Assembly (NCBI GenBank): GCA_037447655.1
Contig: JBBHKE010001626.1
Span: forward strand, 238,562-302,561
Direction of reading: 5' to 3'
DNA: 64,000 nt
From: Zygnema cylindricum
Taxonomy: Eukaryota > Streptophyta > Zygnematophyceae > Zygnematales > Zygnemataceae
Shown here one piece after another: positions 1 to 64,000 of this stretch. The notes below the pieces were generated by a model. That model ran no database searches. It had not been told where the DNA came from and saw nothing but the letters and a program-made list of their open reading frames with translations. Each line of letters opens with the position of its first letter. Positions within the stretch are counted from its first letter, which is position 1. The position numbers and the translations under genes are program-made.

Positions 1-437
1 TCCAGTGTCCTCTCCCCTCTCCCTCTCCCTCTCCCTCCCCCTCACCTTTGCCCTTGCCATCACCTTAGCCATCTCTCTTGCCCTTTCTATCTCCCTCTCC
101 GTACCCTCTCCCTCACCCTCGCCCTCGCCTTTGCCCTCTTCCACGCCCTCTCCCTCTCCCTCTCCTCTGACCTCTCTCTCTGCCATTCCATTGGCCTCTC
201 CCTTGCCATCGCCCTATCCCTTGCCCTCCCGTTTCCTATCACCCTCTCCCTTGCCCTCGCCCTCGCCCTCGTTCTCTCTCCCTCACTCTCCCTCCCCCTC
301 TCTCGCCCTCTCTCTTGCCCTCTCCCTCGCCCTCTCCCTCGCCCTCTCGTTCGCCCCCTCCCTTGCCTTTCCCTCACCCTCTCTCTCGGCTTCTCCCTCG
401 CCCTTACCCTCATCCTTGCCCTTGCCCTTGCCCTAAC
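1..437. repeat. CCCTCT/CCCTCG-type pyrimidine microsatellite
   Basis: Degenerate six-base repeat (CCCTCT, CCCTCG, CCCTTG variants) filling the left edge of the window. It is open for long stretches on both strands (Ser-Pro-Leu-rich on plus, Arg-Glu-rich on minus), but that follows from the repeat and does not indicate a protein. It stops exactly where homology to a retrotransposon DNA methyltransferase begins (about 438), and a second block of the same repeat follows that fragment at 1746-1850. Confidence 0.9.
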
Positions 438-1745
438 CTTCTCCATGCGCAATACCCTCAGTTGTTCCCTAAAACTGCATATTTACGCATGCATACTACT
501 TTACCTCAAGACATACGCATTCTTAGCAATCACCACTTACTGGTGTTTGAGCTGATTGATTTGGTTTTCGGCTGTTGGGAGTGCCAAGGCGAGTCTAGAG
601 CGGGAAAGGTCCCGGTTTGGCCGATCCTCGTTTAAAACTCTTTCTTTTAACTCTTTCGGGTCATACTTTTCTTACAGACTCTCGACTGGGCCGTTGGTTA
701 TATTCTCGAGAATGTGGCTGCACATAACGATCCGCGCCCTACGGTTTTGGCGGATTACAAGCGGATCGAGCAGCTTGTCGGACCACCTCTAATCATTGAT
801 GCTGCTCGCCACGGATCTCTAGCATATCGGGTTCGATCCAAATGGACGAACCTGATCGATATCGGCCGCCTTTGAGAGGCCAATCTAGCGGTCCGACCTC
901 CATCTATGGACATCCAGACTGCCCTACTACCTTTCCATTGCGTTCACCCATGTGTATAGACGGATTATCCTCCCAATTTCGGCATTAACGTGCCCGGACA
1001 ACGACTTAAGGTCTTTCCTACCTTAGTCGCCTATCCTAATTCTCATGCATATTCACACAATGGACCGGGCATGTTACGCAATAGTATTACCTGAGAGTTA
1101 GAGGAGCCAACAGCCATGGAAAGAGAGCTCTTTATGCATTTCACGCCAGGAACTACGGCCGCTATCAGCCTCACCGAGAGTCAGCGTTGCACATTGTTCG
1201 GTCGGGTCATGGACCCTTAGTCCTTGTCATTCGTTTTGGGACTTGGGCTGGCAACTGGTCGCTACTCGTAGAACCACACGTTGCAACCAGTTGGGGTGGG
1301 GAAATGACATATCATCTTCTCGTCATATTCCTTCCCGCACTTCTCTTGGTCTCCGAGGTAATCCATTCCAGTTTTTTCTTTTCCCTTATCGGATGCCGCC
1401 TCCGGAAATCACAATCTACGATTTCCTTAACCGCAGTCACATGTCCTGGGAGATTCCGGCCTATTTAGTCGTTCAGTTCGCTCCTTTTTCTTCCTCTCTG
1501 GTCCCACATTGGACAGCTACATACCCCACCCACAGGTGGCATTACTGGGTGAATTGCCTTCAACAGGCACCGGTGAAATATGAGTTGGGCAAATCTCTTT
1601 TTGTCGACAAGCAACTCGCATTTGCCCAGGCTATGGATGCCTTTACCATTAAGTGTCCTGAATCCCCGAAGTGGAAGTTCGATTCCAGTTTGACTCCAGT
1701 GGAACATGAACTACTGAGTGACACCGTTCTCCGTCATATCGATGC
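438..1745 (+). pseudogene. DNMT3-like cytosine methyltransferase plus pre-RT linker, Gypsy remnant (copy A)
   Basis: Broken-frame remnant recognised by alignment with the methyltransferase at 22.3-23.5 kb. In order: a YPQLFP segment before motif IV; motif IV read as CWECQG (Cys codon at 582-584, the usual Pro before it replaced by Glu); motif VI as YILENV (about 702-716); the motif VIII region as AYRVRSKWTNLI (about 830-865); a YPNSHAY block (about 1033-1053); and a C-terminal block with MERELF and QRCTLFGRVMD, ending in a stop near 1219. From about 1243 one open frame runs into a Gypsy-style linker ending KWKFDSSLTPVEHELLSD...HIDAFAFS, which corresponds to the segment just before reverse transcriptase in copy B. 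At least three frame changes are needed, so it is not functional. The motif I half and the RT itself are missing, replaced by CCCTCT-type repeats. The match to copy B is clear but diverged, so this is a separate old insertion. Confidence 0.82.
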
Positions 1746-1850
1746 CTTTGCTTTCTCCATCCTCGCTCTCTCTCTCTCCCTCTCCCACGCCCTCTCCCTC
1801 GCCCTCGCCCTCTCCCTCCCCCTCGCCCTCACCCTCTCCCTCTCCCTATG
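1746..1850. repeat. CCCTCT-type pyrimidine repeat (second block)
   Basis: Same repeat type as 1-437. It begins immediately after the AFAFS end of the Gypsy linker, so the methyltransferase fragment is bracketed by the two blocks. Confidence 0.88.
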
Positions 1851-3117
1851 TGAGCATCATCCAAATGAGCGCCCGAACAACCAAATATCTAGACGGCCGA
1901 TGGGATAGAATTGTACATAACATCTGAGTGCGCATAGTTACTAAAGTTCTGCATGGAGATAAGAAATAGTATATGATCATCCGATGCATTTTATGGACAC
2001 ACAGTATCATAAAATGCATTACTCCAAATAAAATACAGAAAAAGTCAAGGTGCAAAGTCCAACACCACCAATGATTTTGACGACAGTGTGATACATTACA
2101 GTTCTACAGTTTATCAAAAACTATGTTGTTGGTTTGCAAATCGAAGCGTGTGCGACCAAAAAATAATCAAAATCATTACAGTTCTTTTCCCAAGAATTTG
2201 AGCTTGTGAAAGCAATCAACCAGAACTTTGCCATACATATATAGTGACAGAGTCACACAACATGTACAAGATCTGGTTTTCATGATGGTTAATGGGCGAC
2301 TTTAGCAATGACAACATGATAATAACAATATGGTCGATAACATGTTCCCGGTCTCACTCCTGAGACTCCTTTAGTTGCAAGTTTTTGGAGGCCGGTTCCA
2401 TATGATTTGGATGTGGGAGTTTTCAAATCTGCTTCAGTCTGGATTTGGCTTTTCGATAGACCTATTGCATTTACAGCCAGACGGTTTGTTGATTTAACTT
2501 TTAGCGTTCGACTTCGTGTTCCTTTGTCCCATTCCTTTTATTTTTTTTTGTTCACGTTTCCTTTTAGTTTGTTGGTTACGCTTCGCTTTTCCTCATCCCC
2601 ATTATTTTGGTTTTCAATTTTCTCTGAACTTGGATTGATTAACAAACGTTTTACTTCTTATTAACACAATTGATTGAATGTTGTTGTTATAATTATTCTT
2701 CGTATATGGTCCTGAGATAAAAAGTACACAGGATTGACGACATGTAGTAAATGTGAATACCGAGGGACTATTTTTTTCTTATTCCCTAACTCTTTTGCCC
2801 ATGTTACACGCGCCTGATTCTGCTTCCAATACAATGTGAATTATGACAACGAGGAAAATCAAGTCTTAAGTCAAAAAATAAAACAAAACAAAAATGTTTA
2901 CTGTACCATATGCTCTACGACGTCAGACTGTGAAAAAAGTAACCCAATGTTGTTTCCGCATTTCAAAATTAACTGTTCCAACAAATTGTATTATTTACAT
3001 CGAAACCGTAACATATGTACAAAACGAGATATGATTCACCAGGATAAAAGAGTCAAAACATCTTACTTCTCCTGATTCATTCAAACCTTACGTTTGTTAA
3101 TGATTGGAATTTAGACG
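1851..3117. other. Intergenic, no gene recognised
   Basis: AT-rich sequence downstream (3') of the minus-strand pfkB kinase gene. Short open frames at 2407-2664 and 2836-3075 lack recognisable motifs or splice context. Part of it probably holds the 3' UTR of the kinase gene, but I cannot place a polyadenylation site with confidence. Confidence 0.55.
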
Positions 3118-6100
3118 TTAAGCTATATTTACGAAACAGTCCCGCTTAGTCTGTCCTAATCGTATTTGCTCCCATCCCTGCACATCTGCTTTTGTAATTA
3201 TTGGCACTCCTATTTGACTCACCGCAAGACTACCGAAATAATTTCCCATCAGTGTTGCCGAGTACAAATCGAGACCCTGACTTAGACCGGCCGCAAACGC
3301 TCCCAGGAACGTATCCCCGGCTCCAGTTGCGTCCACTTCTGTGCAGGGAAATGCGGCCACTTGAAAATCACCATTGCTGCCCTCCCTCGCCCAACAAAAG
3401 CCCCAAAAAAGGTAAAGGTAAAGGTAAAGGCAAAGGTAAAGATAAAGGCAAAGGCAAAGGTAAAGGTAAACGAAAAGGAAAAGGTAAACGAAAAGGAAAA
3501 AGTGAAGGTAAAGGTAAGGTAAAGTTTGATTAAACTTTGGTGTTTTGATTTTCGCTTTTTGTAGGCTTTCTTCGCACTTTTAGCTTACCCAAAATAGCAC
3601 CAAAGAACCATTTGACCATGAGAGAAAATGCTTTGCAAACGACGATTGGGAAAAAGCACCCTAGGCAAGGACTATACTCATAAAAAACAAATATCTCAGC
3701 GGAAACAGCAACAAGAACAGCAACATCATGGGTTATCGGCCAAAGAAAAAAGCAGCAAACACCTTTTGCTTCAATCCTTGTCAATAATGTTTGGAAAATT
3801 CCCACACTGAACTTTTATATTAACGGCGACACAGCACACATATAATAAAAACTATTATCTAAAAAACGATTATCACACACACACACAAAGTATTTTATAC
3901 GGTTAAAAGAGATCTTAAACATGCCAACATAATCAACCAAGGATGAAGGTATCCTCACCGTGTAAAAACTGTACAACCAGAAGGTCCATCGGTAACAATG
4001 ACTGCCTTGCAAATCTGGGCACATCTCTCCGGATCAAAATATTCCGCTTCACACCTGGAAGCCTTAAGGTATGATACAAGAGGAAGCAGATTAAAAAACG
4101 GTGTATGCTCCATCTTCTGCAGCTTAACCTCTCCCGTGCATGGGTTTATCACACGGATCAGAGCCTGAAATTAAATTATCCACCAGCCGGGAACTGAGTC
4201 AGAGAGCTGGATATCTTTCTTCTTCTCTTTCCTCTCTCTCTATATCATTCTCTCTCTTTCTCTTTCCCTCTCTTTCTCAATGTAGGCTATGCTGTTTCAG
4301 ATGCCTGTTCAGCTGTCCTGCTTGGCTGGAAGGTGTTATTGCATTTGGTCCAACCGGAATGTCGTGTACCACAACTTTCTTGTTATGTACTCATTCTAAA
4401 ACATTATTCCGTGCCAAAAAATCTCAGCAAGAAAGACCTGGAAGCATAGGATATGCCATCGGATATACTCAACGCCAAACATCACCTTCTATGCATTATT
4501 TCCTTGTTAACATACGAAAGCAACTTGCGTATATATGCTCATTCATATCCCAAGATCAGCAAACACGGCTGACTTCAGCCAATTGGGACCACTCACCTGC
4601 AAATCTACTACAGTGCAACTGGAAATTTGAGCTAGACGTTTCAAAGTGGACGGAAGAATTTCCCCAGCGACCCCAACCACGAGCCCAATGTCAAATACTT
4701 GGCCTTCACCAAACTCCAAGTCGTTGGAGTCAATTGAGCTGCAAATGTTTCCTGCTCTCAGCAACCGTTTGCCGTCTGCAAACCCGGCATCCCCAGCCTC
4801 GTCTTACCTTAGGGAAAAAGCAAACTGCGCTACAACGCCCATAGCTATTAGAGTTAATCACTCTAACTCCAGGTAGTGTTTTTTAAACCAGAAATCATAT
4901 AACAGTGTTAACAAAAATATTTAGCTAAGTGGCCCATAATGAGCCACGTTTTCAAACATAATTTAGTGTAGCTAATTCTAATGAAGTGTTGACGTTAATA
5001 TTTCACTAACTCTAATAGCAACGGGCGGTCTACTGATGTCATGTGTATTTCAAGGGATACACTAAATTACCAGTAGGTGTAAACCTGGTTCACTGAGTTT
5101 ATCCTGGCAATGCAAGTATTGTGGCTTTAGTTTGTGTCAGATGTCCCGACAAGGTAAAGTTACCAGCTAATGTGTCCCCTGACACGAAAGAATACATTAT
5201 GCCACTGCGCAGATTGTTAATAGACCTGTTGGGAGGAGAGGAACATCCAGTGAAAACAATAGAGCCAGGAAAACTACAGCAGTTCGGACATAATTTTTCT
5301 TCCATTGAACCGTGAGTAAATTGGCATGTTCATGTTTCGACGAAAATAATTTCGACAGAACGAGACGAAAGAGAAGAACAACGGCAAGCTGTCAATGCCA
5401 TTTCGGACTGGCTCTTCGCTTACGAAAAAGACGCTGCATTTAGAGTAAAGAAATCTCAACGTGGGATTAATATTCGGGTTATTGATTCTAATTCAGTTCC
5501 AAATGACGTGCCTGATTCTGAACCGGTAATAGAACTAGAGATAAGAAAAAAACAATTAATACCGTTGATACTATTTCCGGTTCAAGGGGTAAAATTTAGG
5601 GGCACCAACTGCGGGGAGCGGGAGGGGGAAATTGAAACTGAAGGTTTCTTGAATAAAAAATGAAAGAGTGAGCCGAACAAAAATAAAATCACAATCAAAA
5701 CAAATTGGAAAAATTCTTCATATCGAAAATGCGCATAGCATATATTTTGTCGTTTTCAAGCCAGCGAACGGAAGGTGAATCAAAATGTAAAACGGAAATT
5801 CACAACGAAAATTGGACGACTGTGTTGTAACACACAACAAAGTACTCTAACGCCACATTTTGACACAACAAGAATTAAGACCTGACCTTATGTCTTTTGG
5901 CAATACTAACATGTTCCACCTTCCTAATTAGCCACAATCATTTCTATTTTAGTGAAAGACTACCGACTTATTGACAAAAACTGGCAAATATGTCATCATG
6001 AATAAAACCGATCAGCCTTCCAGACAAATTGTACGGACGCTTTCATGACAGATGACGTCAGCAATGCAAGCAATCATCTTGATCTCAAGCACATTCTTTC

Positions 6101-6485
6101 ACACTGTGTTTTGTAAAATCATACCTCTCTTCCAATGGGCAAAAAACTCAGTTGTGGCATTCTCTTGTAACACGATTGGTGGATAAACTACATCTGAGGA
6201 ATACTTAAAATCAGAGCCGACTTTAGAAACGACAAAAGGTTGCAATTCTAAAAGTTTAAGCAAGGGAGCAATAAAGGCTGCGGAGCCTCCGAGAGTCTCC
6301 ACACGCTTTCCGTCAAACCAAGAAAGACTATCATGGCAGTAATGGCCGACAATAACAACTTGTTTACAACGCTTTTCTAACGACTTTTCTGAATGTCTTT
6401 TTGGAGGGAGAAATAAGGTCTCATCTACAGAAACTTGGGGACTTTCCAATAAACTAGTAGTCACGGACATTGAGATTAAATGCAC
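3118..6485 (-). CDS. pfkB-family sugar kinase, myo-inositol 3-kinase-like (4 exons)
   Basis: Exons on the minus strand: 6125-6485, 4597-4775, 3959-4164, 3118-3385; stop at 3118-3120. The introns follow GT-AG (donors GTATGA, GTGAGT, GTGAGG) and the phases agree, giving 1014 bp, i.e. 337 codons plus stop. The N-terminal half has VVIVGHYCHD (res. 43-52), then LGGSAAF (65-71), the substrate-side Gly-rich strand of pfkB kinases, then VVSKVGSDFKY. Exon 2 gives FDIGLVVGVAGEILPSTL, exon 3 LIRVINPCTGEVKLQ and SYLKASRCEAE, exon 4 the PfkB signature DATGAGDTFLGAF with the catalytic base Asp273. The order and wording fit plant myo-inositol kinase-like proteins (about 350 aa), which phosphorylate myo-inositol with ATP in the phytate route; substrate is inferred from family only. 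Met6 is an alternative start. No stop or frameshift is needed. Intron 1 carries a MITE and a possible plus-strand gene; intron 3 carries an AAAGGT repeat. Confidence 0.88.
3397..3532. repeat. AAAGGT/AAAGGC hexanucleotide repeat
   Basis: About twenty degenerate AAAGG(T/C) units, drifting to CGAAAAGGAAAAGGT toward the right. It lies in intron 3 of the pfkB kinase gene, just upstream (in gene direction) of the exon 4 acceptor. Its Lys-Gly-rich plus-strand frame is a by-product of the repeat. Confidence 0.9.
4205..4286. repeat. CT-rich simple sequence in kinase intron 2
   Basis: TCTTTC/TCTCTC-rich stretch close to the acceptor of exon 3 (gene direction minus). It reads purine-rich on the coding strand, so it is not a polypyrimidine tract for this gene. 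Confidence 0.7.
4830..5033. mobile_element. MITE, CTACAC..GTTATTAGAGTTAA family (copy 1)
   Basis: About 200 bp bounded by inverted repeats: the left end reads CTACAACGCCCATAGCTATT and the right end, on the other strand, has GACCGCCCGTTGCTATTAGA. Non-coding. It sits in intron 1 of the pfkB kinase gene. The same terminal sequence is found near 7.28, 41.99, 47.17, 48.58 and 62.04 kb. Confidence 0.75.
5100..5662 (+). CDS. Possible unknown gene nested in kinase intron 1 (two open segments)
   Basis: Segment A is open up to 5311 and contains VRCPDKVKLPAN, IMPLRRLLIDLLGGEE and KLQQFGHNFSSIEP, ending at a good GTGAGT donor. Segment B starts after a CGACAG acceptor at 5358 and is open to a TGA at 5660-5662, with QAVNAISDWLFAYEKDAAF and GINIRVIDSNSVPNDV. 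The residue mix is protein-like and not low complexity. I do not recognise it. The simplest A-B splice does not keep both open frames in register, so it may be a relic, an unspliced fragment or chance. No initiation codon is chosen. It is antisense to, and wholly inside, intron 1 of the pfkB kinase gene. Confidence 0.3.
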
Positions 6486-6699
6486 ACTTAATTACCTCCT
6501 ACTTAATTACTTAATCTTCGTAACATAAAATGAAAATGGATGAATTTGAAAAGAAATTGCCATAACCGCTCTTAGGCAGAAGCTTAGCACGGAGCAGGCT
6601 ATTCGAAACCATGGAGGAGGTACAAAGTGGACGGATTTTACTATGTTGTGTATCGTACCAAAATGTGAACGATATGGTTTCAAAACAATAACCGTACAG

Positions 6700-7164
6700 C
6701 AGAAGTCGCAAAAGTCAAAAAATTTGATAACCGAAACCGACCGTCTTTTTTTTTCAAAATCTGAGTACCCGACGACCCACCGGGTTATGTCACGCTCCAA
6801 AATTGTTAACTGTTACCCGAAACGAGTTTACGAAAAAAAAAAGTTAACCGAAACTCGATTTCTCGCGACTAACGGTACCCGCCCGTACCCGAATAAGTAC
6901 AAAATTAGTGGTGTATCTCCCTTATACCTTCCACGATACCAAGAGTACAAAGTAAAATAATGTTGGATAGTATTGATAGTACAAAACCTTCATTTTTTTT
7001 CGTTTTTTGCTTACCAGACCGTAATCGATTTTTTTTTCTTTTCGTGAATCACCCGCCCGAATCCGCCCGACCCCCCAAATTTGGCAACCGAATCCGTTCC
7101 AGATCCGACGCGGGCGGTCGGTTAACGGTCAGTTACGGTTTCGGTTGACAGTTTGCGACCTCTG
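6700..7164 (+). mobile_element. hAT-like MITE, copy 1 (8-bp TSD CCGTACAG)
   Basis: 465 bp non-coding element starting CAGAAGTCGCAAA and ending TTTGCGACCTCTG, so 13-bp terminal inverted repeats of the CAG-start hAT type. It is flanked by a perfect 8-bp direct repeat CCGTACAG (6692-6699 and 7165-7172), the duplication length expected for hAT transposases. The interior is rich in CCGAAACCG, CGGGTA and poly-T segments. It carries no transposase, so it must move in trans. Confidence 0.85.
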
Positions 7165-7277
7165 CCGTACAGTAATTGAATATCGATAATGACCGATATT
7201 TATGAATTCAGAATAGATCATTCGATAATTGATACTAGATTGTCTCACACGGTTTCATGCGAAACAAGTTCCGAACA

Positions 7278-7500
7278 GTACATCGTGAATCGTTATTAGT
7301 GTTAATATTATACTCGCCACTTAAAACATCTTTTTTCCGTACACACGTGTCCGATTTTTAGATGGAGACCACCAATCGAAAGGTGAGAATCTTGCATTTT
7401 AATCGCAACCATTAGATCAATAATCCGAGAAACGTGTACGAAGAAAAGATGTTTTGAGTGGCAAAAAAAAAAATAACACTAATAACGATACACGATGTAC
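7278..7500. mobile_element. Foldback MITE between the two hAT MITEs
   Basis: Two ~75-bp inverted arms (about 7278-7352 and 7426-7500) share GTACATCGTG, ATCGTTATTAGTGTTA, CCACTTAAAACATCTTTT-like blocks and CGTACAC ends, separated by a ~70-bp loop. The ATCGTTATTAGTGTTA core relates it to the MITE family at 4830. Confidence 0.75.
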
Positions 7501-7582
7501 AATAAGCATATCAAATGAGAATATTCAAAATGAATAAAAAATGGACTCACATCCGACATCATTAAAAAAAAAGTCTTTGTAG

Positions 7583-8048
7583 CAGAGGTCGCAAACGATT
7601 AACCGAAACCGAATCCGACCGTTAACCGACCACCCGCATCAGATCCGAAACAGATTCGGGTGCCAAATTTGGGGGGCCGGGCCGATTCGGGCGGTTGATT
7701 CACAGAAAAAAAAAATAGAAATCAGTTACGGTCGAGTAAGCAAAAAACGAAAATAATTGAAAGATTTGGACTGTCGATACTATCCAGCATTATGGTACTT
7801 TGTACTCTTGGTATTGTGGAAGGTATAAGGGAAATGTACCATTAATTTTGTACATATTCGGGTACGGGCGGGTACGGGTAGTCGTGAGAAATCGAGTTTC
7901 CGTTAACTTTTATTTTCGTAAACGCGTTTCGGGTAACGGGTAACAATTTAATAGCATGACATAACCCGGTCAGGCGTCGGGCAGTCAAATTTTGAAAAAA
8001 AAAACGACCGGTTTCTGTTATGTAAAATTTTGACTTTTGCGACCTCTG
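7583..8048 (-). mobile_element. hAT-like MITE, copy 2, inverted (8-bp TSD)
   Basis: 466 bp, opposite orientation to the copy at 6700 and clearly homologous along its length. Starts CAGAGGTCGCAAA and ends TTTGCGACCTCTG. Flanked by CTTTGTAG (7575-7582) and CTTTGTAA (8049-8056), an 8-bp duplication with one mismatch. The right end and its flank recur at 30959/30960, where the same insertion is shared by the second copy of the duplicated segment. Confidence 0.85.
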
Positions 8049-8262
8049 CTTTGTAATTTCTGCTGACTGTTTCGATAATATACCTCAATTGGTAAACACT
8101 TTTTCAACAGTTTCCTAATGTCTAAGAATCTCATCCCCGTCGCTTTCTTCAGCGAAGGCTTCGACCTTCGTGAATCCTATTCACACGATTGCTCAGCTTC
8201 AGCCTTCAAATTGTTTGAAGGGAAGAAAATGCTTTGAGTGAAATCATTGAAATTTCCTGAAA

Positions 8263-8394
8263 ATGCCCGCCATTAGTATTTTGACGAATTTGGAAGAGGA
8301 GAGAGAGGCGACATTTGCATACGAAGATTTGAAGAAAGCTTTAACATTGGATTTGAAGAGACCTTTAAGCAGTGTGAGAGAAGCTTTTGAAAGG
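8263..8394 (+). CDS. First-exon-like fragment of an unrecognised duplicated gene
   Basis: ATG at 8263 opens a 44-codon frame beginning MPAISILTNLEEEREATF and containing KKALTLDLKRPLSSVREAF, ending at a strong GTAAGT donor. The paralogue at 31174 keeps most residues but has lost the donor and runs into a stop. A second block (about 8455-8522, CGFYDAESEEATGDILPFVK then GTGAGT) looks like the next exon, but its phase does not join cleanly. I recognise no domain. Confidence 0.35.
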
Positions 8395-10398
8395 TAAGTA
8401 GTTAGCCTTTCCGTCATTCCTGGAATATTCATAAGGCTTTTTCATGGTTTTTAGGGTCATTCTGTGGTTTTTACGATGCTGAGAGTGAAGAGGCTACTGG
8501 AGATATCTTACCATTCGTGAAGGTGAGTAGGTTTTCTTGTCTAAAAAAGGAAATGAATGGATAAAAAATCCTCGCAATGCTTAGTTAGACTTTTGAAAGA
8601 GGACAATCCATCCAGCGTTTAAAGGATGCAAGGTTTAGACGTAAAATGGGCGTTTAAACACATTTTTTTCTCGTTTTTTTCTGTTTTAAGTGTGCTTTCT
8701 CGTTTTTCCCATTTTATTATCCGTACCATAGATACATTATGGACAGATTAATAATGTGTGAATGTATTTCTAAGAAATTATACGAGAAAACAAAAATGAA
8801 AAGGATTTTTTTTTTCCCCATTAATTTCCCAAGAGATCTTTCATTTGAAGTAAAATTAGTTATGTATTTTTCTTTTTTCTTGAAATTAGAATTCCTAAAA
8901 AAAAAACAAAAACGAAGGTTAAGATAGTCTAGACGATGGTTGCAATGTTTAAACGAGTTTTTGTCGTTTAAAGTTTTGGTGTTAGGCGTTTAAACTCTAC
9001 ACTGGTCCCAGTTCTTGTCTTTTAGTGTTGGTACTTGTGGTTTTGTCTGAAGGGGAGCGACTTCGGTCCTTGAGATATAGCAGCCTTGGTGAAGCTCTCT
9101 TTGCGTTATTGGTTTTGTTGTTCATGCCAAAGCGACTCTATTTCCTTAAGCCACAACTTGTATTGTTATTAGTGTCAGGGATACTATTTGTGCCTCTAAA
9201 TTTTACCCCTTGGACCTTATATAGTGTCAAAGACGCTAGTTTTTTTTTCATACTGCTAATTGTCATTTGGAACAGAATTAGATTTAATAATACTAAGATG
9301 AACTCCGCTGTAGTAATTCCTTCTCACCAATAAAGATATATGGTGGACTTTATTCATATTTTGCAGCTATAATGGTTTGACACAAGCCTGAAAGGAGACG
9401 GCTTGCCCTTTTGATTAGAGTACTGAGTTGTTTAACTTTGTAAACAAATCATTAAAAAGTTCGCATTTTTTTAGTATCGTTGGCTTTGTGTTCCATGTTT
9501 TGCGATTGTGACAAGGCTAGTCTAGGTCACAATAGCGACAATATCTCACTCGCTAAAGGGGGTAAAAGTTTGATGAGACAGTTTGGCTCCTGTTGTTAGG
9601 CTCAAGTTAGAACGGGGAGGGATCGCTGGTTAGAGTAATTTTTGATACAGTAAGGCAGGTTGCTTTGATGACTTGTGGCAGAGAGGGGCAATAGAAGCTC
9701 GTTAACTAGCTAGTTAAGATTCGTTGTTAAAACCCTAAAGTTCGTTAGTAAGTTCGTAAAAATGCTTTTTGGTGGAACAACAAGTAACTGCCCTACCATT
9801 TCTAGTCAGAGTGGGACCCAAAGGTGCTTGACTATACTGGTGAAATAAGCTTTTCTCCTTTGTTGGCTGAGAAGTGGGAGGCTTGGGCAGATACTGTCCA
9901 CACTCGCAGTTTATCTTTTATGGCTCAGACCGAACGTCTTGTTGAAACCTTCTTAAACAAAGAGTGATAGGGGAGATGGCAGGTGAGCATCTTGTTCAGA
10001 ATGCACAACTTCTGCTGCAAGATGAGCAAGAGAAGTGAAGCGATTTCAAGTTGCAAATGGCAGAGAAGGAAAAAGAAAAAATGGAAAAAGAAGAGGCGAA
10101 AAAGAAGAGGCGAGAAAGTTGTGGGAGACGGTGTAGCAAGCTCAAAGGCTTCTCGACGCTGCGAAAACTCAAAAACATAAGGCATCTGGTGCGGGAGATG
10201 AAGGTGGACAGGTTAAACAACGGAATATAGAAATAGTCAATCATGTGATTGGGGAAGATGTAGCGAAAAGTGTTAAAGGGAAAGAGGTCTATGTATCAAA
10301 CGAAGTAGAGGAGGCCACTTCGTTACGATAAAAAAAGAAGATTCTAAATGAATGTGCTCTTTAATAGGACAAAGGAATAGAAAAAATGAGGATACAAA

Positions 10399-11583
10399 TG
10401 AAACACTGTGTGCTCCATTGCCCACAAAAATCGCAGATCCAAAAGAAGCTAATCTAGATAGTGTCGACTCCAAGTTTATATAAACCCAAATGATTGACCC
10501 CTTGACAATCAAAAACCCATTATAGCTTCAGCCCTATGAAATAAGACCTTTCTGTGTGCTCAGTTCCACCACAGAATGTAAAGTTAAAATATGAGTTTTC
10601 GACACATTCACCCACTTTGACTTTCCCTTAGAAATGCAGCCACCCTGGCAGGCAAAAAATCTGACCGACAACACCTTTGTGTAGCGTGGACTCCCTTGAG
10701 TCCGCAGCAAGAAGAATCACTTAATATGGTCCACTGAGTGAGTGTTAATTAAATGGCAAATTTTGCCTATTTATACAGATGCTCTCTGGGAGAGAGGCGA
10801 TTACCTAGCAAAATTATTCAAGTCCTAAAACTCCTCTCTACGCTCTCTAGTACTGAGGTATGGTCCAAACTTAAGACTGTACCGTACAAGAAAATACAAG
10901 CACGTCGTACTTTGTGTATGATCAATGTACGGCATCGCTATTATATGACATTTATCACATCCAGAGTTAACATCTTGGGTTTCCGAAATCTCGCAATCCT
11001 TTGGATCCTACCACGTGTCATTCGGAGTGGCGGGGCATGAAAACGCCAAGTCTCCCACTCCGGAATCCCGGCTCGCACCACGGCCGTTCGATTAAGACCG
11101 ACATTTGAAATTGGCCATCTAAATAATTGCGCGATATTTGTTTCACATTTGAAACAAATGCGCGATATCCGTTTCAAGATAACCTGTAGTGCGTACAATA
11201 CAAACTGTTTCTATGTCTTACTATAGCGTTAAATGAATTAGTCTAACCATTTATGTTTAGATATTCATCCTACCCTACATATTCTAGCACAAGTCATAGA
11301 CTACAACATAAAGCTACCGGCTATCTGATTCTTGACGGACGACAAGTACCAAGATCAAATCCTGAGTCTGTCAAGATAGTTTTGGTAAACCTACCAAAAG
11401 CTACAGCCTGTCTCTCTCTCTAAGCAGCATGGGCAGCCATGGCTCTAGTTGTCTCTCCAACCTTTAGTGATTGCGACAAGTGTGGGGGTTTCGAGAGTGG
11501 AGCGACTGGCAGACTGCCATTGCTAACTTCCTCTTTATTAATTTTCCCTTTATTCAGACCTAGAAAATACATACATTTCAACA
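10399..11583 (-). mobile_element. Solo Copia-type LTR with TSD ACAAA
   Basis: 1185 bp, TG at 10399 and CA at 11583. On the minus strand it begins TGTTGAAAT, the usual Copia LTR start here. Flanked by ACAAA at 10394-10398 and 11584-11588. The paralogous segment near 33285-33300 lacks it and has one ACAAA, a true empty site. Carries the GCAGCCATGGC block and a CACGTGTC motif (11012-11019) shared with the other LTRs of this family. Confidence 0.92.
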
Positions 11584-11589
11584 ACAAAC

Positions 11590-12375
11590 GCTTAGTGGCG
11601 AAAGTGAAGGGGAGGGAGAGGAACAAGAGAGAAAAGAGTCCACAAGAGGGTGAACAAAGTGAAGATGAGAGCTTGTCACATGATGATACACCACAACAAA
11701 TACATTCGCATGGCAGAATTTAAGAGAGAGAAGAAGAGGAGAAGGAAGAATGTGAGGAAGACGGAGCAAGAAGAACAGGAGGAGGAAGAATGTGAGGAAG
11801 ACAGAGCTGAACAAGAGTGGGCAGAAGAAGGGGACACATTGAGGGAGGAAGATGAACAAGGGTCAGAAGATAAAGTGCTCGAGGAGGAGCTTATAGAGGA
11901 AGAAATGGAGGAAGGGTGGGATGGGGAGGAAGATAGAGAAGGTGAGGATTATGATTAGGAAGAGGGAAATCAAAGAGAGGGATCAAACAAGGAGGAGGGA
12001 GAGGGAGCTAATGGAGAGGAGGAAGAAAACGGGGAGGGAGGAGAAAGAGAGGAGGAAGAGGAGGAAACATACGGAGAGGAAGCAGAAGAAGAGGAGGAAG
12101 TAGAGGGGGAGAGAGAGAGAGAGGGAGAGGGAGAGGCTAAAGTGGAGAGGGAGGAAAGGGAGGATGAAGAGGACGAATAAGGAGATGAGCGAGAGGAGGA
12201 CTATGGAGTGCCGGATGATGTTGAGTGTGTGGAATATGATGACCAACACGAAGGTGGGAATGTTAGCGATGAAAACGAAGAGGGAAGTTACCAGAATCAC
12301 TTTGATGGGGAGGACAGTGGCGAGCATCAAGTTTTAGACGAAGAAATTGGTGATGATGAAGTGGAGGACGATTAG
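11590..12375 (+). pseudogene. Glu-rich acidic tail of the duplicated unknown gene
   Basis: GAGGAAG-rich sequence with frames that are nearly all Glu, Arg, Lys and Gly, then a more specific stretch VPDDVE, EYDDQHEGGNVSDENEEGS and QVLDEEIGDDEVEDD near 12210-12375. It is interrupted by stops and frame changes. The paralogue at 33300-34035 matches closely. An acidic C-terminal domain of a former nuclear protein is possible; a purine-rich satellite that happens to be open is the alternative. Confidence 0.5.
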
Positions 12376-12473
12376 GTGGACAAGGTTCTTTAACAACAAG
12401 GAGAAACTTGACAGGCTCTTATTTCTAGATTGTTCAAGGTTGTAGCTAATGGCTGCCAGAATTGAGCCCACTG

Positions 12474-13476
12474 CTTTGCAACTCTGAGACCTCCATTGGT
12501 ACTCAAAGTAGGCAGCTTACTAGAAGCTCCTAGGATAGCCTCAATCCTTTTATTTTTGTACGAGTATTATTGACACCCTGACAGAATACAGACTGACCAG
12601 ACTGCACCCCTTAGAAGAGAAGACTCCCCTTAGTCTACTACAAAAATGATCCTTGAATTTGCTCCCTTGAGCAGTAAATTATCAATGGTCAAAGATGACC
12701 TTTTATACAAGAGCACTCTAGGAGAGAGGCGGCTATTTCCAATTCTCCTAAGTCCTAAACCCCTCTCTGATCCCTCTACTACTGAAGTACGGAGCCAATC
12801 TAATCACTTTACAGTAGAAAAAGGTACTTTGCCCAAAGTACTTTCTGTACGACTATTGTTTGACATGGTCAAGAAGACGACGCATGCCATATCCGGGTTT
12901 GCCATGGTATGTCCCGAAGATGCCGCTATCCAATGTCATGTTGCCACGTGTCACCTAGTGTGGTTGTGACCGCAAATCGCCAAATCGTCCATTCCGCGAT
13001 GCCGGCTTCTTCCTTTGCCGTCCGATTGTTACCGCCCTTAATTCAGGGTCGTTAAAAATACAAGTGGTATTTTTGACGTAACTCTATCTAACTATCTCTA
13101 TGTGAATTTGGTCTGTTCATCAGTTAAACGAAATTCTTTATTTCTATAATACTAAGTAGCTAATGTATCTTATATACTTCAACAAAGACGCTTGACTACA
13201 TGATAACCATACTAGGCTACGTACACGGACGGTAGGTACCAAGATCATATCCTGGGTCAGTCAACCTTTTTGGTGAGTTTACCAAAAGGGTTGCCTTCTG
13301 ACTCAAGGAGAAGCATAGGCAGCCATGGTTGTAGCTTCCTCTCCAGCCTTCAATGACTACGACAAGTATAGGGCCAGAGAGAGAAGTTAAAAGCAGACTG
13401 CCTCTGCCTTTTTTCTCTTTATTTTAGATCAATTAAGTAACCTAGAAAATACTTATGTAAACCTTTAATTTCAACA
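12474..13476 (-). mobile_element. LTR of the same Copia family (solo or truncated)
   Basis: Begins near where copy 2 of the duplicated segment continues uninterrupted (12474 versus 34140) and ends ...TTTCAACA at 13476. Shares the GAGAGAGGCGGC block, the CACGTGTC motif (12945-12952), a GTAC-rich palindrome and GCAGCCATGGT with the LTRs at 10399, 18381 and 28332. The left boundary is approximate and I could not confirm a target duplication. Confidence 0.7.
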
Positions 13477-13477
13477 C

Positions 13478-14510
13478 TGTTGTCCATAGCCTATTTCATC
13501 CATGGATTACTCACCGAAACACCCACAGACTACCTCAAAAACAGTTGTGTTTCACACAGCACAGATTACCCCACAATTAATAGAATAACCTCAAACTTCA
13601 CCAATATGCGATTTACCATATACAGTGTAAACTCCCAAAGTTACAATAAAAACCGCCAAGGCATCTAGAAGATATAAGCTCCAGAGTTTCCCAAATCCAG
13701 CTGACAGCTTCACAAAATATCCACTTAGGCCTCTCACAAGATCTTACAGAAATAACAGAATAGAATTAAATTCCACACATATATTGATTCTATATCAGAG
13801 AATAACTTCACAAAGTTTTAGATGAAAACACCAAACAGGGTGATCACACCAATAGGTGAAAGATGCAGAAAACAGTTTGCCATTGCTTTGATAAACTTGA
13901 TTGTGATAATAAAAATATTCTAAGTCCTACAACTTATACTGAGAGAGTTCTCTGCTGAATGTACGGAGGCATACCATCCGTACGTTACCTACTACCTACT
14001 TAAATTAATGTGAGTATACCCGAATAATTTGAGGTATGTTAGAATGACTAAACTTACACTAATAAACTAATTAGCAAAAAGACAGACCTCTGTTGAACAA
14101 AATATTTACACCGACACGATCAATATCAACCACAACTAGGTTGTCGTTTTCCAGACCATATTCATATAGTCGCAACTTTGTGGCAGCTGTGTTGTCTCAC
14201 ACCGAAACATATCCAAAAATCACCGCAGCTTCGTCGCAGCTGCGTTGTCCGATTCGAAGTACATTTGTCTAAAATAGCTGCGCCGTACCGGCGCCGTGTA
14301 TTTCAACATTTCGTAGCGGATCGCTTCGCGATACGCCGTCCATTTCTTAATGCTTAGTCATCCCACTCAAAGAGTCCCATAGTTCACTTTAGTTATATCC
14401 GTACGTTCTCTCCCCCAATCCGCGAATCAATTCGATCCTCCATATTAAACCCAATTAGCAATTACGCACGAATTGTAACGTACGCACGAAACTGAGTTTT
14501 CAAAAAAACA
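13478..14510 (-). mobile_element. LTR-like repeat, second Copia family (copy 1)
   Basis: 1033 bp that matches 20109-21084 almost throughout. On the minus strand it starts TGTTTTTTTGAAAACTCAG directly after a CGGGGGAG purine tract and ends GGACAACA. It includes several GCAGCTGCG-type blocks and TGTACGGAGGCAT. The start region can also pair with 14511-14535 (CACGAAACT / AGTTTCGTG), so this end could be a hairpin within one longer LTR running to 14809. Confidence 0.65.
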
Positions 14511-14809
14511 CTCCCCCGAAAATTTAGTTTCGTGCACCTATAAAATATGCATCGTGCAATGCGTTGTTGCTACGATGCGCTAGTTCGATATCGCAGCGCA
14601 ATATGAATACAAAGTGCAGCGTATACTGTTATGCTGCTACGTTGCGCTAGTTTGCCATCGCAGCCCAGTACGAATACACTATGTAGCGTGTACTGTTATG
14701 CTGCCATGCTGCACTATTTTGATATCGCAGCCCTAGCAGCTGGTCTTTTCACCCTTAACTTCCTCCTCGTAGCCTCATCTACTGAGAACTAAAGCTTTTA
14801 ATTTCAACG
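14511..14809 (-). mobile_element. LTR 5' portion with three ~65-bp internal repeats
   Basis: On the minus strand it starts (C/T)GTTGAAATTAAAAGC next to a CTTTAGGGGAG purine tract (14810-14820), a standard polypurine tract-LTR junction. Three imperfect tandem units carry a GCTACG(A/T)TGCGCTAGTT core and CAGTA(T/C)ACGCTGCA-like blocks between about 14565 and 14735. Confidence 0.65.
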
Positions 14810-15560
14810 CTCCCCTAAAGCTTTAGACTTAGTATTCCATGCAGATATTTCTACTCTAATGGAGATACAGACAAAATGAGGAATGTAAAAATATTTAGAG
14901 ATCTCTATCAACCTCCACTACTAATGATTCAAACATTTCAGCCAAAACAACACATCACCACTGTTTTGCTGACGTCGCCATTTCCCATTCGCCTTGCTGA
15001 AAACCACCACTTTGCAGAATTTGTCTTGTAACAGCTCCTTGTAAGCCATAAATGCAAAACCATTATTTTCACTAACGCTATAACACCACTCCAGAAAATC
15101 CAAATATATATTCGTATTTGTCACTTCACCATGTTATCAAATTTGCCGAAAATCTACCATCACACATTTTAATCATACAATTGCTGCACATTCTCCCCCG
15201 TTAGATACTTCCATGCCTTCCGCTACGTTGCTATGCTGCGTCGCTGCTTTGCCACGTGAACTCCTTCCGATGATTCACCATTGTTTTCGCTGCGTTCTGC
15301 CGTGTCTCCCGAAATTTTCCTATCTGAACGAGCCATTGCTTCTGCTACCTCCTTTGTTTTCAAAAATACATAAATAACACTTTTTGTTTCTTTTCAACTA
15401 ACTCAACAAGGAATAATACCAAATCTAAAATCCTACAAAAAAAATTGAATGTCAAAAGGAGCTTGTCTTTATAAGACATGCTTGTAATATAAGTTTTTTT
15501 TTTTTTTTCAAAATTAAAATTTCTCTAAATTCACGTTTTCCAAAAATGTCCTTCAGAAAA
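14810..15560. other. Non-LTR-like spacer inside the Copia remnant
   Basis: Lies where the reverse transcriptase and RNase H of the minus-strand Copia element should be, but I see none of their motifs. A short minus-strand frame (14921-15124) has no recognised domain. A long poly-T run occurs at 15494-15510. Confidence 0.5.
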
Positions 15561-15566
15561 TCATTT

Positions 15567-16460
15567 TCACGCTGTCTTCTCTAAATCACTTTCTGAGAAT
15601 GTTTTCTTCTGCCCTCGATCCTTTGAATATTGCATCTTCTCTCTGTTTTTATGTCTTCCTGATCTGATTTTGGACTTTGTAGTGTTTCCATAGTTTGCCA
15701 TCCCATTACCTCTAAAAAGTGTGGTTTTCCTCACTATTTTTTGGTCTTTCTCCATATATCTTCCACTTCTTTTAAGCGTACGCAGTCTCAATGTATTCAT
15801 TCTGATCCCCCTTTCATTTAGCTGCTTTTTCTTCTTCCTAATATTCCCTTTTAATATCCAAATTTCTCCAATTTTATGACCTTCTTTTCTTAACCTCATT
15901 TTCTTAACAATCTCTCTTGATCCTTTGCTGAATTCATTAACTTTTAAAACCACATTATTTTCCACTTCCGATATAAATTCCCGATCTTGTGTGAATTCAC
16001 CATTTTCTCTCTCATCATCTTCCTCCCTTATTCTAAGTTTTGTTTTTAGTTCAGTTTTTTCCATATCTAAGGAATATTCTACTGCCATTTTTAAGTTTAC
16101 TTCTCTAACTCTTCTTACTTCAATCATCTTGTCCCTTCGTAAGTCATTTACACACACAAATCTATCACAAGAAAGAGTCACAACAACCGAATCTTTTTCA
16201 CTCTCTTCTTTCTCCACACTATCTTCGATGACCACACTATTTTTAGTTCCTTCCACTTCCACTTCTGAATGCTCTGTAAATCCTTTAACTCCTCCTATTC
16301 TAGTTGCCTCTTTCTTTAGTAAGTTTGTGTCACTCACCAATATGTCACAAGAAATATTGAGAGCAATCGAATCCTTTTCTGTCACCTCTTTCACCTCATT
16401 CCGAACAATATAGAAGGTCGGTAAGTAAATATATTCGTCAACACATGGTTTATGCCTGTT
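15567..16460 (-). CDS. Unrecognised 275-codon or longer open frame in the Copia remnant
   Basis: Stop at 15567. The frame is open without a break up to about 16460; the first 275 codons can be counted from a GTG at 16394, and the extension upstream reads NNNRHKPCVDEYIYLPTFYI. No ATG is found near the 5' end, so it may be an exon or part of a polyprotein. Lys/Glu/Arg-rich. Two stretches look like an internal repeat: EKDSIALNISCDILVSDTNL and, about 65 residues later, EKDSVVVTLSCDRFVCVNDL. The C-terminal part is very basic (NIRKKKKQLNERGIRMNTLR). It follows integrase and replaces RT-RNase H of the element. I know no family for it. The length of the open frame in otherwise decayed surroundings is the main support. 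Confidence 0.45.
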   Translation of the reverse strand, partial: NRHKPCVDEYIYLPTFYIVRNEVKEVTEKDSIALNISCDILVSDTNLLKKEATRIGGVKGFTEHSEVEVEGTKNSVVIEDSVEKEESEKDSVVVTLSCDRFVCVNDLRRDKMIEVRRVREVNLKMAVEYSLDMEKTELKTKLRIREEDDERENGEFTQDREFISEVENNVVLKVNEFSKGSREIVKKMRLRKEGHKIGEIWILKGNIRKKKKQLNERGIRMNTLRLRTLKRSGRYMEKDQKIVRKTTLFRGNGMANYGNTTKSKIRSGRHKNREKMQYSKDRGQKKTFSESDLEKTA

Positions 16461-18351
16461 GTTATTGGTCAGGGCTTATCTCTCACTCACGAAGGCACTT
16501 GATTCTCTTCTTGTTTAAGGTCGAACTAGGTTGTTGTCCCATTCATCTCTAAAATTCCCTGTAACACAAGCACTTTTATACGACGGACATTCCCTAAAGG
16601 TATGTCCCAATCATCAGTGATAGTAAACATAAATCTTTTCACTCCAACTGATGGCACTTTAGCCGGTCCCCATATGTTAGTATGAACTAGATCTAAGACC
16701 TTTTCTCATTATATATATTGTGGTTTTTGGAAACGACAATCTGTGGGCCTTTCCTTGAGCATATCCACTACAATCATCCAAAGTCTCATTGTCTCCAAAA
16801 TATGTTCCCTCAACTATACCCATTTTCTTCATTTCCTTCAATCTATCTAGATGCACATGTCCCAATATTTTATGCCACATCATCAAATTACTTACACCAA
16901 CATAGTAAACTATGCCTTTCCATTACTCAAATTCAGCCTAAACATTCCTATGCTACCTTTTTCAGTTGTGAAATACACTTCATTCTCATAGCTAGCAACA
17001 AAAACTCCTTTCTTAGTACTGGTCTCAAAAATCTTATCATCTAAGACCGACGTAGAGATAAGATTATCGTTCAACTCAGGAATAAAAAGAACATCAGATA
17101 AAGTGACTATAGATGTCTTACCATCAAATAAGACTCTCAGATCCAGTGGTCCCACTAAACTAGTGGTCACCATTCTCCCATCCCCATACTCTATCTCTAA
17201 AGTGGGGATCTTTCTCATCTTGGTAAACATTGGTTTTTCTTTACACATATGCATTGAGGCTCCCGAACCTATAATCCATCCTTCTTCAGGAGCTTCCCTT
17301 ACTCCACCAAAAGCAAACTTTTGCCTCTTTGGAATATCCGGCTCACCTTTCACCTCCAGCTTCTCGTTGAGGAGGAGTTATCCATCGTCTTCATCAGAAT
17401 TCTCTCTGATGACTTGTGTTGCCACAAATGCATTCTTTTTCCTTGCGGTTGGTTTTCCAACCTTTTCCTCCTTCAATCTAAACTCTTTGAGTTAAGTACA
17501 CTCCGCCATGTAATGTCTCGGCTTCTTACAAAATTGACAAAGCCTTCTCGAAGGCCTCGATCCAAATCTTTCCGATTGATTTCCTCTTCCTCCTCCACCA
17601 AAGTCTCCATAAGGTTTCTTCGAATCCTTATCTCCCCAATTAGTTCTAGCAGCAAATGCTTGAACACTCTTTCCTCCTCTCCGAATCTGAATTGTGCTTT
17701 CCCCAACCAAAATCATTCTCACAACCGAGTTCAAATCCATCGATGATCTTGCTAGTCTTCAAACCCATTAACATTGTTTTCATAATCATCTAGGAGTTTC
17801 ATCAACAAAATATTCACCTTCTCTTTCTCGGTCTCCCTTTTCCATGCAATCTCCGATTCCATAAATAACCTGGCCAAGTAATTACAAAAATCTAACATCT
17901 TTCCCCCTTTGTACACATATACCTGTACCTTGTGATCCGCGAACTTCTGCTAGTGAATCGTACCACTCTTGTAAATGTTGACAAAAGCCTCCCACTGTCC
18001 ACATGAAGTATGAGGTGTAGCCATTGCATGGATGAGACACCCGAGAATAAAATGAGTCGCCACGGTATTGTTGAAATCCCACATTTCACTATTATTAGCA
18101 TCAGTTTTCTGAACATCTGCTACCGGAATCGATCCTGTAGGCATCGTTGTGAGTTTTTCCTTCCCCTTGTCCTTCCCTGTGTCGGACATGATGTTTTCTT
18201 TAACATCCTCTACCACCTCTGCCTCCGGAGATCCTCTTGTGAACCGAGTCCCTCCAAACCCATGTGGAACTCCCAATTTTGCGGAAGGGCGACGCACACG
18301 ACCACTCACAATGCCCCATAGTTGTTTTTCAAACAATGCACCCCTCATCAT
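16461..18351 (-). pseudogene. Copia gag-protease-integrase remnant (minus strand)
   Basis: Gag frames run from 18351 downward. A CCHC zinc knuckle CQFCKKPRHYMAEC lies near 17494-17535, spaced CX2CX4HX4C. Protease follows at 16910-17353, starting around GWIIGSGASMHM: the catalytic Asp of D-S-G-A is Gly here (codon at 17267-17269), so this copy is catalytically dead. The integrase zinc region is seen in WHKILGHVHLDRLKEMKK and a following CSG block (16677-16886), then VLDLVHTNIWGP near 16650, where the first catalytic Asp of the usual HSDVxGP is replaced by Asn. Homology stops about 20-30 residues later. Reverse transcriptase and RNase H are absent. Frame changes separate the domains. Confidence 0.85.
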
Positions 18352-18380
18352 GTTTTACCAATAAATGAACCCTGTTCCAC

Positions 18381-19367
18381 TGAAAATGGGCACCTTAGAG
18401 GGTGGGCCCATAACCTGTATTTTTGTGACCTCTATTGGTCCACATAATGTCCAACTTATATGAAGCCTCTAGGATAATATTTGCACTTTTGAATTTAGCA
18501 ATGAATAAATGCCACCCTGGCACGCAAAAAACTCGCTAAACCTTTGTGTAGCGTGGACTCTCTTGAGTCCGCAGCAAAAAGAATCTTTGAAATTGCTCAC
18601 CCGAGCATTATGTTATTTCCGGCCAAAGATGGCCTGTAAATACAAAAGCACTTTGGGAGAGAGAGGCGGCTACCTTAAATTTTTCGAAGTCCTAGGCTCT
18701 CTCTCTAAACCTACTACTAGCGTACCCTAACCAATCAAATGACTGTAAGGTACAAGAAGGTACAGGTACCGCTGTACTTCTTGTACGGCAATAGTACGCC
18801 ATGGCCGCTACGTTGACGTGACGCGTGTCAGTTCCTAAACCGTAGTTGCTCCCCCTTGTAATAGTCGTTGTCCAACCATATCACGCCACGTGTCATCCTA
18901 CGACATTGGCTTGTAAACCGTCAAATGTCCACTCCGGAATTTTGGCTCCTCTTCAAGCCGTCGATCGCGAACGACATTTGATTTGGTCCGTTGAAAATTA
19001 AATGTCTTTTAGTATGATACATTATTTCATGCGACATTGTACGTTTCACGCCCATTTTGTTTCGTTGTGTCGTTGCGTCAGTGTTTAGATATTTATCACA
19101 TACAAAGTTAGTAACGCTTCAGCAAGACCTGTTGGATATGGTGAGCGGCTACGCCGTATGGTAAATATCTAGTAGGTCACATGATCATTTCCTACTGATG
19201 GCTGGTTGGTTATCTTTTGCAGGGGCTTTGTCTTCTACATGTCTTCTTATCTACGTGTAAGAGAACCATGGCTGCCTGCTAGTTCTAAGTGACTACGACA
19301 AGTATGAGAACTATAGAATAACCATAGACAAAAAAAAGATAGAATATAAAATACCCATTTTTCAGCA
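18381..19367 (-). mobile_element. 5' LTR of the minus-strand Copia element
   Basis: 987 bp, nearly the length of the solo LTR at 28332-29323. On the plus strand it starts TGAAAATGGG and ends TTTTTCAGCA (a mutated TTTTCAACA). The sequence right inside it reads, on the minus strand, TGGAACAGGGTTC, a plausible tRNA primer-binding site because it begins TGG. Contains a CACGTGTC motif (18887-18894), the GCAGC..CATGGCTGCC block and a GTAC palindrome (18750-18786). Confidence 0.8.
18750..18786. promoter_or_regulatory. LTR hairpin / inverted repeat GTACAAGAAG..CTTCTTGTAC
   Basis: Arms GTACAAGAAGGTACAG and CTGTACTTCTTGTAC around GTACCG form a near-perfect palindrome. Related GTAC palindromes occur at the equivalent place in the LTRs at about 12810-12850, 28956-29000 and 63804-63840. 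A conserved position suggests a binding site or RNA stem; function is inferred. Confidence 0.5.
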
Positions 19368-19483
19368 GTATATATATTTTTTGCTTTTTCACGTGTACCA
19401 ATGGTAATCATCCTGTGGGCCCCAACTCTCCTCGTGCGAGGAGAGTTGGAGCTCACTGGATGATGTGCGCGATTGCTTCGCGA

Positions 19484-19606
19484 ATCTCAAAAAGTGAAAC
19501 ATTCAACGGTCAAGAATTACGCCTATATCATTGGAGTTTGCTTCGCGAATCTCAAAAAGTGAAACATCCAATGGTCAAGAATTACGCCTATATCATTGGA
19601 GCTTCC
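19484..19606. repeat. Two tandem 68-bp units
   Basis: TTGCTTCGCGAATCTCAAAA...ATCATTGGAG repeated twice with three or four differences. Flanking sequence at 19421-19460 contains an inverted repeat of CCAACTCTCCTCG. Confidence 0.8.
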
Positions 19607-20019
19607 CGACAGCTTTCCAGTAACAATGTTTTGTCTGACAAAAAAATAAAATGGTACGGCACTGTACAAAAGCGTACAACGTCCAGTAACGAACCCCACT
19701 TTTCGTCTAATTGAATGTTACCCATACTTAAAAGCTGTCCGATGGGATCTCCCTTAAAATCTTGTTAAGACGCGCGTCCTGCTATGAAGCATTCTCGAAT
19801 TGATGTTGTCCCATTGATTCTTACAGGAAGCTCAAGATGTTTATCAAATAGGATTTCGTCATTACATTTGACGTACAATCCATAGAGTCAAAATACTTTT
19901 TCTCATGGCACACTAATGCCTATACATAGTTTTAAAACAACTTTGGAAATGTTTCTAAGTCCAGGAGTTTTCCTCTCACTTAATATAGAGAGGACTAAAA
20001 CTTTCAAATATAACACTCC
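19607..20019 (-). mobile_element. Probable 3' LTR part of a second Copia remnant
   Basis: On the minus strand an LTR start TGTTATATTTGAAAG lies at 20019, directly after a purine tract CTTTTGGGGAG. The left limit is unclear; sequence down to about 19607 has no coding motif. Confidence 0.5.
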
Positions 20020-20108
20020 CCAAAAGCTTTAGAATCTCTAAGCCACGTAATCCACAAGCACCTTGCAAAACTGGAACTTAAGAGGAGGTAAGACTTTCGT
20101 CAACATAT
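20020..20108 (-). pseudogene. Copia RNase H C-terminus plus polypurine tract
   Basis: The minus strand reads NNMLTKVLPPLKFQFCKVL, the conserved Copia end (ADMLTKPLP..KF.FC), followed by a stop and the tract CTTTTGGGGAG. It is joined directly to the LTR-like repeat at 20109, so this copy has lost nearly all of its coding region, probably by internal deletion. Confidence 0.85.
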
Positions 20109-21084
20109 TGTTGTCCATAGCCTATTTCAGCCATGGATTACTCACGGAAACGCCCACAGACTACCTCAAAAACAGTTGTGTTTCACACAGCACAGATTAC
20201 TCCACAATTAACAGAATCACCTCAAACTTCACCAATATGCGATATACTATATACACTAAAAACTCCCAAAGTTACAGCCAAAACGGCTAAGGCATCTAGA
20301 AGATACAAGCTCTAGAGTTTCCCAAATCCAGGTTACAGCTTCACAAACTAACCACTTAGACCTCTCACAAGATCTTACAAAAATAACAGAATAAAATGAA
20401 ATTCCACACACAAATTGATTCTATATTATAAAATAACTTCACAAAATTTCAAATGAAAAAACCAAACACGGTGATCACACCAACAGGTGAACGATGCAGA
20501 AAACAGTTTGCCATTGCTTTGATAAACTTGACTGTGATAATCAAAATATTCTAAGTCCTACAACTTATACTGAGAGAGTTCACTGTTGAATGTACAGAGG
20601 CATAACAGCCGTACGTTACCTACTACCTACCTAAATTAATGTGAGTATACCCGAATAATTCGAAGTATGTCAGAATGACTAAACCTACACTAATAAACTA
20701 ATTAGCAAAAAGACAGACCTTTGTTGAATAGAATATTTACACCGACACGATCAATATCAACCACAGCTGCGTTGTCGTTTTTCGGACCATTTTCATATAG
20801 CCGCAACTTCTTGGCAGCTTCATTGTATCATACCAAAACATATCCAAAAATCATCGCAGCTGCGTTGTCCGATTCAAAGTACATTTGTCTAAAATAGCTG
20901 CACTGTACCGGCGCCGTTTATTTCAGCATTTCGTAGCGGATCGCTTCGCGATCCGCCATCTATTTCTTAATGCTTAGTCACCCCACTCAAAGAGTCCCTT
21001 ACGTCACTTTAGTTATATCCGTACGTTCGCTCTCCCAATCCGTGAATCAATTCGATCCTCCATATTAAACCCAATTAGCAATTA
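20109..21084 (-). mobile_element. LTR-like repeat, second Copia family (copy 2, truncated)
   Basis: Matches 13478-14465 closely. It lacks the last ~45 bp of that copy and stops at the first base of the Gypsy element. Contains the GTTGTCCGATTC and GCAGCTGCG blocks. Confidence 0.8.
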
Positions 21085-21354
21085 AACCCACATCAGAGCA
21101 TAAAAAAGACAAAGAAGGACTGGCCCCTGGAGACTGTAACAAAAAGATCACGGGACCATTGTCATTCACTCCCCGGGCAGTAATACTGAATAACGACACC
21201 GTTCTAGGAATAAAACCTAAAAATCCTCCCCCACTAGTTCTGAAGAAATCACCTTCTAGGATTCGAAAAATACTACACCAACAAACAAAGGGAGACAGAG
21301 AAACAGGCCAAAGAGGAAGAGAAGCCGAAAACCCATGACTGGTTCGAACAGTAC

Positions 21355-22188
21355 ATGGCAGAACGCCTAGAGGATGATACACCAACAACACCTCCCACGC
21401 CAGGTTCGAACGCCGAAGAGGAGGAAGCAAGGGGGGGGGAGCAAGAGAAAACGGAGGAGCCGAGTACCCCTATTTCACCGCCTAATGTTCAGCCTCCTTC
21501 CTCCAAACCAACTGCTATGTCAGTCCGACACCTAATGCCCTACGCCCTCACACATGTCAAAACTCTGGCCTTATCCCACAATCTGCCAGAAGATATCCTT
21601 ATTCAGGCATTGGGAGAGAAAATCCACTTGGGAAAGGAGAAAGTAGGGCTGGTTGATCGATCCAGTTCTCTCTTTTTATCCGCCGAACCCAAGACCCCTA
21701 TGATAGATAAGGATTACAAGGCCTTATCAGTGGCTCTCATCCTCAACCGGACCAAAAATATCAAGCTCAACGGATACGAAAGCTATCAGGATGTAGTGGT
21801 CGATACCGATGCTCTTCCAAATTTAATAACAACTGCTTTAGAAGAGATGCATGTTAAATCACGCCCAGAAATCTTACCAAGCGACATCTGCCTGAGTACA
21901 GTTAGGAGCGGAATTCAACCGGTCCATGGAATCATCAAAGCTATTGAAATTGAATTCTCAGGTGATGTGGGTTAACGAGTCCGGATCCAGCTCCCCTTCC
22001 TAGTGGTGGAAGGGAAGCAGTTCGAGATTCTGCTGGGGATGGCAACTTGGACCCTACTTAATATGGAGTTGAGTGTGTGGAAAGAGCAGTTCACGGTGAG
22101 GGACCCCGAGAAGCCAGAAGGGACCCAGGTGGTGGTTCCTTTGGGATTATGGAATAGGGGAAAGATAAATGCACCTGTGTCCGACTAA
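21355..22188 (+). pseudogene. Gypsy aspartic protease region
   Basis: Open frame 21355-21975 (206 codons) starts with a Pro/Glu-rich linker, then ALTHVKTLALSHNLPEDIL and a protease-like core VVVDTDALPNLI: the position of the catalytic DTGA reads DTDA. After one frame change, 22003-22188 gives EGKQFEILLGMATWTLLN, like the conserved ILLG C-terminal part of retroviral proteases. The frame is open upstream of 21355 back to about 21090, so the start is not real; the polyprotein once ran from further left. Confidence 0.7.
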
Positions 22189-22314
22189 TACCCCGTATAA
22201 GCCACATCCTCTCCGGCGGAACTATTTGCCTGCTCACCAGATATTGCCGACGAGATATAGCAATTCCTTATTTCCAAGCGGTGGGAGGAGGGATACTAAG
22301 ACCGATTATTTAAG

Positions 22315-23455
22315 ATGGCAGCACTTCGGCGGGGAGTGGAACAAGCTTTTAAAGCTATAGCACTAAATAAGATATTTTCAAATCTTCGGACAAATTCTTC
22401 GGAAATACTGTCCCAAGATGGGAAGTTCAACCAACAGGTGGTGTCAGTGACAATCCCAGATTCCGAACTCCGGATTGTATCATTATTTTTGGGAATCAGC
22501 ACTGATTTGGAAGCGGTTTTGAAACCAAGATACATAGTGGAGGCCTATACAGCTGTGGAAATATCACTCGAAGCGCGAGCCGTCAGCGAGCATCGCCTGC
22601 ATCAACTTCACCAATTATATCCTCAACAGATCCTAATGTCGCCAATCTCTCAAGCTCACCGAAGCCTAGCTTTGAATATGGAAAATATCATGACCCCACA
22701 CATAGCCAGTCTAGGAAAGGTAGATTTGGTGGTAGCAGGATGGCCTTGTCAAGGATACTCCTAGTGGGACAAGGAAAAGGACATAAAAACCAAAGAAGCA
22801 GGACTTTCTTTCAGATGATACAAGTAATATCATGGATACAACAGCTCCATGACACCCCAGTGGGTTATGTTTTGGAGAATGTCCACCCGGGGGATGACCG
22901 ACGACAACATGTAGCGACAGTTGGAAACAGGTCATCCAGATTTTAGGAACCCCGTTGGTTTTTGATGCGGCACAGATGGGATTGCAAGCCCACCGAGTAA
23001 GGGCTTATTGAACCAATTTGATCCAAATTCCCCTCCTCAGGCAGCTCCTGAACAGACAGATTCCGGACCCCAACAATACGGTACAACAAATCCTGAAAAA
23101 GGGGCCAATGGCCACCCTAGTGACAAAAAATGACCATTCCCCCTTTTTCAAATGCAACAAACCCGGATTTCCACGCAGAGCCCTTCCGACCTTCGTCTCC
23201 TTCCCCAACAGCCACGCGTATCGGAAAGGGGCAGCCGGAATGATGTTCGACAGTACCGCAGGAAAATGGACAACACCAACCATTGCAGAAAGGGAACAAG
23301 CCATTGGATTTTACCCGGACTTTACAGCTGCACCATGTATTTCGAAACCCCAAAGGTGCAGCCTCATCGGACAGAGCATGGACTTGAACGCAATCACATG
23401 GGTTATCAAACATGCTCTTGCCTTTTCAAGTCTCCACTCTCCAGAGAAGCAAAAT
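22315..23455 (+). pseudogene. DNMT3/DRM-like cytosine-5 DNA methyltransferase domain in Gypsy pol
   Basis: A cytosine-C5 methyltransferase transfers a methyl group from S-adenosylmethionine to cytosine in DNA. Motif I is LRIVSLFLGISTDLEAVL (about 22476-22530), followed by IVEAYTAVEISLEARAV. Motif IV is VVAGWPCQGYS with the catalytic Cys codon at 22747-22749; a TAG follows at 22762. In another frame comes motif VI, GYVLENV (about 22863-22883). Motif VIII is FDAAQMGLQAHRVRAY, then TGA where copy A has Trp, then TNLIQI (about 22953-23030). The last frame (23018-23548) gives SFPNSHAYRKGAAGMM, EREQAIGFYPDFTAA and QRCSLIGQSMDLNAITWV. This C-terminal arrangement (ERE..GF.....T / QR..LG.S....I) is that of DNMT3 and plant DRM rather than DNMT1 or CMT. 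No PWWP, BAH or CXXC domain is visible. It lies between protease and RT. Now inactive, but all core motifs remain. Confidence 0.88.
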
Positions 23456-23559
23456 AGTTACCTTCAAGCTCCTAAATTGTTGGCAATGCAAGCAACTTTG
23501 CTGCTTGAGAGGGGAGAGAGAGAAGAAAAATTCAAATCTCCCATCTGAGGGTCCCTCGA

Positions 23560-24711
23560 GTGGGGGGGGCGGGCTGCTCAGAATGGAACAACTTAGCGGA
23601 AGTTGTCAACAGTAGGGTCTTGGCCGGAAGGGAAAAAGTAGACCCACAGGTAGGATACAAATTTGATATTACTAGATGGGGCCGACCCCCGGAAGCATGG
23701 GCACCGGTGGAGCCAGGGAAAATGGATTGGACATTCGGGGAGCAGATGGATCCTCAACAAAAGGCTCAGCTATCGGAGCTGTTAGTAAGAAACATACAGG
23801 TATTCTCCTGGTCAAAAACAGATGTCGACATTTACAAAAGAACTCCTTTCCGAATTGACCTGATAGATGGATGAGATGGCAACTGTTTGGCAGAAGTAGT
23901 ATCCCCTCAGTTTTAAGGAAAAAGAGTGTATCACCGCCAAAGTTCAGACCTTGGTGGAAGCTGGATTGGTTCAGGAAAGCACCGGACTCCATAGGTTCGC
24001 TTCCCTAACCGTTCTCCCTCCAAAGAAGGATGCCTCAGGGAAAACATTAGATTTCTGGATGTGTGGGGATTACTGCATGCTCAACACGGCTACTATTCCG
24101 TACCGGTACCCGATGCCAACCGCGAAAGAGATTTTCGACTCTATTTCGGGGGCCACCATCTACTCTACCCTTGATATGAAGAACGGGTTTCACCAAGTTG
24201 CCAAGGAACCAAAGCACCGGGATAGAACGGCATTTTGGGCAGGTTCCCGGTTATTCGAGTGGATATACATGCCCTTCGGGTTGAAGAATGCGGCGGCAAA
24301 ATTCCAAAGGGCGATGGACGAAGCCTCTGAGGAATTGATTGTGCCAGGTGCTGTATTGATGATGTAATCATTTTCTCCAAGACTTTTGAAGAACACCTGG
24401 AGCATATCCAGATTGTCCTCCGGGCACTTCAAGCAGCGGGTTTAAAATGCCACCCCGATAAAGGTATTTTCGGTGTTCAGAAAATTATTAACCTTGGACA
24501 TGAAGTTACCCTCGGGATTGTGGGTCCCCATATGGTCAAGGTGGCCGCTCTCGACGCTCTTCCCCCACCTCAAGATATATCACCTCTACGTACTTTTCTT
24601 GGCCTGGCTAATTATTACCGGAGGTTCGTTCCCGAGTTTAGTAGTCACGCCCAACCTCTGAATCAGTTGTTAAGGAAAGACCAAGAATGGGAGTGGGCCA
24701 CCGAGCAGTAG
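23560..24711 (+). pseudogene. Gypsy reverse transcriptase
   Basis: Linker with KMDWTFGEQMDPQQKAQLSE (23720-23790) leads to RT: LVQESTGLHRFASLTVLPPK, CGDYCMLNTATIPYRYPMPT, YSTLDMKNGFHQV, MPFGLKNAAAKFQRAMD (23951-24350), then after a frame change CIDDVIIFSKTFEEHLEH with both catalytic Asp kept (Tyr of YIDD now Cys), and TFLGLANYYRRFVPEFS (about 24590-24640). At least two frameshifts. Confidence 0.92.
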
Positions 24712-25290
24712 ATCGCCTTCGAATTTTTGAAAGACGCACTTATGCAGCACTCGTGCTCCGAATGCGCGATCACCAAAGACCTTTCCTCCTTTACGTTGGA
24801 GCGAGTTTGGATTGGTGTTTAGCTCGAATAGATGATCTGCGAGTATGTAATTACGCTAGTCGAATGTATAAACGAAGAAATTCAACGATTCCAGGAACTC
24901 TTAAAATTTGCGGTTGGGCGATTATTTTTGGCCATGTTTATCACGCATCCGTTTCACTTTAATTACATACCATCAGCCTCTGAAATGGATCATGGAAAAT
25001 AGCAAATTAACCTGCAAACTCGCCAGATGGGTTCTTATCTTGCAAGAATACGATTTTAGTATTATCCAACGAGGAAGAGAAATCTATGGGAATGCCGTCA
25101 TACTCAACCGAAACCCCGACCCCTCCACATTGGATTCTACTGGAGCAAGACACGATGAGGATCCAGTGATCAGTTTAGGATTAATCCGGGCCTCCTCCGC
25201 TTTTATTTGGCTTCCGCCATCTGGGGGGGAACTGTCTACATTTTCAGCCGACGTGGAGGGACAAGCACCCATAGGAGCCGGGCGAAAGGA
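24712..25290 (+). pseudogene. Gypsy RNase H
   Basis: Follows RT after a TAG at 24709. The D-A-S motif is degraded (YVGASLDWCLA). Later conserved text is clear: THYHQPLKW-like ITYHQPLKWIMENSKLT, LARWVLILQEYDFSII and the GNA(D)-like GNAVILNRNPDP. Two or more frame changes. The tail to 25290 is a poorly conserved spacer. Confidence 0.82.
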
Positions 25291-25399
25291 TATCTAGAAT
25301 GACCCCGATTCTCTACATTCCATACAGCGGGGATCTCTTGTTCCACACTTGTCTGTGGTTCAATTGTCCCCAGTTCAAACCCGTATGGCGGCGTAAGAC

Positions 25400-26345
25400 T
25401 CGGACAGAGGTATCCTCCTCCGGAAATGGGCGGACGGGATAAAGAAAGTGGTTCCTCCTCCTTGCGATCGAGAAACTCTGATTACCCGTCTCCATTAGCA
25501 TTGTGGACATTTCGGGAAAAAACGGACCAATTCTTTAGTCATTGGATCCTATTCGTGGCATGGGTTGCCGTCTCAAGTCAACCAAATTGTACAGACTTGT
25601 TTTTCCTGCGACCGGGTAAAAACAACTTTTGACAAAAAGGGCGGAACCGAGCTGCATTCTTTGGCCATCCGGAGAATGTTTTATCGATGGTCTCTATATA
25701 TCTTGGGGCCTTTGTCGACCAGCCGACGGGGCAATTGCTTTGTGCTCGTAATGATCAAACATTTTTCCAAATGAATGAATTGGTGGTTTTCGCCCGGAAG
25801 GAATCAAAGTCTACTACAAATGCCATTTTGCATAGAGTGTTGTGTCAATTCGGAGCGCCCGTGGAGGTTTTGACCGACCAAGGCTCTAAATTTACCAGAG
25901 AATTTTCCATCCTCTTGGAGAAATGCCTCATCGACCATTGGCTAACCAGTCGGGACCACCCTCAAGCCGACGGATTGGCCGAAAGGTGCATCCAAACAGT
26001 GAAGCGGTCACTACGGAAATATGCGGTCTAAAAAGATCTGGGGGAGTGGGACCGAAGGTTTCTTTGGATTGCAATGGGATACAGGTTCAGCCGACAAGCT
26101 TCCCTCCACTCCTAAAGCCCTTCCTTCGACGGAGCAGGAATTATGTGCCTAGACAGCGACGATTTATGCCCGAGGATTTTGTATACATGATGCAACAAAA
26201 GAAGGACACGTTAGATATTTTTTCTGCCGGTCCGGTAATCTTAAAAGTGGTTGAAGTTTCTAACAAAGGGGTTCTTACTTTGGAGGGGAAAGATAACCGG
26301 AGAAATTAAAGAGAACCAAATCAACATTGCTCCTTGCCATCTTCG
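25400..26345 (+). pseudogene. Gypsy integrase
   Basis: Zinc-binding end of the HHCC region in QIVQTCFSCDRVKTTFDKK (25580-25636), core start MFYRWSLYILGPLSTSRRGN where the first catalytic Asp of the usual VDLxGP is Tyr, then FGAPVEVLTDQGSKFTREF with the second Asp and TSRDHPQADGLAERCIQTVK with the Glu (25850-26000). The C-terminal part (26150-26345) includes EDFVYMMQQKKDTLDIF and EVSNKGVLTLEGK. No chromodomain is evident. Frameshift near 25690. Confidence 0.9.
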
Positions 26346-26480
26346 AGGATTGGAGGACGAACCCACTTTCCATTTGACTTATTTCGACGACCCTCTTTTC
26401 TACTCCACCTCCTGTGATCTGTCCTCCCCGCTTGAACACGTTTTGGTATGCAACAACTACAGCCAGTGCTGACATCCTTC

Positions 26481-28331
26481 ATGTCTTCCCTCCTTGGGAG
26501 CCAAGCCTTCAGCCTTTAATCACCTAGTTATGCGGGAGCAACGAATTGAGCCGATAACAATTTAATTCTTAGTCACGATTGACTAAGAAGGGGAGAAAAT
26601 TGGGCCTTATCGGCCGGATTACCTCCACGGCCACCCTTTTTCCGGTCATATGGGAAAAGGGAGGTGAAGTGGGGTATCTTTTTTTTTTCCCAACCTTGCA
26701 TTTCTCAGCTTGCCCCATTCTTTGCAATGCCTTGCATGCATGTCTCCGGGAGGTATGGGAGGGAAAAAATGGTCATTATCACTGTCATGGGAAGCACCCG
26801 CATTTTGGGGTTATTGGCAAGACTCTAATGCCAACCATTTAAGCTACCAGCTTCATTCAATATAATGCACCAGGCACGCTCGACAGCTTTCAAACTCGTG
26901 TGTGTTTTCGGCACACCTTTATATACCTAAGATCTTCGGGACCCTTTCTACCTGTACGTACATCAACGTACGGCGGAAGAGGTACACGAAACCAGACCAG
27001 ATGAAGGATTGCCTGAACTAAACAGAACGCACTTTATTTCGCGCCTAACGGAGGCCAGAAAGCCAAGTTATTCCGCTTCAAAGATCTCAGTTCTGTTACA
27101 TACAGCCAGTTGCCACTTGACCTTTTGGGGGTCACATTGCGGAACGCCACGTAAATCTTCGGATAGTCATTTAGATTTGGATGTCTTATGTCAGTAGCAA
27201 TTTAGTTCAGGTCCTACTGACTTTTTGTCCATTAACTAGATCAGGTCAAAATCTTGCGTTTAGGTGTCATTTTCAGTACTTTGTCTTATTGAATTGGAAC
27301 AAACTTTGACTTTCAACCGGAAATCTATCCGTGACTGGAAGCACAACTTTTTGCCTTAAACGTAGTACAACACAATTTGTCTTTTGTCAGTTCAACATCA
27401 ATTGCTTCTCACTGATTGGTTCCTTGGATTGCTTTGACCTTTTGGACTGGAAGTGGACAAACTTGGTTGTATAAGGCGCTTGGAGCCAAAAGAGACAAGT
27501 TGCTTTTCAATACTGTCTCCTATGAAAAACCTTAGAAAAATTCCAAACAAACCTTCTTTTGGAGAATCTTTGTTGTGCTTGTTTGCTTGACTCTATTGCC
27601 ATCTTGGTTTAGATTTGTCTTGTTTGGAGATCGTAGTTCGGGCGGGTAGTTGGCACTATCAATCCTTTTGGGCGATCTTGACTTTTTGCCATTGAAACCG
27701 AGAAGAGTCCAGTCGATTCCGATCTGTGGAAACCGAGTGGTGAAGGAGAATCGTACCGGTCTTCGGTGCCACTCGGAGATATTTCGTCTTCCCTTGGTGT
27801 CATTTTGGCTTTCTAGGGTAAGTGAGCTTGCTTTGCCATAATTCTTCATTTTATCTTTTATTCCATTTTCTGGGGCAAGGTGATATTGTTAAATCTGAAA
27901 CAGCCAATCATTTCTATTTTTATTATTTTCGCGTGGAAGTTCATTTGTCCTCCGCCGGTAGTTCTCTTTGGATTTTGCTGTGTTCCCTCCAGAACCGGTT
28001 TCTCGCATCTTGGGTACTAAAACAGTGGGTTCTGAGGGTACAAAAGTTAGACTTCTAGTGGATCAGCACAATACTGAAAAGCCACACCCTGTCTACTCCG
28101 ATTAGAGGAGATAGGAGCTTTGACTCAAGAATCTCTCTTATTGGAAGGGGGTTAGATTTTCTCATTTTATATTACTTCCTCTTTCTAGTGGTTACCATCC
28201 GATGGGAGGAGGAGAGGCTCAAGACAGGGGAACCCCCAGCCTTACGCCTGAGGAAAGAGGTAGGCAGGAAGGGGTCTGCCCCTAGGGGGGGTTCTCCCAG
28301 GCCCGAGGAAGCAGTCCAACGAGCTCCCATG
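26481..28331. other. 3' part of the Gypsy element and adjoining non-coding DNA
   Basis: A purine tract (GAAGGGGAGAAAA, about 26588-26600) is a candidate polypurine tract, so the 3' LTR probably starts near 26600. The block to 26760 recurs at 29340-29512. I could not find the LTR end. The rest has no recognisable gene; open frames at 27009-27197 and 27532-27849 lack motifs. Confidence 0.5.
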
Positions 28332-29323
28332 TGTTGAAAATAGGTATTTTCTAGGTCTAAATTAAATTAAAAATGAAGAGAGCGCAAGCAGTCTGTCTCC
28401 ACCTCTCTCTCTCACTCCCCTATACTTGTTGTAGTCATTGAAGGAGAGAGAGAGAGTAGTGGAGCCATGGCTACCTCAGCTCCACTTGTGGAGGACTAAA
28501 GAGTGACATAAGTCACTCTCAACAAAAGGTTGAGTTCGACAGGACTCTAACCCTTGACCGGCAGAGCATGGCGTAGCCTTTAGCTCTAACCGGTCTGTCG
28601 TAGAAATTTGCTAGATAATATAGGGTTTGATAATTACTTATCCAGTGTTACGGTAAGTATTCTGATTAACTGAAATACAGACATAAATGCATGGAGCGGA
28701 TAAAATACAGTATTAATATCATTTCGCACGAAACAAATGAATCAGACATTTGTTTCGACGGCCGAGATCAAATACGAAATCCCATCCGACGGCACACGTC
28801 ATATCCGGGATCTCGGAATGATCAGTTTGGCATTTAGTGATATGGCATGACCTGGCGCCACGTGGAGAGATAACATTCAGTTGCGGGAATTACGAGGAAC
28901 GTACGGACGAGTGGGAAATGGATAGGCGTCCGCTTAATGGCCTTGTCGTACAAAGGTCGTACAAAAAGTACATCCCCAGTAGTACTTTTATGTACTGTAC
29001 AATATTCTGATTGGTTCGTACAGTTAGTAGATAGGGGTTGTGAGAGGGAGCTAGGACTAAGAAAAATCTGGTAGATGGTTTTCTCTCTCTTTGAGAGTTT
29101 GTATAAAATTGGCATTTTTGCCGGCTTATAACTTATCGCCTGGTTGGGCGTTTTCAGAGATTCTTTTTCCTACAAACTCAGGGGAGTCCAGGCTGCATAA
29201 GGTTGCAGTCAGATTGTTTGCTTGTCTGCTTGGGTAGCAGTGGTTGCCAATGAAATTAGGTTAGTTAATAACTATCTAGAGGCTTCTTGTACTCTTTAGT
29301 CCAATGGAGGACACAGAGTTTCA
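28332..29323 (+). mobile_element. Solo Copia-type LTR with TSD CCATG
   Basis: 992 bp, starts TGTTGAAAATAGG and ends GAGTTTCA. Perfect 5-bp direct repeat CCATG at 28327-28331 and 29324-29328. Same family as 10399-11583 in the opposite orientation: shares the TTCTAGGTCTAAAT start, the CCATGGCT block and the GTAC palindrome region (28956-29000). Confidence 0.92.
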
Positions 29324-29328
29324 CCATG

Positions 29329-29512
29329 TTTGAATCTCCACACAAAGGATAGGCCGAGGAAAATTGGGCTTTATCCACCTGATTACCTCCACGACCACCT
29401 TTTTTCCGTTCATATGGGAAAAGGGAGGGGAGGTGGGGTATTTTTTCTTCTTCCCAACCTTGCATTTCTCAGCTTGCCCCATTCTCTACAATGTCTTGCA
29501 TGCATGTCTCCG
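29329..29512 (+). mobile_element. Fragment of the Gypsy 3' region
   Basis: Matches 26575-26755 (ATTGGGC.TTATC, CATATGGGAAAAGGGAGG, TTGCATTTCTCAGCTTGCCC) and stops at the assembly gap. Confidence 0.8.
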
Positions 29513-29522
29513 NNNNNNNNNN
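29513..29522. other. Assembly gap (10 N)
   Basis: Ten unknown bases between a Gypsy 3' fragment and LINE sequence. The true gap size and the adjacency of the two sides are uncertain. Confidence 1.
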
Positions 29523-30848
29523 CAGCGTCGTCTGGCTCCTCCCTTTAATTTAACAACCTCCCGAGCTTGGCGAGCTCTCTCGAGTGGTTGAGCCGGGTTT
29601 ACATGGCATGCTGCTATCCCCCCACCGTGTAGATTTCAAACTCTACATGCTGCACCACACTTTCTTCGTTAGCGTTGAGCTAGGAGCACGAGCCGTACTA
29701 CCCGAGCGGTTAGCGGAGCTTACTTAGCAGCTGTAGTTCGGTATCAAAGAGCCCGTGGCGATGATGGCGTTGTCGGTGTATCTGATTTTGGAGTTCACCC
29801 TTGTAGGATTATCGTATAGGACGCTCTCCACCTTCCTTTGTCCCGTATTTATTTCGATCTCGTGGATGTTGGACCTTGGCACCTCTTTTTCATGTTCCCA
29901 CTTGAGGTTTTAGTCTATGTGGCTGTTGCGGTAGTAGCGGTGCCCGAGAAACTATGGCTTGATGTCGACGATTCATTCGAGGCGATTGGCGAGCCCATCA
30001 TGCCGAGCACGAGGATCGAGTTGCGATTGCTTCTTTCACACCACGTCGTACATCTCAAACTTTAGATGTGCCACCCCCCTATCGTCGTACGGTACATTTG
30101 GGCCGAGTTGGTGAGCTCTCTCGAGCGGTTCGAGCCCTCCAACAATTTAATTTCCCTCCTCGGTCTGCTGCGACTGTTGAGATTCTCCGAGATCTTCATC
30201 CGCTAGCTCTTACCCCTTAGCCCCCCCTCTATTCACACTTTCAACCCGACAACCTGTTTTCTCTTAGATCGAGACTGTTTAATTAAAGCCCTTACGACTT
30301 TCCCGGATCGAGACTGTTTAATTGAAGCCCTTACGACTTCTCCACATTTTTCAGCTGGGGGTCCTTCAAACATTATTTATGAGTTATTTCGCGACGTTTT
30401 GCCTCTGAAATCAGTTGCTTGGGGCTTTGATATGTTTTATCGAGTATGTTACCTTTTTGTGGCTGGCAGTGTCCCTTTTCGTATTTGCGATCTCCTCACA
30501 GCCTATCGCCTCGTAGGTGTCACCAAACCTAATGGGGGAATCCATCCTATTGCAATGGGCGAGGTATTATACCGATTGGTGGCCCGTACGATCTGCATCC
30601 AGCTCCAGCCCGCTTTCCATGATTATTTATCTCCTCATCAGTTCGGAGTGCCGACCCGGGGGGGTTGTGAGGCCGCGGTCCACGGGATCCGAGCTTTGTT
30701 AGATGCCCATCTGGATTGGTTAGTCCTCCAAGTGGATGTTTTAAATGCTTTTAATATGGTGGATCGGAATGCCATCTTTTCGGAGCTTATGGCTACACCT
30801 TTCCCGATTCTTTAGATATTTCCTTTTATGAGAGCCTTTTATTCTCTG
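29523..30848 (+). mobile_element. Non-LTR retrotransposon (LINE), copy 1, 3'-truncated
   Basis: From 29808 on it matches 36614 onward almost base for base. Reverse transcriptase part (30399-30815): RLVGVTKPNGGIHPIAMGEV, SPHQFGVPTRGGCEAAVHGI, LQVDVLNAFNMVDRNAIF, the typical non-LTR RT palm start with the first catalytic Asp. Homology to copy 2 ends near 30848 where the duplicated segment begins, so the YADD region and 3' end are gone. The 286 bp before 29808 have no counterpart at copy 2 and may be more 5' LINE sequence. A duplicated 39-bp block (GATCGAGACTGTTTAATT...) occurs twice at 30267-30345. Confidence 0.85.
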
Positions 30849-33800
30849 AGAATAACAATTTAATAGCATGACATAACCTGGTCAAGCATCGGGCAGTCAA
30901 ATTTTGAAAAAAAAACGGTGTGTTTTCGTTATCTAAAATATTGACTTTTGCGACCTCTGCTTTGTAGTTTCTGCTGACTGTTTCGATAATCTTGCTCAAT
31001 TCGCAAACACCTTTTCCGCAGTTTCTTAACGTCTAAGAATCTCATCCGCATCACTTTCTTCAGCGAAGGCTTGGACCTTCGTGAATCCTGTTCTCACGAT
31101 TGCTCAACTTCAACCTTCAAATTGTTTGAAGGGAAGGAAAGACTTTGAGTGAAATCATTGAAATTTCCTGAAAATGCCCCCGATTAGTACTTTGACGAAA
31201 TTGGAAGAGGAGAGAGAGGCGACATTTGCGTACGAAGATTTGAAGAAGACTTCAATACCGGACTTGAAAAGACCTTTTAGCAGTGTGAGAGATGCTTGTG
31301 AAAGGGAATAAGTTAGCATTTCCATCACTCTTGGGATATTCTTAAGGCGTTCTCATGGTTTTTAGGGTCATTCTGTGGTTTTCACGAGGCTGAGAGTCAG
31401 GAGGCTACTAGAGATATCTGACCATTCGTGAAGGTCAGTAGGTTTTCCTATCAAAAAAATGGAAATGAATGGATAAAAAAAAAAAAATCCTCGCAATGCT
31501 TAGTTAGACTTTTGAAAGAGGACGATCCATCTAGCCTTTTAAGGATGCACGGTTTAGACGTGAAATGGGCGTTTAAACACGTTTTTTTCTCGTTTTTTTT
31601 CTTTTAAGTGTGCTTTGTCATTTTTCCAATTCTATTATTTGTACCATAGATACATTACGGACAGATTGATAATCTGTGAATGTATTTCTAAGAAATTATA
31701 AGAGAAAATAAAAATGAAAAATAAGTTTTTTTTTTCCCATTAATTTCCCAAGAGATCTTTCATTTGAAGTAAAATTAGTTATCTTTTTTTTTTCTTGAAA
31801 TTAATATTACTTCAAAAAAAATAAAAAATGAAGGTTAAGATAGTCTAGACGATGGTTGCAATGTTTAAACGAGGTTTTGTAGTTTAAAGTTTTGGTGTTA
31901 GGCGTTGAAACTCTACGCTGGTCCCAGTTCTTGTCGTTTAGTGTTGGTACTTGTGGTTTTGTCTGAAGGGGAGCGACTTCGGTCCTTGAGATGTAGCAGC
32001 CCTGGTGAAGCTCTCTTTGCTTTATTGGTTTTGTTGTTCATGCCAAAGCTTCTCTATTTTCTTAAGCTACAACTTGTATTGGTATTCGTATCAGTGATAC
32101 AATCTGTGCCTCTAAATTTTACCCTTTGGATTTAATATAGTGTCAATGACGCTAGTTTCTTTTTTCCTACTGCTAATTGTCATTTGGAACTGAATTAGAT
32201 TTAATAACGCTAAGATAAACTCAGCGGTAGTAATTCCTTGTCACCAATAAAGATATATGGTGGACTTTCTTCATATCCTACAGTTTTAATGGTCTAACAA
32301 AAGCCTGAAAGGAGACGATTTGCCCTTTTGATTAGAGTACTGAGTTGTTTAACTTTAGAAACAAATCATTAAACAGTTTGCACCTTTTTATTATCATTGT
32401 CATTGTGTTCCACGTTTTGCGATTCTAACAAGGCTAGTCTAGGTCAAAATAGCGACAATATCCCACTCGCTAAAGGGGGTAAAAGTTTGATGGGACAGTT
32501 TGGCTCTTGTTATTGGGCTCAAGTTAGAACGGGGAGGGATCGCTGGTTAAAGTAATTTTTTATACAGTAAGGCAGGTTGATTTGATGACTTGTGGCAGAG
32601 AAGGGCATTAGAAGCTCGTTAAATAGCTAGTTAAAATTCGTTGTTAAAATCTTAAAGTTGTTAGCAAGTTCGTTAAAATACTTTTTGGTCGCACTGCAAG
32701 TAACTGCCCTAATATGTCTAGGCAGAGTGGGACCCAGAAGAGCTCGACTACATGGTGAAACAAACTTTTCTCCTTTGTTGGCTGAGAAGTGGGAGGCTTG
32801 GGCAGATACTGTCCACACTCGTAGTTTATCCTTTTTGGCTCAGAACGAACATCTTGTTGAAACCTACTTAAACAAAGAGTTATAGGAGAGATGGCAAGTG
32901 AGCATCTTGTTCAGAATGCACAACTTTTGCTGCAAGATGAGAAAGAGAAGTTGAGTGATTTGAAACTGCAAATGCCACAAAAAGAAAATGCATAAAGGGA
33001 GAGAGAAGAGGCGAGAAAGCTGTGGGAGATGGTGCAGCAAGCTCAAAGGCTGGTGGCTGGTGTCAAAAACATGAGGCATGTGGTGCGGGTGATAAAGGTG
33101 GACAGGTTAAACAACGGAATATGGAAATAGTCAATCATGTGATTGGGGAAGATGTAAAGAAAAGTGTTAAAGGGCAAGAGGTCTATCTATCAAACAAAGT
33201 AGAGGGGGCCACTTCGTTACGACAGGAAAAAAGATTTTGAATAAAAGTGCTTTTTAATAGAACAAAGAAAAATAGAAAAGCAGGATACAAACAGCTAGTG
33301 GCAAAGGTGAAAGGGAGGGAGAGGATCAAAGGAGAAAGGAGTCCACAAGCGGGTGAAGAAAGTGAAGATGAGAGCTTGTAACAAGATGATACACCACAAC
33401 AAATACATGGACAGGACAAAACTGAAGAGAGAGAAGAAGAGGAGGAGGAAGAATGTGAGGGAGACGGAGCTGAACAAGAGTGGGCAGAAGAAGGGGACAC
33501 ATTGAGGGAGGAAGATGAATAAATGCAGGGGTCAGAAGATGGAGTACTCAAGGAGGAGCTTATGGAGGAAAACATGGAGGAAGGGTGGGATGGGGAGGAA
33601 GATAGAGAAGGTGAGGATAAGGATTGGGAAGAGGGAAATCAAAGAGAGAGATCAGACAGGGAAGAGGAAGAGGGAGTAGATAGAGAGGAGGTAACAAACG
33701 GGGAGAGAGGAGAAAGAGAGGAGGAAAAGGAGGAAACAGACGGAGATGAAGCAGAATAAGAGGAGGAAGTAGAGGGGGAGAAAGAGGGAGAGGGAGAGGC

Positions 33801-34140
33801 TGGAGTGGAGAGGGAGGAAAAAGAGGTTGAAGAGGACGAACAGGGAGATGAGCGAGAGGAGGACTATGGAGTGCCAGATGATGTTGAGGGTGTGGAATAT
33901 GATGATCAACACGAAGGTGGGAATGTTAGCGAGGATGACGAAGAGGGAAGTTAGTAAAATCACTTCGACGGAGAGGACGATGGCGAGCATCAAGTTTTAG
34001 ACGAAGAAATTGGTGATGATGAAATGGAGGACGATTAGATGGACAAGGTTCCTTAACAACAGAGAGAAACTTGAAAGGCTCTCATTTCTGGATTGTTAAA
34101 GGTCTGCACCTAATGGCCGCCATAATTGAGCCCACTGCTT
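30849..34140 (+). repeat. Duplicated ~3.3 kb segment, copy 2
   Basis: Starts inside the right part of the hAT-like MITE (end at 30959, flank CTTTGTAG) and matches 7930-12470 without the LTR present at 10399. Includes the exon-like MPPISTLTKLEEEREATF (ATG 31174, donor lost), LAEKWEAWADTVHTRSLSFL (32770-32830), MASEHLVQNAQLLLQDEKEK (32892-32951) and the Glu-rich tail 33300-34035. Frames are broken, so both copies are relics. It directly abuts the truncated LINE. Confidence 0.8.
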
Positions 34141-34225
34141 ATTTTGTAACACTTGTCTACGCTAAAAAAGTTACGTTCAAAAAGTTTACACTGGGGAGAT
34201 ATTTTGTGGTCAATTTGATTGATGA

Positions 34226-34515
34226 ATGGTATTAGTTGGACTGGTATTAGCTTTTTGTGCTCTAAAACAAGAAGCATTTTTGTGGCTCAAATTTGGACAC
34301 TTTGTTCCCAAAACATTTCTAAAGATGCAGAACCTTGATTTTACCAATCTTTAACCAGTTTTGAGGAGATAGGTATTAGCTGGACTGGTATTAGCTTTCT
34401 CTGCTATAAAACAAAATGTATTTTTGTGGCTCAAAATTGGACACTTTGATCCCAAAACATTTCTAAAGATGCAGAATCCTGATTGTATCAATCTTTAACC
34501 AGTTTTGAGGAGAAT
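34226..34515. repeat. Two tandem ~145-bp units
   Basis: GGTATTAGTTGGACTGGTAT... to ...CCAGTTTTGAGGAGA, repeated twice with about ten differences. Located just right of the duplicated segment. Confidence 0.85.
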
Positions 34516-36613
34516 CTTTTAAACGCTTTCCCTAATGTGGTCTAACTTTTCACTAGACAGGGTGGATGTCGAGCGGTTAGCCCAAATCCATGCAGCTCTT
34601 GTGTGCCATTAAGCGGGAGTGGAACGATACCTATGGACATGAAACGCGGTTGAGAGAACACGAGCTGCGGCTGTTTTTTCACGATCTCGACAAGTCGCGA
34701 CATCTATGTGGAAGAAAAGAGAGGCACAAAGCATGGCAAAGAGAGAGACCTGAAAAACAAAACAATTGAGGGTGAGACTGAGATTCTGCGTTAGAGGGGA
34801 GGTTGCATTAGAAGTTGTCACACTCATGGCAAAAAACATGCTGGAGAAAAGCTCCAAAAAAGCCCCAAAGTGAATTGTTTTGACAGATAAACTTCCTTAT
34901 TGCTAGTGAGCCAAGAGCAAGTTGGCGAATTAGACAAATTTGTAGACAACTTTTTGAATCTGATTTAAACCTTTTTTTTCTTGATAGGTGGTCGAGACAA
35001 TTTTGAATTATCAGAATGTGACTTAGACAGTAGCTGAGACATTTGCAACTTTCTTATCCGAAGCGTGGCACTCAAATTACTTCCATCAGAAAATTTGGCA
35101 GCAAGAACTAAATCTCGTACTACCCTGCAAACTGTCAAGGCCTTTCTATGAACGGTCGAATCAAGACTTAATTCTGACAACATCATTAATTTCGAAAACT
35201 AGAGTACCGTCAGCAAGCGAGGTTAACAAGGTCCCAAGCGCACTACTTTTGATGTCAGCCTCAACATCATCACTAGCACAAGACTTGTTGACGTCAACTC
35301 TGGTTTTTGGATGGATGATGGATTTGAGGAATATAGACCATTTGTTGAGCAGGTTAGAGCAACCAAAGTCCAGACCTCATCTACGTGAAGTCTTGAATAA
35401 GGGAGGTCATCATTTTTCAGGAAGTAGAGAAGAATGTATTAGAATTAATAATCTCAAGAAGAGAGAAGTGGGCGTAAGACATACTCTTATAGAGGGAAGT
35501 AAGACTTGAAGGAGGATTTCAACAATTTTTTTGAATGTTTAGTGGGAGGAATTGAGCGAATTTCGAGATGCTTATTGCATCCATCCTTCAAAACTATGCA
35601 TCAAAATAGGAGTAAAGATGTTTAGTGTCTACCTTACTGCAAAAAACTTCGACAGTCACATTACTTATAAGTTCCAAAAGTAGACTTCTACAGTTTCCTT
35701 GTAAGTCACTTTTTGTAAAGTGGGAGGTATTGATCAGTCTCCTTTTCACCTTTTTGATTTTGTCTTGTCTTGAACAACTTGTTTCTTGTAGGACCTGATG
35801 CTTATGAATTGTAGCAATCAAATTCAACCTTTCAATTTTTTATTTTTTTTTGCTGGAAAATTGAAAACTTAACATCATGCCATTTTTTTTTCATGAAACT
35901 TTAAAGAAGTACTTGCTGGTAAAAAACAAATGCCTTTATATTGATTGTAGTTTTTTGTCATTCATCATGCCCTATATTTTATTAAATTTGTGCCCTGGAC
36001 AAGGTGTGTGTTGCTGTATAATAGATGCATGCCTTGAGCTGATATCAGAAATTAGGCGGCTTAAGAGGCCTGATTTTGAGTTAGAGGTCGATCACTTTTA
36101 TTGTGGAAACATTTTGTTTTTAACCATGGTTCACGAGTTAAGTTGAGGTCACCAGTCACTGGGACTTAGGTTGATGTTAGAAATCATAATTCAAACTTCA
36201 ACATTATTTTTTCCGAAGTTCAAAGATATGACGATATTGGTGCAATTGTTTTAGAAAAACGAAATTGGTATTGAGTTTCCATGAGATGTTTGGGGGGTAT
36301 TTAACAGGTTTAAGACGATGAGGTACTTGCAAGGATCTTATGGGCGTTGCATATCAGTTGATGCTGCCGTGCAGAGAGAGGATGTCAGCTTTTTCGATTA
36401 ACTTCACATGACTTCTTAATATTGAGGTAAGTGGATTGAACAAGAGTGATAATTTGGCGAGAATTAATTGGGGATCAACAATGAGTGGTAGCTAGGTAAT
36501 ATCGAAGGGATGATAATGAAAATTTCATGTGCTAGTGGTACTCATCTGGTCCGCAATATTGAAAGATATAAATAGCTTCATAAGCCATTATACAAGATTC
36601 CGATGGCTGTGCG
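34516..36613. other. Low-information region with a few exon-like open stretches
   Basis: Plus-strand stretch 34602-34766 reads KREWNDTYGHETRLREHELR and LFFHDLDKSRHLCGRK and looks protein-like, but has no recognised domain. Other open frames at 35249-35509 and 35877-36146 are unremarkable. The LINE copy starts at 36614. Confidence 0.4.
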
Positions 36614-39454
36614 GATTATCGTATAGGACGCTCTCCACCTTCCTTTGTCCCGTATTTATTTCGATCTCGTGGATGTTGGACCTTGGCACCTCTTTTTCAT
36701 GTTCCCACTTGAGGTTTTAGTCTATGTGGCTGTTGCGGTGGTAGCGGTGCCCGAGAAACTATGGCTCGATGTCGACGATTCCTTCGAGGCGATTGGCGAG
36801 CCCATCATGCCGAGCACGAGGATCGAGTTGCGATTGCTTCTTTCACACCACGTCGTACATCTCAGACTTTAGATGTGCCACCCCCCTATCGTCGTACGGT
36901 ACATTTGGGCCGAGTTGGTGAGCTCTCTCGAGCGGTTCGAGCCCTCCAACAATTTAATTTCCCTCCTCGGTCTGCTGCGACTCTTGAGATTCTCCGAGAT
37001 CTTCATCCGCTAGCTCCTACCCCTTAGCCCCCCTATATTCACACCTTCAACCCGACAACCTGTTTTCTCTTGGATCGAGACTGTTTAATTAAAGCCCTTA
37101 CGACTTTTCCGGATCGAGACTGTTCAATTAAAGCCCTTACGACTTCTCCATATCTTTCAGCTGGGGGTTCTTCAAACATTGTTTATGAGTTATTTCGCGA
37201 CGTTTTGCCTCTGAAATCAGTTGCTTGGGGCTTTGATATGTTTTTTCGAGTATGTTCCCTTTTTGTGGCTGGCAGTGTCCCTTTTCGTATTTGCGATCTC
37301 CTCACAGTCTCTCGCCTCGTAGGTGTCACCAAACCTAATGGGGGAATCCATCCTATTGCAGTGGGCGAGGTATTATACCGATTGGTGGCCCGTACGATCT
37401 GCAACCAGCTCCAGCCCGCTTTCCATGATTATTTATCTCCTCATCAGTTCGGAGTGCCGACCCGGGGGGGTTGTGAGGTCGCGGTCCACCGGATCCGAGC
37501 TTTGTTAGATGCCCATCTGGGTTGGTTAGTCCTCTAGGTGGATGTTTTAAATGCTTTTAATAACGTGGATCGGAATGCCATCTTTTCGGAGCTTATGGCT
37601 ACACCTTCCCCGATTCTTTAGATATTTCCTGTTATGAGAGCCTTTTATTATCTGAGGAGTAGCCTCCCTTTCTCCACTGATGATGATTTGGTCCCACTTT
37701 CCTCCACCACTGACACACGTCAGGGCGATCCTCTTGGGGGCCCTTTGTTTGCCCCTGCCCATTACCGTGCTCTCCGAGTTTTTGCGGCTGCTTACCCTTC
37801 TTGCCTCTTCCCTTCAGTTGCGGATGTCACACACATTATTGGTCTTTCAGAACCAAATTATACCGGCCTATAAATTTTCCAAGGCTCAGTTGGCCGAACT
37901 CAATCTTTCGGTCCAGCCCACTAAGTGTGTTGTTTGGTCCCCACGTCCTATTCCTCCTCTTTTCACTCTCCCTCCTGGTTTTCAGACTCCTCCTTCTTCC
38001 GAAGTCATTCGTGTGTTGGGTTGCCCGCTTAGTTCCGATCCATACGTCACGGAATTCCTCGATTACGCTCTTTAGACAGATTTTTTCCCATGTGGACGAC
38101 CTTCCTCACCTTCTGATCCCCAAGTGGCCTTTGTTCTTTTGACACGATGTTTCCCCCACCCGCCCTCCTACCTTACTTGCACTTCCCCTCCCACCCCATC
38201 CCTTGTGTCCCCACTTTCTGCTTTTGACGATCGTCTTATGGATGTCCTCCACAGTTTGTTGGGCCGTGGAGCTTTTGATTGCGAGTCCGGGCCTGCGGCA
38301 CGCATCCAAGCCTCTCTTCCTCCGCATCCAAGCCTCTCTTCCTGTCTCAGCTGGCGAGTTGGGTTTACTCTCGACGGCGCGTGTTGCTCCAGCCGCCTAT
38401 TTGGGAAGTTGGTGCCTTGTTGCTTCCACTATTGTCTCTCGTTTTCTAGCTGGGAACACTCTTATTCTTGCGGACGTAGTTCCCCGTGTTTGAGATGGTG
38501 AGCTCGCCTTCTAACGGTCCCTTTTGGATGCATCACGTTCTCTTGATCCAACTGCTATCGAGGACATGCCGATTTTTTCCACTCTTGTTACGACATCAGT
38601 TGCCCGTGTTCAGGAATCAATTTCTCGGGTTGTCGGGTTGTCGCCGCTATTAAATCCGAGCTTCTCGAGGCGCTTCCTTCCGATTCTTTGCTTGGACGCT
38701 TCTTGTCTTGTGGTGGACCTGGCTCTAGAGCTTGGCTATTGGTTGTTCCTATCTTATCTACTATTCGTTTCACCCCGGCTCAGTTCAGGACAACCCTTAG
38801 GTTCCGACCTGGCCTCCCTCACCCACCTTTGCTTGGCTCAGTTGTTTGCTCCTGTGGCCATGTTCTCGAGCTTGACGTGGTCCATTTGCTTTGTTGCTCC
38901 CACGGGGGCGAATTGATTCGGGCGCACGACACGATTCGAGACACCATTGCTACCTTGCTTCTGAGGGGGGATTTTCTGTTCGTCGGAGGTCTCTCACATT
39001 ATTCTTTCGCGTCGGATTGACCTTGTATTACTTGATGGTGCGCGTCGTACATTTGGTGACATTGTTTTGGCGAACCCTACCTCAACTACAGTCGTCAACC
39101 AAGCGGCTCGGCATGTGGGAGTGGCCGCCCGTGACGCGGCTAAAAGGAGCGTGATTATGTCTGTCGCGACGTTATGGATGGCTTCATTCCGATGGCGGTC
39201 GAGATATTTGGTTGTGTGGGTGTGGCTTTGGACGAGTTTTTCCGTACTTGTGGTTGGCGCTCGTTCGAGAGGCGGGGACCTGGGAGCCCGCCCTTACTTC
39301 CTTTTTTCGTCATTGTTTTTCGGTGGCTCTACAACGGGTGCTGGCTTCTATATTACTTCGATCGTCTATTGCCGTTATGGATCGACGACGTGTTCCGAAA
39401 CTTCCTCCTCGTGATCCTCCGAGATTCGAGGACTCACGTGGTTGCTTTCTGTAG
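36614..39454 (+). mobile_element. Non-LTR retrotransposon (LINE), copy 2, degraded
   Basis: RT: RLVGVTKPNGGIHPIAVGEV and SPHQFGVPTRGGCEVAVHRI (37310-37500), then TRQGDPLGGPLF (37715-37750), and the active-site block reads SVADVTHIIG (about 37814-37843) where the second Asp of A-D-D is Val. After RT: SVQPTKCVVWSPRP, RVLGCPLSSDPYVTEF (37900-38060), GELGLLSTARVAPAAYLGSW (about 38350-38410), and a Cys/His end CSCGHVLEL...HLLCCSHGG (38845-38905) resembling the C-terminal zinc motif of this LINE type. ORF ends near PPRDPPRFEDSRGCFL at 39454; a T-rich stretch to about 39640 may be its 3' UTR. Many frameshifts. It lies just downstream of the regucalcin gene. Confidence 0.87.
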
Positions 39455-39972
39455 TTTTTTAGTTATGTTGGGGGTTTTTTTTTTGTTACGTGTTAGTTTT
39501 TTCCTTTGATATTTTGTTTGCGGGGTTTTGCTTTTTTGGGTGTTTTCGATTTCCTTGCTATTCTTTCTTATTTTCGTTGGTTTTGCCTTGATTTTCCTTT
39601 TTGTTTTTTCCCTAGTCATGTGGTTTTTTTCAGTTTTAGCAATGCTACTTCCTTTTGTTCCTATGGACTCAGATGGTTTACCATCGCGCTTTTTAATAAA
39701 GTCGGCCCTCATTTCTTATGTAGCATGTTTCTCCGGTTTTCTATTGCTCATAAGCCTCTATCTCTAATGCTTTCAGCCCTGTATGACAGAAGTGAATCAA
39801 CTGACAGCAATGCCAAAACAAAAATATGCGAACAAAAGCCTCAATCGACAGATGTACAATAGATGATACTATCCATTTGGAAAAATAATTATGGCCAATC
39901 GCCTTTCACCCACCATTCATGGGGAGATGCCTCTCCGTTGACATATGTTGAACATTTCATGAACTTCACCCG

Positions 39973-40090
39973 TAAAATGCACAAAGTACACAAAACAAAC
40001 AAAGTACGTAAAATGCACAAAGTACGTAAAATGCACAAAGTACATAAAACACACAAAGTACGTAAAATGCACAAGGTACATAAAATAGTA
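39973..40090. repeat. 18-bp minisatellite
   Basis: Six to seven units of consensus AAAATGCACAAAGTACGT. It lies about 350 bp beyond the regucalcin stop codon. Confidence 0.9.
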
Positions 40091-40442
40091 AATTGTTGAA
40101 CCAAAGGCAGTTCACATTTTGCTCCTTACCCAAAATAGATGTGAAAAACAAACGCAAAGCAAAAAGACAACAGACCACGATGACAGACGAACACTTCCAC
40201 TGACTGAACATTTCCAAAGTTTACAAATACATGGTCGATCTGACAAGAGCTTCTGTGAAGGCAATGAAATAACTCCAATTCAATCAATTACCCATTTTCC
40301 AACTCTACTTTATCAAGGAGAAAATTGCAATTCCACAATCAAGAAACTCGTGATTTTTAATTCGTGGACAAAACCCTAACGTGTTCTGTTAGAAGGGACA
40401 CTTACTACTATAAAACGGTAAAACTACTGAAAGGAACGGTTA

Positions 40443-43400
40443 CTAACCGGCATAAGCCACAGCAAAGGAAGCTCCCTTAACTCCCGGAATAAGGCATCTG
40501 AAGAGACCCCCGGCATTTGGGGAGGCGTTTCCTGTGGAAAATTTACATAGAACCGAAGAATTTGAACAGAATGTGAGAACAAATTTGGCGAATGAAAACA
40601 AAATATAAAAAAATTTCAACAGAATGTAAAGAACAAATGAGGTGAATTAAAATAAAACGTGGAAAACTTGAACAGAACGTGAAGAAGTTGAAATAGCACG
40701 TGGAGAATCTAAACAGAATGTGGACAATTCTATTGGAATACAGAGAAATTAGAAATATTGTGGAGAAATTGATTAGAATGTGGAGCATTTCAACAGATCT
40801 GGAGAGTTTTAGCAGAATGAGAAGAAGTTGAGGAAAACGAATGTGAATCTGAAGAATTAAAACAGAACTTGGAGAAATGGAACAAAATGTCGAGAATTTA
40901 CCGAGGATGTGGAAAATTTAGATAGAATGTTGAGAATCAAAACAGAACTTAAAAATATGACTCAATATGAAAAAAATCGACTGGAATATACAAGACTTCA
41001 TTAGAATGCGGAGAATATAAACAGAAGGCAGAGAATTAAACGGGCACATGGAAATTTTGAATAGACTGTGGAGAAAGTAAACACTGCAAGGAATCTTAAT
41101 TTAAGTGAAGAAATTAAACAGAATGGGGAGAATTTAAATTAGAATGTGGACAGTGAAAGATTTTTTTGAAAGTGAGAGAATTTTTTGAACAGAATGTGGA
41201 GAACTTAATATTAGTTAAAACTGCTTTAGGATACAGTATAAGCACAGGATCGGAATAGAAAGGATTAGAAAAAGAAAAAAAAGGCTTCAAAACACCTAAA
41301 CTCAGACAGCAGAATGTTCATATTGAACACAAACAGGAAAAACAAACAAACAAAGCTCAAGTCTTCTTAAAAGTGAGATGGATAAATTTTGGATGGTTTT
41401 TTTTTTTTTTCCATGGATTCTTGGGTGGTTTTTGACCAGGAAAAATAATTGGATAAGAAAAAAATGAGTCCGTTGCTAGTTCTGTCATCATTAGACAAGT
41501 TATAAACTCAAAAACGGAGGTCAATTAAAAAAAAAAAACAAAGGACAACGTTACCTTGATTATACGGAATTTACAGCAGAAAATGCATACGATAACAAAC
41601 TCAGTTTGGGGTAAAAACAACATCGAACCAGAAAATCGCAGTTTTACTTTCCTAACGAACTTTTCCCTTAGCGGTTCACAACCATTTCAGCTGATGGTTC
41701 TACAAATTCAATTTGATTTTTTGCGAAGTTCGAATTTCAAACAGAGGTTCAAAAGTAATTTAAAGGAGTAAAGGCTCATGGTAGCTTGCGAGATTGCTCG
41801 TTTCAAGGTTTGTCATTTATCAGAAATAAAAATGGTTCCAATTTGAGAACTTCAACCATATATTATTATCAATCAAGGATGCCTATCGTACCGCATCACA
41901 TCCCAATCTCGTGGAGAAACGCTAATTAAACATTACAATTAAAATGGCGATATAATACCGTATTATGCTAGCTCGATGTTGAACTGGGAGGTACAGTGCC
42001 CATCATTATTAGAGTTACAACATTTTTCAGGCAGTCAAAGTACTTTTATTCATCACACAAATTTCCAATTTTCAATCGAAGGGTAAAACCATTACCTTTT
42101 GATTGCTTGCCTCAGAAAAAAAATCCAACGGCCCATCACAATAAAAGAGTTAAACGCTTTTGACTGCCCGAAAAATGTTTAACTCTAATAACGATGGGGG
42201 GTGTAGTTTTATAGCATTTTACAGGAAACTTTTCTTGTTTTCCACGGCGTAAAAAAGCCAACAAATGCGTTTCTCAAGCAGCTTTTATTATCCGCAGTCG
42301 AGCGGACGAAAGTGCTGAAGTTCCTGAAGTTAAGGCCTATTGATTCGCCAACAACTGAGATGGGTGACCAGCACTATAAATAAAAATTAGTAAGCTTATT
42401 GTACCGTGTGACATCATCCGCCGAGTCAGACACACTCCGTCCGCCAATCTGTTGCATTCGGTTCTATCTGATGCGGTTATCAATACTAATTCACTATTAG
42501 GCTGGGAAAAGAAAATAGTATTGATAACATCTTTTAATGTATCCCAGACAGGACATCTTCGCTCTTGCACAGTAGTTCTGCGGTTCATTTGAATAGAGGA
42601 AAAACGAAATGTGTCCATTAATAAGTAAAAAATGTCCCAGAACTTCAACCGAATGGGTAGAGTTGGAGTTTTGTTGAACAACATATCCGCATTGTTTCCA
42701 ATCCAGACATGAAAATTAAGTTAACTAAACAACGGTTGTTTTTTTTTTACCAAAATTGAATTTGCAGCAAACTAAACCCATATTTTAAGTACGATAGAAA
42801 ATGAAACTGCCACGGATAGCACTGTATTTAGGATCGGCCAAAAGCGGGAAGTACCAGATTAAACTGCATTCCTTATGACAAAAAATATGAATTTATAGCG
42901 AACTAAACTGAATTGATGTGGATTAAAAAGTCCCAGCGCAGCGCACCGAGGTGAACAACATTTGTGTTCTGATCAGAAACATCGTAGAGAATTAAAACAC
43001 ACCTCCTTCGACCAAAATTGAAATTGTAGCAAATAATTTAGCATTTTATTTGACCAAATTGAAATTATAACAAACAGAAAATTCTTCTGTTCAACCGAAA
43101 GTGCGAATGTTGCAAACAAAAGAGGATGCAATGGACCAAGAACCCTAAAAGCAAATGTTTGACCAAATTGTAGCGAACTACAAAGCATTTTTGGTGGAAA
43201 CAACAGCATGGAACCGAGTGATACATGTAAAAAAGCTCCAAAGCCAAAAGTATAGGCTGCCAATAATGCGAAAATGAAAAAAAAAAAAAAAACAATCCAC
43301 TCACCTTTTTCTTCACGAGTTGTAACATACAGTTCAGACAAATCCTTCCCTGCAATCACAAATTCTCTCTTTTCACATTATTGTTCTATGGTAGATATGA

Positions 43401-46400
43401 GACGGAACACTCAACCAGCAGTGAATAGTTTTTATGATCAGATTTTATCGAAATTCTCTTTTTATTTGCCACAATTTGATTGCCTAATTCCCCTATCACG
43501 TATGAGGGATTCACACATATTACTGGGAATAATTGCAGTAGTTGTACAAAAACATGCACAATGCGTACACATTTTTGTACAATTTTTTTGAATAGCTCAC
43601 AATAAAATGAATACAGCCAAAACTTTCTAATTCCCCTGTGTGGGATTATTCCATGGATGAAAGCGGGAAATCCTTACCAAAACAGAATTTTCCAGCCATA
43701 ATCACCTCCCTCTCCCTCGCCCTCTCCCTTTCCCTTTCACATCATTTTGCTCACCTCCAAAGGCACAAGAAGTTGGGCGTTGAACTGGAAGACTGACACG
43801 GGTCAGTTCCACACCAGTTTCAGGATCATATTGTCTCACAGTCCCACTTTCTCCGATAACTACCCACAACTTTCCGTCCGAATCTATGGCCATTCCATCA
43901 GGTGGACCTGGAAAAAAAATAGAAACATGGAAAGAATGTCCTCTTATCCCTTAATGGACACATATAAAGTGGACATCTGTACGTGTTTTCATAGCATTTT
44001 ACTTTCACCCTTCAAACTCTTTCACTTTTCAAACTCTTTCACTTTCTCTCCTCTTCCCTTCTTTACACTTTTGCCCTTCGCTTGTATCAATCCCAAGGCT
44101 GGTAAATTTGATACTCGAAAAAAAAGCTCATATATTTTTTGCACATGGAAACAGGAACTTATATAAGAGACAAAGACAACAATTAGCAAATAATAATGGA
44201 AAAAACTTAATAAAAATGACAATACACATTAAGACCTTCAGCAAAAACCCAAACAAAAGATAAAAGGGAGAACTTAACCATTGCAGTAAAATGGAAAGAA
44301 TGTGGTCTGACAAATAAAACAAGATGTGTGCACAAGTGGACAATTAACTCGACAGTTTGACCTTAAAGAAAAAAGAAAGGAGAGATGTCTTTAAATCTCA
44401 CCCGGTTCTTCCTCAGAAACACGAACCACAGTTCTCCTCTTGTCTATCTCTCCTGTCGCATTGTTGAAGTCAAACGCATCAACTGTCTGTCCCAACATCG
44501 GTTAATCACCAATACTGATATTTACATGATTTTATTTCTTTAATTTACATTATTTTATTTGGAAAAATGCTTCTGGAACCTACACCAGAGAGGTGCTTGA
44601 AAAAGAGATAAAAACTGGAAGGAGATATGCTCAAAAAGATCATGACGAGGAAGACTATCCCATGCGCTCTTACATCCACATGCTCACAATAATTAGTGTG
44701 AATTGACTAAATAACATCAATAGGAAAATAGCGTACTCCTTTTTGAATCATGTATGTCAATGAAGAAGGCTACATGGACGTTTCTTGCCCACATCAATAT
44801 GAGTTTTGAATTACTAAATCCACAATATTTGAAGTGTACCAAGACTTAATAATGGTCCATACCATAATGAACTGGAAAATGGTCCAATGGAAGCCAAAAC
44901 CAATTCAATAACATTTTCATACAATAAAAAAGTTTGCAAATGCCGTTGAAGTTCACCAACGATTTGGCAAGTCCCATGTCTCACAGCAAAACAAACCATC
45001 ATCAAAACTGACCATGGTGAGACTAAGAGACTGAAACTAATTTATTATAAAAAGAGACTAACTTGAACTAAGTTACTCATTTCACAAAGGTAATCTAACA
45101 CCGCAGCAGCGATGAAAAAACAATATTGTCATTCTGTGGAAAAAGCTTGTTTATAGTCCAATACTGGATCTTTTTCAAAACTTGTAACCAAAACAACGGC
45201 AATACGTGCACTCACTCTATAGAACGAGTCAATCCAAAACATGGTCGAATTATCTGAAGACCATGCCAAACCATTGGAAAGCTTTGTGGGATACAGTTTT
45301 TCCTGAAGTTTTGTCGGTTCCTCAGAATTTGGGTCAAGCACATACAGTCTCCCAGGAGGAGCTTTAGGATCACGCCACGTGGAAACCATAGTGCCCACCC
45401 AAAATCGTCCCGATGGATCGCATTTTCCATCATTGAATCTGCATAATTGCTCTCAATCAAAGTTTGCTTTTCAAGGTATTAGTGGATGAAAGCAGATGAT
45501 AACGTAAGAAGACATATTTCCTTTCTTCGCAGACTAGCATCCATAGTGGAAAGTGGCCGTCAATCACTTGCGTCTTTTTTCTCTTGGTAATGAAAAAACA
45601 TTTTTTTTCTCTTGGTTATGAAAAAACATCATATATTCCAGCTGCCGTACACATTTGCAGTTATGTCAACGTTTCCATCAAAACATATTATAGTAGATGA
45701 GACAAAAGTCGCGTTCAGATTGCTCACCCAATTAAATTTTCACAATGCAAATGTATAATCTAGGCATACATACTAAGGTGAACAAGTTTCCGACCTCCGT
45801 ATAAAGAAAAAACTGCACAATTTTCCTTACTCCGGGTAGTAATTGCTATACACCAAATGCCGTTCACATCTCAGGATAAAAACAGTTTATGGAAATTGCA
45901 ACTATCCTACCCTCCAAAAGAGGAGGAAAAACGAAGAAATATATATTTCAGCATTCCTATCTCTCCTGGTGCAAAAGAAGCTGATGTTTGAAAAAACAAA
46001 GCCAGCATAAAAACCTATTAAAAATACCAGACTCAAAAAAATACAACCATTGTATTAACTTGCAAAAAATGCTCCGGGACAAGTTTTGGGTAGTGAAGAC
46101 ACACTTTGATCACCCTTATAGGTTTGGGGAGATAGAGGACACAAAACCCCGGGAAAGAAGGACAACTGAATGTTACGCATTCCACCATTATTAGAGTGGA
46201 TCCAACTAGCAGTTTCCCATTCTGTTATCATTGCCAATCCACATTAATATTGGTCAACGATTCTAGATTACGTGCAGCCCTCGTCAACTCATGTTTTTTA
46301 TTACCCCAAAGCACCATTAAATGGAATTAGTCCATAGTGTGGATAATGGGAACGATTGGCTAGGTATTGAAAGGGTAATTGAATGGGACAATTCTCAGTT

Positions 46401-48168
46401 CACTTAAAACTAGTTTTTTTACAAATTATATCAAATCCAAAGCCCATACAACTGAATTGGTGGTGCATATACAGAGAAAAACCAATTTGTTGACAAAGAC
46501 ATATGAAAGAAACAATGTTTTAAAAAGGCAATAACAAGTCATACTGATGAATGTGCAAAACCTTATAGAGGTAGATATACACATATCCCGAGGGCATATA
46601 CGAGAGGATCCAAGACAAAACATGGAATAACATATTGCCGATTCAGAGAGGCTAATAAATGGAATAAATTAGCAGGTTTTAAACGCAAAATAGACAGTAA
46701 AGGAAATAGAGACGCAACCAAATTTCACATCTCTGCTAATGAAATGGTACCCCGCAATATTGTGCCAATAGCCAGCATTCAAACTAGAAAATCTTGATGC
46801 ATACAAGAAAAATGTGACAACATACAACAATTTGGTCTCATTTCAGGAAGCGCCTTGGTTGAAAAGAAATATTACTTACAAACAAAGGGTTAATGAAAAT
46901 CAACATACACCAAAATTTACTAGATTTAAATGGCACACGGAAACAATAGCAGAAAAATCCAGAAATCAAGCTTTGAAAGTTTAAAAAGGACCGAGAGCCA
47001 CAACAACATGCACCTGAAATCAGGACCACCATGGCCGTCTGGTATGGCAGTAATAGCATCTCCGACAGCATTGGAGGACAAATCGATCGTTACTATAGGT
47101 TCCTGCAAACCAACGAGCAGACACAGGAAAAGCACATAAGACTATCTATCTATATTGCCAAGAAACTACCCTGCCCTCGCTATTAGAATACAAGAATTAT
47201 TAGTATAGAGTAACGTGCCGGATTAAAGTCCACTCTTTTAAATAGTGTTGTTAACACTATTATGTAATTTTCTGCCCAAAAAAGTAGCGACCAAATTCGA
47301 GTTATTAACTCTCATAGCGATGGGCAGTGTAGATGTACGGCCAAACCGATATCCTTCGGTTTCGTACATTTTGTATCTATACTGCATTGAACCAAAATTC
47401 ACTACTTAGCTCCACTGATGCCAAATTCAAAGGTTGATGTCTATAAAAATAAAAGGACAGAAAAGTCAATATTGTCCATGTTACAGAAGGGGATGGAAAA
47501 TAAAGGACAATGTGTACTACAAGAACTACATGGAAAATGAGGAAAATCTGTCCTTCAAGGAATAAGGCAGATGTGTTTTACAAGGAGTACCTGAGCAACA
47601 AGGACAATGTGTACTACAGGGAGTAAATGGTTACTAAGTGGTGTTCGTAAAGAAATAGATAGACAATAAGGTTGACTACATGGATAAGGAAAGATAATGA
47701 TTAGTAGAACAGATACATGAAAAGTAAAACGACAACTAGGAGAATACGCATGTGCACGCTACTACTAGTGTGAATGTTGGCATTCACGTGGATTTTGTAA
47801 CCCTAAAACAGCATCCATGATACTAATTGCTTTTATAGCAACCCCACGCTAAATAAAACCACGCGATAATATTTCCTTCACACTAACAACGACACACGTG
47901 GTGGCTCGCCAATGCGAGGGATTTAGAATTTCTCGGGTGACGTGGCACGTACTTCCAAAGCAGCCAGAAAACCTCCCTTGGCTCGCGGAACGATGCAGCC
48001 GACGGCCTGAGGCGTGGCGACCGACGAATGAGAACGGTTTACGGAATCGAATCGATAAACCGATTTGCCGCTGATGTCCACAAAACTGACGCCGCCGGAT
48101 GAGTCGCATACGGGAGACTCCCCAAGTATGGCCCGACAGTCCAACGCGAGGTCCACCATGGCAGTCAT
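40443..48168 (-). CDS. Regucalcin / SMP-30 / gluconolactonase-like protein (7 exons, 299 codons)
   Basis: Exons (minus): 47953-48168, 47014-47102, 45216-45438, 44402-44486, 43755-43907, 43305-43349, 40443-40531. Donors GTACGT, GTGCAT, GTGAGT, GTGAGA, GTGAGC, GTGAGT; all acceptors AG; phases agree; total 900 bp = 299 codons plus TAG. Human regucalcin is also 299 residues. The family is a six-bladed beta-propeller that binds one divalent metal and hydrolyses sugar lactones. Metal and substrate residues are all present: Glu17 (LGESPV), Asn104 (FNDGKCDPSGRFWVGTM), Asn157 (LSNGLAWS), Asp208 (PDGMAID). Other family blocks: GRLYVLDP, TVDAFDFNNATGEI, RRTVV, GKLWVV, VRQYDPETG, LSELYVTTREEK, PNAGGLFR. 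No signal peptide is obvious, so it is probably cytosolic. The frame is open a little upstream of the chosen ATG. The physiological lactone is not predictable. Introns total about 6.8 kb and contain MITEs and a minisatellite, yet no lesion is seen. Confidence 0.92.
40555..41210. repeat. Degenerate ~20-bp minisatellite in regucalcin last intron
   Basis: Many diverged units around consensus GAATTTGAACAGAATGTGGA fill about 650 bp. The units vary in length, so this is old. It lies directly upstream (gene direction: before the acceptor) of the last exon. Confidence 0.75.
41991..42206. mobile_element. MITE, CTACAC..GTTATTAGAGTTAA family (copy 2)
   Basis: Arms of about 50 bp: left GTGCCCATCATTATTAGAGT...TTTTTCAGGCAGTCAAA, right on the other strand CTACACCCCCCATCGTTATT...TTTTTCGGGCAGTCAAA. 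It is the clearest inverted repeat of the family. In the last intron of the regucalcin gene. Confidence 0.85.
43703..43738. repeat. Short CCCTCT-type repeat beside regucalcin exon 5
   Basis: CTCCCTCTCCCTCGCCCTCTCCC, on the coding strand a GGGAGA-type run starting about 15 bp after the donor of exon 5. Same repeat type as at 1-437. Confidence 0.8.
47166..47332. mobile_element. MITE, same family (copy 3)
   Basis: Left end CTACCCTGCCCTCGCTATTA, right end (other strand) CTACACTGCCCATCGCTATG. In intron 1 of the regucalcin gene. Confidence 0.75.
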
Positions 48169-48366
48169 GGCGCCAGAGGGAGCTTCAACTTCTATGATAA
48201 AAAATATGATGAAAAGTATTTTGTTTGGACGTCAAGAATTTTCTGAACGACGTGAAGCTGTGTGCGTCTGTTGTACGGATCATGGCTGGCCATCGTTCTC
48301 ATTTTTTCTCCGGTTCGAGAATCTGCATTCCGAATTTGCATTCCGAATTTCCGACCATTACTTCAG

Positions 48367-48576
48367 ACCGGAGGTCGCAAAAGTCAAAATTTTAGATACC
48401 CGAATCCGACAATTTTTTTTTTTTTTTTTAAATCTGAACACCCGAAATCCGGCCGGGTTATGTCATGCCCCTAAATTGTTACCCGTAAATGATACGCGTT
48501 TACGAAAAAACAAATTAACCGAAAACTCAATTCCCGTGACTAACCGTACTCGCCCGTACCTGAATAAGTATAAAAT
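48367..48576 (+). mobile_element. hAT-like MITE, copy 4 (partial)
   Basis: GAGGTCGCAAAAGTCAAA start, poly-T run, GGGTTATGTCATG, TTACGAAAAAACAAATTAACC and CGCCCGTACC blocks match the left half of the element at 6700. The right half is missing where another MITE begins at 48577. It lies about 200 bp upstream of the regucalcin start codon. Confidence 0.75.
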
Positions 48577-48755
48577 TACACCGCTCTTTCTTATTACCGT
48601 TAATGATTTATTAGAGTTAGAATTAATAATACTATTTAATGCAAGGAGACATGGCAGGTTGTAGTCCACGTCTTCAAGTAATGTTGTTAACTCTATTTTC
48701 TGATTTTGGTTATAAATATTTGCGACTTGTTAACACTAATAACGATGAGACACCT
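48577..48755. mobile_element. MITE, same family (copy 4)
   Basis: Left end ACACCGCTCTTTCTTATTAC, right end (other strand) GGTGTCTCATCGTTATTAGT. Its left half is close to the copy at 62038. In the upstream region of the regucalcin gene. Confidence 0.65.
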
Positions 48756-48789
48756 CCCTTTGCTAGTGTTGTGTATTGGCAAGCTTTTG

Positions 48790-49240
48790 CCAATATTCGA
48801 TATGTATTTTTTTTTGGCTTGCAGATAATCGATACATTGGCACGATAAATTGAAACTGATGTTATCGAAGGTAAAAAAACAATAATATCGGTTTATTATC
48901 GATTTTTTATCGGCGATAACATCGGTACCGATAACTATCAACGATAATTGTACAGCTCGTACCGTACAATTGTACGATTTATTCAATCGTATTGAACCAC
49001 CATTATTCCGTTACACAACCTACGGAACAGATTGCTACACGTGGCATGCCACGCTATATACAGTGAAAAATATAATACACTATTTTATAAAGTACCATTA
49101 TATAGCGTACTATTTTTTTTCTACTTATCGTCGATTAAGATTTGTTGGTCTCGGGGTGATATATCAAGACCCCTGACCGTTTGTTAACCGATAACTATCG
49201 GTATCGGTGTTATTGCGATAACTTTCTTGGCGATATAAAA
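48790..49240. repeat. ATCG-rich self-complementary region
   Basis: Repeated ATCGAT, TATCGG, CGATAAC and CCGATAACTATC words in both orientations at 48825-48950 and again at 49185-49240. Probably a non-autonomous transposon with degenerate inverted ends; boundaries not found. Confidence 0.4.
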
Positions 49241-50715
49241 TAAATGCGCTTGTCGAAGGCAAAAGAGGGGTCGGAAGATCCTCTTTTTTATCGAGAAAAA
49301 GAGAATTTTCAAATGAATGTAATATCTTTCTATGTCTATCAATCATAGCTATTTTGGACCGCAAATGAATGACGGAATCAAATCTTACAAAAAAAATATC
49401 GTGTGAAAGCTTTCACCATAACTTGCACTAGGTGTTTTCAAATATAAAGCCCACATCGCAATTGTCGTGGATTTTTCACATAGCTCTTTGGTCAATGAAT
49501 AGTGTTGAAAAGAATTTTCAAATATGGTATAAAGTTCACATAAAACAATAAGGTTGTATAAACCTTTTTCACACCCAAAAAGACCATGATAAACAACTGC
49601 TAGCACCGGCACAAAAAGTTGTACTCGTTACGAGCGACAACTTAATTCTTCTCAGTTACATTAGATAATTCAAAATTGTGTTCCAACTCATTGTTCTTGC
49701 ACTTTCTAGAACTGCTGCTGTTTAGAATTGTTAGAAAGCAGTATTTCAAAATTGTGGGCTCTTGTCCGTGCAATACTCCAACAATCACACCTGGCGAATC
49801 AATATCATTTCTCTACAAGATGATTGGTTTATTTTCCACAAGCAAATCATTCGTAACTCGCCATAATATTATAGATTCTTTTGAAATTAGAACGAAAACC
49901 ACACCAAACACTCCACCAAAGAAAAAATAAAGGGGGAAATATTGTTTGATGGGATCATCTGCTGTAAATTAAACAACAAGTCTCACATTCGTTATCATCC
50001 ATGTTTAATGATGCTTGAATATTTTGTGTATCCTAGTTATATAACTCTCAACTTGGAAACTGCAAACAACTTACTTGCCTAAGAGACATCCTCTCCATTA
50101 CATGTGAACTTCAATTTCCCTCTCACCAGAAACTTGTAAAGACCACACGTCGGTTTTTGCTCCCTGTCCTTTTTGTTTAAACATTCCGTTTTGTAAACCG
50201 TTCCTCTTTGTTAATCATTACAAAATCCCCACAAGTATAGAACAACGAGCCACGGGTGTAAAGCGAATGGCCACAAATATCCCACTCTAAGAAAAAACAA
50301 ACATAAGTTGTGCAAAATCTCTAAGCAAAAGGTCGAGGTGGAAATTTGTTTCCATGCCCTGATGAGATCCTTAACACAAACTTCGACCATCGGGGTTAGC
50401 TCACGGGAGAAGAAAACGGTAAAAAATTGAAGACCGTCAGCAGTTACAACAATGTGAGCTTTGTCTATAGCCTGGGATTTGTTATCTCCGGCTTGGGATG
50501 GCTTTGGTCATCTATACCCACACACCACAAACATCTATTTGGGGTTTAATAAATGCCTAATTCATCTAGGTGTTTGAAAATTTGCCCGAAAAACTTTGCC
50601 TCGAAAAACTTTGCTCGACCTAGGTCTCACCCTGCTTCATTAAGAAGCTTCTTCACACTTACATTTGTCAATTTGTGTGAGTTTGAGGCGATTGTAAACA
50701 AAATGTCTCTGTGTA
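49241..50715. other. No gene recognised
   Basis: AT-rich sequence. Short open frames (49385-49612 minus, 49676-49930 plus) lack motifs. The right part is the 3' flank of the kinase remnant. Confidence 0.5.
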
Positions 50716-51607
50716 TTAAGGGTTAAGTGTTGATGATTGAATGGGCCTCATCATTGGCTTAAGTTGAGCCAGAATATTGGGAAAACTTGGTCGTAAGCGT
50801 GGGTCGTTGCACAAGCCAACTATCCAACATTGAATAAATTTGTCGGTAAACATCCGAAACAACATTAGTCGTCAAAAAAACAGTCATAGTCAAAACCTTT
50901 CTATAAACCATATTCAAAGAAAGGGTGCATTGAAAGAATCTTTATTTTCAACAAAAAAACTTTCTATGCACAGATAAAGTTTGACGACCATACTTATGTT
51001 AACTTGCTTGAATAATAACCCCGATAGCTAGATCCACAAAGTCCGCGATAGGAATTCATCGGTTTTATAATCGAACAACCCCAACTACCTGTTCTCGCCA
51101 ACCGCACAAGCTCTAGTCAAATGTCCAGTCGATTTGTAGTCGTATTTCCTCCGGTCAAAAACTTGGTCAATCTTAAATTATCGGGAAAAACTAAAGCCAT
51201 CAAAAATGATGATTTCGGTAAACACTGCAGTAAACCAAGGTCAACATAGTAGATGAAAGTGGAGAACATGAAACATGAGATAAAAAGACATAGTACAACA
51301 CCTGAAGAGGATTCATGCCACTCCATGGTTGTCGTAACGTCGCAAGTTCCCATAAAATTTCACCAAAACTGTACACATCCGACCTTTAATAAGTAACCAA
51401 CCACAACTTAAGAAAATGTCAAAATTTCAACAAGAGACACTGTAAACATTGCCTCATAAGAAATACAAAAAACACTGAGGTGACATAGTTTAAAAGTAGC
51501 AAATTGTACAAAAACATTGTAAAAACATAACTCGTCATTAATGGTCAAAAGACATACTTCTCATCAGATGGTTCGTTTTGGAGAACCTCAGGCGCCATCA
51601 ACTCAGG
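50716..51607 (-). pseudogene. Raf-like MAPKKK (EDR1/CTR1 type) kinase-domain exons, probably decayed
   Basis: Exon 51558-51607: PELMAPEVLQNEPSDEK (subdomain VIII, normally PEWMAPE). Exon 51302-51383: [20 protein letters not shown] then SGMNPLQ (subdomain IX); the two splice in phase through GTATGT and AAAG. Exon about 50716-50835: QCWIVGLCNDPRLRPSFPNI then LAQLKPM (subdomain XI), stop TAA at 50716. Wording is that of plant Raf-like MAPKKKs of the EDR1/CTR1 group. Between them, near 51085-51110, AVGENR followed by TAG matches the AVGFQNRRL segment with an in-frame stop. I see no acceptor for the last exon, and I cannot find the N-lobe, HRD or DFG exons upstream, where solo LTRs and a Copia element now lie. 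Hence a pseudogene call; an intact gene with unseen exons is less likely. Confidence 0.75.
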
Positions 51608-52280
51608 CTGTGACAAATCCACCACAGGTCAGATACATAAACTATATTTGACAAAAATATCAGCGTGTAAGAAAACGGAATAAAAAGAGAAAAAAATAAA
51701 TAAAAATAAAACAAAAAGAGGAAAAAAAAATCAACAAAATAAAATAAAATAACCGATAAATAAAAAGAAAATAAATGCAGAATAAAAATCATAACAAAAA
51801 CTAAAAAAAATTAGAATAGACATACAACAACAAAAAAAAAGATATATAATAATGACAATATAAAAACTAAATAAAAACAAAAAACACACATTAATTATTA
51901 GTGCCATGACTTTAAAAAAATTAATCGGATTTTTGGAGGTTTTCATTTGGGGAACAAAATCGGAGAGAATCACAAACATGTGAAAAATGTCTTAACCGTA
52001 GAGAACATAAGAACAAAAACTGTTGTTCTGAGACAAGTGCTGGTACTGAAGATGAAGAAGATGCAGCAGTAGTCATCGTAGAACAAATCAAGAGAGGAAG
52101 CTTCCACAAATACCGATGGCTGAACAGAAACTTTGACAGACTATAACAACCCTAAAAATGCTCTAAACGTCCTGAAAATTTGCCACAATGTAGATAACAT
52201 ACAAAGAAACACACACACAAAATTTCAATCAATTCCGCTCACAAATATGTGAGATATGTAGAAATGAAATTACATAAAAC
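51608..52280. other. AT-rich region upstream of the kinase exons
   Basis: A-rich DNA (51640-51900) then a minus-strand frame 51921-52109 (SSSSSVPALVSEQQF) that could be an exon of the kinase but matches no kinase subdomain I know. Confidence 0.35.
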
Positions 52281-52760
52281 TGAGTGTACAGTTTTCATAT
52301 CATTTGTTCCTAAAAATCAAATTCACTAAGTCCTACTTTTATACACCGAAACTACACTAAGCTGTACGGAGGCATTCCAGCCGTACATCTAATATTCTAT
52401 CACAAATATTTACACCGAAGTTCAGACAACGTAAAGTGATAATGATCTAGTCACGCCTCGTCACTATTTGTTGGCGGCGGCTGTCAGCGGTCCGATTAGA
52501 GGATTTGGCACCGTAGAATTGACTTCACGAAGTCCAATGGTCCTGCCGAATTTTCGTACGTCCACGGAGGACATACTCACGCATTCTCCCAAGTGACGAC
52601 ACGTGTCCCAAGTGTGAATGAACCGTGAACTCCCAACTTCACTGTCACACTAATTTCGGTAAGTACTGAACCGAACTCAACCAAAAATAGCTTAAGTCCC
52701 GAACAGCTCTCTCTCACAGCTGAGGCATAAAGAGGACTAAAGCTTTCTAAAAAACAACAA
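52281..52760 (-). mobile_element. Short solo LTR with TSD AAAAC
   Basis: 480 bp, TG at 52281, CA at 52760. On the minus strand it begins TGTTGTTTTTTAGAAAGC, like the LTR at 57048. Perfect direct repeat AAAAC at 52276-52280 and 52761-52765. Contains the palindrome GACACGTGTC (52598-52607) and the TGTACGGAGGCAT block shared with 13478-14510. Lies 5' of the kinase remnant. Confidence 0.88.
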
Positions 52761-53021
52761 AAACTACCTTTATGGTCGCAAAAAAACAAAAATATCAATA
52801 TTTCTTAAAATATCTAGCACATATACACTTCAAACTTGCTTGGTCACACAATAAAAATTATTCTAATAAAAAAAGAAATAGCAAAACTATATTGAACCAC
52901 TCTGAAATTAAAAAACCAATATGAAATATGACATGGTTAAAATCCTTTTTCATCTTAAAAACTTGGAGCGCTAAAGTATAAATAAACAAGTACAATAAAA
53001 AAATACGTAATATAACAAATA

Positions 53022-53073
53022 TATAAAAACATATATATGTATATATATATGTGTGTATATATATAGACATATA
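53022..53073. repeat. TA/TG dinucleotide tract
   Basis: TATATA with some TGTG, directly left of the Copia 5' LTR. A second TA tract lies at the right end of the Copia block (61124-61310), consistent with insertion into an AT microsatellite. Confidence 0.8.
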
Positions 53074-54980
53074 TGTTGAAATATAAAATCTTTAATTTAG
53101 TAGACAAAGCTGTGAGGGGAGATTAAGGACATCGAATATTTTCGTGAGAAGTTGTAATATTTACCCTAATTAGTGAGACAGTAACAAAAGGACATTGGAG
53201 TGTACTGTATGTCGTTTTACTTCCACAGTAGCAGGAGGAGAGCCAGTAATAGTGGAAGTAGATATCTAAAACAAAAGCTATCAAACACCCTACTTGACAG
53301 CTAACTTCAAGATGTAACAGAATGCAACTTAGTGATCTAAGCAGACTCAAATTCTGCATAACACTAGGAAACACAGTGTAGAACCAGTCCCTAAAGTTTC
53401 AGCTTAATTGATTCAGTCAACCATAAGACATTCACTCTGCAGATTCACAAAAATTGCCTTAGGTGATTAATATCCCTAGACTTGGATAATTATAATTTGT
53501 CAAAGTCCTAAACTATATACTCACACAGAGTATCTACTGGTCACACTAATTTAAGTGAATGTACTACAAAACTGTTCTATGCTACGACAAAGTACTAAAA
53601 CTGTACTTTACTATTCTAAAAGTACTTCCAAAACCAAATTTGCCATTTTTAAAATCTGAATAGTGCGACACTATTTTTAATTGGCTAAACTACAAAACCT
53701 TGTTTTCAGATATTTACAAATTGAGGACCGTATATTAAATGTTCCTGGTGCTTAGTCAGCAGTGGTCGGTAGCATCCGACTGACTGTCATCGTGTAGTAC
53801 GCAGCACCTAATTCCGTACAAGTGTGCTTCGTCACTTTTGGTCCCTCCTAAATCGCGTCCGTCAATTTCGATGTCCATTAACGGCTCCTCATGGTTGACC
53901 ATACCAATCATTCCCAGGTAAGTGCCTTACATTCCGTTCTTTCGATTCTGTCAATTCCTTCGTTAATCGCCCGACACGTGTAAGTGGTCATCGACGCTAC
54001 TCCGTGAAACCTGCAACACCTTTCCTTGTCGACGCGTGTCCAACTGGCCGTACAGTACACTCCCTTGACCTTTTGTTATTATAACACTATTTGAGGTAAA
54101 AATTTCAACTTTTCATTTCCTAAAATATTCTAAGTCCTCAATCCCTCCTCACTGCTCTATCTACTGACTAAAGATTTCCAAATTCAACACTATACATCTA
54201 TAGGGACACGTGTCGGCAAGGAGAGGACTATGCAGGTTTTACGGAAGAGCGTCGGCGCCCACTTACACGCGGCGTGCTCTTAACGAGCAGATTGACATGA
54301 TCAAACAAACAAAGAAACAAACTCATATCTGGATAATGTATAGTTATAGTGAGCTATAGCAACTGTTGATTGGTATCGTGTCGACGGACGCGATTATGTG
54401 GGACCACAAGTGGCGAAGCACACTCGTACCAACTCAAGTGCTTAGTACTATAGGACCACAGTCGGAAGGACTTTAGTGACCACTAATGACTAAACACTTG
54501 AAACATTTATTGTATGGTCTCCTATTTGTTTGTATTTGGAGAACACTGTTTGTAGTTTAGTGTAATAGAAAATAGTGTTTCACTATTTAGTTTTTAGAAA
54601 GTTGCAATTAGGTTTTTGGAAGTACTCACGGTATAGTGGAGTAGAGTTTGGGTACTTTGTTGTAGCATAGGAAGAGTAATGTAGTAGTGTCACCCAAATT
54701 ACTATAGTTCAGTAGATACTCAATGTGAGTATATAGTTTAGGACTTAGCCAATTTTGAACTATACAGTTTTGGAATTATGATACCTTAAGGGCAGTTTTT
54801 GGGAAACTTCCAGGCGTCATATCTTATGGTGTACAGGGTCATTTAGGCTGCAATTTGGAATTTTTCTGTTTACTTTGTTTTGTATCACTGTAGTGAATTT
54901 GAGGCATATTGGCCTTTTAAGTCTTATTTTGTGTAAGCTGAAAGCTGGCTGTTGAGTAGGTGCTTGATATTTTTTGATGT
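53074..54980 (+). mobile_element. 5' LTR and leader of a plus-strand Copia element
   Basis: Starts TGTTGAAATATAAAATC and is homologous to the LTR at 60106, but interrupted by a solo LTR at 53210-54189. Without the insert the LTR plus leader is about 0.93 kb. Contains the GACACGTGTC palindrome at 54205-54214. The gag ATG is at 54986. Confidence 0.85.
53210..54189 (-). mobile_element. Solo LTR nested in the Copia 5' LTR (TSD CTGTA/CTATA)
   Basis: 980 bp, TG at 53210 and CA at 54189; on the minus strand it begins TGTTGAATTTGGAAATC. Flanked by CTGTA (53205-53209) and CTATA (54190-54194). The uninterrupted LTR at 60106 shows the pre-insertion sequence (GTACTGTACGTCTACAAGG), confirming the limits. 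Confidence 0.88.
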
Positions 54981-54985
54981 TTGTC

Positions 54986-57047
54986 ATGTATACTTCCACT
55001 ACCACTGCTGGTTCTCCTCCTACAACAGTGGTCGTAGAACAACAGGTTATGGGCCTTTCGTCAAGAATTCGTATCTTCAATGGCCAAAAGTATGCATATT
55101 GAGCGGCGATGGATGAGTCATCTTTTGAAACTGCGGATTTATTGGGGGTGTAGGATGACTCCCTTGATGAGACATTGGGGGTGTAGGATGACTCCCTTGA
55201 TGAGACAAATCGAAGTTGGGCTAAAAAAACCTCTTTCGATCAGAACAATGTGATTCTTGGTATCTCAAAAATTTTGGTCATATCTTGGTTGAAAATGAAA
55301 GGCGAAAGAGATTTGGTCTTCACTGAAATTTGCTTTCGAAAAATCAAATGTCCAAGAGGACCTCTTTGTGGCTGGACAAATTTGGGATTACAAATTCTCC
55401 AAGGGGAGTATGATTAAATATTGGGACAATTTTTGAGTGCTAATTAATGCACACTCGTCTGTCGGTGGTTCCTTTCCGGAATTTCAACATGCAACTTTAC
55501 TTATCAGAGGTCTTCCACATGGTAACAAAAATGTGTATGTTCAATTGAAAAGTGATGATAAGGCTAACTGGCTGTTTCAGTTAGCATACAATCTTATCCT
55601 AGAAGAGGGATCTACAACTAAAATACTCAATGGTGAGAGAAAAGAAGATGCTTTGAGAACAAAATTTGACAAAGGGCACAGCTATGTTAGAAAAAAATTA
55701 GTTGAACCAGAATCATAATCATGTTAATCTGTACAACAATTGGCCAAATAGGCAGTTTTCTACTATATGTTTTTATTCTTTTGAAAAAAGACATGGATAC
55801 TGGTATTGCGCCACACCGAAAAAGGCAAATAAAACAGAATTATACAGGCCAGATTTGCAACAAAGTCCATATGATAAAGGCTTTACTGGCAATCCCTCAC
55901 GTGGAAATGCAATTTTTTTGGCTTCAACCGATGAAGATGCGTCGTTGAGCTTTGCACACAAGGAGGATGCCGAATTATTTGTAATGGCAGCAGCAATGAA
56001 AGGTCCAAAGGATGCAGGTTGGATAATGGACACTGGAGCATCGACCCAGATGTGTTGGAACAAGGCCATATTTTAAAACCTGAAGCCGACTCATCCAAAG
56101 AATATTTACTATAAATCTGGTATGAGTGTTCAAACTTCAGCTCAAGGTGATGTATATTTGATGGTAGATGTGGGAGGAAGCTATATAGAGAGGAATCTCC
56201 ACAATGTGTTTTAAGTTCTAGATTTTAAAAAGAATCTTTTTTCTACATCGTTGGTAGAAAGTAAAGGCTTTGAAGTAGTTTTAAAGGTTTGCATATAGGT
56301 TCTCAGCAAGCTAGGCAAGGTTGCAATGACAGGTACTAGAGAAACAAGCAAGATGAATCAAATGGAAATGGCTAAATGCAAAGAAAATGTTCTCTATTCC
56401 AGTGTTTCACCTGATAATGAATTATGACATAAAAGATTATGACATATTATCTATGATAGTTTGAAGAAAATGGTGAATGCAGTAAAGGTTGATGGTGTTC
56501 CCTTACATATCACCCTGTCAAAACATGTAATGGGTGTTCACTAGGTAAGATCCACAGAGTACTATTTCCCCAATAATCTGAACACAGATCAGAAAAAGTT
56601 TTACAGCTCATTCACTCCGATGTTCTCGGTCCTTCCCAAGTGACATCGGCGGGAGGCGTTCACTATATTGTCACGTTCACAGACGACTATTTTCGGTACA
56701 CCAAAGTTTACTTTATGCAACATAAGAGTGAAGTGTTGACAAACTTCAAACACTATAAGGCATGGGCAGAAAAGCTTCACAGAGTTCCGATATTGGCATT
56801 GAGATCGGACAATGGTAAAATATATACTTCAAATGAATTCGAGCTGTTTCTCCTCTAAGAAGGTATCAGTAACAATCTTACAGTTCTATATACACCTGAA
56901 CAAACTGGTGATTTTGAAATGTTAAATAGAACAGAGACAAGATGTGCTAGATCCATGCTTGTAGAAAAATGCTTGATCTGAAATTCTGGGCTGAAGGCAT
57001 TAATTGTGCACTATATATTAAAACAGAGTATCTTCTAGATCTGTTAG
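54986..57047 (+). pseudogene. Copia gag-protease-integrase
   Basis: ATG at 54986 begins [20 protein letters not shown], followed by LSSRIRIFNGQKYAY, a typical Copia gag start. Stops occur soon after, and a 33-bp piece (55142-55207) is tandemly doubled. Gag continues at 55437-55718. Protease: GWIMDTGASTQMCW (56021-56062) with catalytic Asp intact. Integrase: LIHSDVLGPSQ (about 56606-56640), GVHYIVTFTDDYFRYTKVYF and LRSDNGKIYTSNEF (56659-56840), then EQTGDFEMLNRTE. Ends at 57047 where another LTR begins. Confidence 0.87.
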
Positions 57048-57893
57048 TGTTGTTTTTGGAAAGCTTTAAGTCTCGGCAAATTTATAGGACGGCGGAAAAA
57101 TAGATCTATATGGACACGCGTCGTCACTTGAATCACAGTGCAGGTTTTTGAAAGGTAACGACAACGCAGCTGCGACGCAGATGGAACAAGCGCAGCTGCG
57201 GTTATTTTTGATATGGTCTGTACGGACGAACGCAGCCTGCGACGCAATGGGTCAAACGCAACTGCGGATATTTTGGTACATGACAACGCAGTTGCTACGC
57301 AACAAGACAAACGCAGCTGCGGCTAATTTTTGTATGTGATAACGCAGCTGCTACGAAGCTGCGGATATTTGAATATAATCAGGAATTAGACTGCGCTACT
57401 GCGGTTGATTTGAATCAAGTCAACATACGAGATTCACTTAGCTAGGCGACAAGTATTTGATAAAATCATCTGTATAGGATTCTCAGTCATATTGAGTGTA
57501 CAGTGATAGATTAGTTCTTAGCGTAAGTAGGCGCACTTAGACCTTAGTGGCAGTTTAGTTCTTTTGGTTGTATCGTTTTGAAACACTGGTATCGGCGGTA
57601 CAGCACTATATAGTAGGACAACTGAGTGAAGAGTATAAGACTTAGGACGTAGAACATTTTATGTATCCAGACTTCCAAACTGTGTAATCTGCAGACTGTT
57701 TTTGGGAAACTTCGGAGTTACATATCTTGGTGTATGGTGGATCAATTGAGCTGAAACTTTGGGAGTTGTCAGTCTTTGTGATATTCTATACTATGTTATA
57801 GTTTGAAGCAGTTTGGTTCATTGTATCAGATTTGGTGAGCTGTTGAAAACAGCTGTTTAAAAGGATTTTTGATAAGCTTCTGTGAGTAAGATT
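57048..57893 (+). mobile_element. Internal LTR with GCAGCTGCG tandem repeats
   Basis: Starts TGTTGTTTTTGGAAAGC right after the broken integrase, related to the LTRs at 52281 and 13478. Between 57155 and 57370 it holds four or five ~60-bp units with AACGCAGCTGCG and (G/C)TACGCA cores. Followed at 57894 by a second gag start, so it works as a 5' LTR plus leader for the next part. Confidence 0.78.
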
Positions 57894-60080
57894 ATGTCTA
57901 CTTCCACTACTACTGCTAATGCTCCACCTGCTCCAGTGGTTGTAGAACAACAGTTAGCACTACATTATATGAGATGTAGACATGGATAAAACCTGATGTG
58001 AGTCACTTTAAAGTATTTCGAAGCAAATATTTTGTCTTAGATACTTCCCAAGATAGGTGGAAAATGGAAGCAAAGGGCTTACCAAGAATTTTCATGGGGT
58101 ATGATGAGCATGCAAAGGGCTATAAAATATATGTATTATAAAAGAAGAAAGTAGTTCATTTTAGGAATATAGGGATTAAGGATGAATAGGACAAAGTTGA
58201 TCTGTTTAAATCTTACACATCGGCAGCAGCAAAACCTCAAGAGTACGTAATTTTCCACCATACACAACTAGTGTATTTTCACTCTCAATCACCACCACTG
58301 GTAACTACTACAGATGCATCACCGGAATCTCTATCTTGGGCGGAGCCATCTGTGGCAAGCTAAACACGGCAAATAAGTTCCATACTGCTATCGATTTCAG
58401 CATCAAAATTTCCGGGGGGAGAAGATTAAGTAGCCTTCTACAAGCCAACTCTCACTTTGTTTTTTGAGCTGCAAGCCAACTCTCACTTTGTTTTTTCAGC
58501 TGCTACTGAGGAACCTCTACTTATTCAGAAGGCCATCTCATCACCAAAGAAAAATCACTGGATTGAGGTGGTAAATGATGAAATGAAATCAATTATGGAG
58601 GCGCAGACAAAGAAGCTGGTGGATCTTCCTCCTGGCAAAAAAGTTTTTGGCAACAAATGGGTGTTCAAAGTAAAGCTCAACCCGGACAACACCATCAAAA
58701 GGTATAAGGCCAGACTTCTGGCCAACGGGTAGTATCTAAAAGAAGGTATTGACTTTGAGGGAACCTTCTCTATAGTTGTTAGATTTCCCACTGTCAAAAT
58801 TTTGTTGAGTTTAGCTACTATATAAAATATGGAAATCTATCAAATGGATGTTAAAACTGCTTTTTTGCATGAAAAGTTAGACGAAACTATTTACATGAAG
58901 TAACCTGAAATGTATGAAGAGAAAAAAAAGGAAGAGTTGGTTTGTAAACTGATAAAATCTGTGTACGTGATGAAACAAGCCCATAGGCAATGGAATCTTA
59001 GATGAGTTTTTGACTGGACAAGGCTTTAAAAGAATTAGCTCTGATCACTCTGAATATGTTTTATAAGGGGAGGATGGGATACTTTACATTGGTGTATATG
59101 TTGATGACTTACAATTAATAAGCAAGTCAATGGATGAAATAAACGGCATAAAAGCAACCCTAAGGCCTCGATTCGAGATGAAAGACCTCGGCGAGGCCAA
59201 CTATATCTTAGGCATACTAGTAGAAAGAGACAGAAACAAAAAAATTGTTATGTTGACTCAGAAAGAAGCGATAGGTAATATGCTGGAAAAATCTGAAATA
59301 AAGGATGCAAAAGGTTTTGTAACTCCCACAAAATTTAGGCTGAAGCAAGATGGAAGTGATTCAAACTCAGACATAATGATTCGTGAGAGTTTACAGTCAG
59401 GGGAGGAAGAGTTTATGGCTATAAGGCCATATAGACAGGTAGTTGGAAGTCTCATTTATTTCTGAACTCTAGAAGACATGATGTTGCAATAGCCGTGGGA
59501 GTTTTGAGCATGAGTTTGCAAAATACTAAAAGGGCAGACTGGGAAGCAACAAAAAGGAATTTGAGATATCTTGCAGGTTCTTGAAATCTTAAGCTTGTAC
59601 TTGGAGGCGAAGAGGTGAAACTACAGACGTGGAGCGATGCCAGCTCTGGAGATATGCCAAACTGGAAATCCAGAATCGGTTTTGTTCTAAAAATTGGAGA
59701 TGGAGCTTGCTGGTGGAGCAGCAAGCTACAAAAAGTTACAGCTCAGTCTACAATGGAGTCTGAATATATGGCAGCCGCCTCTACCCTCAAGGAACACCTG
59801 TGGGTTAAGTCCATCTTACAAGAACTTGGATACATACAAACATGACCTCAGGTTATCCAATGTGACAACAAGGCAAACATTGCTATTGCCTCTAACCCTA
59901 GTCACCACTTGAAGAGCAAACACATGGATGTTAGACTTCACTTTGTCCGAGAAAATGTACTTTCAAAAATTATAAAATTGTGTTATTTACCGGATGAGAA
60001 AATGGTGGCTGATATGCTAACTATACCCCTTGTTGCTCCTAAGTTGCAATTTTGTAGAGAGGCTATTGCGTTGGGTGAGT
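57894..60080 (+). pseudogene. Copia gag start fused to reverse transcriptase-RNase H
   Basis: ATG at 57894 gives MSTSTTTANAPPAPVVVEQQ, then jumps directly to the late integrase/pre-RT region (KPDVSHFKVFRSKYF, 57990-58035): protease and integrase core are deleted. RT: WIEVVNDEMKSI, PPGKKVFGNKWVFKVK, YKARLLANG (58559-58730), QMDVKTAFL, then YVDD (about 59097-59108) with both Asp kept, FEMKDLGEANYILGI. RNase H: SDASSGDMPNWKSRIGFV, STMESEYMAAAS, IQCDNKANIAIASNP, HHLKSKHMDVR, VADMLTIPL (59632-60040). Several in-frame stops. A 32-bp duplication occurs at 58436-58500. The polypurine tract AAAGATTTAGGGGAG is at 60091-60105. Confidence 0.9.
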
Positions 60081-60105
60081 AACCGAGGCTAAAGATTTAG
60101 GGGAG

Positions 60106-61063
60106 TGTTGAAATTTAAAATCTTTAATTCAATAGACAAAGCTGTGAGGGGAGATTGAATACTTATAATATTTTTGTGAGAAGCAGTTGTAATATTTACC
60201 CTTATTAGTGTGACAGTAACAAAAAGACATTAGAGTGTACTGTACGTCTACAAGGACACGTGTCGGCAAGGGGAGGACTATGTAGGTTTTAGAGAAGAGC
60301 GCCGACGACCAAGTACACTCGGCGGGCACTTAACGAGCAGATTCACATGATTGAACGAACAAAGAATCAATCGCATATCTGGAAAATGTATGATATGGTG
60401 AGCTATAGAGACCTTTGATTGGTATCGTGTCGACAAATGCAATTTATGTGGGACCACAAATGACGAAGCACCCTCGTACGAAATCAGGTGCTTCGTACAG
60501 CACAACCACAATCGGTTCGATTTTAGTGACCACTGCTGATTAAGCACTTAAAAAATTTATTCTACGGTCTCCTATTTGTAAATATTTGTGTAACATTGTT
60601 TTGTAGTTTAGTGTAATAGAAAATAGTGTTTCACTGTTTAGTTTTTGGAAAGTTGCAATTAGGTTTTTGGAAGTACTCACGGTGCAGTGAAACACAGTTT
60701 GGGCACTTTGTCGTAGCATAGAACAGTACTGTAGTACAGTCACCCGAATTACTATAGATTAGTAGATACTCACCCCGAATTACTATAGATTAGTAGATAC
60801 TCACTGTGAGTATATAGTTTAGGACTTAGTCAAATTTATGTATCCAGTCTTGGGATAAAGTTATCTAAAGGCAATTTATGAGAAACTTGCAGAGGCTATA
60901 TCTTATAGTTGATTGGGTCAATTGATCTCCAACTTTGGTAGTTGTCAGTACGTTGTGTTTTGGTTTGTGCAGCTGAATTTGATTCAGTTTCTTCCTGTGT
61001 GTCATATTTTGTGTCAGCTAAAAGTTGGTTATTGAGGAAGGTACTTGATAGATCTGCTAGTAT
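60106..61063 (+). mobile_element. 3' LTR of the plus-strand Copia element, with leader
   Basis: Starts TGTTGAAATTTAAAATC right after the polypurine tract; homologous to the LTR at 53074. Holds the GACACGTGTC palindrome (60255-60264) and a 31-bp tandem duplication (about 60745-60805). It continues into a leader and a third gag start, so this LTR is also the 5' LTR of a further, lost copy. Confidence 0.85.
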
Positions 61064-61123
61064 ATGACTACTTCTACTACTACTGCTTGTTCTCCTCCTA
61101 CTACGGTGGTCGTAGAACAACAA
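61064..61123 (+). pseudogene. Third Copia gag start, cut after about 20 codons
   Basis: ATG at 61064: [20 protein letters not shown], same start as at 54986 and 57894. It breaks off at a TA microsatellite. Confidence 0.85.
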
Positions 61124-61310
61124 TATATATATATATATGCATATACTTAAATATATATATATATTTATATATACACACACACATATATATATATATATGT
61201 ATATACACATATATATATGAATATATATCTGTATATATATGTATATATATATATGTTTATATATGTGTATATATATACATATATGTTTATATATATATAT
61301 ATTTAAATAG
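61124..61310. repeat. TA-rich dinucleotide tract
   Basis: TATATA with interspersed CACACA and TGTATA, about 190 bp. The Tyr/Ile frame across it is not a gene. Confidence 0.9.
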
Positions 61311-61374
61311 TGTTGTATGCGTTAGGATAGGTCACGTTGTCAACTTTGAGGGCTTTTGGACATAGAGAGGAGCA

Positions 61375-61590
61375 AAGAGAGGGAGAGGGAGAGAGAGAAA
61401 CAAAAAAGTAAACATATACCTAAAGTTAGTTATATACATATTGTTTTAAATTTTGCAAGAGAGGTGATAGGTTATGAGTGCTTTAAGAGCAAAAAATAAA
61501 AACGGGGGAGGGAGGGAGAGCGAGAGAGAGATGGGGAAAGAGGGAGAGGGAGTCAAGGAGAAAAAGAAGAGAGGAGAAAGAGGGCAAGTA
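61375..61590. repeat. GAGAGG/GGGAGA purine-rich tracts
   Basis: Two GAGAGG-rich runs (61375-61400 and 61503-61590), with another near 61660-61700. Complementary in type to the CCCTCT repeats at the left end. Confidence 0.75.
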
Positions 61591-61599
61591 TAGTTTAAA

Positions 61600-62037
61600 A
61601 CACGACCACAATTTGATTAGGATATGTATTTCAAGAAATTTTATAAAGTGTGAAACTTATGAGGGTGCGAGTGGAGGAAAGAGGAGAGGACGGAGGAAAA
61701 AACGAAAAAAAAGGGCGAAAAAAAAAATGAAGAGTTGACGCAAAAAAAAAACACACACACAAAAATAGTTAACATGTGATATCATTTTGAATTTTGGTAC
61801 AACTTGTTTTTTTTTTGTCATTTCAGCCAAATCTGAATTTTACCCATGAAAAGAGGCAAAGACGGGTGAAATGGCATCTAAAATAGTTAAAACAATTCAA
61901 AATAGATAAAACCGTTTAAACTAGTTATAAAAAAATTGCAAAGTTCAAAAAAAATGGTCATCTTTGCATGCTCTCAAGTACATACCATACAACCAAAAGA
62001 GACCAAAAGGGAATTTGTAAAAAAAAAATGACCAAAA
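61600..62037. other. No gene recognised
   Basis: A-rich, with poly-A and AAAATAGTTAAAAC-like words around 61760-61930. No coding motif. Confidence 0.5.
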
Positions 62038-62217
62038 CGATAAGCTCATCGTTATTGGTGTTAATAAAACTAATTCGCTCGCGTTTTTTTGTAACAACAT
62101 TATTTAAGGACGTGAACTACAACTTGCCACGTCTTTTAGAACTAACTTAGTATTATTATTTCTAATTTTGCATTAACACCAATAAATCTTTAACCGTAAT
62201 AACGATGAGCGGTGTAG
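62038..62217. mobile_element. MITE, same family (copy 5)
   Basis: Left end GCTCATCGTTATTGGTGTTA, right end (other strand) ACACCGCTCATCGTTATTAC followed by GGTTAAAGATTTATTGGTGT. About 180 bp with good terminal inverted repeats. Confidence 0.78.
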
Positions 62218-63073
62218 TTGTGTTAAAAAAAATGAGAAGGTGTAAAACCAAGGTGAACTCAAATTATAGCCATCTCAAATCCTATTTTGATTTCAAGTTC
62301 TCCAATTCATCAAACATCGGTGAACGTTGATTTTTTTTTGGATTGCAAGTCAAAACAAGCAAAAACAACGCGTCACACAACTTCTCGAACTTTTTTGAGG
62401 TTTGCAATGAAAGACTGTATATTCCCCATAAAAATGTTGTTCGCTAAGTTTCTCCAAAAAAATACATGCCACAATATAAAAATGACATGCCATAACTTAG
62501 CCTTCAATTTTTTTTTTTTAGGAAAGTTAACTCTTCATTACGTACATCCAACAAATTCCATTTAATCTCAACTTATCCATATGCGGAAAAAGATCAATAT
62601 CTGAGATAATAAAAAACATTTTTTGAGATTAAATCCACATAAGTAGAATTATCAAAGTAGTTTTTGATTAGTTAAATGATTGGCAAGTTTTCGATGCAAA
62701 GAGAAGGCTATGTAACTAAGTATTTAGCAGTCTAAAGTCTCACACTATATTGCTTGTATTTTGCTCATTGTATGAGCAAAGTTTTTTTTCGCCTGTTGGA
62801 GAAAGATGCCCCCTTCTCTCCAGCTACACCATTTGGCTTTTTAATTATCTTTACCTTTCTCTACTTTGTAATGAGGTCCCATGGTCTATATTGACCAATG
62901 ATGACTGTCTTTGCCTACATGGCTAGAATTGGAGAAAAAATATCATTAGTTTTTCTATAATAACGATTTAAATATGTAGACTACAATAATATGGCATAGA
63001 AAAAAGGTCAAACGGAGATCGTTGTCTAGTAACTAGTGACTCTAAGAGGCTAATTGGCATGATGAAAATTCAA
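62218..63073. other. No gene recognised
   Basis: AT-rich. The short plus-strand frame 62287-62565 lacks motifs or splice context. Confidence 0.5.
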
Positions 63074-64000
63074 TGTTGAAAATTGGTATATTGTATTCAA
63101 TCTAGTTAGTCTATGGTCATTCTACAGCTTTGATACTTGTATTAGTCATTGAGAATGGTAGGCAGCCATGGCTGCCTCAGGCAGATAAGAAGACAAGTAG
63201 AAGACACAACCCCTGCAAAAGATACTCTCACGAACAAGATTTGATCATGTGAACTCCCAGTTAACCGTCGTACGGATTAGCCGTCCGCTTTATACAATAA
63301 GTCTTGATGAAACGTTACGTATATGGGATGTGATAAATATTTAAACAGTAACGCGGCGACGCATCATTTAACAGCTTACGAAACTAAATGAACATGAAAC
63401 GTGTAGAACCGCACAAAATACTGGACCGCACAAAATAAGCCAAACGATTTAATTTCAACGGAAGTAATAAAACGTCGTTCGCGATCGAAGGCTCACAGAA
63501 GAGCCGGAATTCCGGAGTAGACATTTGGCGTTTTGCAAGCCAATGTTGTTGGACGAAACGTGGCGAGTTATGATTGGACAGTGGATATTACGGGGGGAGC
63601 AACTACAGCTCAAGAGCTGACACACGTCAAGGGAGCGGCCATGCCGTACTATGGACGTACAAAAAGCACATTTGGCATTTTGCAAGCCAATGTTGTTGGA
63701 CGAAACGTGGCGAGTTATGATTGGACAGTGGATATTACGGGGGGAGCAACTACAGCTCAAGAGCTGACACACGTTAGGGGAGCAGCCATGCCGTACTATG
63801 GCCGTACAAAAAGTACAGCGGTACTTGTACCTTCTTGTACCTTACAGTCCTTTGATTGGCTAGGTACACTAATACTAGGTTCAAAGAGAGAGCTTAGGAC
63901 TTAGACAGAATTTAGGTAGCCTCCACTCTCCTAGAGTGCATCTGTATATATATATATATATATATATTATTATATACTATTTTTATACATATCTACATTA
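63074..64000 (+). mobile_element. Copia-type LTR running off the window
   Basis: Starts TGTTGAAAATTGG at 63074. Reads as the reverse complement of the LTR at 18381-19367: CAGCCATGGCTGCC, ACAAGTAGAAGACACAACCC, and the GTAC palindrome (63804-63840). Its right end is outside the window. Confidence 0.8.
63521..63814. repeat. Two tandem 147-bp units inside the LTR
   Basis: ACATTTGGC(G/A)TTTTGCAAGC... to ...GTACAAAAAG, twice with about four differences. Other LTRs of this family have one unit, so the duplication is recent. Confidence 0.9.

Follow-up and report, generated by a model that had tools for sequence, protein, structure and literature searches.

A DNMT3-like cytosine methyltransferase in the pol region of a dead Ty3/Gypsy retrotransposon of Zygnema cylindricum

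A stretch of 64,000 nucleotides from the genome of Zygnema cylindricum, here called the window, contains the remains of a dead Ty3/Gypsy LTR retrotransposon. Its pol appears to have carried a DNMT3-like cytosine-C5 DNA methyltransferase (DNMT), in frame, with a protease-like region on its upstream side and the reverse transcriptase (RT) downstream, most likely for marking the element's own cDNA. We give this reading as a whole a probability of about three in four. A second, strongly diverged copy of the enzyme is present in the same window. Neither copy can work now. The concept of a retrotransposon-borne DNMT has already been published, and the element described here is a further case of a rare kind.

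The methyltransferase remnant extends over 22462-23413 of the + strand. It is degraded and consists of three collinear pieces (Table 1). The motif words which the first-pass annotation had named at 22315-23455 are all present on this strand, within 22480-23377. They are split over three reading frames, 22300-22764, 22764-22921 and 22922-23548, and in-frame stops are found at 22762 (TAG) and 23009 (TGA). Thus, the gene is broken. The first piece shares its frame with the upstream pol region and possesses an N-terminal extension of ~54 residues ahead of motif I. The third piece comprises, beyond motif VIII, a target-recognition region followed by the C-terminal block EREQAIGF...QRCSLIGQSMD; its open frame continues to 23548.

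Table 1. Positions of the methyltransferase copies and of the carrier element in the window
Feature	Position	Strand	Remarks
Second DNMT copy	432..1301	+	homology ~441-1253; one frame, six in-frame stops in the aligned 273 residues
RT-proximal linker of second copy	1657..1758	+	matches 23713-23814 of first copy
Pol region upstream of DNMT	21244..22299	+	one frame, 5 stops in 352 codons
DNMT piece 1	22300..22764	+	motif I (SLFLGIS) to motif IV (GWPCQGYS), TAG end at 22762; profile match 22462-22827 (profile 5-106, 40.1 bits, 7.5e-12)
Motif I word SLFLGIS	22480-22500	+	letters of the window
Motif IV word GWPCQG	22738-22755	+	letters of the window
DNMT piece 2	22764..22921	+	other frame; GQGKG...RSRTFF to motif VI (LENV); profile match 22764-22901 (profile 86-126, 11.3 bits, 0.0044)
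Motif VI word LENV	22872-22883	+	letters of the window
DNMT piece 3	22922..23460	+	third frame; motif VIII (AHRVRAY), TGA at 23009; profile match 22943-23413 (profile 134-290, 16.2 bits, 0.00014)
Motif VIII word HRVRAY	22991-23008	+	letters of the window
C-terminal word EREQAIGF	23288-23311	+	letters of the window
C-terminal word QRCSLIGQS	23351-23377	+	letters of the window
RT-proximal linker	23509..23874	+	same frame as 21244 and 22300; no Pfam family
Reverse transcriptase, Ty3 type	23900..24711	+	two frames; RVT_1 3.3e-10 and 1.2e-5
RNase H part	24905..25297	+	RT_RNaseH 1.6e-6
Integrase, H2C2 zinc-binding part and core	25499..26031	+	two frames; Integrase_H2C2 5.9e-8, rve 1.9e-5
Probable 3' LTR start	26595..26748	+	after a purine-rich tract; LTR reading by eye

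For profile searches the three pieces were joined into one protein with X at the stops; the join was chosen by us. The Pfam DNA_methylase profile (PF00145), which the first-pass annotation had suggested as a check, recognizes this joined reading with 41.6 bits (E 1.3e-10, cut-off 22). Searched singly, the pieces are weak: the first one reaches 11.6 bits (E 0.19), the best score of a single piece, and the other two have no Pfam match at all. The joined reading further matches PHROG 116 (3.6e-13) and NCBIfam dcm with 47.9 bits, the latter under its cut-off of 100.65. Because the joining was our choice, a join-free scan was carried out, in which overlapping pieces of all six frames, covering the whole window, were searched with a profile. 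This profile was built from 24 sequences from outside the window (6 from phages, 15 from viral contigs and 3 entered by hand; one of the viral sequences is identical to a phage sequence, at distance 0 in the tree). The scan returned the three pieces in collinear order, and elsewhere in the window only one match with E <1, at 510-893. Against the same profile the joined reading scored 91.8 bits, and the best of 1000 residue shuffles 6.1 bits. On these grounds chance motif words were rejected.

The carrier is identified by what follows downstream. RT, RNase H and integrase are arranged in the Ty3/Gypsy order, and the solved structure nearest to the RT is that of Ty3 (three matches in total: Ty3 RT 4ol8 at 4e-20 and 7q5b at 2.1e-19, then 8r0s at 1.6e-14). 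The likeness to Ty3 concerns both the order of domains and the RT sequence; the second RVT_1 match and the match to the integrase core are under their cut-offs. Ty3 itself is not known to have a DNMT between protease and RT. The linker between the methyltransferase and the RT matched no Pfam family, and a single-query search of viral contigs with the RT found no relative. Upstream of the methyltransferase a protease-like end (...QFEILLG...) was read by eye at ~22024-22044. Here the match to Asp_protease_2 (E 0.078) is below the cut-off, and a search against solved structures with E up to 10 gave no match for this region. The weak protease counts against the main reading, and a protease upstream of the DNMT is put forward as putative, on weak sequence grounds. 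The first-pass annotation had placed the enzyme in a Gypsy pol between protease and RT; its position upstream of a Ty3-type RT was borne out, and the protease end is the weak part of that claim.

The borders of the element are incompletely visible. The LTR-like stretch at 26595-26748 recurs once, at 29359-29512 (90% alike), where a run of ten N (29513-29522) cuts off the second LTR-like copy. A search for the 5' LTR upstream within the window found none, which also counts against the main reading. On its 5' side the Gypsy part adjoins a repeat, 20109-21084, which is 90% like 13478-14464. This repeat pair brackets Copia-type coding sequence of the - strand (Pol_BBD of Pfam at 16913-17377, 7.4e-19), and its two members are probably the LTRs of an oppositely oriented Copia element.

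The additional match of the join-free scan at 510-893 (16.9 bits, 8.8e-5) was the first sign of a second DNMT copy. Compared with the first copy it is recognized by tblastx (5e-35), by tblastn for the C-terminal part (4.6e-28) and by blastp (154 bits), 95 of 273 residues being identical (35%); blastn gave no match between the two at the DNA level. Thus, two copies of one family reside in the window. They are ~65% different in protein and both are dead. In the second copy motif IV reads WECQG, and it has no match of its own to Pfam DNA_methylase, which counts against the main reading. Its linker matches that of the first copy with a score of 54, a value reached by none of 1000 shuffles (highest 52). 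Apart from the linker itself, this is the only place scoring at least 48 among 1524 six-frame blocks; blastp at default settings missed it. A CTCTCC array at 1768-1847 cuts off the linker and a CCTCTC array lies ahead of the enzyme, such that CT-rich arrays at 9-404 and 1768-1847 flank 432-1758. With arrays on both sides, protease and RT of the second copy cannot be seen. That it shows DNMT and linker only, neither protease nor RT proper, is a further point against the main reading.

The two copies differ by 0.47, 0.42 and 0.68 at first, second and third codon positions (262 codon pairs). This excess of third-position differences fits past selection on the protein, as a hint. The corresponding pN/pS of 0.56 (0.49-0.65; 262 codon pairs) was obtained with saturated synonymous sites from a protein-guided alignment, which biases in the same direction as a selection signal; consequently it is a hint, not a measure.

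What kind of enzyme was this? The motifs follow the canonical order I-IV-VI-VIII-X. As judged by its sequence, this order makes the enzyme DNMT3-type by build and not DRM, in which the order is rearranged. When the query was permuted towards the DRM order the ten matches were nine DNMT3 (best 0.055) and an unrelated one; no DRM was found. DRM was rejected because of the canonical order and the outcome of the permuted search, and of the 'DNMT3/DRM' affinity proposed in the first pass the DNMT3-like half stands as far as motif order goes. A search against solved structures gave 53 matches, of which the best 29 are DNMT3 (6.2e-6 to 0.013), followed by DNMT2 and HhaI at ~18 bits. With the second copy added, DNMT3C (8tci) is matched at 2.7e-7. 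The resemblance to DNMT3, the de novo methyltransferases of animals and plants, comprises motif order, the best structure matches and the AHR at motif VIII, as in DNMT3A. The enzyme differs from them in being retrotransposon-borne, in showing no companion domain, and in having PCQ at motif IV where the DNMT3 rows have PCN. For this last reason it is called DNMT3-type by build and is not filed as DNMT3.

The PCQ motif leads to an alternative which we consider rather unlikely, yet the likeliest among the alternatives: the same element may owe its DNMT to a source resembling phages, viruses or bacteria instead of to a host DNMT3. PCQ is what the phage enzymes have. In blastp six fetched phage enzymes scored 66.6, 63.5, 62.8, 59.3, 58.9 and 47.0 bits and DNMT3A scored 49.3, i.e., five of the six outscore DNMT3A. 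In 33 of 423 records the phage match spans >80% of the query. C5 methylases of phages, for example those infecting Flavobacterium and Cellulophaga, are collinear over nearly the full length, with 21-25% identity in the listed rows. They are, however, free-standing, without an RT, and carry Q.R at motif VIII in place of the DNMT3A-like AHR. The solved structures, headed by 29 DNMT3 matches among 53, with the affinity strengthened when the second copy is included, argue against a phage origin as well. Nor does a tree of 25 rows decide in its favor: HhaI and DNMT2 are set apart (98/98), and the query, on a branch of 5.04 changes, gets no further supported place. Finally, the Gypsy enzymes of Klebsormidium have been placed beside Dnmt3, in a clade that is more divergent (PMC5890265). 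A single-query DNMT search of viral contigs found no relative. A profile search of viral contigs matched at least 600 stretches, at least 440 of them relatives, of which 80 were kept that are 22-31% identical. A plasmid search yielded partial matches only, none of 168 records reaching 80% coverage.

The first-pass annotation had stated that retrotransposon-borne methyltransferases are known from dinoflagellates and charophytes. This is confirmed by de Mendoza et al. (2018; PMC5890265), where the charophyte case is indeed a Gypsy pol with a Dnmt3. In KnitGypsy-Dnmt3 of Klebsormidium nitens a Dnmt3 without DRM rearrangement resides in the Gypsy Pol ORF; the copies are distinct and under purifying selection, and a figure legend describes a DIRS-like repeat arrangement. 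Compared by description, the Zygnema element shares with this system a cytosine DNMT without DRM rearrangement in a Gypsy pol, the presence of several copies, and the green lineage. It is unlike KnitGypsy-Dnmt3 in that no DIRS-like repeats were seen and the copies are dead. Two elements of Symbiodinium described in the same paper, SymbioDIRS-Dnmt3 and SymbioLINE-Dnmt, also have a DNMT inside or beside an RT-bearing ORF, but they belong to the DIRS and LINE classes and to dinoflagellate hosts. Among the open-licence papers listed by the literature searches, no other one on a DNMT in a Gypsy pol was found besides a passing mention for streptophytes and dinoflagellates (PMC12344493), in which LTR Copia is written for the streptophyte element.

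Judged by how the two copies compare and by what has been published, a Pol-borne DNMT most likely marked the element's own cDNA. In a living ancestor the enzyme would have been synthesized within the Pol polyprotein and would have been packaged together with RT and integrase. It may then, at somewhat less than even odds, have methylated the cDNA of the element before or at integration, and new copies would have arrived already marked, to their presumed benefit. Methylation of cDNA as a self-mark has been proposed by de Mendoza et al. (PMC5890265). There, two SymbioDIRS-Dnmt3 enzymes produced CG methylation in yeast. The Klebsormidium Gypsy DNMT, the only Gypsy enzyme tested, produced none, a result which the authors call inconclusive. 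This null result counts against the main reading. So does the CpG comparison across the window, which gave no clear trace of past methylation (observed/expected 0.62 for the DNMT, 0.72 for the Gypsy part and 0.77 over the whole window, with other parts ranging from 0.57 to 1.03).

The null result in yeast also favors another use of the enzyme in the same element: it may have acted on element RNA or on the host chromatin into which the element inserted, or have served to put a brake on transposition. RNA methylation (for the LINE enzymes), insertion-site effects and a possible brake are discussed in PMC5890265. Nevertheless, the best matches among solved structures are de novo enzymes acting on DNA, i.e., DNMT3, and the RNA enzyme DNMT2 is matched less well. 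We regard such a use as unlikely and retain the marking of self-cDNA as the preferred reading.

The reading frame fits an integration of the DNMT into pol. The upstream region 21244-22299, the first DNMT piece (22300-22764) and the linker 23509-23874 all share one frame, which agrees with a single polyprotein. Over 21244-26031 the 1596 codons of this frame include 29 stops, whereas the other + frames have 58 and 59 and the - frames 64, 70 and 64. Flanking duplications, which the first-pass annotation had linked to a host gene landing there by chance, were looked for: no exact repeat of at least 8 bases links the two DNMT borders (in 100 random pairs within the element the longest repeat averaged 7.91 bases, maximum 11). 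Likewise, no A or T runs of at least 8 are present in 21101-26600. A late insertion of a host gene was rejected in view of the shared frame, the missing flanking repeat and the second copy with the same linker. More generally, it could be argued that a single Gypsy element received a host DNMT gene, or a retrocopy of it, by accident and that the fusion never mattered to the element; that both copies are broken would agree with this. The same frame on both sides and the lack of flanking repeat and poly-A speak against it, and most strongly so does the second copy which, at 35% identity, has the same order of DNMT and RT-proximal linker. This order marks the domain as a family feature and not as one chance landing, and we consider the chance event very improbable. 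An artefact, whether motif words arising by chance in a decayed pol or a join made in assembly, for which one could cite the weak Pfam scores of single pieces, is practically dismissed by the collinear six-frame matches, the distance of the joined score from all shuffles, the second copy, and the fact that the N run at 29513-29522 is the only one in the window.

The window has a G+C content of 0.406, probably lower than that of K. nitens, and Rfam and tRNA scans of it gave no match. The only host gene recognized is represented by pfkB-type kinase pieces at 3124-6491 on the - strand, apparently split by introns (fragment 3124-3579, PF00294 4.3e-12; a further piece, 6105-6491, has no Pfam name); presumably they correspond to a plant myo-inositol kinase. 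The stretch 6698-8050 matches its own reverse complement over ~1.35 kb (76%) and forms a large imperfect palindrome, the ends of which recur at 48371-48578. A direct repeat of ~2.5 kb (7941-10398 and 30853-33291, 88% alike) is continued by 11584-12476 and 33287-34140 (84%). The repeat copies 29806-30850 and 36613-37656 are 97% alike and code for RVT_1 (E 6e-7 at 30207-30812); this is probably a LINE-type element. A further Copia remnant is indicated by RVT_2 (Copia-type RT, 2.3e-15) at 59067-59462. At 63521-63817 a 147-bp unit is tandemly duplicated (96% alike).

Few lineages are reported to harbor retrotransposons that bear the kind of enzyme normally used against them; PMC5890265 describes such elements for dinoflagellates and one charophyte. 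We tentatively suggest, while considering it less probable than the contrary, that a Gypsy lineage with the order protease-DNMT-RT has persisted in a streptophyte other than Klebsormidium, in subfamilies which differ by ~65%, with self-methylation as a stable trait and an enzyme that is maybe phage- or virus-like. Two strongly diverged copies in one place argue that the arrangement can last. If a persisting lineage is real, self-methylation would be a durable strategy of certain LTR elements, and the present sequence can be used to search other green-lineage genomes for intact, testable copies.
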